Assembly: GCF_903645315.1 (NCBI RefSeq)
Contig: NZ_CAHJXL010000001.1
Coordinates: forward strand, 1,161,001-1,225,000
From: Victivallis sp. Marseille-Q1083
GTDB lineage: Bacteria; Verrucomicrobiota; Lentisphaeria; Victivallales; Victivallaceae
DNA length: 64,000 nt
Direction: 5' to 3'
A model generated the notes under the pieces. That model saw only the letters and a list, made by a program, of their open reading frames with translations, was not told the origin of the DNA and searched no databases. Both the position numbers and the translations under genes were made by a program. Within the stretch, counting starts at the first letter, position 1, and every line of letters begins with the position of its first letter. This document shows positions 1 to 64,000 of the stretch, one piece after another.

Positions 1-3000
1 ATTTGGGAATTTCATCAATCGGTTGGGCTATACTCAGCGAAAACAGCAAAGAGCGTGAACTCATTGCGTGGGGGAGCCGGATATTTGAACCCGGAGTCGA
101 AGGTACAACCAACGAAATCTCAGCGGGAAAAGGCGTATCGCGCTGTGCAGAACGCCGTTTGAAAAAGGCCTTGCGCAAGCAATATTTACGTCGCAGAACC
201 CGCAAAAAAGCACTGCTTGACATCTTGGTAAGCAACGGTTTTTTACCGGAAAACGTGAACTCTGATTTTTTTACGAAAATCGACCAAACGCTGCTCATGC
301 AGCTCCCCAAAACCGAACGCAACCGTTTGGGGCATGTTTTGCCTTACCTGTTTCGCAAAATGGCACTTGACCGTTTGTTGGATAAGTACGAGCTGGGGAG
401 AGCCTTGTATCACCTTGCCCAGCGGCGCGGTTATTTGAGCAATCGCAAGCAGGAGCTGAAAGATCAGGAAAATGCCGGAAAAGTAAAGAGCGGGATCGAC
501 GAATTGAAACAGGCCATTGCTGACGTCGGAGCGCGGACCCTGGGTGAATATTTTTCAATGGTCGATCCCGAAGTTGAGCGTATCCGTTGCCGCTATACCG
601 AACGGGCAATGTTTCAAGATGAATTCCGGAAGATTTGTCAAGCGCAACGTGAACATATTTCCGAACAACTGGAAGCAGAGCTTTTCCAGGCCATCTTCTT
701 TCAGCGCAAATTGAAATCCTGCAAGGGATTGGTTGGGAAATGCCGGATTTATCCGGAACGGCGGCGTTGTGCCATGGCGACCATGGAAGCTCAGCTGTTC
801 CGGATTTACACGACGGTCAGCAATCTGCGCATTGCCTGTAATTCGCAAATCCGTTCGCTGACGGAAGATGAGCGGCAGAAAATCATCGAAATACTCAACA
901 GCTACTCCTCATTGTTCAATAAATCCGGCAAGATGGCATTATCCAAACTGCAAAAAGCCGCCGGGTTGGGAAAAGGTGAAAAATTTACGCTTGGCGAAGG
1001 CGCCAAAGAGATTTACGGCAATGAATTGCACAATATACTCTACCGCGCTTTCGGCGATAAAGCCGCGGACATGACTGACGGTGAACGGGAGAAGTTTTTC
1101 AACGATCTGCGTTCGGTGGAAAAGAGCGGGGTATTGGTCAAACGCCTGACCGGTTATTGGCAACTTCCGCCAGAAAAAGCAGCGGAGATTTCCGCGATTC
1201 CCCTGCCTGACGGTTACTGCGCCTATTCGCTCAGGGCATTGCAGGAGATGCTTCCCGATCTCCAAGGCGGCGTCAGCCTGAGCGACTGGTTGAAAAACAA
1301 TAACCATTCCTTATCCGCCGGCCAGGAGCTCGACCGGCTGCCGCTGCTTGACGAGTGTGGATTTGAATTGCGCAATCCTATCGTACACCGGACCTTAACC
1401 GAAATGCGCCGTGTGGTCAACCGCATTGTCGAGCGTTACGGCAAGCCCGATCGAATCCATGTGGAGCTGGCACGGGATTTGAAAGCAACCAACAAAGAGC
1501 GCGAGCAGATCACGATCCGAAACCGTATGCGGGAAAAAGAACGCGAAGCCATAGCGAAGCGTATTGTCGAAGATGTCGGTTTGGAGAAAGCTTCACGCAA
1601 TGACATATTGAAAGTTATGCTTGCTGATGAATGCGGTCTTACCTGTCCCTACTCCGGCGAAAGATTTTCCATGACCGAACTGTTACATGGAGGTTGCGTG
1701 CAGATCGAGCACATCATCCCCTATTCGCGTTCGTTTGACGACTCTTTTGCCAATAAAACTCTGTGCATCAATAAATTTAATGCCAAAAAAAGTAATCGTA
1801 CACCTTATGAAGCTTTTGGCTCTTCCCCTGAATATTGCGAAATGCTGGAACGTGTTAAACATTTCAAAGGAGCTTATGCCGAGCGGAAACTGGAGTTGTT
1901 CAAGCAGGAAAATGTCGAAACTGCAGAATTTCTGGAACGCAATCTGAACGACACACGTTATGCCAGCAAGCTTGCCATGCAGTATCTTGCTATGCTTTAT
2001 GGAGGAATTGTTGATAAAACTGATAAGCGTCGTGTTTTTGCCATTGCCGGGGGATGTACCGCTTTGATCCGCCGAGCCTGGGGCGGCAATTATCTTTTGG
2101 GCGAAGGTGAAAAAGTCCGTTCGGATCATCGGCATCATGCAGTTGATGCAATGACCATAGCTTTGACTACGCCGGGCCTGGTACAGGAAATAGCAAAAAT
2201 GACTCCTGAACGGCGCAAAAAATTCAATGATGCGACCCCAAAATTTATAGACAGCAAATTCTACAGCCAGGCATACTCCATGCTCAACCACTGTGCGGTA
2301 TCGCACCATGTGGTCAACAAATTGCGCGGAGCTTTGCACAAGGAAACAATTTACAGCAAAGATTACAGCGACGGTCAATCTCTCCGGCACGAACGGGTGG
2401 CTCTCAACTCGCTTTCCGCTGCAGATATCAAACAGATTGTCGATCCGGTGATCAAGAACATCATTCTCGATCGACTCGGCGTGGCCAGCGATTGCGAAGT
2501 AACCGATGCCATGCTGAAAGTTTTTAAAGACGAAGCAAATTATCCGCAAATGCTTGACCGCAGCGGTAAAGCGGTAAATACGATCAAAAAGGTTCGCATC
2601 GCCCGTACGGTAAACACCCGTACCATCGGCAAGGGAGACGGCAAACGCGAAGTGGCCAATGGAGCAAACTATGTGTTGGCAATCTTCGCAAAACTCAATG
2701 AGCGCAGGGAAGAGGTGGCGTGGGAAGGCGAAATTATTTCTCTGATGGACGCCATACAGCGTAAGCAGCGCAGTCAACCGCTCTTTGAAAAAGAACGTTC
2801 GGGAATGCGGTTCAAATTCAGCTTGCAAAAAGGCGATATTGTGAAGTTTACCAAGGATGGACAGGAGAATCTGTGCATCATCCGCGGCATCTCCCTGCCG
2901 CAGTTTTCTTGCTGCTCCATCTTAGACGCAAGGCAAAAGAAGGATATTCAAGTTGCGAAATGCTGGTTCCAGCCCACTGTATCAGCAGCCTTCAAGTGGA

Positions 3001-3056
3001 ATATGCAAAAATACAATATGAACGTTTTCGGAGAGTTGCAAATCGCCAATGATTGA
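1..3056 (+). CDS. cas9: Cas9 endonuclease, type II-C (5' end cut by window edge)
   Basis: This is the RNA-guided DNA endonuclease of a type II CRISPR system. About 1018 residues are visible, and reading is open to the first base. It opens with LGISSIGWA, the RuvC-I motif; the two bases before it (AT) would complete a GAT codon, so the catalytic Asp probably straddles the edge and only a few residues are missing. An Arg-rich bridge helix lies at about residues 45-75. RuvC-II is IHVELARDLK (about 484, Glu), HNH is IEHIIPYS (about 568, His) and RuvC-III is HHAVDAM (about 710, His and Asp). All visible catalytic motifs are intact. The compact size and the following cas1-cas2 without csn2 or cas4 fit subtype II-C. 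The last 8 bases overlap cas1, so the genes are probably co-transcribed. Confidence 0.97.
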   Translation, partial: LGISSIGWAILSENSKERELIAWGSRIFEPGVEGTTNEISAGKGVSRCAERRLKKALRKQYLRRRTRKKALLDILVSNGFLPENVNSDFFTKIDQTLLMQLPKTERNRLGHVLPYLFRKMALDRLLDKYELGRALYHLAQRRGYLSNRKQELKDQENAGKVKSGIDELKQAIADVGARTLGEYFSMVDPEVERIRCRYTERAMFQDEFRKICQAQREHISEQLEAELFQAIFFQRKLKSCKGLVGKCRIYPERRRCAMATMEAQLFRIYTTVSNLRIACNSQIRSLTEDERQKIIEILNSYSSLFNKSGKMALSKLQKAAGLGKGEKFTLGEGAKEIYGNELHNILYRAFGDKAADMTDGEREKFFNDLRSVEKSGVLVKRLTGYWQLPPEKAAEISAIPLPDGYCAYSLRALQEMLPDLQGGVSLSDWLKNNNHSLSAGQELDRLPLLDECGFELRNPIVHRTLTEMRRVVNRIVERYGKPDRIHVELARDLKATNKEREQITIRNRMREKEREAIAKRIVEDVGLEKASRNDILKVMLADECGLTCPYSGERFSMTELLHGGCVQIEHIIPYSRSFDDSFANKTLCINKFNAKKSNRTPYEAFGSSPEYCEMLERVKHFKGAYAERKLELFKQENVETAEFLERNLNDTRYASKLAMQYLAMLYGGIVDKTDKRRVFAIAGGCTALIRRAWGGNYLLGEGEKVRSDHRHHAVDAMTIALTTPGLVQEIAKMTPERRKKFNDATPKFIDSKFYSQAYSMLNHCAVSHHVVNKLRGALHKETIYSKDYSDGQSLRHERVALNSLSAADIKQIVDPVIKNIILDRLGVASDCEVTDAMLKVFKDEANYPQMLDRSGKAVNTIKKVRIARTVNTRTIGKGDGKREVANGANYVLAIFAKLNERREEVAWEGEIISLMDAIQRKQRSQPLFEKERSGMRFKFSLQKGDIVKFTKDGQENLCIIRGISLPQFSCCSILDARQKKDIQVAKCWFQPTVSAAFKWNMQKYNMNVFGELQIAND

Positions 3057-3930
3057 GCGGATCATTGAAATCGCCGAACAATCGGCTTTTCTGAGTCTGA
3101 ACAATCATTTACTGACAATCCGGCTGCCGAATAAGCAAACTGTCACCGTTCCCGTCGGCGAGGTGCAGTGTCTTATTCTTGCCAACCCGGCGGTTACGGT
3201 CACCGGAGCGTTGCTGTCAGCTTTGGCGGAAAGCGGCGCGGTGGTGGTCGTTTCCGGCAAGGAACGTCTGCCTGCGTCCATTCAGCTGCCGATCCAAGGC
3301 AACTGGATACAAAACGAGCGTTTCCGCAGTCAAATAGAAGCCAGGCTGCCGTTGCGTAAACGTTTGTGGCAAACAGTGATTCAGGAAAAGATACGCCGCC
3401 AGGGAAAACTGCTGCAGGAACTTCACGACAGTGATTTCGGGTTATTCAAACTGGCGGGAAAAGTTCATTCCGGCGATCCGGAAAATATCGAAGGACGAGC
3501 TGCGGTGATTTATTGGAAGAACTTATGGGATAGCGCGTTTCAGCGGAATCGCGAAGCAAAGGACAGTAACCTGCTCCTGAATTACGGCTACGCAATCTTG
3601 CGCGCCATAACCGCACGAGCCTGCTGCGGAGCTGGTTTGCATCCCACTATCGGGATCAATCATCATAACCGTTATGACGCATATTGCCTGGCGGACGATC
3701 TTATGGAGCCATTTCGGACAATCGTTGACCACGCGGTATATCGGCTGAACCCTAGTAATCAAATTGTAGACGTGTTGACACAGGATATGCGCAGAAGCTT
3801 GATCGCTTCATTGCAAGCCAAAACGGAAACTCCTGACGGTATGTGGAAAATATCCGACCTCATACAACGTTCCGCCAACCAGTTGGCTGAGTCGTTTCAA
3901 AGCGGAGAAATTATGTTACGTTACAATTGA
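3049..3930 (+). CDS. cas1: Cas1 integrase of the type II-C system
   Basis: The metal-dependent integrase inserts new spacers together with Cas2. The protein is 293 residues, normal for type II Cas1. Visible family features are an all-beta N-terminal part with the early MIERIIEIAE strand, the catalytic Glu in NIEGRAA (about residue 149), the His region HPTIGINHHN, and the acidic stretch DAYCLADDLMEPFR. The ATG overlaps the end of cas9 by 8 bases (ATGATTGA), and its own end overlaps the start of cas2, which implies translational coupling. It is clearly different from the second Cas1 at 13092, so each CRISPR system carries its own adaptation module. Confidence 0.96.
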   Translation: MIERIIEIAEQSAFLSLNNHLLTIRLPNKQTVTVPVGEVQCLILANPAVTVTGALLSALAESGAVVVVSGKERLPASIQLPIQGNWIQNERFRSQIEARLPLRKRLWQTVIQEKIRRQGKLLQELHDSDFGLFKLAGKVHSGDPENIEGRAAVIYWKNLWDSAFQRNREAKDSNLLLNYGYAILRAITARACCGAGLHPTIGINHHNRYDAYCLADDLMEPFRTIVDHAVYRLNPSNQIVDVLTQDMRRSLIASLQAKTETPDGMWKISDLIQRSANQLAESFQSGEIMLRYN

Positions 3931-4259
3931 AGATGATTTCGGAGATAAAATCCGTGTGGCTTATGGTTATGTTTGATTTGCCGGTGGTCACCCTTGAAGA
4001 AAAGCGGCAATACACGCGTTTCCGCAAATATCTGGTACGCGAAGGTTTTTTGCAGCTGCAATTCTCAGTTTACGCCAAATTCTGTTCCAGTAGAGAAAAT
4101 GCCCAGAAGTATTATAATTATCTTCAATATGCAGTCCCTCCCGGAGGAAAAGTCCGGTTGCTGATGGTAACCGATAAACAATTTGGCGATATGGTTTCGT
4201 TATACGGCAAAAAAGTAGAAGAAGTAGAAAAGAAACCCGAACAACTTTTGCTTTTCTAA
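3927..4259 (+). CDS. cas2: Cas2 of the type II-C system
   Basis: This is the small ferredoxin-fold partner of Cas1 in spacer integration. The first strand, WLMVMFDLPV, carries the conserved Asp, and the C-terminus ends in EQLLLF. Two starts are possible: TTG at 3927, overlapping the cas1 stop, or ATG at 3933 giving 108 residues. No ribosome site decides clearly; the ATG is the more ordinary choice. There is no csn2 or cas4 after it, which supports subtype II-C. It is followed by about 117 bases of AT-rich sequence and then the array. Confidence 0.93.
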   Translation: MKMISEIKSVWLMVMFDLPVVTLEEKRQYTRFRKYLVREGFLQLQFSVYAKFCSSRENAQKYYNYLQYAVPPGGKVRLLMVTDKQFGDMVSLYGKKVEEVEKKPEQLLLF

Positions 4260-4376
4260 AAGACAAAAGTTATGCAAAAAACTTATCTTTGGTGTAAATC
4301 TTACCGGTTTTTCGCTCTTTTTTTAAAGGCCTTCTACAAAGTAATTTATTGCCTATCAATTTGTTGCAAAGATTAC
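4260..4376. other. AT-rich flank between cas2 and the type II array
   Basis: This is about 117 bases of AT-rich sequence with T and A runs and no gene. It borders the well-conserved end of the array, while the other end (5208-5336) is decayed. That is what one expects if new spacers enter here, but leader activity is only inferred. No clear promoter or terminator is visible. Confidence 0.4.
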
Positions 4377-5207
4377 AATGTAGCACACTTTTCAAACTCT
4401 ACAAGCCCCAGCCAACTCCATACAATACTTTGTCAAACCGTAAAATGTAGCACACTTTTCAAACTCTACAAGCCCCAGCACAGCTTGCCAACTATATTCC
4501 GGATGCAAAAAATGTAGCACACTTTTCAAACTCTACAAGCCCCAGCGTTTCACTTATTATCTGGACGACCGGCAGTAATGTAGCACACTTTTCAAACTCT
4601 ACAAGCCCCAGCATCGTGACACGGAGTTTTCGACGCCGCGAAAAATGTAGCACACTTTTCAAACTCTACAAGCCCCAGCCAAGGCGACAATGGGAAGACC
4701 GTCTGGCAAAATGTAGCACACTTTTCAAACTCTACAAGCCCCAGCTTCTCCGGTCTGATGATTGGTCAAGGTTCCAATGTAGCACACTTTTCAAACTCTA
4801 CAAGCCCCAGCGGGTGCCGGCATTGGACGAATCCCCGAAAAAATGTAGCACACTTTTCAAACTCTACAAGCCCCAGCTCAACGGATCGAGTAAAAAACTG
4901 GCGGACGAATGTAGCACACTTTTCAAACTCTACAAGCCCCAGCCCTGCAACGGCGTACCGAAATACCGCGAAAAATGTAGCACACTTTTCAAACTCTACA
5001 AGCCCCAGCCCTGATCTGCGGTATGGAATATTCTGCTTCAATGTAGCACACTTTTCAAACTCTACAAGCCCCAGCTTGGAACTTAAACCATTTAAGGCCA
5101 CATTGCAATGTAGCACACTTTTCAAACTCTACAAGCCCCAGCGAATGGAACGCTATGGCCGGATTGTATCAAATGTAGCACACTTTTCAAACTCTACAAG
5201 CCCCTGC
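4377..5207 (-). CRISPR. Type II-C CRISPR array, 13 repeats and 12 spacers
   Basis: There are thirteen 36-bp repeats. On the plus strand they begin AATGTAGCACAC and end CAAGCCCCAGC. Starts are at 4377, 4444, 4511, 4577, 4644, 4710, 4776, 4842, 4908, 4974, 5040, 5107 and 5172, with spacers of 29-31 bp. Repeats are essentially identical except the last, which ends CCCCTGC. The reverse complement begins GCTGGGGC and ends GTGTGCTACATT, resembling the Neisseria meningitidis type II-C crRNA repeat that ends GTGCTACAAT. With the tracrRNA orientation this argues for crRNA transcription from the minus strand. Each repeat in that sense contains TTGTAG, 16 bases, then TGC-TACATT, so each may carry its own promoter. 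Confidence 0.97.
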
Positions 5208-5237
5208 GGAATGTTTACGAAGTAGCTTTTACATGCG

Positions 5238-5270
5238 AATATAGCTCTCTTTAAATCGACAAGATCCTCC
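5238..5270. repeat. Vestigial type II CRISPR repeat
   Basis: The sequence begins AATATAGCTCTCTTT exactly 66 bases after the start of the last clear repeat, and it keeps pieces of the repeat (TAGC, CTTT, ACAAG) in order. It is best read as a decayed fourteenth repeat. It ends where the tracrRNA promoter begins. Confidence 0.55.
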
Positions 5271-5299
5271 TTGACTTTGTGTGGCTGACGCGTTATAAT
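5271..5299 (+). promoter_or_regulatory. Sigma-70-type promoter for tracrRNA
   Basis: TTGACT at 5271-5276 and TATAAT at 5294-5299 are separated by exactly 17 bases, a near-consensus promoter. Transcription would begin near 5306, right at the anti-repeat. Confidence 0.85.
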
Positions 5300-5305
5300 G
5301 AATAT

Positions 5306-5396
5306 GGTGCTCTTTTCAAACTTTATAAGCCCCGGTTCATTTTAGAAAGGGAGTACCCGGTTCATATTGGATTGAGATTATTTCAAAGAAATTCTG
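5306..5396 (+). ncRNA. tracrRNA of the type II-C system (3' end uncertain)
   Basis: The region 5301-5336 matches the CRISPR repeat at about 27 of 36 positions. Of the differences, seven are A-to-G or C-to-T and so keep G-U pairing with a minus-strand crRNA; one mismatch lies before the expected transcript start and one (U-U) is internal. The predicted duplex therefore covers most of the repeat. This is the signature of an anti-repeat rather than of random decay. Downstream are a short GGG-AGTA-CCC hairpin (nexus candidate) near 5350 and a hairpin with arms ATTTC and GAAAT near 5380. I see no U-rich terminator, so the 3' end is a guess. Confidence 0.8.
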
Positions 5397-5504
5397 AATC
5401 ACAAGCGCATGTTGTTTCAGGCAGAGGCAACAGATCTTTATGATCGGTTCCCGGCCAGGATTCCATTGAAAAACAAGGTGCCACCATCAGCGAGGAACGA
5501 AAAA

Positions 5505-5876
5505 ATGTGTAGAAACCTATGCGGTAAAAAGATTCAGAATCAGATCATTCTGACGCTTGATGTCAATCTGATTCTGCAACGGCTTCATGCGCTCGGTATT
5601 TCCGAACTGACGGCGATTCAGTCGCTGTGTCTGCTCAACGGCGATTATATCAACCTGGAGTGCCGGCTGCCCAACGGTGCCGTGGGAAAACTTCTTGACG
5701 ACGATAAGACTTATTACGCTACGCAAGTGGAAAGAATCGGCAGCGACCGCTGTTATGGAGTTGCCGCCGACGAACAGCAGATCGCAGTTTACGAATACGG
5801 CAGCAACGGCACGGATGCCGTGCTCGTCGCGTGGGTCAGATACCAGTCCGGCGATTGCATGAAACCGTCCGCTTGA
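5505..5876 (+). CDS. Hypothetical protein, possibly frameshifted
   Basis: This 123-residue protein lies between the two CRISPR systems; I recognise no family. The ATG at 5505 follows GAGGAACG; longer reading from 5409 would run into the tracrRNA region. The reading frame ends at 5876, but a sensible protein continuation (ETVRLKALPISWHSPGQPDG and on to a stop at 5972-5974) is present in another frame from about 5858. One missing base near 5856 would join the two into about 156 residues, so this may be a broken gene. An inverted repeat with arms AGAATCAGAT and ATCTGATTCT lies inside its 5' part (about 5536-5575). It is not an obvious CRISPR component. Confidence 0.5.
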   Translation: MCRNLCGKKIQNQIILTLDVNLILQRLHALGISELTAIQSLCLLNGDYINLECRLPNGAVGKLLDDDKTYYATQVERIGSDRCYGVAADEQQIAVYEYGSNGTDAVLVAWVRYQSGDCMKPSA

Positions 5877-6028
5877 AAGCTTTGCCGATTTCATGGCACA
5901 GCCCCGGCCAGCCAGACGGTTACTGGCTGAAGGCCATCCCGGCAAAACGATTAGGATTTTTCCTGCCGGTGTGATAAAAAAAAATGATACCGGCGGCAAT
6001 GCCATTCAAACATTGCAGGCCGTATGTT

Positions 6029-6038
6029 TGCTCGAGCA
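6029..6038. promoter_or_regulatory. Palindrome upstream of cas3
   Basis: A perfect 10-bp palindrome, TGCTCGAGCA, lies 28 bases before the cas3 start. It could be an operator for the interference operon; no clear -35/-10 pair is visible around it. Confidence 0.25.
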
Positions 6039-6066
6039 GAGTCATATTTGTCATGAGGTGGAAGAT

Positions 6067-8613
6067 ATGAAAATACCCATTCTCAAAAAGAGCGCAACCG
6101 CCCTTTTGCCACCGGAGCAGTGTCTGGCCAAAACCTGCGGAATGCAAAAAGGTTGCAATGTTTATACGCATCTTGTACTGTGCGCTCTGACGGTGCGGGC
6201 TTTGCGGGATGTGTTCCGCGGGACGCCGCGCGAAAACCTGATCTCCGTTGCCGCCGAATGGCTCGCGGCCCTGCATGACATCGGGAAAGCCACTCCCGGA
6301 TTCCAGCAGAAAATCTATGCCGCTCTCGGCGAATTTCCGGATCTCGGCGTGCAGGTCGCCAGAGCGGACCACGCGGAGTATTCCGGCTGGATACTGCGGG
6401 AACGGTACGGCGAAAGTTTTGCCGCTCTTGCCGCGGCCCATCACGGCATCGCCCGGAAACTGGGAAACCCGCAGTTCTATAATGATTCGGCGGCAGTTTG
6501 CGGCGGAGAAGGCTGGAGCGCCCTTCGGAAGCAAATACGTGAAGAAGTCATTGCCGCATTGAAGCTTGAACCGTGCGATACAACCTCGTTGCCAGCCTGG
6601 CAGGCGCCGCTGGTTCTCGGAGCGGTGGTGCTTGCGGATTGGATCTGCTCGGGACTGGAGCTGCCGTGGGGCGCCCCGTTTGATGCGATCGACCTGTCCG
6701 AGGCGGTTGCCGCGGCCGGGTTTGCGCCGCTTCGGGTCACGCCGGACCTTGATTTTGAAGCCATCTTCGAATTTCAGCCCAATCCGCTTCAGCAAGTTTG
6801 CCGGCGCAAACCGGTGCCCGGCGAGATCGTGATCATCGAGTCCGAAATGGGCAGCGGCAAAACGGAAGCGGCCCTCTACATGGCTTATCAGATGTTGGCG
6901 GCCGGCCAGGCCGACGGAATTTACTTCGCATTGCCGACACAGCTCACTTCGGAAAAAATCCATGCCCGCTTGAACCAGTTCCTCTCCAGAATCATCCCTG
7001 CGGAGAAACACCACGGCGCTTTGCTGATCCACGGCGATGCCTGGCTGGAATGGAATCTCAGAACGACCGATCCGGAAGATTGTACGACACCGGAAAATCC
7101 GGATTCGTGGTTCCAGACCCGAAAGCGCGCCCTGCTGGCTCCCTTCGGGGCCGGTACGATCGATCAGGCCCTGCTGGCGGTCCTGAATATCAAACACAAT
7201 GCGGTGCGGGCCTTCGGACTTTCCGGCAAGGTCGTAATCATTGATGAATGTCACAGTTATGACCATTACACTGGATTTCTGCTGAAAAAATTGATCCGGG
7301 AATTGCGCCATTATCAGTGTACGGTCATCGTCCTGAGCGCCACCTTGACCGGAGAGGCACGCCGGGAATTCGCGCTGCTGGAGCCGCAACAGCCGGCGCA
7401 GCCGCTGCTGCCTTACCCGCTGGTCACCTGGAGCCATCCGTCCAACGGCGGGGAGCTGACGCCGTTTTCAGGCGCTGACGCCCGGACGGTGAAGGTCGCT
7501 TTCACCGAAAATCTGGCCGAAACGTTGCAACTCGCACTGGAGAAGGCCGCCCGGGGAGAACAGGTTTTGTGGATCGAGAATACCGTTTCGATGGCTCAAC
7601 AGGTATTCCTGATGCTGAACAGTTGCGCCGGCGATTGCGAAATCGGCCTGATTCATTCACGTTTTCCCCGTTGCCGCCGCAGTGAAAATGAGAACAAATG
7701 GGTGGGGCTGCTGGGGAAAAATGGCGAAAAAAAACGGCTTGAACGGGGACGGATCCTGGTCGGCTCGCAAATATTGGAACAATCACTGGATATCGATTCC
7801 GATACCCTGATTACCCGGCTGGCTCCGATGGACATGCTCTTTCAGCGGATCGGCAGGCTGTGGCGTCACCGCAAACTCGATTTTTCGCGCCCGACAGGGG
7901 CGGAAAGGCGGGCCGTCATCCTGAAGGATCCGCGGCTGGACCAGCCGGAACAAATACTGCCTGACTGCGATGCCCTGCTGCCCTACGAAGCCTATCCGCT
8001 CTGCCGTACCTGTGAAGCCCTGAAAGACAAGCACCTCCTCACCCTGCCCGATGATATCCGGCCGATGCTGGAGGCGGTCTACCGCCGGCGCACGGAATCC
8101 GGGGCGCTCAGGGCCATGCAGGAGCGGCTGGAACGGAAGATCGAAACGCTGGAACGTCAGGCCCGGATCGCAGCAGGCCCGGTCATGGACGTGCGGGACG
8201 ACGACCACGCGACAACCCGTATCAATGACCTTCCAACCGTGCAGATCTTGCTGTTGGAGAAAAATAATCGCGGCAAACCATTGACTGATGTTCTGTATTC
8301 GCCCTTTGACGGCGCTCCGATCACGCTGCCTTCCCCCTCGGCCTCCAAGTCAAGCCATGTAGAGGCGGCCAGACGGATCATGCGGACGCTGATCACCGTG
8401 CCGGAACACCACGCACCGCGCTATGACGGATTCACGGCGGAATTTCTCGCTTCGGCGATCTGGATCGGCAACGATTCGCTCCGCCCGATCCGGGTGGCAT
8501 ATCTGGATTCCGACGGCCGGCTGCTGGACCGGGCGGCGAATCCCCTGCCGTTCCGCTACCATGAAAAAATTGGTTACACTTATGATACCCCGCAGCAAAA
8601 GGAGTGGTTATGA
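6067..8613 (+). CDS. cas3: Cas3 nuclease-helicase, type I-E
   Basis: Recruited by Cascade, Cas3 nicks and degrades the displaced DNA strand while unwinding. The 848-residue protein has an N-terminal HD nuclease domain (His in YTHLVLCAL about 35, ALHDIGK about 70, AAAHHG about 125). A superfamily 2 helicase follows: Walker A MGSGKTEAA (about 261), IIDECHSYDHY (about 392), LSATLTGE (about 424), and SQILEQSLDID with QRIGRLWRH (about 575-600). HD and helicase are fused in one chain, as in most I-E systems. The ATG at 6067 has GAGGTGG just upstream; an open extension to 5893 is rejected because it lacks a site and family similarity. Its stop overlaps cas8e (ATGA). Confidence 0.96.
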   Translation: MKIPILKKSATALLPPEQCLAKTCGMQKGCNVYTHLVLCALTVRALRDVFRGTPRENLISVAAEWLAALHDIGKATPGFQQKIYAALGEFPDLGVQVARADHAEYSGWILRERYGESFAALAAAHHGIARKLGNPQFYNDSAAVCGGEGWSALRKQIREEVIAALKLEPCDTTSLPAWQAPLVLGAVVLADWICSGLELPWGAPFDAIDLSEAVAAAGFAPLRVTPDLDFEAIFEFQPNPLQQVCRRKPVPGEIVIIESEMGSGKTEAALYMAYQMLAAGQADGIYFALPTQLTSEKIHARLNQFLSRIIPAEKHHGALLIHGDAWLEWNLRTTDPEDCTTPENPDSWFQTRKRALLAPFGAGTIDQALLAVLNIKHNAVRAFGLSGKVVIIDECHSYDHYTGFLLKKLIRELRHYQCTVIVLSATLTGEARREFALLEPQQPAQPLLPYPLVTWSHPSNGGELTPFSGADARTVKVAFTENLAETLQLALEKAARGEQVLWIENTVSMAQQVFLMLNSCAGDCEIGLIHSRFPRCRRSENENKWVGLLGKNGEKKRLERGRILVGSQILEQSLDIDSDTLITRLAPMDMLFQRIGRLWRHRKLDFSRPTGAERRAVILKDPRLDQPEQILPDCDALLPYEAYPLCRTCEALKDKHLLTLPDDIRPMLEAVYRRRTESGALRAMQERLERKIETLERQARIAAGPVMDVRDDDHATTRINDLPTVQILLLEKNNRGKPLTDVLYSPFDGAPITLPSPSASKSSHVEAARRIMRTLITVPEHHAPRYDGFTAEFLASAIWIGNDSLRPIRVAYLDSDGRLLDRAANPLPFRYHEKIGYTYDTPQQKEWL

Positions 8614-10121
8614 ATCCCGAAGAATTCAGATTCAATCTGATCGACGATCCCTGGATCAATGTCATCGGTCAGCCGCGACAAAGTTTGAAGATGTTCTTCG
8701 CCAACCCGGAACTGAGCAGACTCGGCGGCAACGCGCTGGACAAGATCGCGCTGCTGCGTTTTCTGCTGGCGTTGACCCATGCAGCGGTCCGCATCCCGGA
8801 TGCTTCGACCTGGCAGGAACTTACGCCCGGGGATATCGCGGCAGGCGTCCTGCGTTATCTGGAACAGCATCATGACTGCTTCGAGCTTTTCGGCAAACAT
8901 CCGTTTCTGCAGTTCCCGCAGCTGAAAAGCAGCCAAAAGCTCCAGCCGCTTTCCGCGCTGCAGCCGAGTGTCTCAACCGGCAACAAACCGGTGCTGACCC
9001 ACTGGAATCTGCCGGCCGCGCCGGAAATTGCCGAGCTTCCCCTGCTGCTGCTGCGCGGCTGCGGCTTCGGGTTCGGCGGTAAGAAATACGACAATTCCAT
9101 CGTACTGACTCCCGGCTATACGGGAAAATTCAATGAGAAGGGGAAGCCGGCTTCCGGCGTGCCGGGAACCCTGCTGGGTTTTCAGGGTTATCTGCACAGT
9201 TACCTGCAGGGCACAACGCTGCTGGAAACCATCCGCCTCAATCTGCTGACCGAAGAGGATGTTGCCGGATTGTCGGTCTTTTCGCGCGGTATGGGACGTC
9301 CCTGCTGGGAAAAGATGCCGGAAGGCGAAGATTGCCCGCGGGCGCGGGAATACCGGCACACCTACCAGGGGGCGCTGCTGCCGCTCGACAAATTCTACCT
9401 GCTTTGCCCGCCGAATGTCGTCATGACAGAGGGAATCCGGTATCCCAATCATCTTTCCGGGCTGGTCGATCCGGCGCTGACTTTGTACCGCGACAAAAAC
9501 AAAGACCGGGCGGTATGGACCAATCCGGAGCACCGTCCCTGGCGGGAGCTGCCGGCGATTCTCGCCTTTCTGCAGGCAGAGCAGCGCCGAAAGGCGCCTT
9601 ATACGCTCTCCTGCGGCCTCGAAAAAATCTCTCCGGACACCGAAATCCACGTCTGGACAGCCGGAGTCCAGGTCAGTTCTAATGCCGGGGAACAATATCT
9701 CTCCGGAAAAAATGATTACGTCGAGGCGGATTTTTATTTCCCGGCGGCAAACCTGGATCAGAACGGTTATCGCAAATACTGCAATATGCTCGCCGCGATC
9801 GATGGCTGCGCCAAAACACTGTATGCCTCCGTGGCCGGGTATTTCAAAGAACTGCAGAATCTGAACGGCGCCGGAATCGCCTCCCAAGCCGCGACGCTGT
9901 TCTGGGAACTGCTGGGCGAAGAGGCTCAGCAGATCGTGGCTGCCGCTTTCGCCGAAAAAATCGCCGATGAGGAAGTCCCGCCGGAATTGGCGGGACAGTG
10001 GCGCCGCCAGGTCCGGATGCTTTACAACCGCTTCTGCCCCTTCGATACCGCACGTCAACTGATGGCCTGGAGTGAGCATGAGCCGTTTCAGAGGAAAAAG
10101 AAAACCGGAAAGAAAGGTTGA
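8610..10121 (+). CDS. cas8e: Cas8e (Cse1/CasA), Cascade large subunit
   Basis: This is the large subunit of the type I-E Cascade complex. It reads the PAM and recruits Cas3. The 503-residue length and the N-terminal FNLIDDPWINV with the following hydrophobic helix LALTHAA are typical of Cse1. The central segment KKYDNSIVLTPGYTG resembles the conserved region around the PAM-sensing loop. The ATG overlaps the cas3 stop by four bases and has AAGGAG about 7 bases upstream, which favours 8610 over the in-frame GTG at 8604. It is the second gene of a tight cas3-cas8e-cse2-cas6e run. Confidence 0.95.
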   Translation: MNPEEFRFNLIDDPWINVIGQPRQSLKMFFANPELSRLGGNALDKIALLRFLLALTHAAVRIPDASTWQELTPGDIAAGVLRYLEQHHDCFELFGKHPFLQFPQLKSSQKLQPLSALQPSVSTGNKPVLTHWNLPAAPEIAELPLLLLRGCGFGFGGKKYDNSIVLTPGYTGKFNEKGKPASGVPGTLLGFQGYLHSYLQGTTLLETIRLNLLTEEDVAGLSVFSRGMGRPCWEKMPEGEDCPRAREYRHTYQGALLPLDKFYLLCPPNVVMTEGIRYPNHLSGLVDPALTLYRDKNKDRAVWTNPEHRPWRELPAILAFLQAEQRRKAPYTLSCGLEKISPDTEIHVWTAGVQVSSNAGEQYLSGKNDYVEADFYFPAANLDQNGYRKYCNMLAAIDGCAKTLYASVAGYFKELQNLNGAGIASQAATLFWELLGEEAQQIVAAAFAEKIADEEVPPELAGQWRRQVRMLYNRFCPFDTARQLMAWSEHEPFQRKKKTGKKG

Positions 10122-10126
10122 ACAGG

Positions 10127-10651
10127 ATGAATGAGAAACAGAAATGGAATCCGCAGGGATTTGTCGCGGCAGTGATCCGCCGCGCCAAGGAGGACACCGC
10201 ATTTCGCGCCGCCATGCGCCGCGCGGACAATCCGCAAACGGCCGCTTTCGCCTGGGAACATCTGGCTGCCTGGTGCGATATCGCCAGCGACCGGGAACGG
10301 CTGGCGTTTGCGCTGGCCGGAGCGGCAATCGCCCGGGAACAGCCCGATGCCGACGGCCGGAAAAACCTCGGCGAAGTTTTTCACGCCTGCTGTCCGGACC
10401 GGGATGCCAGGGAACGGGAACAGCGCCGGTTCCGCCGCCTTCTCGGCTGCGACTCCGCCGAAGAGCTCTGCGAGGTCCTGCGACCGGTCCTGCGGTACTT
10501 GCAGAACAAAGCGCCGGGCGGAATCGGTTATGCCACATTGCTGACCGATATTCTGTATTGGAATGAACGGGTGAAACTACGCTGGGCCCGCAGTTTCTTC
10601 GGACATGCCGAAACCGCAGACACCGGGGAAGAAAATCATGTTTCTGACTAA
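10127..10651 (+). CDS. cse2: Cse2 (CasB, Cas11), Cascade small subunit
   Basis: The small alpha-helical Cascade subunit is present as a dimer in the known complex and stabilises the R-loop. The protein is 174 residues. Family-like features are the N-terminal FVAAVIRRA segment, the Arg-rich middle with RRFRRLLGCDSAEEL, and a C-terminal helix ending in the VKLRWARSFFG segment, which matches the Cse2 type. An upstream TTG at 10118 overlaps the cas8e stop, but the ATG at 10127, preceded by AAAGG, is more likely. Its end overlaps cas6e by 14 bases. Confidence 0.88.
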   Translation: MNEKQKWNPQGFVAAVIRRAKEDTAFRAAMRRADNPQTAAFAWEHLAAWCDIASDRERLAFALAGAAIAREQPDADGRKNLGEVFHACCPDRDAREREQRRFRRLLGCDSAEELCEVLRPVLRYLQNKAPGGIGYATLLTDILYWNERVKLRWARSFFGHAETADTGEENHVSD

Positions 10652-11225
10652 ATTACTGCTGGATGTGAAATTCTGCCGCCAGGAGAAAATCTCCGACGCC
10701 TACGGTATTCACCGCACTGTATATTCCATGTTTCCGCCTCAGGAAGGATCGCAGCGCATCCTCTACGCGGACCGAGGACCGCGCCGGGACGGCCGGGAAA
10801 TCGTGATTCTTTCGGGCGTGCAGCCGGAACTCCCGCCGGATGTCCAGGCGTCCACACTGCGAATCGGAGAACGTTTTTTTGCAGCCCGGGAATATCGCTT
10901 TGAAGTCTTGCTCAATCCGGTCAAATGCAACCCCAAAACCCGCAAGCGGGAACCGGTCATCGGTCAACTGCCGCTGTTGAACTGGTTTGTCGGCCATGCA
11001 GAACAATGGGGTTTTCAGGCGGATCCGGAAACGCTGGAACTATTCGTCCGTCCCAGCCTCAGTTTCGTCAAAGGCGGACACGCCTATCGCCTTCACAGTG
11101 TACAGTTCCGCGGGGTTCTCCGGGTAACGGCCCCGGAACGCTTCCGGCAAAGCTTCACCGCCGGGCTGGGACATGGGAAGGCATTTGGATTCGGCCTGCT
11201 GCAACTGATGCCCGTACAACAATAA
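10638..11225 (+). CDS. cas6e: Cas6e (CasE) pre-crRNA endoribonuclease
   Basis: This nuclease cuts the type I-E pre-crRNA at the base of the repeat hairpin and stays on the crRNA handle. The protein is 195 residues. It has the Cas6e pattern YGIHRTVYSMFP, whose His corresponds to the catalytic residue, and the C-terminal Gly-rich loop GLGHGKAFGFGLL. The ATG at 10638 lies inside the end of cse2, with GGGGAAG upstream. The gene sits between cse2 and cas7e, unlike the E. coli order where it follows cas5e. Confidence 0.93.
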   Translation: MFLTKLLLDVKFCRQEKISDAYGIHRTVYSMFPPQEGSQRILYADRGPRRDGREIVILSGVQPELPPDVQASTLRIGERFFAAREYRFEVLLNPVKCNPKTRKREPVIGQLPLLNWFVGHAEQWGFQADPETLELFVRPSLSFVKGGHAYRLHSVQFRGVLRVTAPERFRQSFTAGLGHGKAFGFGLLQLMPVQQ

Positions 11226-11271
11226 TGATCGTTCGTGTCGATTCAATCAATCATATTATGGAGGTTTCATT

Positions 11272-12324
11272 ATGACCGGCAAATTCACCAACACCCGTAT
11301 TGAATTTCACATCCTGCAATCCTTTCCGGTGTCCTGTCTCAACCGTGACGATGTCGGCGCGCCGAAATCCGCAATAATCGGCGGAGTGGAACGCGCCCGG
11401 GTCAGCAGTCAATGCTGGAAGCGCGCGGTACGCCTGGCACTTCAGGCAGAGGGCGTGGCCATCGCTGCGCGCACGAAACTTGTTGCGGCAAAGATCGCGG
11501 AGCAGTGTGAGGGAAAGGGAGCCTCCCCGGAACAGGCGCAGCAGTGCGGGGAAGCCGCGGCAAAAGCATTGACCAAAACGGTCAAAGACGGAGCCAGCGA
11601 CACCTTGTTTTTCATTTCCAATTCCGAAGCGGCGGAGGTCGCTGCGGCATGTGCGGCAAACGACTTTTCGCCGCTGGGAGAAAAAGAGCTGGTCAAACTG
11701 CTCAAACAGCATGTCAACAGCGCGCTGGACGGTCTGGATATCGCGCTGTTCGGCCGCATGGTCGCCAATGTCCCTGAATTGAATATGGAGGCCGCCGCAT
11801 CGTTTGCCCATGCCATCTCAACCCACAAAGCGACCTCTGAAGTCGATTTCTTCACCGCGGTCGATGACTGCAACTGCGAAGATTCCGGAGCTGGCCACAT
11901 GGGTTCGCTGGAGTTCAATTCCGCGACCTATTACCGTTATGTGTCGCTCGATCTGGGACAGTTGGCGGCAAATTTGCACAGCGGGGAGCTGGACACGGCG
12001 GTCGAAGCTTTCGTAAAAGCGCTCTTCAAGGCTTTTCCGGCAGCGCGCCAGGCGACGATGGCCGCCGCCTGCCCCTGGAATTATGCGATCGTGACGGTAA
12101 GAAACGGCCAGGGCATGCAGCTGCCGTTCAATGCTCCGGTGCGCCCGCAGCATGGCGAAGACATGGTCTCCGCCAGCATCCGGGCACTGCAGCAACGGTT
12201 TGCCGAAGTGGAGCGCATGTATGGTTCTCTTTTCGGTTTGCGGGCAAAATTTGAGATCGGCACCCAATCCGGCGATATCGATTCCCTGCTCAGCGCCCTG
12301 AAGCAAACGATCCAGGCGATTTGA
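11272..12324 (+). CDS. cas7e: Cas7e (CasC, Cse4), Cascade backbone
   Basis: Six copies form the crRNA-binding backbone in the known Cascade complex. The 350-residue protein shows the family signature CLNRDDVGAPKSAIIGG followed by RARVSSQCWKRAVR. A GHMGSLEFNSATYYRY segment near residue 215-230 is also typical. The start is well supported: GGAGG lies 9 bases before ATG at 11272. The 46-base gap after cas6e contains only this ribosome site, so it belongs to the same operon. Confidence 0.96.
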   Translation: MTGKFTNTRIEFHILQSFPVSCLNRDDVGAPKSAIIGGVERARVSSQCWKRAVRLALQAEGVAIAARTKLVAAKIAEQCEGKGASPEQAQQCGEAAAKALTKTVKDGASDTLFFISNSEAAEVAAACAANDFSPLGEKELVKLLKQHVNSALDGLDIALFGRMVANVPELNMEAAASFAHAISTHKATSEVDFFTAVDDCNCEDSGAGHMGSLEFNSATYYRYVSLDLGQLAANLHSGELDTAVEAFVKALFKAFPAARQATMAAACPWNYAIVTVRNGQGMQLPFNAPVRPQHGEDMVSASIRALQQRFAEVERMYGSLFGLRAKFEIGTQSGDIDSLLSALKQTIQAI

Positions 12325-12341
12325 CTGCCGGAGGATGAGGC

Positions 12342-13034
12342 ATGAAGAAATTTCTGACCTTATGGCTTGAAGGGCCGTTGCAGGCGTGGGGCTATGACTC
12401 CCGGTTCGACACCCGTCGTACGTTGAGTTTTCCGACCCGTTCCGGTTTGACCGGAATGCTGCTCGCCGCCGCCGGCGCTTCCGGACCGCAGCAGGAGCTG
12501 CTGGCGGAATTAGCGGAATATCCGCTCAACGTTTACAGCTTTCACGACAGCGGCCCGGCACTCACCGACTTTCATATGGTCGGCAACGGTTACGGCTCCG
12601 CGACCAACTGGGCGAAACTGATGGCGCCCAAAAAGCTGGACGGTTCCACTCCGGTCGGCGGCGGCGCCAAACTGACCCGCCGGGATTATCTGGTTGATCG
12701 TTGTTTTGCGGCAATCTGGATCATGCCGGAACAGCCGGCGGAGAAATTCGCGGCGGCATTGCGGAATCCGGTCTACGAGCTTTATCTCGGCCGGAAATGC
12801 TGCGTCGCTTCCGAATTGATCTTTCAGGGAAGTTTTCCAACCGAATCCGAGGCGCTGGCCCGCGTCCGGGAACTGGCGGAGCGGAAAAAACGTATGCCGG
12901 AATGGGTCTATCAGGAAGTCCCGGAACGGGAAGCCGATTCCGAAAGTCTGCTGCTGGCGGATGTGCCGCTGCGCTTCGGTCTCCACAAACTCTATCGGGA
13001 ACGGTGCGTGAACAAAATGGTTTTTGTTTTCTGA
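12342..13034 (+). CDS. cas5e: Cas5e (CasD)
   Basis: Cas5e caps the 5' handle of the crRNA in Cascade. The protein is 230 residues. It begins FLTLWLEGPLQAWG and continues TLSFPTRSGLTGMLLAA, the classic N-terminal Cas5e pattern; YLGRKCCVASE and PLRFGLHKLYRER occur in the C-terminal half. It lies 17 bases after cas7e with GAGGATGAGG before the ATG. A strong hairpin follows before cas1. Confidence 0.95.
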   Translation: MKKFLTLWLEGPLQAWGYDSRFDTRRTLSFPTRSGLTGMLLAAAGASGPQQELLAELAEYPLNVYSFHDSGPALTDFHMVGNGYGSATNWAKLMAPKKLDGSTPVGGGAKLTRRDYLVDRCFAAIWIMPEQPAEKFAAALRNPVYELYLGRKCCVASELIFQGSFPTESEALARVRELAERKKRMPEWVYQEVPEREADSESLLLADVPLRFGLHKLYRERCVNKMVFVF

Positions 13035-13040
13035 TTCCGG

Positions 13041-13076
13041 CTCTGGCGGCAGGACGCAATCGTTCCGCCGCCAGAG
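13041..13076. other. Perfect hairpin between cas5e and cas1
   Basis: Arms CTCTGGCGGC (13041-13050) and GCCGCCAGAG (13067-13076) pair over 10 bp with a 16-base loop. No T run follows on the plus strand, so it is not a standard terminator. It may reduce read-through or mark processing between interference and adaptation genes. Confidence 0.6.
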
Positions 13077-13091
13077 CGGAAGGAATACAGC

Positions 13092-13949
13092 ATGACGATG
13101 CGGGAACGAATTATTGTTAAAACAACCTTATCCGATCTGCCGTTGCTGCGGGATCGCTACCCCTTTTTGTACCTGGAACACGGCCGCCTCGAAATCGACG
13201 ACTCCAGCGTCAAATGGATTTCAGCGGATGGAGAAGTGTTCCGTCTTCCGGCAGCGGTGATCTCCACTCTTCTCCTGGGGCCGGGTACGTCCGTGACGCA
13301 CGAAGCAGTCAAGATTCTTGCTTCTTTAAACTGCACCGTCTGCTGGGTGGGGGAGGACTCCTTCTGCTTTTATGCAGTTGGAGAATCCCCCACCGCAACC
13401 TCCAGCCGCTTCAAAAAGCAAATGCAACTGGCGTCGGATCCGAAGAAATCCCTGGAGATTGCGCGAAAGATGTTTCAAGTCCGTTTCCCAAATGATGATA
13501 TTTCCGGAAAGACCTTGACGGAACTCATGATGCTGGAAGGAAGCCGCGTAAAACTCTTATATTCTGAACTGGCGCAGAAATATTTCATTCACTGGGGCGG
13601 CCGTTCCTATAAACCGGGGGAATTTCAATTATCGGATTTGACCAATCAGCTCATCACGGCGGCGAATGCGGCATTATATGCGCTGACGACTTCGATCATC
13701 TATTCATTGGGGCTTTCACCGCGTCTCGGATTTGTGCATTCCGGCTCTCCGCTTCCGTTTGTTTACGATGTGGCGGATCTTTACAAAAAGGAGCTGGTCT
13801 TTGATCTGGCATTTTCCCTGACGCGTGAGCTGGGAGGAATATATGATCGCCAGCGGGCGATTTCTGAATTTCGCCGGCGGGTCATTGATTATGAGCTGAT
13901 GAAAAAATGCCCGGCAGATCTGATCAATTTACTGGGCTTGAAAAAATGA
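13092..13949 (+). CDS. cas1: Cas1 integrase of the type I-E system
   Basis: This is the type I-E spacer integrase, 285 residues. The catalytic Glu is in MMLEGSRVKLLY, the His in LGFVHSGSPLPFVYD, and the acidic residues in VYDVADLYK. The early segment DLPLLRDRYPFLYLEHGRLE is typical of the I-E family. It is not a close relative of the Cas1 at 3049, so duplication inside the locus is unlikely. Starts at 13092 and 13098 are both possible; GGAAGGA sits just upstream. The stop overlaps cas2 (ATGA). Confidence 0.96.
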   Translation: MTMRERIIVKTTLSDLPLLRDRYPFLYLEHGRLEIDDSSVKWISADGEVFRLPAAVISTLLLGPGTSVTHEAVKILASLNCTVCWVGEDSFCFYAVGESPTATSSRFKKQMQLASDPKKSLEIARKMFQVRFPNDDISGKTLTELMMLEGSRVKLLYSELAQKYFIHWGGRSYKPGEFQLSDLTNQLITAANAALYALTTSIIYSLGLSPRLGFVHSGSPLPFVYDVADLYKKELVFDLAFSLTRELGGIYDRQRAISEFRRRVIDYELMKKCPADLINLLGLKK

Positions 13950-14239
13950 TCGTTATAGTCGCTAACTCGCTTCCCGACGCAGTACGGGGCAAATTGAAGC
14001 TGTGGTGCATAGAGCCGAAGCCGAATGTATTTGTTTCAGGCGTCAAAGATCAACTGGCGCGGAAAGTGGTTGATCTGGTATTGAAATACTGTCCGCCGGA
14101 ATCGGGTATTTTAATATTTCTTGAAATCTCGGAACCGCCGTTTTTTCAAATCTTTGTCAAGGGAAATCCTTGTAAAAACATTTCCAGCCTATCCGGATTT
14201 CAACTGATCTGTGAAGAAAAGTCACAAGAGGTTGTTTGA
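13946..14239 (+). CDS. cas2: Cas2 of the type I-E system
   Basis: The protein is 97 residues, normal for I-E Cas2. It starts MIVIVANSLPDAVRGKLKLW and continues EPKPNVFVSGV, the family pattern. The start ATG overlaps the cas1 stop by four bases. The end of the gene overlaps the -35 element of the array leader promoter (14236-14241), leaving only 51 bases to the first repeat. Confidence 0.95.
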   Translation: MIVIVANSLPDAVRGKLKLWCIEPKPNVFVSGVKDQLARKVVDLVLKYCPPESGILIFLEISEPPFFQIFVKGNPCKNISSLSGFQLICEEKSQEVV

Positions 14240-14290
14240 CAATTTATCAATATATTGTATATCAGTGCGGGTTCCCAACAATATGTTCCA
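14236..14290 (+). promoter_or_regulatory. Leader and pre-crRNA promoter of the type I-E array
   Basis: TTGACA at 14236-14241, a 16-base AT-rich spacer and TATATC at 14258-14263 form a good promoter reading into the array, with the expected start about 20 bases before the first repeat. The leader is very short and AT-rich. Confidence 0.7.
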
Positions 14291-16515
14291 GTCTTCCCCG
14301 CGCACGCGGGGGTGTTTCCGCACTGGTGACGCTGGCAGGCGGATCTACCATGTCTTCCCCGCGCACGCGGGGGTGTTTCCACCAGGTAGGGCACCTCTTT
14401 GGACCGGTTGACGTCTTCCCCGCGCACGCGGGGGTGTTTCTAGATCCGCGTTGAATAATTCTACAGATGATTTGCCTTCCCCGCGCACGCGGGGGTGTTT
14501 CCACCGGATACAGCAGCGCGGCAACCAACACCGGGCCTTCCCCGCGCACGCGGGGGTGTTTCTCCACCGGGTGAAACTGACCGTTTTCATCTTTTGCCTT
14601 CCCCGCGCACGCGGGGGTGTTTCTCTGGCGCTGCGGCTTGAGCGCACCGGCCGGCTGCCTTCCCCGCGCACGCGGGGGTGTTTCCTGCTTTGCAAGTTTG
14701 GGCTAGGGTCTATCGGGGCCTTCCCCGCGCACGCGGGGGTGTTTCCGACGAAGCGGCCGCCCGGCTCTGCGGCCTGAAGCCTTCCCCGCGCACGCGGGGG
14801 TGTTTCCATAGTCATACGGGCAGCTATCAGCCGCCTCAAGCCTTCCCCGCGCACGCGGGGGTGTTTCCAGATCCTCCGGTGGCTCTTCGAATTCCAGGTT
14901 GCCTTCCCCGCGCACGCGGGGGTGTTTCCTTCATTTTTCCGATCCTTTCGGTTATGATTTTGCCTTCCCCGCGCACGCGGGGGTGTTTCTCCGCGTTTCG
15001 GTCCCAAATCGGCCAGGACGTCGCCTTCCCCGCGCACGCGGGGGTGTTTCCCTTTCCCGCCTCCAGCGCAATGCTGGTCAAGCGCCTTCCCCGCGCACGC
15101 GGGGGTGTTTCTGCGGGTATAAAAGCGCAATCCGTCCCGGTCGCGTCTTCCCCGCGCACGCGGGGGTGTTTCCGGGATGTCGTCGTCCGGATCCCACGGC
15201 TGCACGTCTTCCCCGCGCACGCGGGGGTGTTTCTGGGAGCAGATGATTTTTCAGCGGCACGATGTTGTCTTCCCCGCGCACGCGGGGGTGTTTCCAGTAC
15301 ACCGGCATCAGAGACCGAAACAACAAAGTCTTCCCCGCGCACGCGGGGGTGTTTCTGGCAAAAGTATTGCAAGCCGCCGACAGCGGCGGTCTTCCCCGCG
15401 CACGCGGGGGTGTTTCTCAGGCACCAGCATCAGCTCCGCCTGTAGCGGTGTCTTCCCCGCGCACGCGGGGGGTGTTTCTTGCTTTTTTCATAGTATATGG
15501 TTCTCCTTGTTGTCTTCCCCGCGCGCGCGGGGGTGTTTCCAACGCGCCAGATTGGATAACTGCCTGTGGAGAGTCTTCCCCGCGCACGCGGGGGTGTTTC
15601 TTCTGATTCAATATACTTGTCCATTTCATTCCGGTCTTCCCCGCGCACGCGGGGGTGGTTCTGGGTTCGTTTTTCTTGATTTTAACTGCATAGAGTCTTC
15701 CCCGCGCACGCGGGGGTGGTTCCGAGACGGAATTTTACTCGATGAAGAGCGTCTAGTCTTCCCCGCGCACGCGGGGGTGTTTCTCATAGACGTCATCCAT
15801 GCCATCCGGCGGGCTGGTCTTCCCCGCACACGCGGGGGTGTTTCTTGCACGCTCCGGGTAGTTGCCGTGCCGCCGGAGTCTTCCCCGCGCACCCGGGGGT
15901 GTTTCTTGCTATGTAGTCATACGGGCAGCTATCAGCCGGTCTTCCCCGCGCACGCGGGGGTGTTTCTTGCCGTTTTCATCCGGCGGCACGTGATTGATCG
16001 TCTTCCCCGCGCACGCGGGGATGTTTCTTAAATCTATTGCCAAAGACACCGATTTTTTACGTCTTCCCCGCGCACGCGGGGGTGGTTCTCAACAAGCCGT
16101 CCGGAAAGAGAATCCAGCCGGGTCTTCCCCGCGCACCCGGGGGTGTTTCTGGTGTGACTAGTTCTACTGGTGTTTCTGGTTCGTCTTCCCCGCGCACGCG
16201 GGGGTGTTTCTGCCGGAGTAGCGCCATGCACCGAAGAATAATTGTCTTCCCCGCGCACGCGGGGGTGTTTCTGTCTGCTGATCGCTTTGCAGAATCTTGT
16301 TGCCGTCTTCCCCGCGCACCCGGGGGTGTTTCTTTGTGGCAGCAGCTGGCGACCGATGCGCTGGCGTCTTCCCCGCGCACGCGGGGGTGTTTCTATAGGT
16401 CCCAATCAAAGCCGGGAGCTGTGATAGTCTTCCCCGCGCACGCGGGGGTGTTTCTTCTGCTTCAAACCGGCAATGGAAGCAAAATCAGTCTTCCCCGCGC
16501 ACGCGGGGGTGTTTC

Positions 16516-16549
16516 GCCGCTGCCGGCCGCCAGCGGCGCCCCGATCCTG
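16516..16549 (+). other. Self-targeting spacer
   Basis: This 34-base spacer starts GCCGCTGCCGGCC and ends CGATCCTG. It is identical over its full length to 23990-24023, inside the Gfo/Idh/MocA gene. It is one base longer than normal, and its first base is G where almost all other spacers have C or T. Confidence 0.95.
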
Positions 16550-17098
16550 GTCTTCCCCGCGCACGCGGGGGTGTTTCTTCGTCCGGGAAACCGAACCGAT
16601 CATCCTTGACGTCTTCCCCGCGCACGCGGGGGTGTTTCTGCCGCTCCGAACGGCATGCTCGATTTAAAAGAGTCTTCCCCGCGCACGCGGGGGTGTTTCT
16701 ACCAAGACAACGACGGACCAAAACGCCGCGATGTCTTCCCCGCGCACGCGGGGGTGTTTCTTCGTCCGGGAAACCGAACCGATCATCCTTGACGTCTTCC
16801 CCGCGCACGCGGGGGTGTTTCCAAACCCGATCTATAGCGGCAGTCACCTCCGTCGTCTTCCCCGCGCACGCGGGGGTGGTTCCTCGTTTTTATACGGTGT
16901 GTTGTACTCCGGCAGGTCTTCCCCGCGCACCCAGGGGTGTTTCTGTCATCCAATCGACTTCTTGTAGACGTTCCGAGTCTTCCCCGCGCACACGGGGGTG
17001 TTTCTCAGGACTACTTACATTGAGGACGAAAACTAGGGTCTTCCCCGCGCACGCGGGGGTGTTTCCTCAGATGCGATTTGAGTTTTCTCATAGCAACA

Positions 17099-17464
17099 GT
17101 CTTCCCCGCGCACGCGGGGGTGTTTCCTGGTTCGGCGCTTCCTTCTGCATCGCTTCGATGTCTTCCCCGCGCACGCGGGGGTGTTTCTGGAAACGAAGTA
17201 AAAAAAGCCATTGTAAAAATGTCTTCCCCGCGCACGCGGGAGTGTTTCCTCTTTGAGTCAACTGCTGGCGATGGAGGCGATGTCTTCCCCGCGCACGCGG
17301 GGGTGTTTCCTGGTTCGGCGCTTCCTTCTGCATCGCTTCGATGTCTTCCCCGCGCACGCGGGGGTGTTTCTGGAAACGAAGTAAAAAAAGCCATTGTAAA
17401 AATGTCTTCCCCGCGCACGCGGGAGTGTTTCCTCTTTGAGTCAACTGCTGGCGATGGAGGCGAT
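17099..17464 (+). repeat. Tandem duplication of three repeat-spacer units
   Basis: The 183-bp block 17099-17281 is repeated at 17282-17464. The three spacers are the same in the same order, and both copies carry the same rare repeat variant (GCGGGAGTG at 17221 and 17404). This shows duplication by recombination rather than repeated acquisition. Confidence 0.95.
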
Positions 17465-18685
17465 GTCTTCCCCGCGCACGCGGGGGTGTTTCTGTCTGAT
17501 GTTTTTCGGCGCACTACCAAGCAGAGTCTTCCCCGCGCACGCGGGGGTGTTTCCAGCAATGACCAGATCGTTAGGAGGTCAGCATGGTCTTCCCCGCGCA
17601 CGCGGGGGTGTTTCTCTGCGCTTTGTGGTCAACTGCTTTCTGGCGGCGTCTTCTCCGCGCACGCGGGGGTGGTTCCTCATATCGAAAGGAAAGAAAAATG
17701 AAGAAAGAGTCTTCCCCGCGCACGCGGGGGTGGTTCTTTATAAAGCTGGTGGTGGCAAAATGACTGGCGGTCTTCCCCGCGCACGCGGGGGTGGTTCTGT
17801 AACGAGGCTTGGTTGGCAGCCTTTGCTGAAGTCTTCCCCGCGCACACGGGGGTGGTTCTGTGTATGACTCCGCCGATGTTGCCGGTGAAGGGTCTTCCCC
17901 GCGCACACGGGGGTGGTTCCGGCTTCGACGGAATACCGCCGGAAAGGAGCAAGTCTTCCCCGCGCACACGGGGGTGGTTCCCTGGTTCGTTGCCCTGCAA
18001 TATTGGTTGGACAGTCTTCCCCGCGCACGCGGGGGTGTTTCCAGGTACCAGCCGGTGCTGCTGAAACCGAAATAGTCTTCCCCGCGCACGCGGGGGTGTT
18101 TCTTCTGCTTCAAACCGGCAATGGAAGCAAAATCAGTCTTCCCCGCGCACGCGGGGGTGTTTCCGAATGATGATATTGAAAGCAATGCCGAATTTGGTCT
18201 TCCCCGCGCACGCGGGGGTGTTTCTGGTGGACGCTTTTAATACCAGCACGAACGAGCGTCTTCCCCGCGCACACGGGGGTGGTTCTCAGGGGTTGGACGC
18301 GCGGCTGGTGACGCCGGAGTTCTTCCCCGCGCACGCGGGGGTGTTTCACGATCCGCAGCGCGTGGCGACAATCGAAGGTGTTCTTCCCCGCGCACGCGGG
18401 GGTGTTTCTGGATAGAGTTGCGTCAAGACATGCTTCACGGCGTCTTCCCCGCGCACACGGGGGTGGTTCTCCTGCAATTTGCGGCAAATTTTATTGTGTG
18501 AAGTCTTCCCCGCGCACACGGGGGTGGTTCTCTGTTGTCATCATCTTTTGAGCAGTAAAAGAAGTCTTCCCCGCGCACACGGGGGTGTTTCTTACTGCGT
18601 TCAGAAAACAGCGGTAAATCCCGAGTCTTCCCCGCGCACGCGAGAGGAAGAGCCCGGTGGAGGAGATTTTAAGCGAACTGTCGTC

Positions 18686-18713
18686 AATTTCCCCGTGTAC
18701 ATGGGAACTCGAA
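18686..18713. repeat. Vestigial type I-E repeat past the array end
   Basis: A TTTCCCCGTGTACATGGG core lies exactly 61 bases after the last repeat start, in register with the array. It keeps CCCCG, AC and GGG. It is read as a decayed seventy-third repeat. Confidence 0.6.
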
Positions 18714-18990
18714 TTCAGTTTCTACCTTAAAAAACAATGAATACAAATATGAAAATAGTCGAAATTTTCAATTTTCCGGATAGAAAATCTGCCAAATGCA
18801 ATGATCCAACTGGAAATGTAATGACGGACGACTTATATTGATACATGGAGTTATCGACAACAATCCGATCGAGATTGTCTTGGAAACGCAGTTTAACAAA
18901 AGCATGATTCAGGAGACGGGTTAACCTATGCTTATGCCCTCCGCCCATGACCATTACCGGCTGAAAATCATCCCGGAGCGCTGACCGAAG
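18714..18990. other. AT-rich gap with no recognised gene
   Basis: This stretch of 277 bases follows the array. There are short open frames on both strands but none with a convincing start or family. It may hold remains of the upstream partner of the ABC ATPase gene. Confidence 0.4.
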
Positions 18991-19962
18991 ATGCCGTTGC
19001 TCGCCGTCAACGATTTGAAAGTTTATTATCCGGTGCGTACCGGGCTCTTCGGTCGGCCCGGGATGGTGCGTGCCGTCGACGGCGTCAGTTTCGAGCTGGA
19101 AGCCGGCGAGACGGTCGGCCTGGTCGGGGAAAGCGGTTGCGGCAAAAGCACTCTGGGCCGGGCGCTGGTGCGTCTGGAGACGCCGAACGGCGGCAGCATC
19201 CGCATCGACGATACCGACATTGCCACGCTGCACGGCCGGACTTTGCGGCACGCCAGAAAAAAATTTCAGATGATTTTCCAGGACCCTTACGGGTCGCTGA
19301 ATCCGCGCCTGACGGTTTACGCCGCGCTGGATGAAGTGTTGCACCTGCATACCTTCCTCAATTCGGAGGAGCGCCTGAAACGCATCGTCGAACTGCTGGA
19401 ACTGGTCGGGTTGGAAAGCGCCCATCTGTACCGTTACCCCCACCAGTTCAGCGGCGGCCAGCGCCAGCGCATCGGCATCGCCCGGGCATTGGCGGCGGAA
19501 CCGAAGCTGATCGTCGCCGACGAGCCGGTTTCGGCGCTGGATGTCAGTGTCCAGGCCCAGATCATCAATCTGCTGCAGGATATCCAGCGGCAGACCGACA
19601 CGGCGTTTCTGTTTATCGCCCATGACCTTGGTGTCGTCGAGCATATCAGTCGGCGAATTTTAGTCATGTATCTCGGAAAAATCGTCGAAGCCGGACCGGC
19701 CGCTGAATTGTGCGCCCGGCCCGTTCATCCCTATACCCAAGCATTGTTGTCGGCAGTCCCGGTATTGGATGCCGCCCGGCGGCGCCAGCGGATTATGCTC
19801 AAGGGCGATGTACCGTCGCCTTTGAATCCGCCCGGCGGCTGCAGTTTTCACCCGCGTTGTCCCAAAGCACAAGCCATTTGCCGGCGACAGGTGCCGCCGT
19901 TGCGTTCCTATCAATCGCCCGAACGGCAATGCGCCTGCTTTTTTCCGGATTGCGAGCAATAA
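18991..19962 (+). CDS. Oligopeptide/dipeptide ABC transporter ATP-binding protein (DppF/OppF type)
   Basis: This is the cytoplasmic ATPase that powers peptide or nickel import with a partner ATPase and two permeases. The protein is 323 residues. Walker A is [12 protein letters not shown] (43-54), the ABC signature [15 protein letters not shown], and Walker [13 protein letters not shown]. The C-terminal oligopeptide-family extension is present ([12 protein letters not shown], then [14 protein letters not shown] with Cys residues). No permease, partner ATPase or binding protein is adjacent; the upstream side is the CRISPR array. The operon was probably split or lost. A binding lipoprotein of the same class is 8 kb away at 27668. 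Confidence 0.92.
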
Positions 19963-19988
19963 ACCAGTTGATTTCAAGAGGCCAAACG

Positions 19989-20444
19989 ATGAAAGATCAT
20001 GCCGCAAAAGTAGCACAATTGAGACAATATCTCAAACTGAACAACAAGCGTTACACCATCGAACGCGACCGGATGCTGGAAGCCATCGATGCGATGCCGG
20101 AGCGTTTCACGCTGCTGGGTTTGATCGACCTGGCGCGCAGCCGCGGTTACGTCTATGCCGCCAGTACGTTATACCGCAATTTCTTCGCTTTTGTCGAAGC
20201 GGGGCTGGTCAATGAATTGCGCGGCGTCAACGGCAAAATCGAATACGAGCGCAACGACGAAGATTGCTGTTATCTGCATTGCATCGGCTGCGGCAGCATC
20301 CTGAAACGGCCGCTGCCGGAGCAGAAGACCGCCATGTGGGAAGACGAAGAATTCACCCCGGTTACCAAGCAACTGCATTTGCGCGGCTATTGTCCCGACT
20401 GTCATAAAAAACTGCAGATAAAAAAGGAAAGCAGGATAAAATGA
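19989..20444 (+). CDS. Fur-family transcriptional regulator
   Basis: This is a metal-sensing repressor of the ferric uptake regulator family, 151 residues. The winged helix is at about 10-90 (RYTIERDRMLEAI, YVYAASTLYRNF). The C-terminal dimerisation part has two Cys pairs, LHCIGCG and CPDCH, which usually hold a structural zinc. Which metal it senses (Fe, Zn, Mn or peroxide as in PerR) cannot be read from the sequence. The ATG at 19989 is the natural start; longer reading to 19710 overlaps the ABC gene. Its stop overlaps the next start (ATGA). Confidence 0.9.
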   Translation: MKDHAAKVAQLRQYLKLNNKRYTIERDRMLEAIDAMPERFTLLGLIDLARSRGYVYAASTLYRNFFAFVEAGLVNELRGVNGKIEYERNDEDCCYLHCIGCGSILKRPLPEQKTAMWEDEEFTPVTKQLHLRGYCPDCHKKLQIKKESRIK

Positions 20445-21124
20445 ATTCCATGGCCATCGTTTTGACCACCGGCATGCTCGGCATGCTGACCCTGCCGTTG
20501 ACCGGCGGCAGCTTTGCCGAAGGCGCCTGGACACCGGAAGATTGGTGGATTGTCCGCAGCCCGCGCTGGAGCCATATCGGCGGCTGGGTGCAGCATGCCG
20601 ACCATATCACCAACGAAGTTCCCGCCGATGCCGGCGAGGAAGAAATGCTCGGTCCGCGCGCACCGGAATGTTATTCCAGCATGTTGTTGAAAAAAACGGT
20701 CGACGGCGCCAGCAGTTTCTCCATTGCCACCTCTTTCGACCATTTGATGGCACCGTTGATCGTACTGGCTCCGGCCGGCAGCCCGGTCCCGGCCGAGGGA
20801 GCGGCGCTGGAATACCGGGAACATTTCGAAATCGTCCTCTTCAATGAAGGCATCAACGTCTGGCATCACGAATTCAAGGACGGACAGCCCTGCTGGCATC
20901 TGGCCGCCTATCTCCGCATGGAATTGAAGCCGAAAACCATTTATCAATTGGAAGTCGCCACCGATTTCCAGGCCGCCGAACCGCAGCTCATCATCCGTTG
21001 CAACGGCGTCGAATTCGGCTATTCCGAACCGGACCTGCCGAACACTTACCACTGGGGCATCACCGGCTGCGAAGGAATCAATCGCTTTTACCAGTGGGAT
21101 TTGAAAACGCCGGCCACCGATTGA
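20441..21124 (+). CDS. Hypothetical protein coupled to the Fur-family gene
   Basis: The protein is 227 residues and I cannot assign a family. It is rich in aromatic residues and predicted strands (WWIVRSPRWSHIGGW, YREHFEIVLFNEGINVWHH, IYQLEVATDF), which suggests a beta-sandwich of the concanavalin/LamG kind, perhaps carbohydrate-binding. The N-terminus is hydrophobic but not a clear signal peptide. The four-base overlap with the regulator indicates co-translation, so metal-dependent or stress regulation is possible. A terminator follows at 21162. Confidence 0.8.
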   Translation: MNSMAIVLTTGMLGMLTLPLTGGSFAEGAWTPEDWWIVRSPRWSHIGGWVQHADHITNEVPADAGEEEMLGPRAPECYSSMLLKKTVDGASSFSIATSFDHLMAPLIVLAPAGSPVPAEGAALEYREHFEIVLFNEGINVWHHEFKDGQPCWHLAAYLRMELKPKTIYQLEVATDFQAAEPQLIIRCNGVEFGYSEPDLPNTYHWGITGCEGINRFYQWDLKTPATD

Positions 21125-21161
21125 GCCTTGGCCGGCAATCTTCTTCAAGCCCCTTCCCGGC

Positions 21162-21194
21162 CGGCGCCGCCGAACAATGGCGCCGACTTTTTTT
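21162..21194 (+). terminator. Rho-independent terminator
   Basis: The stem CGGCGCC / GGCGCCG with a 10-base loop is followed by seven T. It ends the regulator/hypothetical unit and faces the terminator of the alpha-galactosidase gene. Confidence 0.9.
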
Positions 21195-21203
21195 CTGCTC
21201 CGG

Positions 21204-21230
21204 AAAAACGGCGGCACCCGGCGTGCCGCC
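21204..21230 (-). terminator. Rho-independent terminator of the alpha-galactosidase gene
   Basis: On the minus strand, GGCGGCA / TGCCGCC with a 7-base loop is followed by G and five T, just past the stop at 21237. Confidence 0.88.
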
Positions 21231-21236
21231 AGCTTT

Positions 21237-23435
21237 TCAAGCTTTGTCCACCAGCTTCAACTGGAAGTGCCAACTGGCGCCGTCGCCGGGAACCTCCGGC
21301 ATCGGCAGGCCGGCATTCATCAGCGTATCGCCGTACAGGACCAGGCCGGATTCAACGACCCGGTAACGCCGCTCCGGCTGCAAGCCGCGCAACCGGAACA
21401 GCCGCGGCTCCTCATGCGCGTAATGATGCGCCACCACATAGAACAGCAACGCTTCACTGCCGTCTTTGGAAACGAACTCCCAGGCCGTGTAATCGCAGTT
21501 GCCGAACGGATCGGTCAGCCGATACAGATCGCCGTTGGCAATGATCGGATGGAAACGGTGAAAATCGTCGAGCTGCCGGCGGACTATTTCACGCTCGGCT
21601 TCATTCAATGTCGCCAAATCCATCTCATATCCGAACGTCCCGGCCAACGCGACATTGCCGCGGGTTTCCAGCGGCGTCATCCGCCCGGTCTGATGATTCG
21701 GGCAAGCCGATACATGCGCGCCGAGCGACGAAGCCGGATAGAACAACGACGTTCCGGCCTGGATTTTCAGCCGTTCAATCGCATCGGTGTTGTCGCTGGT
21801 CCAGATCTGCGGCGCATAGTAAAGCATACCGGCGTCGAACCGTCCGCCGCCGCCGGAACAGCCTTCGATCAGCAGTTCCGGAAAGGCTTCCAGCAGCCGG
21901 CGGTGAAGTTCGTAGACGCCGAGCACGTAACGGTGCCCGAGTTCTTTCTGACGTTCCGGCGGCAGCGACGGCGAATACATTTCGGCCGGCTGCCGGTTCA
22001 TATCCCATTTGACATATTCGATATTGGCCGAAGCCAGAATTCGGCTGATCGCCGCAAAGAGATAATCGACCACCGCCGGTTCCGCCATATTCAACACCAG
22101 TTGATGACGTCCCAGCGACCGGACCCGGCCCGGCGCGGTGAGCACCCACTCCGGATGGAGACGGAACAGTTCGCTGTTCTCCGAAATCATCTCCGGCTCG
22201 AACCACAGTCCGAACTTGATGCCGAGCGCATTGATCCTGCCGACCAATTCCCCCAGCTCGCCGATTTTCGCCGCATTGACGAACCAGTCGCCCAGCGACG
22301 AACGGTCATCGTCACGCTTGCCGAACCAGCCGTCGTCCAGCACCATCATTTCAATGCCGAGTTCGGCGGCGGCAGCGGCGATATTCAGCAATTTTTCCGC
22401 ATTGAAGTCGAAGTAGGTCGCTTCCCAGTTGTTGACCAGCACCGGCCGCTTCCGGCCGCTCCACTGACGACGGCACAAATTGCGGCGCAAAACATCATGG
22501 AAATGATGCGACAGTTTGCTCAAGCCGCCGTCCGAATAGGCGAGCAGCGCCTCCGGCGCCTGAAATTCGCCGCCCGGCGGCAATTCCCATTCAAAATCCT
22601 CCGGATGGATGCCGGCGCAGGAGCGGGAACGGTTGAACTGGTCGAGTTCCACTTCACAGAGGAAACTGCCGCTGTACACCAGGCAGACACCCCAGGCTTC
22701 GCCGCTTTCTTCGGTCGCGGTCCGGTCGGCCAGCATGAAAGCCGGATTGTGCTGGTGGCTGCTCGAAGTCCGGCGGCTGCCAACCGACTGGGTTCCCTGC
22801 CGCAAAGCGGCGCGCGTCACATGACGTTCCCGCGCATAGGAACCGTCGAGCGTGATCAGGTCCAACGGCCGGTTCGGCAGCGCCAGGCAGCAGCTCATCA
22901 CTTTTTCCAGATAAACCGGCCGGGGCGAACGGTTGACCACCCGGACGCTGCGGGCGATGACGTCGCAGCAGGCGAATACCGAATAACTCAAAATAAATTC
23001 CACCTGGCTGACTGCGTCGATCAGAACGATTTCCAGCGTTTCCGCCGGCGATTCCGGCGTCGCAAACGAAGCAGGCAAGCCCGGCAACGGCTTTTTGCCG
23101 GAATAAATCCGATGGGAAACGTACTTCAGATCGGTGCTGTTGACGCCGTCGGCGGTCCGGACGATCGCCGCCGCCGTTCGATAATCCCCGACCGCATGGG
23201 TGGAATATTCCTGCGCCATGTGATCCCGGGAAAGCAACGGCGTTCCGCCGTCCGGATAAGGACAGAAAGAACGGAACAACCGGAATCCGAGCGCGGCCGC
23301 TTCGGCGCCATCGCTGATTCTGCCGCCGAAATGGAGCTGCTCCAGATAACCGTACTCATCCACCCGGAAGGCGTAAGTCGTCTGATTGGTGTCCAGCTTG
23401 AACACCTGGTGGTCGGGGTAATAAATAATGCTCAT
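21237..23435 (-). CDS. GH36 alpha-galactosidase
   Basis: This is a glycoside hydrolase family 36 enzyme that removes terminal alpha-galactose from raffinose-type sugars or galactomannan. The 732-residue length is usual for the tetrameric bacterial type. Visible motifs are LDDGWFGKRDDD, KFGLWFEPEMI, the nucleophile segment IEYVKWDMNR (Asp about 478) and the acid-base segment TSDNTDAIER (about 547), plus the substrate-side EGCSGGGGRFD. No signal peptide is seen, so it acts in the cytoplasm. Its promoter lies at 23471-23498 and its terminator at 21204-21230, so it is a single-gene unit downstream of the sugar operon. Confidence 0.96.
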   Translation of the reverse strand: MSIIYYPDHQVFKLDTNQTTYAFRVDEYGYLEQLHFGGRISDGAEAAALGFRLFRSFCPYPDGGTPLLSRDHMAQEYSTHAVGDYRTAAAIVRTADGVNSTDLKYVSHRIYSGKKPLPGLPASFATPESPAETLEIVLIDAVSQVEFILSYSVFACCDVIARSVRVVNRSPRPVYLEKVMSCCLALPNRPLDLITLDGSYARERHVTRAALRQGTQSVGSRRTSSSHQHNPAFMLADRTATEESGEAWGVCLVYSGSFLCEVELDQFNRSRSCAGIHPEDFEWELPPGGEFQAPEALLAYSDGGLSKLSHHFHDVLRRNLCRRQWSGRKRPVLVNNWEATYFDFNAEKLLNIAAAAAELGIEMMVLDDGWFGKRDDDRSSLGDWFVNAAKIGELGELVGRINALGIKFGLWFEPEMISENSELFRLHPEWVLTAPGRVRSLGRHQLVLNMAEPAVVDYLFAAISRILASANIEYVKWDMNRQPAEMYSPSLPPERQKELGHRYVLGVYELHRRLLEAFPELLIEGCSGGGGRFDAGMLYYAPQIWTSDNTDAIERLKIQAGTSLFYPASSLGAHVSACPNHQTGRMTPLETRGNVALAGTFGYEMDLATLNEAEREIVRRQLDDFHRFHPIIANGDLYRLTDPFGNCDYTAWEFVSKDGSEALLFYVVAHHYAHEEPRLFRLRGLQPERRYRVVESGLVLYGDTLMNAGLPMPEVPGDGASWHFQLKLVDKA

Positions 23436-23470
23436 TGCTTTACCTTATGTCGTTCATCATGAAATCGCAT

Positions 23471-23498
23471 AATATAATCGCCATCAGGGCGATTTCAA
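23471..23498 (-). promoter_or_regulatory. Promoter and operator of the alpha-galactosidase gene
   Basis: On the minus strand, TTGAAA (23498-23493), 16 bases, TATATT (23476-23471). An inverted repeat TGAAATCG / CGATTTCA brackets the promoter, and ATCGCC-CTGAT-GGCGAT lies in the spacer. This suggests a repressor site overlapping the promoter. Confidence 0.7.
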
Positions 23499-23542
23499 CT
23501 TCGGGAAGCGGGAACGACCGGCGGGAAACGATTCGACCGGTC

Positions 23543-23572
23543 AAAAAAAGCGCCGGACTGCTGTTCCGGCGC
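23543..23572 (-). terminator. Rho-independent terminator of the sugar-oxidoreductase operon
   Basis: On the minus strand the stem GCGCCGGA / TCCGGCGC with a 7-base loop is followed by seven T, downstream of the stop at 23600. Confidence 0.92.
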
Positions 23573-23599
23573 CTGACGCTTCCCATTTACCGCTTCCGA

Positions 23600-24637
23600 T
23601 CAAACCCGAACCGGCCTGCCCCCGGCAGCCGACTCGTAGAAGGCATCCAGAAGTTTCATCACCGTCACGCCATCCTGCGGATCGACCAGGAACGGCACTC
23701 CTTTGACCAGCGCGTCCAGAAAGGAATAACAGGCATCATGACAGTCCGGAATCGGCGGATGCAGCTTGGCGTCGAACGGCATCCCGCCGATGTCCCGGTA
23801 ACATTCCACCTCGAAGTCATAATTGTCGCCGACGTTATACTGATACAGTCCGCCGTTGGTCCCCAGCAGCCGGGTGGAAATTTCATTCATCTGCCGGATA
23901 TGGCCGGCCCAGGAAGCGGCCACTTCCAATGTCGCGCCGTTTTTAAACCGGACAAAACCGCAGGCCAGGTCTTCGACATCGAACTGCTTGCCGCTGCCGG
24001 CCGCCAGCGGCGCCCCGATCCTGTTGTAAGTCGTTCCCATCACCCATTCCGGTTCCGGGTATCCCATCAGCCACAATGCCAGATCGAGCCGGTGCACCCC
24101 GAGATCGATCATCGGCCCGCCGCCGGACTGCGCCTTTTTGCCGAACCAGCCGCCGAAGCCGGGAAAACGGTGGCGGCGCAGCCAGACGGTCCGCCCGTAA
24201 TAGATTTCCCCGAGTTCGCCGCGCTCCAGCAATTCCTTCATCGCCACCGACTGCGGCGCGAACCGGAACCGGAAATCGATGCCGAGCCGTTTGCCGGTCC
24301 GGGTCGCCGTGTCAAGCATCTGCTGCGCTTCCGCGGCGGACAGCGCCATCGGTTTCTCGCAGAACACATGGCAGCCGGCCTCCAGCGCGGCGACGGTAAA
24401 ATGTTTGTGCAGATAATTCGGCACGGCCACGCAGGCGACGTCCAATTTTTCCCTGGCCAGCATCTCTTCGGCGTCGACATAAGCGCCGGCGATCCCGTAT
24501 TCCGCTTTGACCCGTTCCATCAACGGCACGTCGATATCGGAAATCGCCACCACTTCACCGGCCGGATGGTTCCAAAAGGCGGCGATATGCCGCCGCCCCA
24601 TGCCAAGCCCGATAATTCCGATCCGCAATTTCTCCAT
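23600..24637 (-). CDS. Gfo/Idh/MocA-family oxidoreductase (contains the self-targeted protospacer)
   Basis: This is an NAD(P)-dependent sugar or polyol dehydrogenase of 345 residues. The Rossmann motif is IGIIGLGMGRRH near the N-terminus, and the catalytic pair region is VFCEKPMAL with the later GGGPMIDLGVHRLDL (Asp/His). The exact substrate cannot be read. It follows the ThuA-like gene with only a 3-base gap. Bases 23990-24023, coding for about NRIGAPLAAGSG, match a spacer of the type I-E array exactly. Confidence 0.92.
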   Translation of the reverse strand: MEKLRIGIIGLGMGRRHIAAFWNHPAGEVVAISDIDVPLMERVKAEYGIAGAYVDAEEMLAREKLDVACVAVPNYLHKHFTVAALEAGCHVFCEKPMALSAAEAQQMLDTATRTGKRLGIDFRFRFAPQSVAMKELLERGELGEIYYGRTVWLRRHRFPGFGGWFGKKAQSGGGPMIDLGVHRLDLALWLMGYPEPEWVMGTTYNRIGAPLAAGSGKQFDVEDLACGFVRFKNGATLEVAASWAGHIRQMNEISTRLLGTNGGLYQYNVGDNYDFEVECYRDIGGMPFDAKLHPPIPDCHDACYSFLDALVKGVPFLVDPQDGVTVMKLLDAFYESAAGGRPVRV

Positions 24638-24640
24638 ATT

Positions 24641-25375
24641 TCAACGCGCCCTTCCCAACTGTTCCCGCGGCGGCACTTTTTCACAGCGCAGCTCCTGCGG
24701 CGGCAAAACCGGCGCCGCCCACCGCGCCGCATTGCCCAGCACCCGCAGAATATCGGCGTGAAAATAAGTCGGATATTCTTCGTGCCCGGGCGCAAAATAG
24801 AAAATTCTGCCCAGCCCGCGCTGGAAAGCCACGCCGCTGCGAAATACTTCGCCGCCTTCAAACCAGGAATTGAAAATCAAATGCCCGTCATCCGGAATAT
24901 CGAACCGTTCGCCGTACATCTCCTCCCGTTCGAGTTCGATACAGCGGCCGATGCCGGCGGCAATCGGGTGGGACGGATCGACGGTCCACAACCGTTCGCG
25001 TTCGCCGGCCACCCGGCAGATCAGCGTACAGCTGGTTCCCATCAGGGCGCGGAAAATTTTGGACATATGGCTGGAATGCAAGGCCACCAGCCCCATGCCG
25101 CCGAGCACCCGCCGCTGGATTTTCTCCACCAGCGCATCGGCCACTTCCGCATGGAAACGATGTCCCCACCAGAACAGCACATCGGTTGACGCCAGCAGCG
25201 CGTCCGGCAATCCCTGTTCCGGCTCATCCAGGGAAGCCAGGCGGATTTCCAGATCTTCCGCGGCGATGCCGTCGGCAATCGCCCGATGCATCCCCGCCGG
25301 ATAAATCGCTTTGACCGGCAAATCGTTTTTCTCATGCCGGAATTCATTCCAGATGGTAACTTTGATCTTCTGCAT
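24641..25375 (-). CDS. ThuA-like domain protein
   Basis: This 244-residue protein has the ThuA (trehalose utilisation) fold, a glutamine-amidotransferase-like domain often found beside Gfo/Idh/MocA dehydrogenases. Features are VTIWNEFRHEK at the N-terminus, DVLFWWGHRFH, the LVALHSSHMSKIF segment and GRIFYFAPGHEEYPTYFH at the C-terminus. No signal peptide is seen. Known relatives act in disaccharide oxidation; the reaction here is unknown. It is the third gene of the isomerase-oxidoreductase-ThuA-oxidoreductase run. Confidence 0.88.
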   Translation of the reverse strand: MQKIKVTIWNEFRHEKNDLPVKAIYPAGMHRAIADGIAAEDLEIRLASLDEPEQGLPDALLASTDVLFWWGHRFHAEVADALVEKIQRRVLGGMGLVALHSSHMSKIFRALMGTSCTLICRVAGERERLWTVDPSHPIAAGIGRCIELEREEMYGERFDIPDDGHLIFNSWFEGGEVFRSGVAFQRGLGRIFYFAPGHEEYPTYFHADILRVLGNAARWAAPVLPPQELRCEKVPPREQLGRAR

Positions 25376-25391
25376 AGTTCAGCCTTCTGCA

Positions 25392-25445
25392 GGAACGGCG
25401 CCTCCCGCCCCGTCGAAGAGCACGAAGGCGCCATTCCGTTTTTTT
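25392..25445 (+). terminator. Terminator-like hairpin facing the opposite way to its operon
   Basis: GGAACGGCGCC and GGCGCCATTCC pair over 11 bp (one G-U), followed by seven T on the plus strand, inside a minus-strand operon. It would stop antisense transcription, or the minus-strand form could act as a structured intergenic element. Confidence 0.55.
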
Positions 25446-25450
25446 CACGG

Positions 25451-26572
25451 TCAGTCGTCGAGCATCCCGTCTTCCAGACCGAGCGGCAGCGGCGCCGGCC
25501 GCTCACAGGTGGTGGCCAGCTCCACTTTTTTGCCCAGTTTGCTCGATTTATCGAAGGAGAGCATGATCTCGAGCACGTGGTTGGCCAGTGCGCCGTTCGC
25601 CCGGTGCGGCCGGCCGCTCTTCAAAGCATTCGCCATATCGGCAGCGCCGATGCTGCGGCTGTTTTCGGTGTAACCGAACGGCAGCGGCACCTCCTGCCAA
25701 TTTTCATAACCGGGCCGGAACAGCCGGACCGGGCCGCCGAAGGTATTCGGATCCGGCACCTGCAGGGAACCCTCGGTGCCGTAGATTTCGATCGGCGCGT
25801 GGCCGTGGTGATAGACGTCGAAGCTGGCGACCATCGTAATCACCGCGCCGGACTGAAATTCGATGACGCCGGTCAAGTGCGTGGTGACATTCACCGGATA
25901 CTTATCGTACGGCTTATACTTGTCCTGGTACTGTTCGGCGACTTCCGCGCCGAAAGTACGGAAATCGAAGCCTTTGGTGGTGACGGCGGTGACGCTCCTG
26001 GCCGGTCCGAGCATATTGACCAGCGCCGTCACATAATAGGGTCCCAAATCCAGCATCGGCCCGGCACCGTAATCGTAGAAGAACGGCGCCTGCCCCCACT
26101 TCTCCGGACCGCGGCCCATGACGATTGCGGTACCGGACAGCGGTTTGCCGATCCAGCCGTCGTCGATCATCTTGCGGGCGGTCTGCTGGCCGCCGCCGAG
26201 GAAAGTGTCCGGAGCGCAGCCGACCCGCAACTGCTTCTTCGCCGCCAACGCCATCACCTTTGCCGCGTCGTCGGCATCGACACCGAACGGCTTCTCCGAA
26301 TAGGCGTGTTTGCCGGCTTTCAGCGTATCCATAGCGATTTCGGAATGGACCTGCGGCGGCGTCAAATTGAGGACGATTTCGATCTCGGGGATGGCGAACA
26401 GCTCGTCATTGGTCATATTCGGCACGCCGTGCGCTTCGAATTTCGCCAGGGAACGCTCCGGGATGATGTCGGAACAGGCGATCACCTCGATGTTTTTGAA
26501 CCGTTTGGAAGCATTGAAATAGGTCTCGCTGATCATGCCGCAGCCGACAATACCGATTTTAGTCGTTTTCAT
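25451..26572 (-). CDS. Gfo/Idh/MocA-family oxidoreductase
   Basis: This is the second NAD(P)-dependent oxidoreductase of the operon, 373 residues. It has IGIVGCGMISETY (Rossmann), HAYSEKPFGVD (conserved EKP) and YDYGAGPMLDLGPYYVTAL (catalytic region). It belongs to a longer branch than the neighbouring 345-residue enzyme, so the two probably act on different sugars or at different steps. A 22-base gap with a ribosome site separates it from the upstream isomerase gene. Confidence 0.92.
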   Translation of the reverse strand: MKTTKIGIVGCGMISETYFNASKRFKNIEVIACSDIIPERSLAKFEAHGVPNMTNDELFAIPEIEIVLNLTPPQVHSEIAMDTLKAGKHAYSEKPFGVDADDAAKVMALAAKKQLRVGCAPDTFLGGGQQTARKMIDDGWIGKPLSGTAIVMGRGPEKWGQAPFFYDYGAGPMLDLGPYYVTALVNMLGPARSVTAVTTKGFDFRTFGAEVAEQYQDKYKPYDKYPVNVTTHLTGVIEFQSGAVITMVASFDVYHHGHAPIEIYGTEGSLQVPDPNTFGGPVRLFRPGYENWQEVPLPFGYTENSRSIGAADMANALKSGRPHRANGALANHVLEIMLSFDKSSKLGKKVELATTCERPAPLPLGLEDGMLDD

Positions 26573-26594
26573 GAGTCTGCTCTTTTCTGCTGGA

Positions 26595-27392
26595 TTATTT
26601 GTTGCCGGCGGCCAAACCGTTTTCCGTCATATACCGATAGCTCTGCTCAAGAGCGGTGAACATGTCGATGTTGCAATAATCCAGCTCGACGGTGATGGTT
26701 TCCACCTGCTCCGGCATGGCGGCGATCAACTGCTTGATCGGCAGTTCGCCGGTGCCGAGCGGCAACAGGTTGACTTCGCGGTCGAGAATGCCGTTGACCA
26801 TCTTTTTACCGTCGACCTTCTGCTTGACGGTGCCGTCTTTCATGTGCAGCAGGATGGTGTCCCTGGCGAACAGTTTCAACATTTCGACCGGATCTTCGGC
26901 GCCGAGGTTGGTCGACCAGAAACAATCGATCTGGTATTTGACTTTCGGGCAGAGTTCCCGGTAAATTTCATATTTGAGCTTGCCGTCGATACGCTGGAAT
27001 TCAAAATCGTGGTTGTGCTGGAACAGCGTGAAGCCGTTGCGCTCCAACACCTCCTGCATGCGGTTGGTCTGTTCGGCCGTCGCTTTGATCGCATCAAGGT
27101 CCTTGAATTCGTCCGGACCGTAACCGCAGACGATCTTATTGAGTCCGAGGATGCTGGCGATTTCCATCGTTTCTCCCAGATTGCCGCTGCGCGCCCACGG
27201 CGAATGCGAAGAGTACATTTTCAAGCCGAGATCTTCGATCATCTTCTTGAATTCCGAAGGCCGCAAATCCCAGAATCCGGCCGGCTCCACCCCCTTGTAG
27301 CCGACTTTGGCCACCCATTTGAGAACGCTGACAAAATCTTTGCTGGCAGCGTCGCGAAGCGAATACAACTGTACGGACAACGGTTTCAACAT
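26595..27392 (-). CDS. Sugar phosphate isomerase/epimerase-like TIM barrel
   Basis: This 265-residue protein is of the xylose-isomerase-like TIM barrel superfamily. It begins LSVQLYSLRD and has GYKGVEPAG, FTLFQHNHDFEF and VKYQIDCFWS, which supply the usual metal-binding Glu, His and Asp residues. The ATG at 27392 has AGAAGGA upstream; an open extension to 27479 is poor in coding character. It is the first gene of the operon, so it probably feeds the two oxidoreductases and the ThuA-like protein. Confidence 0.9.
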   Translation of the reverse strand: MLKPLSVQLYSLRDAASKDFVSVLKWVAKVGYKGVEPAGFWDLRPSEFKKMIEDLGLKMYSSHSPWARSGNLGETMEIASILGLNKIVCGYGPDEFKDLDAIKATAEQTNRMQEVLERNGFTLFQHNHDFEFQRIDGKLKYEIYRELCPKVKYQIDCFWSTNLGAEDPVEMLKLFARDTILLHMKDGTVKQKVDGKKMVNGILDREVNLLPLGTGELPIKQLIAAMPEQVETITVELDYCNIDMFTALEQSYRYMTENGLAAGNK

Positions 27393-27423
27393 GATGTTTT
27401 TCCTTCTTTTAATACATTCGATG

Positions 27424-27515
27424 AATATACGAAAAATCCGCTGACTCCTTAAGATATCCTGCATTAAAAAAAAACTCAATTGACCAAAAGTATTATTTAT
27501 TGACCTGAGTTCAGG
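27424..27515 (-). promoter_or_regulatory. Promoter region of the isomerase/oxidoreductase operon
   Basis: On the minus strand TTAAGG (27452-27447), 17 bases, TATATT (27429-27424). Upstream are two direct copies of GGTCAAT 20 bp apart (27505-27499 and 27485-27479) and a perfect palindrome CCTGA-AC-TCAGG (27515-27504). Two half-sites on one face of the helix suggest an activator such as an AraC-type protein; none is encoded nearby. Confidence 0.5.
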
Positions 27516-27667
27516 AATTTTGCCAAAATCTTCCGCCGGCCGGGTAAGCCGGATTTAATATTTTCATAATAAGAATTTTGCAGGCAAAGCGGCTCCACCG
27601 GCCGTTTTCACGGACGCTTACGGGCGCTTATGACCAAAGGTCAAGTTCTCTTTCCGTCCCTTCCCCT

Positions 27668-29494
27668 TCAATCGGCCAATTCACGGAAGGAGAGCGGCCG
27701 GAAGGTTTTCTTGGCCGCCGCTCTGGCTTCGGCATCCACCGCCAGATATTTCCAGCGGTTGAAAGCAAAATCATGCAGTTCGAAATTTTCCAGCCACCGG
27801 TATTTCAACTGATAGGAGAGCGGCAGCGTTTCGAAAATCCACGGGTTTTGTCCGGCCAGGTAACGCACCATCGTTTCATAACGCTCCGTACGCTCCGGAC
27901 CATCCGGCAGTTTCAAAATGGCTTCAAACTGCCGGTCGAACTCCGGATCGCGGAAAAAAGTCCGGTTGCTGCCGCCGGCATTGGGCGAATAAAACAGCTG
28001 CAGAAAGTTTTCGGCATCCGGGTAGTCACCGATCCAGGAGAGCCGGAACAACTGCATCTGCCCCTGGCGCAGCTTCTGGAAAAAACGCGGACTGTTGTTC
28101 AGATTGGCGGTGATCCGGATGCCGATTTTGGCCATATCCGACACCATCATTTCCCCCATCTGGCGGTGCAGCGCACTGTTGCCGTTCTGGTCGAACGACA
28201 GCGTCAGCGGTTCGCCGGTCGCCGGATCAACGCCGCCGGGATAACCGGCCAACTGCAAATAATGTCTGGCCTTCTCCAGGTCGTACTGCTGATACGGATT
28301 CTGCCAGTCCGGATCGCAACCGGCAACGCCGGGCGGAACCGGACCCTGGGTCGGCAGCATCTGATAATTGGAATACTCCACCCGGCCGGCGATATTGTAA
28401 GCGGCGGCAATGGCCCGGCGCAGCCAGAGATTTTTGCCGAGCACCGGATCGGTGAAATTGAAGCCGACGTACTGAATTTCGAATTCCGGCGCCCGCAGCA
28501 GTTCGACGCCGCGCGCGACCAGCGCCGGCGCCAATTGCCGGCCGCCGCCGACCACGATGTCGAAATTGTCCTTGTCCAGTTTGCTCATGTCCAGATTGCC
28601 CTGCAGAAACAGCAGCCAGGCGGTCAACGGCTGTTTGATGTTGTAGACGACAATCCGGTCGCTCAGCGGCAGCGCTTTCTCCCGGTCGGCCGGGTCGGCG
28701 GCCAGCGGATAATACTCCAGCCGGTAGTCCGGATTGCGGTCCAGCACCAGCCGGTAGTCCCGCAGCCAGTCCTGCAGCCGGAACGGCCCGGAGCCGACCG
28801 GATGCTCGGCAAATTTTTCGCCGTAAAATTCGACCGCCCGGCGCGACACCACCGCGGCATAAGGAATGGCCAGATTGTAGAGGAAACGCGGGTCCGGCTG
28901 ATCGAGATGAATGACGAAACGCCGGTCGTCGAGGATCTCCAGGCCGGGAATGCCGGCGTCGTAGGCGGAAAAATCGTCCGCCGCCTGGTTGAGCGTTTTT
29001 TCCCGGAACGCATCGATGCCGGTAATTTTACCGCGGAACATCCAGAAAACCGGGCTGTAGGTCCGCCCGTCGGCGATGCGCAGCAACGAATAAACGACAT
29101 CACCGCTGGTGATTTTCCGCGCCGCCGGGCCGGCAGCGCCGAAACAGGGGTCGGCAGTGAAATACAAATCGTCCCGCAAAGTGAAGGTACAACTGGTCAA
29201 ATCCGCATTCCATTGCGGCATCTCCTGCAGCATCGACGGAATCAGCCGGTACGGACGCGCCGTGTAATCGTATTGCAACAGCGTATCGTAGATCGCCGCA
29301 ACCATATTGCGGCTCGCCAGATCTTCAGCCAACGCCGGGTCAAGCGTTTTGACCCGGCCGCCGTTGGCCAGATAAATCGTCTGCGGCGGGTCGGCATCGT
29401 CGGACGGCGAACAACCGGCCAGCGCGGCCGACAGCAACAGCGCAATCGACAGCCGGCGCCACAAACGGCTGCAACCGGAGATCACCGACGGCAT
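27668..29494 (-). CDS. Oligopeptide-binding lipoprotein (ABC transporter substrate-binding, family 5)
   Basis: This is an extracytoplasmic solute-binding protein of the OppA/DppA family, 608 residues. The N-terminus has a signal peptide ending in the lipobox LAGC, so it is lipid-anchored. Typical segments are LANGGRVKTLDPALAED, KITSGDVVYSLLRIA and GSGPFRLQDW. The start at 29494 is chosen because GAGGTGGAA precedes it and a signal peptide follows at once. Permeases are not adjacent; the orphan ATPase at 18991 may belong with it. It starts 20 bases after the rhamnulokinase stop and is probably in that operon. Confidence 0.92.
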   Translation of the reverse strand: MPSVISGCSRLWRRLSIALLLSAALAGCSPSDDADPPQTIYLANGGRVKTLDPALAEDLASRNMVAAIYDTLLQYDYTARPYRLIPSMLQEMPQWNADLTSCTFTLRDDLYFTADPCFGAAGPAARKITSGDVVYSLLRIADGRTYSPVFWMFRGKITGIDAFREKTLNQAADDFSAYDAGIPGLEILDDRRFVIHLDQPDPRFLYNLAIPYAAVVSRRAVEFYGEKFAEHPVGSGPFRLQDWLRDYRLVLDRNPDYRLEYYPLAADPADREKALPLSDRIVVYNIKQPLTAWLLFLQGNLDMSKLDKDNFDIVVGGGRQLAPALVARGVELLRAPEFEIQYVGFNFTDPVLGKNLWLRRAIAAAYNIAGRVEYSNYQMLPTQGPVPPGVAGCDPDWQNPYQQYDLEKARHYLQLAGYPGGVDPATGEPLTLSFDQNGNSALHRQMGEMMVSDMAKIGIRITANLNNSPRFFQKLRQGQMQLFRLSWIGDYPDAENFLQLFYSPNAGGSNRTFFRDPEFDRQFEAILKLPDGPERTERYETMVRYLAGQNPWIFETLPLSYQLKYRWLENFELHDFAFNRWKYLAVDAEARAAAKKTFRPLSFRELAD

Positions 29495-29513
29495 TTCCAC
29501 CTCATCCCGATTT

Positions 29514-30992
29514 TCAGCCGGCCAACTGCCGGAAACGCGGCATCGCCGCGTCCCACTGCGATTTTTCCGACTCCACCGGCTGAACGGTATCCAGCGCGAA
29601 GGAACATTTGACCATTTCGCGGCCGGCTTCCAGATCCGGCAGCACGCCGGTCGCCATCGCCTGGGCGATGATATTGCCGGTCGCCGTCGCTTCCACCGGC
29701 CCGCCGACCACCGGAATGCCGAGCGCACTGGCAGTCGACCGGAGCAACCGCCGGTCCTTGACGCCGCCGCCGATGATGTTCAAGCAGCCGTATTCGACGC
29801 CGATCAACTGCTGCAGCGTTTCCAGCTTGGCGCGGAAACAGAGCGCCAGCGAGTCGTAAATGCACCGCAGCAGCGCGGCATCATCGGGCAGATCGCCCTG
29901 GCCGGTTCGACGGCAAAATGCAGCAATCTGAGCCGGCATGTCGCCCGGCGTCAGAAACGAACTGTCGTTGGGATTGATCAGGAAACGCCAGCCCGGCGCG
30001 GCGGCGGCCATCGCTTCCATTTCGGCAAACGAAATTTTCCGGCCGCTTTCATTCCAGACCCGGCGCACCTCCTGAAACAGCCAACTGCCCATGATATTGG
30101 TCAGGAAACGAATTCGGCCGGCCAGCCCGCCTTCATTGGTGAAGGCCGCCGCTTCCGCTTCAGCGCTCAGAATCGGCGCCGGCACTTCGGCGCCCAGCAA
30201 AGCCCAGGTGCCGCAACTGATATAGGCCCACGGCCGGTCGACCGGCGCCGGCACCGCCGCCACCGCGCTGGCAGTGTCGTGCGAACCGACCTTGACCAGC
30301 CGGATCGGGCCGCAATGGCAACGCTGCTGCAATGCTTCACTCAAAGTTCCGTTGTCGGAGCCGGGCGGCACCACCGGCGGGAAAAGGGCACGGGGCAAGC
30401 CGAGCAGGTCCAGCAGCTCGTAATCCCAGTCGCAAGTCCGCGGATTCAGCAGGTTGCTGGTCGAAGCGTCGGTATACTCGCAAGTCGGGTTGCCGCCGAG
30501 CAGATACCCCAGGGCGTCCGGAACCGGCAGCAGAAAACTGTCGACGAAATCCTCCGGGTGCTGCCGGTGGTGGGCAAGGAGTTGGTAGAGCGTGTTGATC
30601 GGCATGAACTGCATGCCGGTGCGCCGGTACAACTGGCTCCGGCCGATCTTCCGGAACACCTCCGGCGGAATTGCACCGGTGCGCGGATCACGGTAATTGT
30701 AGGGCAGCCGCACCAACTCCCGGGTGCCGCGCTTGAAGAGACAGTAATCGACCCCCCAGGTGTCGATGCCGATCGCCGCCAGGTTCGGACAGGCCGCCGC
30801 CGCCTTTCGAATGCCGGTCTCCAATTCGGCACTCAGCGCCGGCAAATCCCAATAGAGCGCCCCGTCGCGCTCCAACGGTCCATTGGCAAAGCGGTGCACC
30901 TCGGTCAAGCTCAATTTCCCGGCATGGATCGTGCCGATCATTGCCCGGCCGCTTGACGCGCCCAGATCGAAAGCGAGATAATTGGTCGTCAT
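29514..30992 (-). CDS. rhaB: Rhamnulokinase
   Basis: This is a FGGY-family sugar kinase that phosphorylates L-rhamnulose in rhamnose breakdown. The protein is 492 residues, the usual length. It begins YLAFDLGASSGRAMIG (phosphate 1 loop of RhaB), then IGIDTWGVDYCL, GSHDTASAVAAVPA and YISCGTWALLG (phosphate 2), and LNIIGGGVKDRRL near the adenosine site, all characteristic of RhaB. The ATG at 30992 has GAGAGG upstream. rhaA and rhaD are not in the window. Confidence 0.93.
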   Translation of the reverse strand: MTTNYLAFDLGASSGRAMIGTIHAGKLSLTEVHRFANGPLERDGALYWDLPALSAELETGIRKAAAACPNLAAIGIDTWGVDYCLFKRGTRELVRLPYNYRDPRTGAIPPEVFRKIGRSQLYRRTGMQFMPINTLYQLLAHHRQHPEDFVDSFLLPVPDALGYLLGGNPTCEYTDASTSNLLNPRTCDWDYELLDLLGLPRALFPPVVPPGSDNGTLSEALQQRCHCGPIRLVKVGSHDTASAVAAVPAPVDRPWAYISCGTWALLGAEVPAPILSAEAEAAAFTNEGGLAGRIRFLTNIMGSWLFQEVRRVWNESGRKISFAEMEAMAAAAPGWRFLINPNDSSFLTPGDMPAQIAAFCRRTGQGDLPDDAALLRCIYDSLALCFRAKLETLQQLIGVEYGCLNIIGGGVKDRRLLRSTASALGIPVVGGPVEATATGNIIAQAMATGVLPDLEAGREMVKCSFALDTVQPVESEKSQWDAAMPRFRQLAG

Positions 30993-31084
30993 AATAGTGC
31001 CTCTCTGTGATGGTTTGCCCTGAAACAACGTTCACACTCCCTGTCGCCGTCCCGCCGCCGCGGGGCTCCGGCAGGCTGCTCCGC

Positions 31085-32131
31085 TCAATTGCGGTCGCCG
31101 AGCCGGTCGTAGGCGAAACGGATCAACTGCTCCGTCTCCTCCCAGCCGATGCAGCCGTCGGTGATCGAGATATTCGGCAGCGGTTTTTCGTCGGCGACGA
31201 TCTTCTGCGCCCCCGGCTCCAGATAGCTTTCCAGCATCGTGCCGACAATCGCCCTTTCACCGGCGGCGACCTGTTCGACGACATCATGGAAAGCGATGTG
31301 CTGCCGGTCGTATTTTTTGCCGGAATTGGCATGGCTGCAGTCGATCACGATGTTCGGCCTCAAATTATTGCGGCGCATCGCCACGGTCAGGAAAGCGATG
31401 TATTCGGCCATGTAATTCGGGTGTTCGCCGCCGCGCAGCACGATGTGCCCGTACGGGTTGCCTTTGGTCCGGAAAACACCGACATGCCCATCCTCGGTAA
31501 CGCCGATGAAACTGTGCGGCGACCGCGCCGTGCTGATGGCGTCCAGTGCCGTCTGGAAACTGCCGTCGGTGGCGTTCTTGAACCCGACCGGCATCGACAG
31601 GCCGCTGGCCAACTGGCGGTGGGTCTGCGATTCGGTGGTGCGGGCGCCGATCGCCGCCCAACTGACCGCGTCGGCAATATATTGCGCCAGGATCGGGTCG
31701 AGCATTTCGGTCGCAACCGGCAGACCGAGATCGACAATCTTCAGCAGCAATTTTCTGGCCTGAAAGATGCCTTTTTCAATATTGTACGATTTATTGATGT
31801 CCGGGTCGTAAATCAACCCCTTCCAGCCGACGGTGGTTCGCGGCTTTTCGAAATAAGCGCGCATCAAAATGAAAATGCGGTCTTTGACCTCTTCGCTCAG
31901 CTTCCGGAGCCGCTGGGCATATTCGATCGCCGCTTCCGGCGCATGAATCGAACAGGGGCCGACGATCACCATGTGCCGGTGATCGGCGCCGTCGAGGATA
32001 TTCATGACGCTCTGCCGGGCCTCCACCACTTTCATCACCGCCTCCAGCGACAGCGGCAGTTCCGAACGGACGCTGCCGGGCGGCGACAACAAGCTGCGGC
32101 TCGCGATATTGACATTATTGCTTTTCAACAT
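31085..32131 (-). CDS. 3-deoxy-7-phosphoheptulonate (DAHP) synthase, class I
   Basis: This enzyme joins phosphoenolpyruvate and erythrose-4-phosphate, the first step of the shikimate pathway. The protein is 348 residues, of the AroF/AroG/AroH type. Motifs are VIVGPCSIH, LMRAYFEKPRTTVGWKG, ARTTESQTHR, GFKNATDGS and VIDCSHANSGKK (metal-binding residues). Which aromatic amino acid inhibits it cannot be told from sequence alone. The promoter at 32199-32227 is divergent from that of the histidine kinase gene. Confidence 0.96.
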   Translation of the reverse strand: MLKSNNVNIASRSLLSPPGSVRSELPLSLEAVMKVVEARQSVMNILDGADHRHMVIVGPCSIHAPEAAIEYAQRLRKLSEEVKDRIFILMRAYFEKPRTTVGWKGLIYDPDINKSYNIEKGIFQARKLLLKIVDLGLPVATEMLDPILAQYIADAVSWAAIGARTTESQTHRQLASGLSMPVGFKNATDGSFQTALDAISTARSPHSFIGVTEDGHVGVFRTKGNPYGHIVLRGGEHPNYMAEYIAFLTVAMRRNNLRPNIVIDCSHANSGKKYDRQHIAFHDVVEQVAAGERAIVGTMLESYLEPGAQKIVADEKPLPNISITDGCIGWEETEQLIRFAYDRLGDRN

Positions 32132-32198
32132 GACTACAGGTACTTTTTCAATTCTTCGATTTGATGATCCGGTAAATATTCCGCCGTTTCCGGCGCTT

Positions 32199-32227
32199 TA
32201 TAAAGTAAATAACAATATACCAGTCAA
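32199..32227 (-). promoter_or_regulatory. Promoter of the DAHP synthase gene
   Basis: On the minus strand TTGACT (32227-32222), 17 bases, TTTATA (32204-32199). Confidence 0.65.
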
Positions 32228-32286
32228 AACGTTCATTTTCAATCCGTCATTACCTGGAAAAAGGGTGTTTTTCCCCGATTCCGCTT

Positions 32287-32314
32287 TTGCATTGGAAGGT
32301 TGTCAGGTTATATT
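32287..32314 (+). promoter_or_regulatory. Promoter of the hybrid kinase gene
   Basis: TTGCAT (32287-32292), 16 bases, TATATT (32309-32314), 37 bases before the start codon; AGAAGGA provides the ribosome site. Confidence 0.65.
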
Positions 32315-32351
32315 TTCCGATAAGCGGCCCAAACAGAAGGAATGAACCATT

Positions 32352-34016
32352 ATGAAGATCGCGAAAAAATTTGCCTGTTATATCGGCAGTTTGCTGGTGC
32401 TGCTGGCGATCATTCTCTGGTGGTACATCCAGCATCAGATCGTTCCGTTCTGGCGTTTTCTGACGGCGCAGTCGGAGAAGGCCCCGGTCGATACCTTCTG
32501 GCTGTTCGTCCACCAGGAAGAGCTGTTCAACGGCATCGTCTTCGGCCTGCTGTCGGTAATCACGATCGCCTACATCGTCGGGGTGTTCTTCTATTTTCAG
32601 CGGCATATCATCCGGCCGTTGGTCAAAATGGTGGCGTTTTCCGACCGGCTCGGCCAGGGAGAGTTTCCGGCCAAGCTGGAAGTGGAGAGCGACAGCGACG
32701 AAATCAGCGACCTGGAGCGTTCGCTCAATTTCCAGCGCGACCGGCTGCACAATTCGATCAATAAACTCAAAGTCAGCCATGAACGGGAACGGCTGGCCCG
32801 CGAGAAAGCGGAAAGCTCCAACACGATGAAGTCGAATTTCATCGCCCGGCTGGCGCCGGAACTGCGCAGTCCGCTCAATTCCATCATCGGGTTCAATGAA
32901 ATCATCCGCAACGACATCTCCAAAGGCTGTTACGACCGGCGGCTGGCGATGCTGGTCGATGCGCTCGGACACAGTGCGGAAATGCTCGACCGCCAGATCT
33001 CCCGGCTGCTGGACATCAGTTTGTTGAGCAGCGGCAGCGACGAAGTGAACATTACCGAATTCGGCACCGCCGAATTCATGAATGAGCTGTTGGAATACAA
33101 CGCCTTCTGCATCAACAACGACGATCTGGAATTGATCAATCATTTCACCGCCGATATGCCGGCGGTGCTGGCCACCGACCGTTCGATTCTCGCCATCGTG
33201 CTGGGAGTGCTGATCCGGACGCTGGCCCAGGTGGCCGGTCCCGGCGAAGTGATCTCCTGCAGTTGTATCCGCGACGGCGACGAAATCATCTTTTCCGTCC
33301 GCGACAACCGGCGCAGCAACAGCCGGGAGCAACTGGCGATGCTCTACAATCTCGGCGCCAATCTGGCGGCGCTGCCGGGGCATCTGCCGCCGGACACCAT
33401 CAGTTTCAGTCTGTTGTTCGTCGCCCGCAAGGCGGCGTTGATCGGCGGCAAGATGGCGGCGGAGAGCAACGAGGCCTCCCAATCGGAATTCAAGCTGACT
33501 TTTCCGGTCTGGGAAATACTGCCCGACCGTGGCGACGACAGCGAAGGAACGCCGCGCATCGCCAGCAATTTACGTCACTCCAATTCGCTGCAGGACCGGC
33601 TCGACCAGGCGGACGCGGAGGAAATCCGGCCGGCGCTGAAGATACTGCTGGCGGAGAATGACCGGGACAACGCGCTGGTGATCAAAACATTGCTGGAGGA
33701 CGACGGCCATCAGCTCGACGTGATCAACGACGGGATGGATCTGGAGTCGACGCTGCTGGAAACGGATTACGATCTGGTGATAATCTCGCTGACGCTGCCG
33801 CAGATCAACGTCGTCGGCGCAATCAAACGAATCTGCCGCGAGCCGGAATTCAAACGGATACCGGTGGTGGTCATCGCCGGCTTCCTGACCGAACCGGAAC
33901 GGGAACAGATGCTGGAGTTCGGCGTCAAGCGCTGCCTGGTCAAACCGTTGAATTTCGCCCGCCTGCGTAAAATGGTTTTCCGGGTGGCGGAGCGCCCGGC
34001 CGGTCTTTCACAGTAA
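32352..34016 (+). CDS. Degenerate hybrid histidine kinase (both phospho-acceptor residues missing)
   Basis: The 554-residue membrane protein has the layout of a hybrid sensor kinase: a first membrane segment (about 8-27), a short outside loop, a second segment (about 60-80), a HAMP-like linker, a coiled coil, a HisKA-like helix, an ATPase-like domain and a C-terminal receiver. In the H-box, LAPELRSPLNSIIGF has Pro (about 169) where His is normally phosphorylated. In the receiver, DLVIISLTLP has Ser (about 479) where Asp is expected, though the later Lys (RCLVKPLN) is kept. The N-box and glycine boxes are also poor. It is intact as a reading frame, so it probably works as a non-enzymatic signalling or scaffold protein. 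No partner regulator is adjacent. Confidence 0.85.
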   Translation: MKIAKKFACYIGSLLVLLAIILWWYIQHQIVPFWRFLTAQSEKAPVDTFWLFVHQEELFNGIVFGLLSVITIAYIVGVFFYFQRHIIRPLVKMVAFSDRLGQGEFPAKLEVESDSDEISDLERSLNFQRDRLHNSINKLKVSHERERLAREKAESSNTMKSNFIARLAPELRSPLNSIIGFNEIIRNDISKGCYDRRLAMLVDALGHSAEMLDRQISRLLDISLLSSGSDEVNITEFGTAEFMNELLEYNAFCINNDDLELINHFTADMPAVLATDRSILAIVLGVLIRTLAQVAGPGEVISCSCIRDGDEIIFSVRDNRRSNSREQLAMLYNLGANLAALPGHLPPDTISFSLLFVARKAALIGGKMAAESNEASQSEFKLTFPVWEILPDRGDDSEGTPRIASNLRHSNSLQDRLDQADAEEIRPALKILLAENDRDNALVIKTLLEDDGHQLDVINDGMDLESTLLETDYDLVIISLTLPQINVVGAIKRICREPEFKRIPVVVIAGFLTEPEREQMLEFGVKRCLVKPLNFARLRKMVFRVAERPAGLSQ

Positions 34017-34187
34017 CCTTGCGTTCGCCGGGAAACGGCCCGGCCGGAAAAATGATTTAAAAACTGTTTCTTTTCTTTTCCTTTTTGATGAAAAGAGGCT
34101 ATATTCCTGATTCGGACGGCTGTTGCCGGCAAAAGCGGCAGCACAGAGTGGGATGGGAAACGGGATGGAAACGGTCAACAAAATCTT

Positions 34188-37100
34188 ATGGCGGATTCTT
34201 TTAATTTAAAACGGATTGATGTGGTCGGCTGGCAATTTATTCTGCTGACCATGCTCGGCAACCTGGCAATCACCAATTTTCTCTACGCCTGGCATCCGGC
34301 CATGACGCCGGCGGGCGTCAGCGTAGGCGTATTATTTTTCGTGCTGGCGCTGTGGCTGGGCATCCAACTGCCGGTACGGCAACTGGAACGGGAAAACCGG
34401 CATGTTTATCTGTACATCGGCCTGGGTTTTGAGTTGTTCGGCATCGGCCTGACCTGGTGCGGCCTGCTGGCCGCCGAGGAATGGCGTATGTTCGGCTGGA
34501 TCGGCGCGGAAGTGTTTTACGCGTTGAGCCTGGCCGCCCTTTTGAGCGGCTTTTACCGCGGCTGGCCGCTCGGCTACCGTTACCGGTATATCTTCCGCCA
34601 ATTGACCTGGCTGCTGCTCGGCGGCTGTATGATTTTCACACTGTTCAGCCTGGCCGCCCTTTATCTCGGCCAGAATGGTTTCACCGGCGGCAAAATACGC
34701 TACGGCATCATCGGGGCCCAATTGCTGCTGCTGGCGGCGGAATGGCTGATGAGCCGTCTGCTGTCCTCCCGGACCCAGGCGACGGAAATGGAAAGAGATG
34801 CCGCCCGGCCCTGGATATTGGAACAGCTGGTGCTGATCCTGCTGGCGGCCGGCACGCCGTTTTTCGCGCTGTTGTTCTGGCACGACTGGCAATGGCTGCA
34901 GCCGGGAGCGATCTTCTTCCTGCTGGGCACCTGGGCCGGGGCGCTGTGGATAAAAATCAGCGCCGGCCCGGTGCTGAATGTCGGCCGCTGGCCGCTGGCG
35001 GTGCTCGGAACGGTCGGCATACTGCTGCTGATGCTGATCTGGCCGGAAACCTTTGCCGGCGCCGCCTGGCTCGGCGGGTTGAGCATGCTGCTCGGCATTT
35101 TTTACGCGCTGGGACTGCTGGCATTGGCGCCGGACGGCCTGAAGCGGGTGCCGTGGCCGCAGCGGGTGACCCGCAGCGCCCGGTTGATCGGCTGCACGAC
35201 GCTCGGCTGCCTCGGCGGCTTGTGGGGCAGACGGCTGGAATTGGCGCCGGAGCTGCTGCCGGCGGGATTTGCCGTCTGGGCCATTTTTCTGCTGACGCTG
35301 TTGTGGCACCGGCCGGATATTTTTCTGCGTTCGGTCATCCTGCTATTGAGCAATACTCTTTACCGGATCAGGCTGCTGGGGATCGACCGGCTGCCGGAAC
35401 ACGGCCCTGCTCTGTTGATCGCCAACCACGTCTCCGTCGTCGATGCACTGCTGGTGATGTGCTGTACGCCGCGACGGGTTTATTTCCTCGTCCACCACTC
35501 CTTCTACAATTTGCCGGGGCTGCACTGGTTTCTGGTGCGCTGCGGCGCGCTGGAGGTGCCGTCCGCCCGTCATCCGAAAAAGATGTGCCGCCTGTTTCAA
35601 AGGGTGCAGCAGTTGCTGACCGCCGGCGAACTGGTCTGCCTGTTTCCGGAAGGCGGCATCACCCGGAACGGCATCATGCAGAATTTCCGGAAAGGCACCC
35701 GGGAAATGCTGCCGGACGAGCGCATTCCGGTCATTCCGCTGCGGTTGGGAATGCAATGGGGCAGCATGTTCGCTTTTTTCAACGGCAAGCTGCGTTTCAT
35801 CCGCCCGCACGAGCTGCCGATTCCCGCTTCGATCACGGTCGGCGAACCGCTCGACCCGAACTTGTCGGCGTACGAGATCCGGCAACGCATTTCGGAGCTT
35901 GGCGCGGATACCGAGACATTGCCGCGCCAAAATGAAATGCCGATCCATACCCATTTCGCCCGGCAGGCCAAACGGCGCCCCTGGCATGCTTCCTTCAAGG
36001 ATTACGGAGCGCCGGCAATCGGCAATTTTTCGTTGCTGGTGCGGGCCCTGCTGTTGAGCCGGGAAATTCGCCGCCTGGCCGGAGACAGCGACTATGTCGG
36101 CGTCATGCTGCCGAACTGCACGGCGGCGGCGACGACGCTGCTGGCGGTCATGTATGCCGACAAAACCCCGGCGGTACTGAATTTCACGGCCGGTGCGGCG
36201 GCCCGCCGGGAAGCGCTGGCGCGCGGCAACATCCGACTGGTGCTGACCAGCCGAAAGTTCCTGGCGAAACTGGCCCTGAAACCGGAACCGGAAATGGTCT
36301 GCCTGGAGGAAATCGCTTCCGGCATCGGCCGCCGGGCCAAATGCGCGGTCATCCTGGCGGCGGCTCTGCTGCCGACCCAATGTCTGATGAAAAAATTCGC
36401 GCCGAAATCGGCGGCGCGGCTGTTCAAACCGGCGGTACTGCTTTTTTCCAGCGGTTCGACCGGCGTCCCCAAAGGCGTCATGCTGTCGCATCACAACATC
36501 AACTGCGACTTTTTCTCCTTCTGGCGGGTGATCGGCTGGCGGAACAGCGACAAACTGATCGGCAATCTGCCGTTGTTTCACTCGTTCGGGCTGACGGTTT
36601 GCTTCTGGGTGTCGGCGATGTCCGGCTGTCAAGTGGTGTACCTGCCCAATCCGCTCGACGGCGTCACGGTCGGCAAATTGCTGGAGGAAGAAAAAATTAC
36701 TCTGATGATGGCAACTCCGACTTTTCTGCAGACTTACATGCGGCGCTGTTCGCGGGAGCAGTTCCGTTCGCTGCGGCTGGTCATCACCGGCGGTGAAAAA
36801 CTCCGGCTTGATATCGCCGACAAATTCAAAGCCGCCACCGGTCTGAGCATCGTCGAAGGGTACGGCTGCACGGAATTGTCGCCGATTGTCTCGATCAACC
36901 TGGCCAGTTCGATTTTCACGCTGGGCAAATGCGCCGGCAAATACGGCAGCATCGGGGTGCCGCTGCCCGGCATTGCGGTAAAAATCGTCGATCCGGACAG
37001 CGGGGAACCGGTGCCGGAAAATCATTCCGGGCTGCTGCTGGTCAAGGGCGGCAACGTGATGATCGGTTATCTGAACGATCCGGAAGCGACCGCGCAGGTC

Positions 37101-37505
37101 ATTCACAACGGCTGGTACAACACCGGCGATATCGCCCGGATGGACTTCGACGGCTACCTGACGATCACCGGCCGGCTCTCCCGGTTCAGCAAAATTTCCG
37201 GCGAAATGGTGCCGCACGAGCTGCTGGAAATCCAGATCAACGAATTGCTGGAAACGGAGGAACGCTGCATCGCGGTCTGCGGCATTCCGGATTCCAGACG
37301 CGGCGAACGGCTGTTGCTGTTTCATTCGCTGCCGTCGCTCGACGTCGATCACATCACCGCCCTGCTGCGTGAACACGGGGTGCCCAATTTGTGGATTCCG
37401 AAAAAGGACGATTTCATTCCGATCGATCATATTCCATTGCTCGGCAACGGCAAACTCGATCTGCAGCAGATCAAGGTGCTGGCCGCCCAAGTGCCGGTGC
37501 AGTAA
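34188..37505 (+). CDS. Membrane protein fused to PlsC acyltransferase and acyl-ACP synthetase (Aas-like)
   Basis: This is a 1105-residue three-part protein. Residues 1 to about 380 hold roughly ten membrane segments. An acyltransferase follows (about 395-575) with the HX4D motif in ANHVSVVDALL and FPEGGITRNG. Then comes an AMP-binding acyl-acid ligase (about 600-1100) with FSSGSTGVPKGVMLSHHN, EGYGCTELSP and GWYNTGDIARMDFDG, and the C-terminal Lys in LGNGKLDL. E. coli Aas has the same acyltransferase-ligase order and re-acylates lysophospholipids; fusions with an N-terminal transporter-like domain are also known. Lysophospholipid uptake and repair is the likely job. The ribosome site is weak. 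Confidence 0.9.
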   Translation: MADSFNLKRIDVVGWQFILLTMLGNLAITNFLYAWHPAMTPAGVSVGVLFFVLALWLGIQLPVRQLERENRHVYLYIGLGFELFGIGLTWCGLLAAEEWRMFGWIGAEVFYALSLAALLSGFYRGWPLGYRYRYIFRQLTWLLLGGCMIFTLFSLAALYLGQNGFTGGKIRYGIIGAQLLLLAAEWLMSRLLSSRTQATEMERDAARPWILEQLVLILLAAGTPFFALLFWHDWQWLQPGAIFFLLGTWAGALWIKISAGPVLNVGRWPLAVLGTVGILLLMLIWPETFAGAAWLGGLSMLLGIFYALGLLALAPDGLKRVPWPQRVTRSARLIGCTTLGCLGGLWGRRLELAPELLPAGFAVWAIFLLTLLWHRPDIFLRSVILLLSNTLYRIRLLGIDRLPEHGPALLIANHVSVVDALLVMCCTPRRVYFLVHHSFYNLPGLHWFLVRCGALEVPSARHPKKMCRLFQRVQQLLTAGELVCLFPEGGITRNGIMQNFRKGTREMLPDERIPVIPLRLGMQWGSMFAFFNGKLRFIRPHELPIPASITVGEPLDPNLSAYEIRQRISELGADTETLPRQNEMPIHTHFARQAKRRPWHASFKDYGAPAIGNFSLLVRALLLSREIRRLAGDSDYVGVMLPNCTAAATTLLAVMYADKTPAVLNFTAGAAARREALARGNIRLVLTSRKFLAKLALKPEPEMVCLEEIASGIGRRAKCAVILAAALLPTQCLMKKFAPKSAARLFKPAVLLFSSGSTGVPKGVMLSHHNINCDFFSFWRVIGWRNSDKLIGNLPLFHSFGLTVCFWVSAMSGCQVVYLPNPLDGVTVGKLLEEEKITLMMATPTFLQTYMRRCSREQFRSLRLVITGGEKLRLDIADKFKAATGLSIVEGYGCTELSPIVSINLASSIFTLGKCAGKYGSIGVPLPGIAVKIVDPDSGEPVPENHSGLLLVKGGNVMIGYLNDPEATAQVIHNGWYNTGDIARMDFDGYLTITGRLSRFSKISGEMVPHELLEIQINELLETEERCIAVCGIPDSRRGERLLLFHSLPSLDVDHITALLREHGVPNLWIPKKDDFIPIDHIPLLGNGKLDLQQIKVLAAQVPVQ

Positions 37506-37562
37506 AAATATCGCCGCCCCGGGCAGGTCCGGAGAAAGCGGCTTCGCCGGCGGCCGGGCAAT

Positions 37563-37591
37563 TTGGCAAAAGCGGCCGATGAGACTATATT
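37563..37591 (+). promoter_or_regulatory. Promoter of the yggL-like gene
   Basis: TTGGCA (37563-37568), 17 bases, TATATT (37586-37591), 36 bases before the start codon; GAAGGAAAG is the ribosome site. Confidence 0.65.
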
Positions 37592-37627
37592 AATTGATTC
37601 CGATGATAAAATTGAAGGAAAGAAACG

Positions 37628-37927
37628 ATGAAAAAACGTTTGCGGAAAAAATTGCAAGTCGGGGAATTTTTTGTGCCGGCTTTTACCCTGGAAGCGACGC
37701 TGAAGGAGCTGGATGACGCGGAAATGGATCAGTTGTACGATCGTTTCATCGAACTGCTGCAGGCGCAGGAGCTGAGATGTTACGGCGGCTGGTGTGATGA
37801 ACATCTTTATATGACGATCTCCACCGGGCCGGTCGGCCATGACAATGAAGAACGGCGGCTGCGTTTCCTGGAATCGCTCGGCTCGCTCCAAGAAATTGTC
37901 AGTTTCAATGCCAGTGAACTGGGATAA
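37628..37927 (+). CDS. YggL-like (DUF469) protein
   Basis: This 99-residue protein resembles E. coli YggL, a small protein reported to bind the 50S ribosome. The shared features are the basic start KKRLRKKLQVGEF, an alpha/beta layout, and LRFLESLGSLQEIVSFNASEL near the end. Similarity in the middle is weak, so the assignment is moderate. It overlaps the metallophosphoesterase gene by 20 bases, so the two are translated together. Confidence 0.65.
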   Translation: MKKRLRKKLQVGEFFVPAFTLEATLKELDDAEMDQLYDRFIELLQAQELRCYGGWCDEHLYMTISTGPVGHDNEERRLRFLESLGSLQEIVSFNASELG

Positions 37928-38768
37928 GACCGAAAAGCTGCGGGCGCCGGCCGGCAATTGGCAACAGCGCTGCCGCCGGCAACTGGAACGCTGGCTGTTC
38001 GCTTCCTTCAATGAAATTCTGATCCGGCAGACGACGTTGGAATTGAATCATTTCGGCAATGGCAAGCTGGATGGTTTGCGCGTCGTGGCGCTCAGTGACC
38101 TGCATGCCCGGGATTGGCATGTCGGCGAAGGTTTTCTGGCGTCATTGATCGAAGCGGTCAACCGGCGGCAACCGGACCTGATCTTTCTGCTGGGCGACTA
38201 CGTCGACCGTCATGGCGACGAAGCAATTTCCCCGGAGGAAATTGCCGCCTGGCTGGGCAAATTCAAAGCCCGCTACGGAATCTTGGCCGTGCTGGGCAAC
38301 CATGATATTCATTGTGGCAAACTCCGGCTGATGCAGGCATTGAGCGCGAACGGCATCGACGTATTGAGCGATTCCAGCCGGACCTTATCGATTGGAGACC
38401 ATAAATTGCAGATTGCCGGAGCCGCCGAATTGTGGACCGAAGCGACAGTGCCGGGTCATATGCTTCACCGCTTGAATCCGGCGGTGCCGACCATCGTTTT
38501 GACCCATGCGCCGGACTTGTTCAAAAGCCTGCCGCCGTGGATTGCATTGACTCTGGCCGGCCATACCCATGCCGGGCAGGTGCGCTTGCCGTGGTTGAAA
38601 CGTTTTGTCATTCCTTCTCAAATTCCGGAACGTTACGATTACGGGATTTTCCGGGATCGGGAAAAAACACTGGTGGTAAGCGCCGGAATCGGAACCAGTC
38701 GTTTGCCGTTGCGAATCAATTGCCCGCCGGAAATTCTGGAATTGACTTTAAAAAATAAAAAAAGCTAA
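37908..38768 (+). CDS. Calcineurin-like metallophosphoesterase
   Basis: This is a two-metal phosphoesterase of 286 residues, of the YkuE/YaeI group. All family motifs are present in order: LSDLHARD, LLGDYVDR, LGNHDIH, VLTHAPD and GHTHAGQ. The N-terminal 40 residues are basic and amphipathic (QRCRRQLERWLFASF) and may contact the membrane. The start at 37908 lies inside the preceding gene; the reading frame is open further up but overlaps more of it. Relatives act on lipid A precursors or other phospholipids; the substrate is not known here. The stop codon lies in the first bases of the tandem 222-bp element. Confidence 0.9.
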   Translation: MPVNWDKTEKLRAPAGNWQQRCRRQLERWLFASFNEILIRQTTLELNHFGNGKLDGLRVVALSDLHARDWHVGEGFLASLIEAVNRRQPDLIFLLGDYVDRHGDEAISPEEIAAWLGKFKARYGILAVLGNHDIHCGKLRLMQALSANGIDVLSDSSRTLSIGDHKLQIAGAAELWTEATVPGHMLHRLNPAVPTIVLTHAPDLFKSLPPWIALTLAGHTHAGQVRLPWLKRFVIPSQIPERYDYGIFRDREKTLVVSAGIGTSRLPLRINCPPEILELTLKNKKS

Positions 38769-38985
38769 CGCAACGGGTCGCACCCGGACGCGGTCCAGCG
38801 GGCGGATTCCGCTGGGCGCACAGATCCAATGTGCGAAGCTAATTCCGAGAAGCGCCGGTATCTCCGGCGCTTACCTCAAGCCCACCGGGCGAACGACGAC
38901 CGTCAACGGCGGTACTCAAGATTTCAGCGGCTGGCTGAAATCGCGAAGCGTGTGGGCGGGAATGTCGTTGAACCTAATAAAAAAA
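38764..38985. repeat. 222-bp hairpin element, copy 1
   Basis: The unit has three successive perfect hairpins: CCAGCGG/CCGCTGG, CGCACA/TGTGCG and AAGCGCCGG/CCGGCGCTT. Copy 2 follows directly with only a few changes. There is no convincing coding frame. Confidence 0.9.
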
Positions 38986-39207
38986 GCTAACGCAACGGGT
39001 CGCACCCGGACGCGGTCCAGCGGGCGGATTCCGCTGGGCGCACAGATCCAATGTGCGAAGCTAATTCCAAGAAGCGCCGGTATCTCCGGCGCTTACCTCA
39101 AGCCCACCGGGCGAACGACGACCGTCAACGGCGGTATTCAAGATTTCAGCGGCTGGCTGAAATCGCGAAGCGTGTGGGCGGGAATGTCGTTGCTCCAAAT
39201 AAAAAAA
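38986..39207. repeat. 222-bp hairpin element, copy 2
   Basis: This tandem copy starts GCTAACGCAACGGGTCGC like copy 1. Differences include G to A in the AGAAGC region and C to T in GGTACTC. Most of both hairpin arms is unchanged. The copy runs into the bidirectional terminator. Confidence 0.9.
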
Positions 39208-39235
39208 TAATCGCACTTAGTACGATTATTTTTTT
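39201..39235. terminator. Bidirectional terminator
   Basis: AAAAAAATAATCG and CGATTATTTTTTT are perfect complements with a 9-base loop. It serves the plus-strand phosphoesterase/element transcript and the minus-strand GDPD gene. Confidence 0.9.
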
Positions 39236-39245
39236 ATTTCTACAA

Positions 39246-40118
39246 TCAGTCTTCGATACTTACGCGGTCCCATTCCGCCGCCATCCGCTTCGAACAGTCA
39301 GTCGTAATCGAATCGGCACCGCGCTCCACCAGAATTTTGGCGGTCTTGGTATCGTTGATCGTCCAGAAGTGCATTTCGAAACCGGCATCTTTTACTTTGG
39401 CAATATAGTCGGCATCGACACAGAGATTTTCCGCATAGCAGTCGGCTCCCGTAACATCGAGCTCCTTCAACATCGAAATCAATTTTTCAGCCGACGGCTC
39501 CGGCTTGCCATCCTTGTCATAGATGCCCAGCAAGAACAACGTGCGGTTGTCCGGCAACACCTGACGGACGCGTTTCAGCTCGTCGCCGCTGAAAGAGATG
39601 AAAGTAATCTGATCCAAACGGGTGCCGGAGCCCTCGAATGCCCGGGTAAACGCCTCGGCGAAACCATCGCCGACACTCTTGATCTCGACAAAAATATGAC
39701 CGTCCGGCGGCAGGGTCGCCAATACTTCCCGCAAACTCGGAATGCGGCACTGATACCACTCCGGACCTTTCCAACTCCCGGCATCCAGTTCGCGCAGCTC
39801 GGCAAACGTCCAATCACTGATTTTGCCCGGCACGCCGGTCGTACGCTTGGTATCGCCGTCATGATCGCAAACCATCACGCCGTCTTTGGTCAAATAAACG
39901 TCGGTTTCCACCCCCCAGGCCGCATTGTTGCGCCAGGCCAGTTCATAAGCTTCCACCGTGTTCTCCGGTGCCGTGATCGATTCACCGCGGTGAGCGACAA
40001 ATTTGACCGGGCGTTCGCTGCGCGGCACATAACCGCATTTGCAGTTGCCGGACGCACAGCCGGCCGCCGCCAACAACATGGCCGCACCGACGAAGGAGAA
40101 CAGTGTTGCTTTCTTCAT
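39246..40118 (-). CDS. Glycerophosphodiester phosphodiesterase lipoprotein
   Basis: This enzyme hydrolyses glycerophosphodiesters to glycerol-3-phosphate and an alcohol. The protein is 290 residues. A signal peptide ends in the lipobox AAGC, so it is lipid-anchored outside the cytoplasm. Catalytic GDPD motifs are FVAHRGESITAPENT, VETDVYLTKDGVMVCDHD and IFVEIKS; the C-terminal FWTINDT is also typical. The promoter is at 40199-40227 and a large hairpin lies in its untranslated leader. Confidence 0.93.
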   Translation of the reverse strand: MKKATLFSFVGAAMLLAAAGCASGNCKCGYVPRSERPVKFVAHRGESITAPENTVEAYELAWRNNAAWGVETDVYLTKDGVMVCDHDGDTKRTTGVPGKISDWTFAELRELDAGSWKGPEWYQCRIPSLREVLATLPPDGHIFVEIKSVGDGFAEAFTRAFEGSGTRLDQITFISFSGDELKRVRQVLPDNRTLFLLGIYDKDGKPEPSAEKLISMLKELDVTGADCYAENLCVDADYIAKVKDAGFEMHFWTINDTKTAKILVERGADSITTDCSKRMAAEWDRVSIED

Positions 40119-40153
40119 GAGATTTTCCCTTGTTTAAACGTTTCAACACTTCC

Positions 40154-40184
40154 GGACAGCGCTGAAAACCTTTTCACGCTGTCC
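40154..40184 (-). promoter_or_regulatory. Hairpin in the 5' untranslated leader of the GDPD gene
   Basis: On the minus strand GGACAGCG-TGAAAA and TTTTCA-G-CGCTGTCC fold into an almost perfect 14-bp stem. No T run follows. It lies between the promoter and the ribosome site, so it may be an operator or an RNA control element. Confidence 0.5.
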
Positions 40185-40198
40185 AACAGAAATAATCT

Positions 40199-40227
40199 AT
40201 TATGATACCGACGGCGTCAATTTTCAA
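40199..40227 (-). promoter_or_regulatory. Promoter of the GDPD gene
   Basis: On the minus strand TTGAAA (40227-40222), 17 bases, CATAAT (40204-40199). Confidence 0.55.
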
Positions 40228-40255
40228 GTCACGGAACGCCGAAATCCGCCAATAT

Positions 40256-41437
40256 TTACTCCTCCCGGAGTCCGTTGCGGTAAATCGACTGCACCAACCC
40301 GAGCGAAGCCATCCCGGCCATCGTAAAGGAACCGCCATAGCTGATGAACGGCAGCGGAATGCCGGTCACCGGCGTCAGACCGATGCTCATCCCCATATTG
40401 ATGAAGCCGTGCGTGATGAAAACCATCGCAACCCCAACCCCAATATAGCGGCCAAAAGGATCCGGCGTCAGATAAGCAGTCCGCAGGATGCTGTAAATCA
40501 ACAATAACTGGGCCGCAATCAGCGCCATGACACCGGCAAAGCCGATCTCTTCGGCCACCACCGAAAAAATAAAATCGTTGTTGGATACCGTACGCGGCAG
40601 GAAGCCGAGCACATTCTGCGTCCCCCGCCCGACGCCTTTGCCCCACAGCCCGCCGGAACCGACCGCCAGCCGGGATTGATGCTGGTTATAGCCGTAATTG
40701 GTGGGGTCCCGCTCCGGGTCGAGAAAAATCAGAATCCGCTCGCGCTGATATTTCTTCAACTCCGGCAGAATCGGCTTGATGCTCAACATCTCATTGGCAA
40801 CCACGCCGCCGACCAGCACCACCAGCGTGACGACGATCGCGATGATGGTGCGCCAACGCAATTCGGAAACAAACACCATGCCGGCAGCCACCGGCACCAA
40901 TACCGCCGCAGTTCCGATATCCTCCTTGGCGATCAATAGAAAAGGCACGGCGAAAACCACCCCGAACAACAGAAAATGCGTGAATTTATTGATATGAAAA
41001 AGATGATTGCTCAGCAATGCCGCCAGTGCGACAATCACCACCGGCTTGGCAAATTCCGACGGCTGCAGCCGCAAACCGAGCGGCTTGATTTCAAACCAGT
41101 TGACCGCGCCGTTGACCTCGACGCCAAACAGCAGCACCACCATCAGCGCCCCCAGCGCCAGCAGATAGCCCAGCCAGGAAATCGGCAGCCACTGCCGGTA
41201 ATTGATCCCGGCAGCCATTACCCAGAGACTGGTCCCCATGACGATCCAGCGGATCTGGCGCTGAAAAAAAGAGTTGCCGGATTGCTGGTCGGTCGACCAG
41301 ATGAACGTCAATCCCACGCCGAGCAGGAACAGCATGGCCGCAATCTGCAGCCAATCATAGCCGGCCAGATATCCCCGGACCGCCGGCCACAGTGCGCCCT
41401 CCTGAGGCGCCTCGGCTTGTATCGTGCGAATTTTCAT
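40256..41437 (-). CDS. rodA: RodA, SEDS peptidoglycan glycosyltransferase
   Basis: This membrane enzyme polymerises peptidoglycan during cell elongation together with a class B penicillin-binding protein. The protein is 393 residues with about ten membrane segments. SEDS features include LQPSEFAKP, LIAKEDIGTAAV (where many family members have a P-D pair), VGSGGLWGKGVGRGTQN, VSNNDFIFSVVAEEIGF and TGIPLPFISYGGS. It reads more like RodA than FtsW because of the KYQRERILIFLDPERDP stretch and its context without division genes. mreB, mreC and a PBP2 gene are not in the window. It lies downstream of purA, with a terminator between. Confidence 0.93.
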   Translation of the reverse strand: MKIRTIQAEAPQEGALWPAVRGYLAGYDWLQIAAMLFLLGVGLTFIWSTDQQSGNSFFQRQIRWIVMGTSLWVMAAGINYRQWLPISWLGYLLALGALMVVLLFGVEVNGAVNWFEIKPLGLRLQPSEFAKPVVIVALAALLSNHLFHINKFTHFLLFGVVFAVPFLLIAKEDIGTAAVLVPVAAGMVFVSELRWRTIIAIVVTLVVLVGGVVANEMLSIKPILPELKKYQRERILIFLDPERDPTNYGYNQHQSRLAVGSGGLWGKGVGRGTQNVLGFLPRTVSNNDFIFSVVAEEIGFAGVMALIAAQLLLIYSILRTAYLTPDPFGRYIGVGVAMVFITHGFINMGMSIGLTPVTGIPLPFISYGGSFTMAGMASLGLVQSIYRNGLREE

Positions 41438-41452
41438 GCCAACCCATAAATC

Positions 41453-41491
41453 AAAAAAGGCCCGGCGCAGACAATTTTGCGCTCCGGGCCC
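41453..41491 (-). terminator. Rho-independent terminator after purA
   Basis: On the minus strand GGCCCGG / CCGGGCC with inner GCGCA / TGCGC is followed by six T. It separates purA from rodA. Confidence 0.88.
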
Positions 41492-41524
41492 TGCTCATTC
41501 TGACCACCCCACCGGTTCGCCGGC

Positions 41525-42796
41525 TCAACGCCAGAACGTCTGTTCCCGTTTCGGACCGACCGAGATGATCGCCACTTCCGCCTCGACCAGTTCGGCCATC
41601 CGGTCCAAATACTTCCGGGCATTTTCCGGCAAATCGTCCCAACTGCGCGCCTCGGTGGTGCTCTCCTTCCAGCCCGGCATCGATTCATAACGCGGTTTCA
41701 CCCGGGCCAGCATATCGGCCGCCACCGGCATATCGGCAGTGACCGTCCCATCGATCTCGTAGGAGGTACAGATTTTCAACTCCTCCAGACCGTCGAGGAC
41801 ATCCAGTTTGGTGATCGCCAGCTTATCAACCCCGTTGATCATGCAGGAGTAACTCGACGCCACCGCATCGAACCAGCCGCAACGCCGCGGCCGGCCGGTC
41901 GTCGCCCCGAATTCACCGCCGGCATTGCGCAGCTCGTCGCCGGTCGCGTCCAGCAATTCGGTCGGAAACGGCCCTTCCCCGACCCGGGTGGTGTAGGCTT
42001 TCATAACCCCCCAGACGGTGCCGACGTGCTTCGGCGCGATCCCGGCCCCGGTACAGGCTCCGCCGGTGGTCGTATTGCTGCTGGTGACGAACGGATAGGT
42101 GCCGTGGTCGATATCCAGCAGCGCCCCCTGGGCGCCTTCGCAGAGAATTTTCTTCCCGGCCTTGATCGACCGGTTGACGCTGACGACCGTATCCCTGACA
42201 AACGGCGCCAGATAGATCGCCGCCTCCCTGACCTTCGCCCATTCGGCGTCAATATCCAGCGTCGTCGCTCCGGCTTCCCGGAACAACCGATTGTATTTCT
42301 CGGCCTGGCCGCGGAACAGCGTTTCCAGATTGGCCAGATTCTGCAACTGGGCGCCCCGGATGCCGGTCCGTCCCGCCTTGTCGGCGTAAGCCGGCCCGAT
42401 GCCGCGTTTTGTCGTGCCGATCTTATGGTTTTCGCCCAAAGCCGCTTCCTCCAACGCGTCGGCCGCCTGGTGGTAAGCGAAAATCAAATGCGCCTTGTTG
42501 CTCAACTCGATGGTCGAAATATCCAGCCCGCGCGCCGCCAGCGCCTGCATTTCCTGCATCAAACCGACCGGATCGACGACCAGGCCGTTGCCGATAATGC
42601 AGGAAACGCCGGGACGGAAGATTCCGGACGGCACCAGATGCAGCACATATTTCTCCGTACCGATCTCGACCGTATGCCCGGCATTGTTGCCACCTTGAAA
42701 ACGCACGACCATATCGACGTCCCGCGTCAGCACATCGATCAGTTTTCCTTTTCCCTCATCTCCCCACTGGGTGCCCACCAGAATATCTACAGGCAT
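41525..42796 (-). CDS. purA: Adenylosuccinate synthetase
   Basis: PurA joins IMP and aspartate using GTP, the first committed step to AMP. The 423-residue protein has the P-loop-like GTQWGDEGKGKLIDVL, GGNNAGHT, the IGTTKRGIGPAYADK signature, CEGAQGALLDIDHGTYPFV and TTTGRPRRCGWFD. The start MPVDILVG at 42796 has AAGGAAAT upstream; an upstream ATG at 42817 adds seven residues without support. A strong terminator follows the gene. Confidence 0.97.
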   Translation of the reverse strand: MPVDILVGTQWGDEGKGKLIDVLTRDVDMVVRFQGGNNAGHTVEIGTEKYVLHLVPSGIFRPGVSCIIGNGLVVDPVGLMQEMQALAARGLDISTIELSNKAHLIFAYHQAADALEEAALGENHKIGTTKRGIGPAYADKAGRTGIRGAQLQNLANLETLFRGQAEKYNRLFREAGATTLDIDAEWAKVREAAIYLAPFVRDTVVSVNRSIKAGKKILCEGAQGALLDIDHGTYPFVTSSNTTTGGACTGAGIAPKHVGTVWGVMKAYTTRVGEGPFPTELLDATGDELRNAGGEFGATTGRPRRCGWFDAVASSYSCMINGVDKLAITKLDVLDGLEELKICTSYEIDGTVTADMPVAADMLARVKPRYESMPGWKESTTEARSWDDLPENARKYLDRMAELVEAEVAIISVGPKREQTFWR

Positions 42797-42934
42797 TGCT
42801 AATTTCCTTAATCTCAACTGGTTTTATTCCAAAAACGAACATCTGAAACAAAGTGTTAAGATAGCATTTCAAACCACAAAAAGCAAACTGCCGGAAGAAT
42901 AAATCTCTGATCTCCCCCACCAGCGGCGGCCGGA

Positions 42935-43138
42935 TCATTTTTCCAGCCGGAGGATTGCGGGCACGCCGGTGACGGTGAGATGCGGAATGGTGATCAGGCC
43001 GTCGGCATCGGCGGCAGCCGAACCGGACCGGGAGCCGAACGTCCAGCGCACCGTCTCGGCCGGAACAACGCGGAACTGCTGAAGCCGCCACGGCGAAAAT
43101 TCCCGCCAGAAACAAGACGGCAAGAGAGAGAATTCATT
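42935..43138 (-). pseudogene. Remnant of a secreted-protein gene
   Basis: The 456-base gap between purA and the regulator gene holds a decayed gene on the minus strand. The ATG at 43138 gives MNS, and in another frame a clean signal peptide follows (LSLAVLFLAGIFAVAASAVP). One more CT in the short CT run (about 43124-43132) would join them. About 25 codons later a third frame gives a sensible C-terminus (ETVRWTFGSRSGSAA, then GLITIPHLTVTGVPAILRLE and a stop at 42935). So the two ends of a secreted enzyme or binding protein appear to be left after internal deletion and small shifts. Confidence 0.5.
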
Positions 43139-43252
43139 TCACGGTTGATACCTTTCTTGAAAGAATCATATTCCCGGCGGCAGTTTCGCGCGCGGGAAAA
43201 ATCGCAGACGCCCGCATTGCGGGCGATCGATGTAAAAATTGTCGGCGGCGTC

Positions 43253-44356
43253 TTATGATTTCTTCATGACGCTGTCGCGGACGATGATCTTGCCGCGCCG
43301 TACCACCATCAACCCGTCCTCCTCGTCGCCGGAAATGGCGCCGAGCAGCAACTTGTACGCTTCCATGCCGACTTCCCGGCCGGAAAATTGGAAGGTGGTC
43401 AGCGGCACCGGCGCGCTCGCCGCATCGGCGATGTTGTCGCAACCGAACAAGTTGACGTCTTCCGGAATCCGGATGTTGCGCTCCTCCAACGCCTGCATGA
43501 CGCCGAGCGCCTGCAAGTCGGTCAGACAGAAAATCGTGTCGCAATCCAGTTTGCCGCCGCGCCGGTCGAGATACCCGTTCATCCGGCAGTAAGCGCTTTC
43601 ACGGTCGGACTGCGGATTTTCCAGCAGCTCCACGTCGAAGCAATCCCGGAAAACCTGCAAGGCCCGCAGCCGCGGATTCTCCCAATTCAGATTCAAGCCG
43701 ATGATCAGCAACTTCTTCACACCGTTGTGCTGCAGATAACGGTATCCCATCAGAAATTCAAGTTCGAGATTCTCCACCACCCAGTATTTGTCGGCAAAAC
43801 GCAGATCGTATTCGGAAATGACCACATACGGCCTGGCGTTGCCGGCCAACGGGGCGACAAGCGCGTCGAACGTCTCCTGGACTTCCAATTCGTAGTAGCG
43901 GAAAATGATCGCGCCGTCGAACCCGGACAAATCGAAATCCTCCGACAGGTCGTAGACCATCACGTTGCCGCCGAACATATGGGAGGCCTGATAAATCCCG
44001 TTGATGCGCCGCAAATTGAGCTGCCAGTGGCGGGCATCGCCCTCCAGCGTCATTTTGGCGACATCCGGCATGACCACCGCCACCTTGAGATCGGTGTTTT
44101 CCGGTTTGTGCTGCGGATGCTCCAGCGGCACGCTGCCGACGACGAAAGTTCCCAGCCCGGCGCGCTTCTTCAACAGGCCGTCGCGGCTCAGCATTTCGAT
44201 GGCTTTGCGCAGTGTCGTGATCGAAACGCCGTATTGGACGATCAGTTCCTGTTCGACCGGAATTTTGGAATGAAGCGGATAAATGTCCTGGGCAATCTTT
44301 TCCTTCAAGTCAAGATATACTTGCATGTAGCGCAAAGATTTGTCACGCAATTCCAT
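43253..44356 (-). CDS. GntR-type DNA-binding / LacI-type sensor regulator
   Basis: This is a 367-residue transcription regulator. Residues 1-75 form a GntR winged helix (DLKEKIAQDIYPLHSKIPVE, QYGVSITTLRKAIEMLSRDG). The rest is a periplasmic-binding-like sensor domain as in LacI or AraR (LKVAVVMPD, DGAIIFRYYE, DTIFCLTDLQALGVMQAL, VNLFGCDNIADAASAPVPLTT). The same architecture controls arabinose genes in Bacillus, so a sugar effector is likely. The ATG at 44356 follows AAAGGAAGCGG. It lies on the same strand just downstream of the pseudopilin/secreted-protein clusters and could control them. Confidence 0.92.
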   Translation of the reverse strand: MELRDKSLRYMQVYLDLKEKIAQDIYPLHSKIPVEQELIVQYGVSITTLRKAIEMLSRDGLLKKRAGLGTFVVGSVPLEHPQHKPENTDLKVAVVMPDVAKMTLEGDARHWQLNLRRINGIYQASHMFGGNVMVYDLSEDFDLSGFDGAIIFRYYELEVQETFDALVAPLAGNARPYVVISEYDLRFADKYWVVENLELEFLMGYRYLQHNGVKKLLIIGLNLNWENPRLRALQVFRDCFDVELLENPQSDRESAYCRMNGYLDRRGGKLDCDTIFCLTDLQALGVMQALEERNIRIPEDVNLFGCDNIADAASAPVPLTTFQFSGREVGMEAYKLLLGAISGDEEDGLMVVRRGKIIVRDSVMKKS

Positions 44357-44554
44357 AAATCCGCTTCCTTTCGAGCGTTCCAGGGTTAAATTCGCCAGAT
44401 TTTCTCGATAAGATAGCATGATTTTCGGCTCAATACCAGTTTTGATAGCTTTCAATTTACGATTCAACAGTATGAAACAATTCGTCCGCCATTGACTCGT
44501 CTACCCTATTTCAGGCGGAAACTCTCTCGGCAAATTTTGCCTATTTTGAAACTT

Positions 44555-47107
44555 TTAACGCTGGATGGCACGAAACTCCATCGGCTGCAAAATTATGGTT
44601 TCAGTGCGTCCCCGATCGTCGAAGATGAACGTACGCTCTCTCATGCAATCAGTGTTCAACAGATAAATCGCTTCCGGCCACACCGCATAGGCAATATATT
44701 GCGGCGCATTGTCACCTCGTTCGGCTTCGCGTACCCGAATATCTCCGGCCTGCCGATCGGCCAGCGCGACAAGAATTTGTTTATAACTGGAAGCAAGAGA
44801 TTCTTTTCCGGCATATTCCCAGGTCAACAGCACATAGATTTCTCCATCGCCAATCTTTTCCCGTACCAAGAAAGGACGCTCCCCGGCGGCAATGACTGTT
44901 TCAACGCCTTCGCCGGCGACAACTTCGGCAATCGGCTCCTGCGCCAACGTTGCGTCAATTGCCATCTCATCGCTTTTGAGCAAACCGCTGCCGATCTCCC
45001 GACCGACCACCTTGAGGTCGCACAACGCCGCAAGATCACCGCCGCCGACCAGATCTTCCACCGTATAGTTTTTGTATTCCCGATCCAGACGGGTGGAGAA
45101 ATGCGGCATGCTGATAAACAAAGTTCCGCCATTTTCCACATAGCTTCGGAGTATTTTCATGATTTTCGGCGTCATTGAATTCCAGCCGCCATAAAAGAGA
45201 AACGAATAACGATCAATGTCGCCAGGCCGGGTTTCGTCATCAATATTGACAACATCGCACTGCCCATATGGCGAACCGCCGATCCAACTGTTGCGATATT
45301 CGCCGAGCGCATCCGACGGCACCGGGAAAATCGTCTGCTGTACGGCGACATCGGTACGTTCGGGGTCGCCGTAAAGCCAGTTGGGATTCTGTTTCGCCTG
45401 TGCGTGCTGGCTGAACGCGGCAAACCAATCGATATAAAGACCGACGAAAGAGCCGCAATTGCCGAGCACGGAAGCCATTCGGGTTTCCGGCGTGCCGCCG
45501 GAGCGCGGATTGCTTTTGACGAAATCGTAGAAATCGGTCATTTCTTTTTTATAATTTTTAACCGGCTCATCATCGCTGTTGTAGTCACGATGCGGATATG
45601 CCGCCTTCGGGTCCAACGGTTGTGTGTATTCCCCGGCCTGCGTGGACTGTGAACCGGATTCCAGAATGATGATCCGGCTGCCCATGAGATACTGCAGGTA
45701 AAGCCCGACTCTCAGCATGTGGTACTTCTGCGGCGCCAGATAAGGGACATTGCAGCTCTGCCATTCGGCGGCAAGCCAGCCGCCCCAGAACTCCGGCTGC
45801 CATTTGCGCGCCGCACCGCGCATTTCGGCCGACGACCAGGCCAGATTCTGGGCGCCGAGCGCATATAATTCGCACAGCATGAAGTCGACGCCGCCGGCCA
45901 GTTCGTAATTGGCCAGAGTGGAGCCGGAAGTGGAAAAAATATACGGATAAACGTCATGGTAACGTTCCACGCCGCGCCGGATATAATCATTGATGAAAAA
46001 ATCACAGCATACCGCCAGGTCGCCGCTCTGGTTGACCCCCTGCGGCAGGCAATGCTCATCCTGATAAAGGTAGCTGGCATATTCCCCGATGTTGTTGTTG
46101 AGCCAGAAATAATTTTTGCCGGCCTCAGTGTATTCCAGATTTTTTTCCGGAGCGCAGGTCTGATAAATCGTCATCATGTGGATGCCCTTCTCCGCCGCAG
46201 CGGCGACGCTTGCGACCGGAGGATTGAACCAGGGCACGATGAGATTGGTGCCGGCCTCTTCGATGAGGAGTTCTATTTCCTTTTCCGGCTGGTGCTTATA
46301 TGTGACAAAGGATGGCGGATTGGCATTTTCGCGTTTGTCTTCGCTGTAACGGTAAACGCAAAGCCCAACCAGAATTTCGTCATCCGGCAGCGGAACCGCC
46401 GTGGTCTTTTCATGCGGGGTGACCGCAACCGTCTTTTCCAACCAGCCGCCATCGGTCAGTTTCGCCCGGCAGGTAACGGAGAATGGTCGGCTGCCGTTCA
46501 AACGGCGGCGGGCAGTCGGGGACTCGGAAACCAGCGTCCGGCCGGGAAATTCATAATGATAAGTCTCAACTTCATCGCCGAGGTCGTTCAGCGCGATGAT
46601 GCAGTTGCGGTTCATCTTGTCGACAAAGGAATGACCGTCCAGCCGCGGGCCGGTCCAAATTTCCACCGCCGTCGGAGCGTTTTGGCTCCAATTGCGGATG
46701 CCGCCGGGAATAACCAGCCTCAGCGGATCGGCCGGATTGCGTTGGGCCGGAAGCGGAAAGTCCAGTTGGAATACACGATTTCCGCTCAGGCAGCCGTAAT
46801 CGTCCCATTTCGGCGCGGTAACCGTAAGGTATTCCGCCTGTGAATCTGCCAGCCGGATGGCATTTTCGTCCCGGCCATTGACCGTCCAGGCCTGATTGAC
46901 CAGAAAATACACTGAAAGGAAGCCTTTTTCATAATCCTGGTCGCGAACGGCATGATCCGGCAACCGCACTTCAATTTTCCGGTTTAAAACCAGTTCATCA
47001 GTCGAATAGAGTATAACCTCGGCCCGGGCCGTAACTGTGCAAACGAACAGACCAAACCACAAAAGGACGCTCTGCCGCCATCTGCTAAAGAATATTCTGG
47101 TTCCCAT
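44555..47107 (-). CDS. Large secreted protein of unknown family (glycosidase-like), paralogue B
   Basis: This 850-residue protein has an N-terminal signal peptide (WLFGLFVCTV-like hydrophobic stretch ending in ARA). It is clearly paralogous to the protein at 50225-52804, with long matching runs such as YPYIFSTSGSTLANYEL and MRGAARKWQPEFW. The N-terminal 230 residues are strand-rich, the middle resembles a TIM barrel, and the C-terminal part (FYGGWNSMTPKIMKILRSY, NGGTLFISMPHFSTR) resembles the glutamine-amidotransferase-like domain of GH42-type galactosidases. I infer a secreted polysaccharide-active enzyme but cannot name a family or catalytic residues. It is probably in one transcript with the pseudopilin gene upstream. 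Confidence 0.75.
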   Translation of the reverse strand: MGTRIFFSRWRQSVLLWFGLFVCTVTARAEVILYSTDELVLNRKIEVRLPDHAVRDQDYEKGFLSVYFLVNQAWTVNGRDENAIRLADSQAEYLTVTAPKWDDYGCLSGNRVFQLDFPLPAQRNPADPLRLVIPGGIRNWSQNAPTAVEIWTGPRLDGHSFVDKMNRNCIIALNDLGDEVETYHYEFPGRTLVSESPTARRRLNGSRPFSVTCRAKLTDGGWLEKTVAVTPHEKTTAVPLPDDEILVGLCVYRYSEDKRENANPPSFVTYKHQPEKEIELLIEEAGTNLIVPWFNPPVASVAAAAEKGIHMMTIYQTCAPEKNLEYTEAGKNYFWLNNNIGEYASYLYQDEHCLPQGVNQSGDLAVCCDFFINDYIRRGVERYHDVYPYIFSTSGSTLANYELAGGVDFMLCELYALGAQNLAWSSAEMRGAARKWQPEFWGGWLAAEWQSCNVPYLAPQKYHMLRVGLYLQYLMGSRIIILESGSQSTQAGEYTQPLDPKAAYPHRDYNSDDEPVKNYKKEMTDFYDFVKSNPRSGGTPETRMASVLGNCGSFVGLYIDWFAAFSQHAQAKQNPNWLYGDPERTDVAVQQTIFPVPSDALGEYRNSWIGGSPYGQCDVVNIDDETRPGDIDRYSFLFYGGWNSMTPKIMKILRSYVENGGTLFISMPHFSTRLDREYKNYTVEDLVGGGDLAALCDLKVVGREIGSGLLKSDEMAIDATLAQEPIAEVVAGEGVETVIAAGERPFLVREKIGDGEIYVLLTWEYAGKESLASSYKQILVALADRQAGDIRVREAERGDNAPQYIAYAVWPEAIYLLNTDCMRERTFIFDDRGRTETIILQPMEFRAIQR

Positions 47108-47327
47108 CGGATCTCTTTCCATCAAATAAATTTTCACTGTCACGGATAAAAAAGCACTGGTGAACATGGTCAAATATTTCAGCCGCCCAGGCCCCTTTTC
47201 CGAAGCCGATACCGGAAAAGCCCCAGAAAGCATTTGGCGCCTGCGGGAACTTTTCCGGGTTGGAATAAATTTGAATAATAATCGCCTATATTCCGGGAAT
47301 AATTAAAACAAACCTAACCAATAACTG

Positions 47328-48032
47328 TCAGTTGGCATTCAGTTGCCATTCCGTTTCGGTGGTCTGAGTCGGGCGGCGAGCTTCAACGTGACCATCGCTC
47401 CAACCGAAATTATCACGCAGGCTCGGATGTCCATAAGTAACGCAGGTGGCAGTATTCTTCTCATCAGAACCCAGCGAAATCTGCCAGCCATTATAATCCA
47501 CCCAGGAACTGTTCGCACTGCATTGCTGATTGTGAGCTTCCCACAGATCTTTCAGAATGACAAATTGTCCTTTCGCTCTCGACATCTTCTTCAAATCGGT
47601 ACCGCTCCCGGTATATGCGGTCGTAGCATAACTGCGGGGCGGCAGCTGATAGCTGCCCGGATCTTCCCACTCATCACTGCGGGCAATCGAATCAGCCGGG
47701 CACTGGAAAATCGCCAGCCCTTTCTTGTCTTTGCAATTTGCCAGATACGTGTCCGAGCCGGGGCCGAGATAGGGCGCAATCAGATAGTCCCAAGTCAGTC
47801 CCGGATAGTTCCCGGTATTCCAGTAATCGAGAAAACGCGGCACCATATAGTCGTCCTCGTCAACCGAGTACATCTGGAAGCCCAGGCACAGTTGTTTCAC
47901 ATTGGAAACGCATTTGATGTTCAGGGCCGCAGCTTTTGCCTTGCTGAGCGCCGGCAGCAACATACTGGCCAGAATGGCGATGATCGCAATCACGACCAAC
48001 AATTCAATCAGCGTGAAATTTTTCTTGCTCAT
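47328..48032 (-). CDS. Pseudopilin-like secreted protein 1
   Basis: This is a 234-residue type II secretion pseudopilin or pilin-like protein. After a short basic leader (MSKKN) it has [20 protein letters not shown], with Phe at +1 and Glu at +5 as in prepilin peptidase substrates. A globular domain follows with QCPADS and a C-terminal [12 protein letters not shown], the pattern of the many Planctomycetes and Lentisphaerota proteins of this class. AAGGAAA precedes the ATG. It is driven by the promoter at 48117-48145 and is followed by the large secreted protein gene. Confidence 0.9.
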
Positions 48033-48073
48033 TTTTTTTCCTTTCTTACAAGAATTTGGGGGGTGCCATATCC

Positions 48074-48145
48074 AAAGATATTATTGATAGTGATAAACTT
48101 GATATCTTCATAAAAGATTATAGCAAAAATCTGTAAAAAAGTCAA
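48074..48145 (-). promoter_or_regulatory. Promoter and shared operator region, cluster 1
   Basis: On the minus strand TTGACT (48145-48140), 17 bases, TATAAT (48122-48117), near consensus. Downstream, about 48074-48112 holds GAAGATA, TTATCACTATCAATAATATC, almost the same as upstream of 52804. The shared block suggests a common regulator binding near the transcript start. Confidence 0.85.
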
Positions 48146-48490
48146 TCCCCCCATCAAAGAAAATTAAAAAATTATTTTCCCGTTTTATCATAATTTCTGA
48201 TGATAAGAAAGTCATAAAAAAACGTGCAGGCATATCTCCCCGCCGGCGCATCGCAACTTCAAGCCGCCCGGAAATATATTCAGGCGTATTCCACTTTCCA
48301 TGCTGGAAAGAAATTAATCCCGGAAGCAAAGGGGGCTGGAAGGCGATTGGCGACTGCCGGCTCGGGGCGCCGCCGCATGAAAGCGGCGCGATGGAATTTT
48401 GGGGAGCCGGGCACCGAAACACCCGGCAGCCACCCGCTTTTCGGCAATTCCGCCAAACTGAAACGCCGGCAAAAAGCCCGCATTGGCCGG
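48146..48490. other. Intergenic sequence upstream of the cluster 1 promoter
   Basis: I see no gene here. The first 35 bases share sequence with 52903-52940 (AAGAAAATT, ATTATTTTCCC); the rest is diverged. A GCCGC / GCGGC-type inverted repeat occurs near 48370-48390. Confidence 0.5.
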
Positions 48491-48564
48491 AAAGCTTCCG
48501 CGGCGATCATAAACTTAATTCCTTCCGGCCAAAAATCAGGGCTGATCATTTCCAGCGCCAGAAA
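48491..48564 (-). pseudogene. Fragment of a second endonuclease IV (nfo) 3' end
   Basis: The minus strand translates to LALEMISPDFWPEGIKFMIA and AEAF, matching the C-terminus of the intact Nfo at 53313 ([21 protein letters not shown]). The DNA also aligns over about 70 bases with roughly three in four identical. No upstream part of nfo is present, so it is a leftover. Confidence 0.75.
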
Positions 48565-48581
48565 TAAGTATGGTCTCCGGC

Positions 48582-49259
48582 TCAATACCAATCGTCCATC
48601 CAATATTCATCCGAAGTCACCGTTACCCGGTGCGATGCGACATGGGAATCCATATAAAGATTATTGCCGGAGGAGCCATGACCGTAACTGTCGTTCAGAT
48701 TGTTCTCGTTATCCTCAATGTTCCATTTCGTATAATTCAAATAGAAACCGTCGGCCGTCCCCTGCCGGTTCCAGTTATTCCAACTGTCGCGAATGCCGAT
48801 CGTCTGTGACGGGGCTTTGAAACCGGAAAGTTTACGCGGCCCAAATCCCCAGATCTCATCCCACGGGAAACAATATAAACTGCAGGCGTACGAACGGAGC
48901 GGCCGGGTATCCACCCGAGCCGCGCCGTCGGCCGGGCATTGCAGAATTTTCAGACCATTCCCGGCTTCAATGGCAATGATTGCATCCACATTGTCCTGGG
49001 AACCGAGGTAGGGAAAAAATCGATAACTCCAATCGGCATACCAGGATTCTTTCGTGTTGTAACCGTGCGGCAGAGAATCGTCATAATCACCGGCATACAG
49101 TACCATGGCCAAACCGATTTGCTTCAAATTGTTACGGCAACCGGCGTCTTGTGCTTTGGCTTTGGCCTTGGCCAGCGCCGGCAGCAGCATTGAAGCAAGG
49201 ATGGCGATGATCGCAATCACAACCAACAACTCGATCAGTGTAAAACGGCATCTTTTCAT
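48582..49259 (-). CDS. Pseudopilin-like secreted protein 2
   Basis: This 225-residue protein is of the same class as the one at 47328: MKRCR, then [20 protein letters not shown] and [19 protein letters not shown]. The C-terminal domain differs ([23 protein letters not shown]). It is the last gene of the second cluster, after the large secreted protein and the GH114-like protein. AAGGAAG lies before the ATG. Its 3' end abuts the nfo fragment. Confidence 0.9.
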
Positions 49260-49318
49260 TTTCTTTTCTTCCTTTTTCTTACAAAAGTTTGGAGTGTTTC
49301 CCGACAGCCAAATTTATT

Positions 49319-50203
49319 TTATTGTTCCAACGGCAGAAAGCCGTGATGATAATCGCGATAGCAGGAATAATTGAGATATCCCAGCTCCCGGGCTTTTTCG
49401 GTCATCGCCCGGCGCTGCGCCTCCGGCTTCTCGGTGTCGGCCGGAACCGCCCACAGCGCCAGCACCCGGAACGGCCGCCTGGCCTGTTCCCGCTTAAAAT
49501 CGTCGCGAACCTGGCGCATAAAGGTGACAGCCGGATGGTCGGCGGCAAAAAAAGCCGGATTGCAGTTCTCCCAGCAAACCATATCGACATATTTCGCCGC
49601 CACCGGCAGTGTCTTTTCCACCGTCCAATTGGAGATCATAATCAACTCCGGATAAGCCTTGCGGATTTTGGCGAGCAGCTCATCCATGCCGCGCAACTGC
49701 TCCTGCCGGAGCGATTCCGGCAAATCCGGATGTTCGACATCGGCCAGCGTATCCATAAAGACACCGTCGCAGCCGTAATCAATCACTTCGCTTTGCATCA
49801 GCTCAACCACCAGGTCCTGCCAGGCCGGATCGGCCAGATCCATCGCCAGGTTGTCGCCGAAGGGCTGGAACGGCTTGCCGTCCAGTTTGAGAATTTTGGT
49901 CAGATCCGCCCGGTCGCGGTAGCGGTGCCAGGAAGCCACCTCCATACAGCTCAGGTAACCGATGACGGTCCGGCCGAGCCGCTTCCAGCCGGCAATCTGT
50001 TCTTTCGCCTTGGCGCCGAGCGCCTGCGGATCGATGATGATCATGTCGTATTCGCCCAACTGCCGGAATGCCTCCTCTCCGTCGACCGGCCCGTAATAGA
50101 GCACGTAGTTCCGCACTTCCCGTTCCGGTTCCGCCGCCGTGCCGCACAGCGCGGCCAATCCGCAGAGAACCAGCACCATCCAATCACGCAGACACTTCAT
50201 CAT
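49319..50203 (-). CDS. GH114-like (TM1410-type) secreted glycosidase
   Basis: This 294-residue protein has a signal peptide (MVLVLCGLAALCGTAA). It matches the TIM-barrel family that includes GH114 endo-alpha-1,4-polygalactosaminidase and TM1410: DMIIIDPQAL, VIGYLSCMEVASWH, LAMDLADPAWQDLV and YGCDGVFMDTLAD, with Asp and Glu residues of the family. The ATG at 50203 has GGGAGAACG directly upstream and is preferred over 50221. It lies 21 bases after the large secreted protein gene, so both act on the same extracellular polymer, perhaps a galactosamine-containing one. Confidence 0.82.
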   Translation of the reverse strand: MMKCLRDWMVLVLCGLAALCGTAAEPEREVRNYVLYYGPVDGEEAFRQLGEYDMIIIDPQALGAKAKEQIAGWKRLGRTVIGYLSCMEVASWHRYRDRADLTKILKLDGKPFQPFGDNLAMDLADPAWQDLVVELMQSEVIDYGCDGVFMDTLADVEHPDLPESLRQEQLRGMDELLAKIRKAYPELIMISNWTVEKTLPVAAKYVDMVCWENCNPAFFAADHPAVTFMRQVRDDFKREQARRPFRVLALWAVPADTEKPEAQRRAMTEKARELGYLNYSCYRDYHHGFLPLEQ

Positions 50204-50224
50204 TCGTTCTCCCGCTTTCATCGC

Positions 50225-52804
50225 TTAAAAATGAACTGCTTTGAATTCCGCCGGCTCCAGGGTCAGCGGCTGTTCTTCGCCATGCAAATGCAGGACGAAA
50301 CTGCGCGGTCCGACACAATCCAGATTGAGCAGATAAACCCGGTCGTCATACACCGCGTAGCTCAAGTAATCGAGCGTGTCGCCTTCCGCCGAGAGATAGA
50401 CTTCCCCCTTGCATCGGCCGGCCAGATCGCCGAGGACGGCCCGATAACCGTCGGCCAGCGACTCTTTGCCCGGATATCCCCAACTCAGCAGCAGCCACAC
50501 TTCCCCCTTGCCGTGTTTCTGCTTGACCAGAAACGGCTTGCCGTCCACCATGCCAACCACCTCGACGGCGTCGCCGAGTTCCACTGCGGCAATCGGTTCG
50601 TCTTTCAGCGTCAAGCCGTCGGCCGGTCCGCCGGCAACCCGGCCGGACACCGGTTGCCGACCGGTGACCCTGGCCGACAACAGCGGATTCAGGTCGCCGC
50701 CGTAGATCAGGTCTTTGACGGCGTAGTTCGTATATTCCCGGTCGAACCGGGTGGACAGGTGCGGCAGTGACAGAAACAGCGTACCGCCGTTGTCGACATA
50801 ATCGTTCAGCACCTGGAAGATCGCCGGCGTCATGCTGTTCCAGCCGGAATAGGCAATGAACCGGTAACGCTCCAGATCGGACAGCCGGGTCAAATCCTCA
50901 ATGCCGACGACGTCGGCCTGGCCGTACGGACTGCCGGCCAGCCAGTAATTCGGATAAGGCGCCAACGCGTTTTCAGCCAGCGGGAAGAGTACCTGCTGCG
51001 CGGCCAGGTTGGTCCGTTCCGGATCGCCGTATTTCCAATTCGGGTCCTTCTCCGCGGTCAGATACTGCGCCCAGGCCACAAACCAGTCGACATAAATTCC
51101 GACATAACTGTCGCAATTGCCGAGCGCGACGGCGATGTCGGTCCGCGGCGTGCCGGACGCCCGGCGGCCTTCCCGCTTGACGAAATCGTAAAATTCCTTC
51201 ATCGTCTCCCGGTAACGGCGCGGCGGTTCCTCGTCGTAGGCATAATTCCGTTTCCCGGATTCGGCGGTATAGAAGCCGGCCTGCGTCGTCTGGCTGCCGG
51301 ATTCCAGCACGATGATCGAGGTTCCCATCAGATACTGTTGATATAATCCGGCCTGCAGCAGCCGGTATTTCTGATCCGACTGGTACGGCACCGGAAAGGT
51401 CTGCCACTCTTCGGCCAGCCAGCCGGCCCAGAATTCCGGCTGCCATTTGCGGGCCGCGCCGCGCATTTCACCGGTCGAATAGGCCAGGTTTTGAGCGCCG
51501 ACTGCATACAGTTCGCCGGAGATGAAATCGATGCCGCCTTCCAGTTCATAATTGGCCAGCGTCGAACCGGAAGTCGAGAAAATATACGGATAGCTCCGGT
51601 AATAGCGTTGGGTCCCCTCGCCGATGAACCGGTCGGTGAAATAATCGCGGCACTCTTTGAGGTCGCCCTCCTGCGGAATCCCGCAGGCGTTCGCCGAAGA
51701 AATTTCCTGATAAAGGTAGCCGGCATATTCACCGATATTGTTGGTGAGAAAGTATTTGTTCCGGCCGGCTTCGATCAGTTGCCGGACGGCCTCAGGCTCC
51801 CGGTATTGATAGATCGTCATCGTATAAATGCCCTGGTCGGCCAATTCCCGGACCAATTCGAGTTCCTCCTCGAACGGCAGATTCGGCACCTTCGGCCAGA
51901 ATACCGCCAGATTGCCGAGACCGTCCTTGACAAATTCCCGAATATAAAACTGACTGTAATGCTTCTCCTCCAGACGGGGGGCCTCCCAGTTATAGCTCTT
52001 GTCGGTCGCGTCCCACTGTTCCTGGGTCTTGTCCGCATCCGGCGTCGCATCGTAGAAACACAAGCCGACCAACACCTGACCGTCCTCCAACGGCGGCGCC
52101 ACCGTCGTTTCCTGCGGCACGACCTGCGTGGTCACGCTGTTCCGGCTGCCATCCTTCATGACCGCCGTCATTTTCACTTCGAACGGTTCAGTCCGGTCCA
52201 GCCGCTGTTTGAAGCTCGGGGTTGCCGTGGTCACCGGCGCCAGGCCGGGTATTTCCCAAATATATTCCGCCACTTCCGCTTCCGGAACCGCCGCCGTCAA
52301 CCGATAGGTCCGGTTCATGCGGTCCACCCGGGCCGTCAACAGAATCCGCGTCCCCTGCCAGATCGACAGATCGAACCGCCCCTGCGGCGCTTCCCAGGAA
52401 ACAATCCCGTTCTGGATGAGCAATTCCAGCGGCCGCGACCGGTCATACGACTCCGGCAGCGGAAATTCCAACACGAATTCTTCGCCGGAAGCGATGCGCC
52501 CGTAATTGTAAGCATTCGGCATCTCCCGCGGCAACGCCGGATAGGTTTTCACTCCGTCGCTCAGCGCCAGACCGGCTTCCGGAAACATTGTCCAGCCGCA
52601 CTGCGGATTCTCGACGACGAAGTGCAACGCCACCTTGCCGTCGGCCAGGGCCTGCTCGGTAATCGCTTCCGGCGGCACCGTCAGCCGCAGCGGTTCGGCC
52701 AGCGGAATATCCTGCCGGTCGCAAATCGGCACCATCGCCTGAGCCACCCGAAGGCCTGAAATCAACAAGGTTATCGTCATCAATCTCTTAACTGCTCCAA
52801 TCAT
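50225..52804 (-). CDS. Large secreted protein of unknown family (glycosidase-like), paralogue A
   Basis: This 859-residue paralogue of the protein at 44555 has a signal peptide (LMTITLLISGLRVAQA). It shares the strand-rich N-terminus, the conserved YPYIFSTSGSTLANYEL, EMRGAARKWQPEFWAG and LESGSQTTQAG, and the C-terminal YSGWNSMTPAIFQVLNDYV with NGGTLFLSLPHLSTR. The same inference as for paralogue B applies: a secreted sugar-polymer enzyme of unnamed family. The ATG at 52804 follows AAGGAG, and the promoter is at 52874-52902. It heads a three-gene unit with the GH114-like and pseudopilin genes. Confidence 0.75.
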   Translation of the reverse strand: MIGAVKRLMTITLLISGLRVAQAMVPICDRQDIPLAEPLRLTVPPEAITEQALADGKVALHFVVENPQCGWTMFPEAGLALSDGVKTYPALPREMPNAYNYGRIASGEEFVLEFPLPESYDRSRPLELLIQNGIVSWEAPQGRFDLSIWQGTRILLTARVDRMNRTYRLTAAVPEAEVAEYIWEIPGLAPVTTATPSFKQRLDRTEPFEVKMTAVMKDGSRNSVTTQVVPQETTVAPPLEDGQVLVGLCFYDATPDADKTQEQWDATDKSYNWEAPRLEEKHYSQFYIREFVKDGLGNLAVFWPKVPNLPFEEELELVRELADQGIYTMTIYQYREPEAVRQLIEAGRNKYFLTNNIGEYAGYLYQEISSANACGIPQEGDLKECRDYFTDRFIGEGTQRYYRSYPYIFSTSGSTLANYELEGGIDFISGELYAVGAQNLAYSTGEMRGAARKWQPEFWAGWLAEEWQTFPVPYQSDQKYRLLQAGLYQQYLMGTSIIVLESGSQTTQAGFYTAESGKRNYAYDEEPPRRYRETMKEFYDFVKREGRRASGTPRTDIAVALGNCDSYVGIYVDWFVAWAQYLTAEKDPNWKYGDPERTNLAAQQVLFPLAENALAPYPNYWLAGSPYGQADVVGIEDLTRLSDLERYRFIAYSGWNSMTPAIFQVLNDYVDNGGTLFLSLPHLSTRFDREYTNYAVKDLIYGGDLNPLLSARVTGRQPVSGRVAGGPADGLTLKDEPIAAVELGDAVEVVGMVDGKPFLVKQKHGKGEVWLLLSWGYPGKESLADGYRAVLGDLAGRCKGEVYLSAEGDTLDYLSYAVYDDRVYLLNLDCVGPRSFVLHLHGEEQPLTLEPAEFKAVHF

Positions 52805-52830
52805 CTGGCTTTTTCTCCTTGTCACGTTTC

Positions 52831-52902
52831 AAAGATATTATTGATAGTGATAATTTAGTTATCTTCATAAAAGATTATAGCAAAATATTGAGAAAAAGTC
52901 AA
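52831..52902 (-). promoter_or_regulatory. Promoter and shared operator region, cluster 2
   Basis: On the minus strand TTGACT (52902-52897), 17 bases, TATAAT (52879-52874). Downstream are GATAA-CTAAA-TTATC and CACTATCAATAATATC, as upstream of the pseudopilin 1 gene. The block of about 70 bases is nearly the same in both places. Confidence 0.87.
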
Positions 52903-53312
52903 TCCCCCCCGCTAAGAAAATTGAAAATTATTTTCCCCCATCTTCCGCCATTTCGGGATCCCCCCAAAACGGTTTTACAACGCCGGCCGGCCGGACCGCC
53001 GGCAGCCTGCTCAGCTTTCGCTGGCAAGAGGATTTCCGGAACAAGAAAAAACGAATTTACATCGTGCGCGGCCTTTTCGACCCGTTACCCGGGAGCCGGG
53101 CAATCGCCGGCTTTCCCAAATACATACGGCAAAACTTAAATGGTGAGAGTACCGGCGACCGTTTCGCCATTCCGGCCGATAATATCGATGCCGAAATCAC
53201 GTTATGTCGCCGGTCAATGATCGGGAATCGCCGGGCGGCTGACGATAAATACCGGAATGCCGGCGTTTCTTGAAGATGGTTTCACTCCGGTGGGACCGTA
53301 GCGGACGCTTTT
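52903..53312. other. Intergenic sequence between nfo and the cluster 2 promoter
   Basis: There is no gene with support in these 410 bases. The part next to the promoter resembles 48146-48180. The nfo stop is close to a plus-strand T-rich stretch without a stable stem. Confidence 0.5.
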
Positions 53313-54164
53313 TTATTTTTTGAGGTTTTCCGCCGCAATCAGGAACTTGATCTCCTCCGGCCATAAATCCGGGTTGATCGTCTCCAGCACCAGCGGAATT
53401 TCATCAATACGCGGGTCCTGCATGATCAACTCGAAAGCCCGCTTGCCCAGCACGCCATGCCCGAGGCTGTCATGCCGGTCCAGGTGACTGCCGAGCTTGC
53501 CCTTGGCATCGTTGAGGTGCATACCGCACAACAACTCAAAGCCGATCAGCCGGTCGAATTCAGCCATGACTTTTTCATATCCGTCTTCGGTGGACAGATC
53601 GTAACCGGCGGCGAAAGCATGGCAGGTGTCCAGACAGACGCCGACCCGTCCGGGCCGGTCGATCAATTCGATCAGGCGGGCCAGCTGTTCGAAAGCGAAA
53701 CCGACATTGGTTCCCTGCCCGGCGGTGTTTTCAATCACCGCCTTGACGCCGTCGACTTCCGCCACGGCAATCCGCACCGATTCGGCGATCCGTTTCAGAC
53801 AATCCTCCAGCGGGATTTCATGCAGGTAGCTCCCCGGATGGAAATTCAGATACAGCAAACCCAACTGCCGGCAACGCTGCATCTCATCGACAAATGCCCG
53901 GCGGGATTGCTCCAATTTTCCGTCATCCGGCTGGCCGAGGTTGATCAAATAGCCATCGTGCGGCAGAATGCTCTGCGGCGAAAAATGATGCAGGCGGCAA
54001 TTCTCCCGGAAAGCGGCGATTGATTCTTCCTTCAACGGCGGCGACTGCCACTGCCGCTGGTTCTTGGTGAACATTGCAAAGCCTCTGGCGCCGATGGCCG
54101 CCGCGTTCAACGGCGCATTCTCGACGCCGCCGGCGATGCTGACATGCGCTCCGACATATTTCAT
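53313..54164 (-). CDS. nfo: Endonuclease IV (AP endonuclease)
   Basis: This zinc enzyme cuts DNA at abasic sites during base excision repair. The 283-residue length is usual. Conserved segments are [68 protein letters not shown] and DRHDSLGHG, covering the metal-binding His, Glu and Asp residues. A fragment of a second copy of its 3' end lies at 48491-48564. Confidence 0.97.
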
Positions 54165-54287
54165 CTTTCACCTCCACAATCGGTTCAATGTTCTTTTAGC
54201 CGTAATCAATGTATCATCAAATCGCCCGAATGGCAAAGACCCGCGGCCAAAACGAAAGACAAATCACCGAATTCGTTTATTCAATAC

Positions 54288-54316
54288 TTGAAAATTAAAT
54301 TCAATAGGATTATTTT
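54288..54316 (+). promoter_or_regulatory. Promoter for the structured RNA
   Basis: TTGAAA (54288-54293), 17 bases, TATTTT (54311-54316), giving a start near 54323. The region is strongly AT-rich. Confidence 0.5.
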
Positions 54317-54388
54317 TTATTTATGATTGTTGTCATGACGATCAGAGCTGTTTTTTCCGATATCTGAAATTCAGTGTTTTCGACAATG

Positions 54389-54517
54389 TACACGAAACCT
54401 CGCCAGGGTTGTTACAGCACATCCGGTCGAAAAGGAAAAGCCGGCAAGTTTTGTCTAGGACTTGCTGGGCGTTCTCTTTTCGTGGATGTGTGGGTTTTCT
54501 GGCGAGGGCCTCGTGTA
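54389..54517 (+). ncRNA. Rod-shaped structured RNA, 6S RNA candidate
   Basis: The region 54389-54517 folds into one long rod: TACACGA/TCGTGTA, CCTCGCCAG/CTGGCGAGG, an internal loop, CACATCC/GGATGTG, CGAAAAG/CTTTTCG and GCCGGCAAGT/ACTTGC-TGG-GC (one bulged base), with a 10-base end loop. With the promoter at 54288 and the terminator at 54527 the transcript would be about 130-240 bases. Length and an interrupted rod fit 6S RNA, the RNA-polymerase decoy, but I see no decisive family sequence. It does not match SRP RNA (no GGAA loop), tmRNA or RNase P. There is no coding frame with support. Confidence 0.6.
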
Positions 54518-54526
54518 AGACGACAG

Positions 54527-54561
54527 GGAACGCCCTCTTTCCATAAGGAGTGTTCCTTTTT
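54527..54561 (+). terminator. Terminator after the structured RNA
   Basis: GGAAC / GTTCC with an inner TCC / GGA pair is followed by five T. It lies between the RNA and the gene at 54583. Confidence 0.7.
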
Positions 54562-54582
54562 AAACAGGTGAAGGTGCGCCTT

Positions 54583-55008
54583 ATGGAGCTAGAACAGTTC
54601 ATTTTGAAAACCCTGCTGGAGCTGCAGCGCAATTATCCCGGCAAAGTCCAGCTTGTCAGTTACCCGCGTTGCAGCATTGTGGAAGGCAGTACCGTCTTTC
54701 TCATAGAATTGCCTAATTTGCACTGTCCGGCGCTGGAGGTTCGTTTAAGCTGCCAGGGCGGCTTGTGGAAGTTCAGTATGAGCGCGCCGCTGGTCCATCC
54801 CTTCAAAGACCGGCGGCAGCTGCTGGCCCGTCTCGCCCGACAGACCTGGCCGGCCGATGATTATACGCTGGCAATCGGCAGCGGTCTGGAAGTCACGCTG
54901 CAGAGCACTTTCGCCGCCTCGGCGCTGAATTGCGAGCTGCAGCCGGCGATGGTGAACTTCATCGCCGCAGCCGACCGGCTGAACAACTGCCTCAATCAGG
55001 AAAATTGA
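54583..55008 (+). CDS. Hypothetical protein upstream of rpsB
   Basis: This 141-residue protein has no family I recognise. It starts MELEQFILKTLLELQRNYPG, has alternating strands (VQLVSYPRCSIVEGSTVFLI) and a helical C-terminus (MVNFIAAADRLNNCLNQ). No signal peptide or membrane segment. The ATG at 54583 follows AGGTGAAGG. The rpsB promoter lies just after it, so it is probably a separate transcript or reads into rpsB. Confidence 0.75.
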   Translation: MELEQFILKTLLELQRNYPGKVQLVSYPRCSIVEGSTVFLIELPNLHCPALEVRLSCQGGLWKFSMSAPLVHPFKDRRQLLARLARQTWPADDYTLAIGSGLEVTLQSTFAASALNCELQPAMVNFIAAADRLNNCLNQEN

Positions 55009-55028
55009 CGAAAAAAACATTCCGCCGC

Positions 55029-55057
55029 TTGCCGCAACTGCTTTAGCAGGATATATT
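55029..55057 (+). promoter_or_regulatory. Promoter of the rpsB-tsf operon
   Basis: TTGCCG (55029-55034), 17 bases, TATATT (55052-55057). The leader of about 120 bases before rpsB contains GC-rich inverted repeats (CCCGGAGAGCGGG near 55073) and may hold an S2 control element. Confidence 0.6.
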
Positions 55058-55182
55058 ATGTACTTCCTGTCCCCGGAGAGCGGGACGGGCAAGGTTTCAT
55101 TTACAACAACAAAACCAGAAGGTGCCTTCCGGGAAAACGAGAAATCCGGGAAAGGTGCCGCAACCGGAACAAGGAGTCTTTC

Positions 55183-56055
55183 ATGGCTAAAATCACGATC
55201 AAGGACCTGTTGGAAGCGGGCTGTCACTTCGGACACCAGACCAAACGCTGGAATCCGAAAATGAAACATTATGTCTACGGAGCCAAGAACGGTATTTCGA
55301 TCATTGACCTGACCAAAACGATGCATCAGATCAGCGATGCCTGCAATTTCCTGCAGCATGTCGTCATGGACGGCGGCGATATTCTGGTTGTCGGCACCAA
55401 GCGCCAGGCGCAGCAGATTACCCGCGAGATCGCCGAAGCGACCGGAATGTATTACGTCGCCGAACGCTGGATGGGCGGCACGCTGACCAATATCGTCACC
55501 ATTCGCAAGAGCATCAACAAAATGCACGAGCTGGACAAAGTGCTTGAAGGCGACGCCGCCAAATCGATGAAGAAAAAAGAGCTGTCCAAAAGCGCCCGGC
55601 TGGCGGAGCGCCTGCACCGCGACCTCGACGGCATCGCGTCGATGAAGCGTCTGCCGGCGGCGATGATCATCATCGACGTCTGCCATGACAACATCGCTGT
55701 CCGCGAAGCCAACAAACTGAATATCCCGGTCGTCGCCATCGTCGATACCAATGGCGATCCGGAACCGATCAATTATCCGGTCGTCGCCAACGACGACGCG
55801 GTCAAATCGATCAAGATCATCACCGATCTGTTTGTCGACGCGATCAAGGTCGCCAAGGAAGTCTACCAGAAGCGGGTCGTCGAAGAGCGTGCCGCCAAGG
55901 AAGCCGAGAAGAAGAAAGAAGCCGACGAGAAGGCGGAAAAAGCGGCCGCCGAAAAGACGGAACGTCCGGCCCGCCGTCCGCGCCGCAAAGCCGACGACGA
56001 AGCGGCCGCCGAAAAGGAAGCGGCGCAGCCGGTGGTGGAAAGCGCTGCCGAATAA
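55183..56055 (+). CDS. rpsB: 30S ribosomal protein S2
   Basis: S2 sits on the 30S subunit near S1. The 290-residue protein has the family segments LLEAGCHFGHQTKRWNPKM, ILVVGTKRQAQ, RWMGGTLTN, MIIIDVCHDNIAVREA and IPVVAIVDTNGDPE. About 65 C-terminal residues form an extra Lys/Glu/Ala-rich tail, seen in some phyla. AAGGAG precedes the ATG. tsf follows 57 bases later, the common gene pair. Confidence 0.98.
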   Translation: MAKITIKDLLEAGCHFGHQTKRWNPKMKHYVYGAKNGISIIDLTKTMHQISDACNFLQHVVMDGGDILVVGTKRQAQQITREIAEATGMYYVAERWMGGTLTNIVTIRKSINKMHELDKVLEGDAAKSMKKKELSKSARLAERLHRDLDGIASMKRLPAAMIIIDVCHDNIAVREANKLNIPVVAIVDTNGDPEPINYPVVANDDAVKSIKIITDLFVDAIKVAKEVYQKRVVEERAAKEAEKKKEADEKAEKAAAEKTERPARRPRRKADDEAAAEKEAAQPVVESAAE

Positions 56056-56112
56056 TGCCGGCAGGCAAGTCGATTACTGAAATTAACTCTTTGAAGCAAG
56101 GAAGTGAATGCT

Positions 56113-56910
56113 ATGGCGATTACTGCTGAAATGGTGAAAGAACTCCGGGACAAGACCGGCGCCGGAATGATGGATTGCAAGAAAGCGTTGAGCGAAGCCG
56201 GCGGCGATATGGAAAAAGCGGTCGAAGTATTGCGCAAATCCGGCGTGGCCAAGGCGGAGAAGAAATCCGGCCGGGCGACCAAGGAAGGCAAAATCATTAC
56301 CAGGATCACCGGCGGCAAAGGCGCGATGGTTGAAGTGCTGTGCGAAACCGATTTCGTCGCCACCAATGAGAAGTTCATCAACTTCATCAACGGCATTGTC
56401 GAACGGACGCTGGAACTCGACGGCGATGGCTGTGTCACCGAAAAGGCGCAGGCGGCCGAACAGGAAAATATGGTCGCCATGATTGCGACCATCGGTGAAA
56501 ACATGCAGTTGCGCCGGGCGGCCAGGTGGGTCACCAACGGCAAATTGGCCTCTTATTTGCACATGGGCGGCCGGATCGGCGTCATGGTCGATGTCGAAGG
56601 CGAAACCGATGAAGCGTTTCTCAACGACCTGTGCATGCACATCGCGGCCTTCAAGCCGGATTACATCTGTCCGAACTGCATCGATGCCGACGTCATCGCC
56701 AAGGAGCGTGAAATCGCCGCCGCCCAGTTGACCGGCAAACCGGCCAACATCATCGACAAGATCGTCGACGGCAAGCTGAACAAGTGGTACAGCGAAGTCT
56801 GTCTGCTGCGTCAGCCCTGGATCAAGGACGACAAAACCTGCCTTGCCAAATTGAAACCCAATTTGAAGGTCAACCGTTTCCTGCGCTGGGAAGTCGGCGA
56901 GGAACTCTGA
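56113..56910 (+). CDS. tsf: Elongation factor Ts
   Basis: EF-Ts exchanges nucleotide on EF-Tu. The 265-residue protein has the UBA-like N-terminus (AEMVKELRDKTGAGMMDCKK), the conserved EVLCETDFVA, and the coiled region with IVDGKLNKWYSEVCLLRQPW. A CPNC pair near residue 199 is unusual and may bind metal. The ATG at 56113 has AAGGAAG about 9 bases before; an in-frame GTG at 56104 is less likely. Confidence 0.97.
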   Translation: MAITAEMVKELRDKTGAGMMDCKKALSEAGGDMEKAVEVLRKSGVAKAEKKSGRATKEGKIITRITGGKGAMVEVLCETDFVATNEKFINFINGIVERTLELDGDGCVTEKAQAAEQENMVAMIATIGENMQLRRAARWVTNGKLASYLHMGGRIGVMVDVEGETDEAFLNDLCMHIAAFKPDYICPNCIDADVIAKEREIAAAQLTGKPANIIDKIVDGKLNKWYSEVCLLRQPWIKDDKTCLAKLKPNLKVNRFLRWEVGEEL

Positions 56911-57004
56911 GCATTTCCCGTCCCGGGAATGATTCATCAAGCAGAAGTCGGGCAACTGTCTTCTGCTTTTCTTTTTTAATTGAACCGACAAGGAAAATGC
57001 TTCA

Positions 57005-57382
57005 ATGACTTTCGAAGAACTTTACCGGATCGCCCGAACGACATTGCGGCCGCGTCAATTGTCGAGAAGCAGCAGCGCCGGTTCCGTCGCGGCGGCGCTG
57101 CTGGCCGGGGACGGCAACGTCTATACCGGTGTCTGCATCGACACTCCCTGTTCGATGGGCTTCTGTGCCGAGCACGCCGCAATTGCCGCCATGGTCACCG
57201 CCGGCGAAAGCCGGATCGTCAGGCTATGCGCGGTCATGGAGGATGGAACGCCGGGGGCGCCGTGCGGCCGCTGCCGGGAGTTCATCTGCCAGATCGACGA
57301 TGAAAATTTCCGCTGTGAAGTCCTGTTGCCGGACTGGACGACGATTACCGTCGATGAACTGCTGCCGCGGCGCTGGAACTGA
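57005..57382 (+). CDS. Cytidine deaminase-like protein
   Basis: This zinc-dependent deaminase of the cytidine deaminase superfamily has 125 residues. Zinc and catalytic motifs are intact: [10 protein letters not shown] (Cys and Glu) and PCGRCREFI (two Cys). [12 protein letters not shown] precedes. It is as close to the blasticidin-S-deaminase-like branch as to Cdd, so the substrate is open. It follows tsf after 94 bases and probably has its own signals. Confidence 0.88.
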
Positions 57383-57481
57383 AAAACCGCCGCCGGCAAC
57401 CGACTTTTTCCGGAAAAAACTGGCTTTTTGCCCGTCGCGGCGGTATATTATTACTTAACTTGTGATTCAGGAACTTATGGC

Positions 57482-57745
57482 ATGAAAACTTTTGATGAGT
57501 TATTTGTTGAATTGAAGAACAAAGCGGCGGCGGCCGACCCGAATTCCGGTACCGTGAAGGAATTGGCCAAAGGCAAACATTTCATCGGCAAAAAAGTGGT
57601 GGAAGAAGCCGGTGAAGTGTGGATGGCGGCGGAATACGAAGGACGCGAAAAAACGGCGGAGGAAATTTCCCAGTTGCTCTACCATCTGCAGGTGATGATG
57701 ATCGCCAACGAGCTGGAATTGGAAGACGTCTATCGCTATCTCTAA
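57482..57745 (+). CDS. hisE: Phosphoribosyl-ATP pyrophosphohydrolase
   Basis: HisE removes pyrophosphate from phosphoribosyl-ATP, step two of histidine synthesis. The protein is 87 residues with the all-alpha MazG-like motifs [13 protein letters not shown] and [14 protein letters not shown]. It is a free-standing HisE, not fused to HisI. It lies 44 bases before hisG. Confidence 0.95.
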
Positions 57746-57789
57746 ACATGCCCCGGCGTCAGCCTGCCGGGCGGAAAGGATTTTTTATT

Positions 57790-58641
57790 ATGCTCCAACT
57801 GGCGATTCCCAACAAAGGCGCGCTGTCGGAAGATGCGGTGCTGCTGTTGAAAGAAGCAGGTTATAAATGTACCCGTTACGGCCGGGAATTGATCGTCTCC
57901 GACCGTGCCAATGAAATCGACTTCGTCTTTTTACGGCCGCGCGACATCGCCATTTACGTCGGCAACGGCATTCTGCCGCTCGGCATCACCGGGCGCGATC
58001 TGGCGATCGACAGCAATGCCGAGGTGGCCGAATTACAGGCGTTGAACTTCGGCAAATCGTCCTTCCGCTATGCGATTCCCCAGGAAAAAGAACTCCGGCC
58101 GGAAGAGTTCGGCGCGCTGCGGATCGCCACATCCTACGCCGAAGTGGTCCGCAAGGATCTCGCCAGACGCGGCATCCGGAATCCGACGATCGTCAAGCTG
58201 GACGGCGCAGTGGAAATCTCCGTTCAACTCGGCGTCGCCGACGTCATCGCCGATGTCGTCGAATCTGGACGGACGCTGCAGGAAGCCGGTTTGAAAGTGG
58301 TCGGTGAACCGCTGCTGCAGTCGGAAGCCATCCTGATCGGCCGCAACCGGAACGTGGCGGAACAGCCGGAAGTCAGGCGGCTGCTGGCCAGGCTGCGCGG
58401 CATCCTGCTGGCCAGGACTTACGCGATGGTCGAATACGACATTCCGCGCCAGCAGTTGGAAGCCGCCTGCGCGATCACGCCCGGCATCGAATCGCCGACT
58501 ATTTCGCCGTTGAGCAATCCGGACTGGGTCGCCGTCAAAGCGATGATTCTGCAGCGGGAAGTCAATCACATCATGGATGAGCTTTACGACATCGGCGCCC
58601 GCGGCATCATCGTCAACGACATCCGCTCCTGCCGGATTTGA
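57790..58641 (+). CDS. hisG: ATP phosphoribosyltransferase, long form
   Basis: HisG joins ATP and PRPP, the first step of histidine synthesis. The 283 residues include the catalytic part (LAIPNKGALSEDA, IATSYAEVVRKDLARRGI, GVADVIADVVESGRTL) and a C-terminal regulatory domain ending in ARGIIVNDIRSCRI. The long form normally responds to histidine without HisZ. The start at 57790 has AAAGGA upstream. kdsD follows after 17 bases. Confidence 0.95.
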   Translation: MLQLAIPNKGALSEDAVLLLKEAGYKCTRYGRELIVSDRANEIDFVFLRPRDIAIYVGNGILPLGITGRDLAIDSNAEVAELQALNFGKSSFRYAIPQEKELRPEEFGALRIATSYAEVVRKDLARRGIRNPTIVKLDGAVEISVQLGVADVIADVVESGRTLQEAGLKVVGEPLLQSEAILIGRNRNVAEQPEVRRLLARLRGILLARTYAMVEYDIPRQQLEAACAITPGIESPTISPLSNPDWVAVKAMILQREVNHIMDELYDIGARGIIVNDIRSCRI

Positions 58642-58658
58642 ACCGGGGGGAAACGGCG

Positions 58659-59633
58659 ATGAGTAAAGTTCTGGATCGGGCCCGCGAGGTTTTCGATATT
58701 GAAATCACCGGCCTGGAAACGGTCAAAGCCAATCTCGGCGATTCGTTCGAACAACTGGTCGCCAAGTGCTACGCCACGCTCGAACAGGGCGGCAAACTGG
58801 TGGTTACCGGCGTCGGCAAAAGCGGCTACATCGGCAAAAAAATGGCGGCAACCCTGGCCAGTCTGGGTTCGCCGTCGGTTTTCATGCATCCGGTCGAAGC
58901 GCTGCACGGCGATCTCGGCATCATGCAGCGGCACGATCTGCTGATCGCACTCAGCTACAGCGGCGAAACCGAAGAGCTGCTCAATGTGCTGGTACCGGCC
59001 AAACGGCTGGGAATCGAGCTGGTGGCGATTACCGGATTTGCCACTTCCCGGCTGGCCAAAATGAGCGAATTGACCGTCGAAATGGCGGTTCCGCAGGAGG
59101 CCTGTCCCTTCAATCTGGCTCCGACGACGACGACGACGGCACTGCTGGCGCTCGGCGACGCGCTGGCGCTGGTGCTGCTGCAGGAACGCGGCTTCACCAA
59201 AGCCGATTACGGCCGGCTGCACCCCGGCGGCGCCATCGGCCGGGCGGTGACGATGCGCACTGCCGATATCATGCGTACCGGCGAGCGCTTTGCCGTCGTC
59301 AAACCGGGCAGCAAAGTGCGGGAAGCACTGCTGGCGATGAGTTCCGCCCGCTGCGGCTGCGCGATCATCGCCGATGACGACGGCACCCTGCAGGGCATTT
59401 TCACCGATGGCGATTTTCGCCGGGCGGCGGAGAAGGACCTGGCCGTTTTGACCCGGACGATGGCGGAAGTGATGACACCCAAACCATTCCACGTCCGGCA
59501 GGATGCCCTGGCCGTCGAAGCGGTGAAAATGGTCGAAGACCGTCATATCAATGCGATCGTCGTCGTCGACGACGCCCAAAAGGTGGTCGGCCTGATCGAT
59601 ATCCAGGATTTACCCGGCTTGAAACTGTTGTAA
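58659..59633 (+). CDS. kdsD: D-arabinose 5-phosphate isomerase
   Basis: This KpsF/GutQ-family enzyme converts ribulose-5-phosphate to arabinose-5-phosphate for Kdo synthesis in lipopolysaccharide. The 324 residues comprise an SIS domain (VVTGVGKSGYIGKKMAATLAS, ALSYSGETEELLN, GRLHPGGAIGRAV) and two CBS domains (from about 205). The TTTTTALLALGDALA segment is typical. Presence of Kdo synthesis implies a Gram-negative envelope. The ATG at 58659 has GGGGGGAAA upstream. Confidence 0.95.
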   Translation: MSKVLDRAREVFDIEITGLETVKANLGDSFEQLVAKCYATLEQGGKLVVTGVGKSGYIGKKMAATLASLGSPSVFMHPVEALHGDLGIMQRHDLLIALSYSGETEELLNVLVPAKRLGIELVAITGFATSRLAKMSELTVEMAVPQEACPFNLAPTTTTTALLALGDALALVLLQERGFTKADYGRLHPGGAIGRAVTMRTADIMRTGERFAVVKPGSKVREALLAMSSARCGCAIIADDDGTLQGIFTDGDFRRAAEKDLAVLTRTMAEVMTPKPFHVRQDALAVEAVKMVEDRHINAIVVVDDAQKVVGLIDIQDLPGLKLL

Positions 59634-59656
59634 AAAATCAGATCCGGAGGAAAACG

Positions 59657-61483
59657 ATGGCGGCGGCACCAACTCTATGGCAGAAATTCGTGACCGGTTA
59701 TCTGGCGGTTCTGACGCTGCTGATGCCGCTGAAATTCGGTTCACTGGTCGGGTTGCCGCAGGCGCCGGGCTACTATCCGGCGGAGTGGTTCCCCTGGTTG
59801 ATCATCACCTGGCCGGTGATGCTGTTCCCGATGCTGGCGGCCGGCGGCCTGGCGCTGTCGGTGGCGGCGTTTCCGTACCGTTTCGCCTGGCACGCCCCGT
59901 TGAGCAAATCGCTGTTCTGGTGGCTGGCGGCGTTTCTCTCTGCATTTCTGGGCCTGATTGGAGCCTCCACCGCCGATTACGGCTGGATTGAGCTGGTTCA
60001 CCTGGGAGGGCTGGCCGCCTATGCGCTGAGCGTCTGCCGGCTGCTGATCGCATTGCCGTCGACGGCAACGTTTTTATTGTACACGGCGGCGGTCGGTTCG
60101 TTGCTGAGCGTCCTGAGCGGTGCGGAACAATTTTTCTTCGGCTTCGACCGTCAGGCGGAATATCTGGAACAGCAATTGGCTGCCGGCGCCCGGATCGCGG
60201 CGGATCTTCAGGTCAAAATGCTGGATCGGCGCATCTACGGCAACTTCACGGTCTGCAACACGCTGGCCGGTTACCTGCTGCTGACCGGGCCGCTGCTGTG
60301 GTGGGCCACCTGGCGCTTTTTCCGCCGCTTTGATCCGCCGAAAGTGACGTTGGGCATTTTCATGCCGATCGTCACGGCGCTGCTGCTGCTATGTTACTTC
60401 GGCACCAAAAGCCGCGCCTCATTTCTGGCACTGCTGATCACCCTGGTGCTCGGCGCCGTCCTGTTTTCACGCCGGCAAGTCGTCCGTTACGGCGCAATAC
60501 TGCTGACGATCGCGACAGTGCTCGGCGGCGCGTGGTACATCCACCACTACGGACGCGGTTTCGACTCCATGCTGGTGCGTTTCGATTACTCGATTCAAGC
60601 CTTCAAAATGATGTGCCGGCAGCCGTTGACCGGCACCGGCTGGGGAGATTTCTTCTACGACTACATGGCCGGCAAACTCATCGAGTCCGACGAAGCGCCG
60701 CATACGCCGCATAATTTGATCATGGCGTTCGGCAGCCAATGCGGACTTCTGAGTTTCCTGGCCGTTCTCGGCGCCGTTCTCTATCCATTGCTCAAGGGGG
60801 CAATCGAGCTGAAACGCCGTCAAAAAGCCGGCAGGCTGCCGTTTCTGCCGGCAGCATTGTGGTTCGGCTTGGTCGCCTTCTATTTCCACGCGTTGGTCGA
60901 CACCCATCTGCAAATTCCCGGCCTGATGGGGACCGTACTGCTGTTGAACTTTTATTTGATGTGGCTGCTGCAACCGGAAGAAAACGTTCCGATACCGGCT
61001 CTTTCTCTACGAATATCCGCTAATGTATTACTGCTGTTGACGGCGGCGGTCGTTTTCGGCGGCGGCTGGCGGCTGTTGCGGGCGGATTTCCGGATGAGCC
61101 GGCTGGATGAACTCTGTCAGGCGGACAGCCAGGGCGGCTCCGCCCACCGCTTCGTCACCGCCGCGGAAATCAAAGCGGCGGCCGGGCGGGCCGTCGAAGC
61201 GCAACCCGGCTCCCCCTTCCCGTATCTGGCGGCGGCGGATTATTTCGTGAAGCGCCGTCAACTGTCCGAAGCGAAAGAATACTTCGAGAAAGCGCTGCCG
61301 TTGTCGCCGGAGCGGGCCGCCACCTACCAGCGGCTGGCCTTCATAGCCCTCGAACAACGGCGTTACGACGAAGCCGAGGCGCTGGCGTCCGAGGCCATCC
61401 GGCGCTTTCCGCACAAAGAAGAATATCACCAATTGCTCGACGAGATCAGGACCAGAAAATCAAAAAGCCCGGTTCAGGACTAA
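59657..61483 (+). CDS. O-antigen ligase-like membrane protein with C-terminal TPR
   Basis: This 608-residue protein has about 11 membrane segments. The Wzy_C/WaaL-type region is near residues 240-375: LLCYFGTKSRASFLALLIT, a periplasmic loop with MCRQPLTGTGWGDFFYDY and EAPHTPHNLIMAFGSQCG, which supplies the conserved Arg and His. A TPR-like helical tail follows (about 530-600, AKEYFEKALPLSPERAATY). It could be an O-antigen ligase, a polymerase or a protein-glycosylating enzyme; TPR tails are known in this group. It lies 23 bases after kdsD, consistent with an envelope-polysaccharide role. Confidence 0.88.
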   Translation: MAAAPTLWQKFVTGYLAVLTLLMPLKFGSLVGLPQAPGYYPAEWFPWLIITWPVMLFPMLAAGGLALSVAAFPYRFAWHAPLSKSLFWWLAAFLSAFLGLIGASTADYGWIELVHLGGLAAYALSVCRLLIALPSTATFLLYTAAVGSLLSVLSGAEQFFFGFDRQAEYLEQQLAAGARIAADLQVKMLDRRIYGNFTVCNTLAGYLLLTGPLLWWATWRFFRRFDPPKVTLGIFMPIVTALLLLCYFGTKSRASFLALLITLVLGAVLFSRRQVVRYGAILLTIATVLGGAWYIHHYGRGFDSMLVRFDYSIQAFKMMCRQPLTGTGWGDFFYDYMAGKLIESDEAPHTPHNLIMAFGSQCGLLSFLAVLGAVLYPLLKGAIELKRRQKAGRLPFLPAALWFGLVAFYFHALVDTHLQIPGLMGTVLLLNFYLMWLLQPEENVPIPALSLRISANVLLLLTAAVVFGGGWRLLRADFRMSRLDELCQADSQGGSAHRFVTAAEIKAAAGRAVEAQPGSPFPYLAAADYFVKRRQLSEAKEYFEKALPLSPERAATYQRLAFIALEQRRYDEAEALASEAIRRFPHKEEYHQLLDEIRTRKSKSPVQD

Positions 61484-61771
61484 TTCCACCGGGTGCGCGG
61501 AGCAATATAAGTCAAGTGCCGTCGTTGCTTTGGATCTCCGGCGGCATTTCAACTGCAAGCGCTTGGGCTCACAGCATCCGGATGCCGCAATTACTTTCCA
61601 TCTTCTCGGCATTTTACGAGATCACCGCCAACATTTGACGAAAACAGTCGGGCCGGAAACGCTTATTTTTCCTCCCGTGCCTCCCGTAAGATAATGCACC
61701 GTCTTTCAAAAAGCGTCCGCTAGCCGTCTGTCGTGTGGCGTCCAGTTTTTTTTGGGGGGATGTCGAAACAA
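61484..61771. other. Intergenic region without a recognised feature
   Basis: I see no gene here between the convergent ligase gene and the rRNA operon. There is a weak CCCGG / CCGGG pair near 61470-61490 but no T run. Confidence 0.5.
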
Positions 61772-61822
61772 AAAGACCCCCTTATGCATGCCGGGTGCGA
61801 CCGTAATGCCAAAGGGGGTAAG
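61772..61822 (-). terminator. Terminator of the rRNA operon
   Basis: On the minus strand ACCCCCTT / AAGGGGGT closes a long loop and is followed by TCTTTTT, just past the 5S gene. Confidence 0.85.
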
Positions 61823-61832
61823 ATAAAGATCC

Positions 61833-61943
61833 GGCGTCGTGCTACTCTCCCACACTCGTATGTGCAGTACCATCGCCGCAGAAGCCCTTAACTACCGTGT
61901 TCGGGAAGGGAACGTGTGTTTCAACTTCGCTATGGGCGCCGGA
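61833..61943 (-). rRNA. rrf: 5S ribosomal RNA
   Basis: The minus strand starts CCGGCGCCCATAGCG, contains CCGAACACGGTAGTTAAG and GCGGCGATGGTACTGC, and ends with the complement of its start (CGCCGG). It is about 110 bases with the normal closing stem, in 23S-5S order. Confidence 0.95.
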
Positions 61944-62061
61944 ATAAAAAATCAATTTAAGAAGAGTCTGAATGAAGCGAGCAACTCATATAAACAACTG
62001 AGTCTTGCAACTTTTTCGGCATAGCTCCCCTTTTTTTTGAAAGGGAAACGATGAAGAAAAA

Positions 62062-64000
<1,939 letters not shown>

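Follow-up and report, generated by a model that had tools for sequence, protein, structure and literature searches.

A self-matching spacer, probably inserted in reverse, in a type I-E CRISPR array of Victivallis sp. Marseille-Q1083

Background

Self-targeting spacers that lack a protospacer adjacent motif (PAM) and spacers inserted in flipped orientation are both already known. Flipped spacers were reportedly described in a type I-E system in an earlier report cited by Staals et al. 2016. That study itself is a laboratory time course of a type I-F system, in passages of which flips are estimated at fewer than 0.5% of spacers, wrong lengths are traced mostly to the PAM-distal cut, slips are found to raise the chance of a flip, and chromosomal spacers other than the last acquired, which are rare, have a non-consensus PAM at the target in half of the cases (PMC5059440). 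Tolerated self spacers without a PAM were described by Stern et al. 2010, as recounted in part of a later paper (PMC6990116). The type I-E system of Vibrio cholerae, according to passages of the report on it, recognizes AAYN32 targets; all four purine-first spacers examined gave no interference when the system was uninduced, and strong induction rescued two of the four (PMC7677007).

The spacer of interest here, spacer 37 of a 70-spacer type I-E array, is comparable to each of these. With the type I-F flips, as those passages present them, it would share capture beside a canonical PAM, integration in the reverse orientation, an apparent absence of a PAM and a PAM-distal error of length, the difference being that it is a fixed natural spacer in a type I-E array rather than a product of a time course; its situation matches the type I-F case of a chromosomal spacer that is not the last acquired and has a non-consensus PAM at its target (PMC5059440). 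Like the spacers of Stern et al. 2010, as recounted, it has an exact chromosomal match and no apparent PAM in a live cell, and in contrast to them its first base and the flank of its target allow reversal to be proposed as the reason (PMC6990116). The array resembles that of V. cholerae, as described in those passages, in its 33-nt spacers with a 5′ pyrimidine, in what appear to be AAYN32 targets, and in a purine-first spacer that would be inactive as those were when uninduced, but its PAM is inferred, and in V. cholerae strong induction restored interference to half of the purine-first spacers (PMC7677007). Among the papers searched on flipped and self-targeting spacers, no mention of a link between the first base of a spacer and a self match was found in titles, opening lines of abstracts and selected passages.

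Results and Discussion

The type I-E locus and its array

The window, meaning the whole stretch of 64,000 nucleotides that was analysed (G000:C1:1161001-1225000), is part of a 4.82 Mb genome in five contigs. It contains a type I-E locus in the order cas3-cse1-cse2-cas6e-cas7-cas5-cas1-cas2, followed by the array:

5893..8613, + strand: cas3 helicase-nuclease (cas3_core and cas3_HD models over their cut-offs, full-length PRK09694 under its cut-off)
8604..13034, + strand: Cascade genes cse1, cse2, cas6e, cas7 and cas5 (all over NCBIfam cut-offs)
13092..13949, + strand: cas1 of type I-E (TIGR03638, 302 bits)
13946..14239, + strand: cas2 of type I-E (TIGR01873)
14240..14290, + strand: probable leader, in the gap that separates cas2 from the first repeat
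14291..18591, + strand: type I-E CRISPR array of 71 repeats and 70 spacers, with a further degenerate repeat near 18625

The assignment to type I-E follows from the eight cas genes together with an array whose repeats are 28-29 nt. Type I-E models for cse1, cse2, cas6e, cas7, cas5, cas1 and cas2 score over cut-off, and cas3 is recognized through its core and HD models, with three of seven motif patterns tried for it matched (HD, DExH, SAT). The earlier note had suggested looking for an inactive Cascade; all eight genes are present and uninterrupted and match their families. The leader is assigned to the cas2 side of the array because it is toward the opposite end that the repeats decay. Directly upstream, at 3-5336, lies a type II CRISPR locus with cas9, cas1 and cas2 (by position) and an array of 13 repeats and one degenerate repeat, none of whose spacers exactly matched any other place in the genome.

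Once three repeats are corrected for single-base insertions, spacer length is 33 nt in 68 of the 70 cases, 32 nt in one and 34 nt in one, spacer 37. The first base is T in 42 spacers and C in 26; the two exceptions are spacer 37 (G) and spacer 67 (A). Similar arrays in four relatives have a pyrimidine first in 134/139 spacers and a length of 33 nt in 133/139. Spacer 67 is the 32-nt spacer and lies, within 18319-18408, between two 29-nt repeats, each with an extra T, as though the repeat had been cut one base out of place in the staggered cleavage of integration.

Several spacers between 16455 and 18135 are duplicated: spacer 36 equals spacer 63, spacer 38 equals spacer 41, and the block 47-49 is identical to the block 50-52 (183 bp). 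These duplications show that the array has undergone internal recombination. The order of spacers was rejected as an age clock for spacer 37, because the spacers on either side of it, 36 and 38, reappear as 63 and 41, so the array has been reshuffled. Spacers 9 (14807-14839) and 27 (15906-15938) have 25 bases in common in a shifted frame and are perhaps two captures at one site of related phages; the common 25-mer has no exact match in IMG/VR.

The self match of spacer 37

The following features concern spacer 37 and its match:

16488..16515, + strand: consensus repeat (28 nt) on the 5′ side of spacer 37
16516..16549, + strand: spacer 37 of the 70, 34 nt long, with G as its first base and an exact self match
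16550..16577, + strand: consensus repeat (28 nt) on the 3′ side of spacer 37
23600..24637, - strand: Gfo/Idh/MocA oxidoreductase gene, intact, 345 aa (PF01408, PF22725, PF02894)
23987..23989, + strand: CTT directly before the self target, where the crRNA needs its PAM; not AA-Y
23990..24023, + strand: self target within the oxidoreductase gene, with the same sequence as spacer 37
24023..24025, - strand: AAC, proposed capture PAM, in register with the reversed spacer 37 (by the AA-Y motif deduced below)

Since both flanking repeats equal the 28-nt consensus, 16516-16549 is a true 34-nt spacer. The earlier note had singled it out as identical to 23990-24023 in the Gfo/Idh/MocA gene with the match ending where the spacer ends, as beginning with G where nearly all others begin with C or T (68/70), as one base too long, and as preceded at the target by T (CTT), and it was right on each of these points. 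The match is exact, lies on the cell's own chromosome outside arrays and prophages, and so makes spacer 37 a self-targeting spacer in the usual sense. In a BLAST search of the whole array against its own genome it has E = 3e-9, and among the other spacers (40 of 44 first-look candidates scored) no exact full-length match to the genome was found. A pattern search allowing up to three mismatches in 61 genomes (its own and 60 relatives) returned two matches, the array and the target, both in its own genome and none in the 60 relatives; the reversed pattern returned none in the same 61 genomes. Chance is ruled out as the source of the match, and nothing in the assembled sequence hints at misassembly.

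The crRNA of spacer 37 would equal the template strand of the gene and would therefore be antisense to the oxidoreductase mRNA. The eight proteins tested around the target have the character of sugar metabolism and transport and not that of a mobile element. A distance of 9.7 kb separates the target from the first repeat. Chromosomal spacers of Escherichia coli, according to passages of two reports, come preferentially from near the CRISPR locus and the terminus, and in some reports from the origin too (PMC10011333, PMC12539621), and by analogy a local origin of spacer 37 is plausible. Closeness was rejected as proof of an acquisition hotspot: the pair was found within one window, so its closeness is partly selected, and in the second case described below the target sits on a different contig from the array.

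The protospacer adjacent motif

The earlier note had suggested deriving the PAM from targets of the other spacers, and these point to AA-pyrimidine (AA-Y). A prophage on the same contig (about 1.973-2.0125 Mb), read as P2-like, encodes major head, tail sheath, tape measure, portal, baseplate and integrase families. Three spacers have homologous sites in it with 4 to 7 mismatches: spacer 29 in the integrase gene (29/33), spacer 28 in a tail-fibre-like gene (27/33) and spacer 20 in a holin-family gene (26/33), each preceded by AAA/T, where the slash marks the start of the protospacer. Shuffled spacers gave a mean of 0.025 matches of at least 26 in the same 60 kb over 40 rounds, and reversed spacers gave none. 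Many chance hits arose in a scan at the peptide level, of which only those scoring above the maximum of the reversed control (43) were kept, for spacers 14, 20, 28 and 29. The site of spacer 14, which has the top peptide score, is less similar (25/33) and is preceded by CAG/C, starting with C where the spacer has T; a less secure site of spacer 33 in relative G046 (26/33, AAA/A) starts with A where the spacer has T. Thus AA precedes four of the five homologous sites, and AA-T is found at all three whose first base agrees with the spacer.

The three prophage sites of at least 26/33 all fit a PAM of the AAN type whose last base is retained as the first base of the spacer. These sites together with the first-base rule make AA-Y the probable PAM. 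No protospacer was found for the C-first spacers, so AAC is taken to be a PAM on the strength of the first-base rule and by analogy with V. cholerae. Adopting the PAM on the V. cholerae precedent alone was rejected, and the prophage sites of the organism itself were used first. AAC, AAT, AAG and AAA all appear in the type I-E part of a PAM catalogue, as far as its passages go (PMC8482600). A 28/33 chromosomal match of spacer 8 without AAC is probably due to chance in GC-rich DNA.

Other searches yielded no protospacer. Among phage records, BLAST of the array matched four: two are copies of one Streptomyces phage record, the only one to overlap spacer 37, at 84% over 44 bases spanning the end of the spacer and the repeat (E 0.4), another is a contig whose type I-E locus is of the bacterial kind, and the last has a 27-base match. 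A contig filed as 'Bacteriophage sp.' from human faeces (L012, MT835722.1) carries at 3863-14413 cas3, cse1, cas7 and cas1 of type I-E and an array-like stretch, as well as hydroxyethylthiazole-kinase and GGDEF genes, and is probably a bacterial contig. Plasmid records matched in 57 cases; in the best 15 of the 57 the matches are long, in multiple pieces and 65-70% identical, resembling arrays with a similar repeat, and no record's best place among these reaches 95% identity. IMG/VR, scanned with two cores of spacers and with three proteins of the prophage, yielded no protospacer, and five distant phage contigs from IMG/VR contain no spacer match of at least 25. In prophage sequence from two relatives, and in another terminase region of the organism's own genome, matches of at least 24 came only from the GC-rich spacer 37 and were at the level of chance. 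A scan of genome contigs, a collection that may exclude records of this or very near genomes, with a 25-base core of spacer 37 gave a single hit, a Burkholderia site (29/34).

Orientation of spacer 37

At the forward end the target of spacer 37 is flanked by CTT/G, with no AA-Y in register. The nearest forward AAY is an AAC whose pyrimidine lies 6 bases outside the spacer, so none falls within 5 bases, nor within the distance of about 3 nt that would mark a slipped spacer. On the opposite strand and at the opposite end the flank is ACAA/C, with AAC at offset 0, an arrangement that would arise by chance about 3% of the time (the frequency of AAY at any given position is 2.6-3.5%) and whose standing as a PAM is deduced as above.

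A flip is accordingly the interpretation favoured here with reasonable confidence. Cas1-Cas2 would have captured chromosomal DNA at AAC, with the cut at the PAM correctly placed and the PAM-distal cut displaced outward by one base, and the prespacer would then have been integrated in reverse. The resulting crRNA would match the gene perfectly, but the flank presented to it is not AA-Y and Cascade could not license the site, leaving spacer 37 a silent passenger in a surviving cell. A flip with a one-base PAM-distal error explains the first-base G, the length of 34 nt and the absent PAM together, and the cell would survive because the crRNA meets no PAM. A flip cannot be read from length alone: in the relatives, all the spacers of 34 nt (4/139) begin with a pyrimidine. 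The PAM derives from three diverged protospacers, all T-first, and a chance of about 3% for an in-register AAC is not negligible; the PAM overall, AAC especially, is like the acquisition history and the absence of interference a deduction from sequence.

The earlier note had proposed instead that acquisition from host DNA slipped by one base, putting the crRNA out of register with a forward PAM and sparing the cell. Host origin and survival without a usable PAM fit the data well; the slip does not, with AA-Y as the deduced PAM, no AAY within 5 bases forward, and AAC in register at the reverse end.

Alternative explanations

Forward capture, in which the prespacer was excised out of step with its PAM or had none, has some precedent, slips being common among the mis-cut spacers of type I-F in the passages available (PMC5059440), and an upstream forward AAC does exist with its pyrimidine 6 bases before spacer 37. 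That distance exceeds the 5 bases searched in vain for a closer AAY, a slip of one relative to CTT needs an NNT PAM without AA, which none of the three AAA/T protospacers backs, and the in-register AAC at the other end is left to a chance of about 3%, all of which make forward capture rather unlikely. It is improbable that the spacer was derived not from the cell's own chromosome but from a mobile element or sister-strain DNA carrying the same gene: an identical copy would be indistinguishable by sequence from the resident one, but no other copy exists in the 61 genomes, and the sugar metabolism and transport proteins around the target do not suggest a mobile element. The records searched for such a source offer the 84% overlap with a Streptomyces phage over 44 bases (E 0.4), no plasmid best place of at least 95% among the 15 of 57 records listed, and the Burkholderia site of 29/34 from contigs that may exclude the organism's own or very near records.

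Two further explanations concern the activity of the system. If the system were inactive through an anti-CRISPR, silence or mutation, any self spacer would be tolerated, and the resident prophage does carry partly matching sites with AAT flanks; their 4 to 7 mismatches mean that this tolerance needs no inhibitor, the cas genes are uninterrupted and match their families, and the lack of self matches among 195 pyrimidine-first spacers is what active purging would leave, although this is weak evidence given the low base rate. Inactivity is thus very unlikely, and an anti-CRISPR or dead Cascade is unneeded, since the flip explains tolerance and the eight cas genes are uninterrupted. That Cascade binds the site without cutting and lowers expression of the oxidoreductase gene has a parallel in a type I-E* self spacer without a detected PAM that is reported, in passages of one study, to repress hutT in Klebsiella (PMC12188710), and the crRNA would be antisense to the mRNA. 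Such a function is extremely improbable for a purine-first spacer with no PAM and a target in mid-gene: a perfect full-length match, if stably bound, is expected to trigger cutting, and with the sequence in 0/60 relatives, conservation of the pair is unsupported.

A second case and the first-base link

Besides spacer 37, a similar case was found in relative G176, of the same order and another family, which has two arrays with 49 spacers, only one of them purine-first. That spacer is also the only exact self match there, its target lying on another contig in a gene for a zinc-type alcohol dehydrogenase and the match extending one base into the last C of the repeat. The forward flank of the target has no in-register AAY, an AAT occurring at +4, and the reversed end has AAT at offset +1; the chance of an AAY within one base of an end is 8-10%. 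This spacer is likely to be a flip with a slip of one. Two further BLAST matches in G176 were set aside, one of which straddles no spacer at 24/33 or better and the other of which is outside the array. In relative G137, of the same class, with 83 spacers of which four are purine-first, no spacer has a self match (40 of 55 candidates scored). The queries for the arrays of G137 and G176 covered all counted spacers, one of the 84 inter-repeat gaps of G137 having been dropped because it holds a 3.8-kb element. At least two more copies of this element of the large type I-E array of G137 (L065, G137:C1:498001-510000) are present in the G137 genome.

Over the three genomes, own, G137 and G176, with the seven spacers of G002 and G078 left out, two of seven purine-first spacers match their own genome and none of 195 pyrimidine-first spacers does (Fisher p 0.0010; p 0.0011 for the 196 unique spacers), the other five purine-first spacers having no self match. 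With the organism's own genome left out, there is one self spacer, and it belongs to the five purine-first spacers among 132 (p 0.04), which is the fairer figure because spacer 37 prompted the test. A self spacer in the correct orientation should be detrimental to the cell, and no such spacer was observed.

Conclusions

Self-targeting spacers are a standing paradox, and spacer 37 seems to record its own harmlessness, with a purine first and a PAM at the wrong end. As a single case, it is an ordinary, harmless accident of a known kind. It may be proposed, tentatively and with more doubt than confidence, that in type I-E systems with an AA-Y PAM host-derived spacers persist almost only if reversed, that a purine first base reports the reversal, and that this is the main escape from autoimmunity in the lineage. 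If the link between a purine first base and a self match holds in a larger survey, the frequency of capture from the host and of survival by reversal would become readable from arrays.
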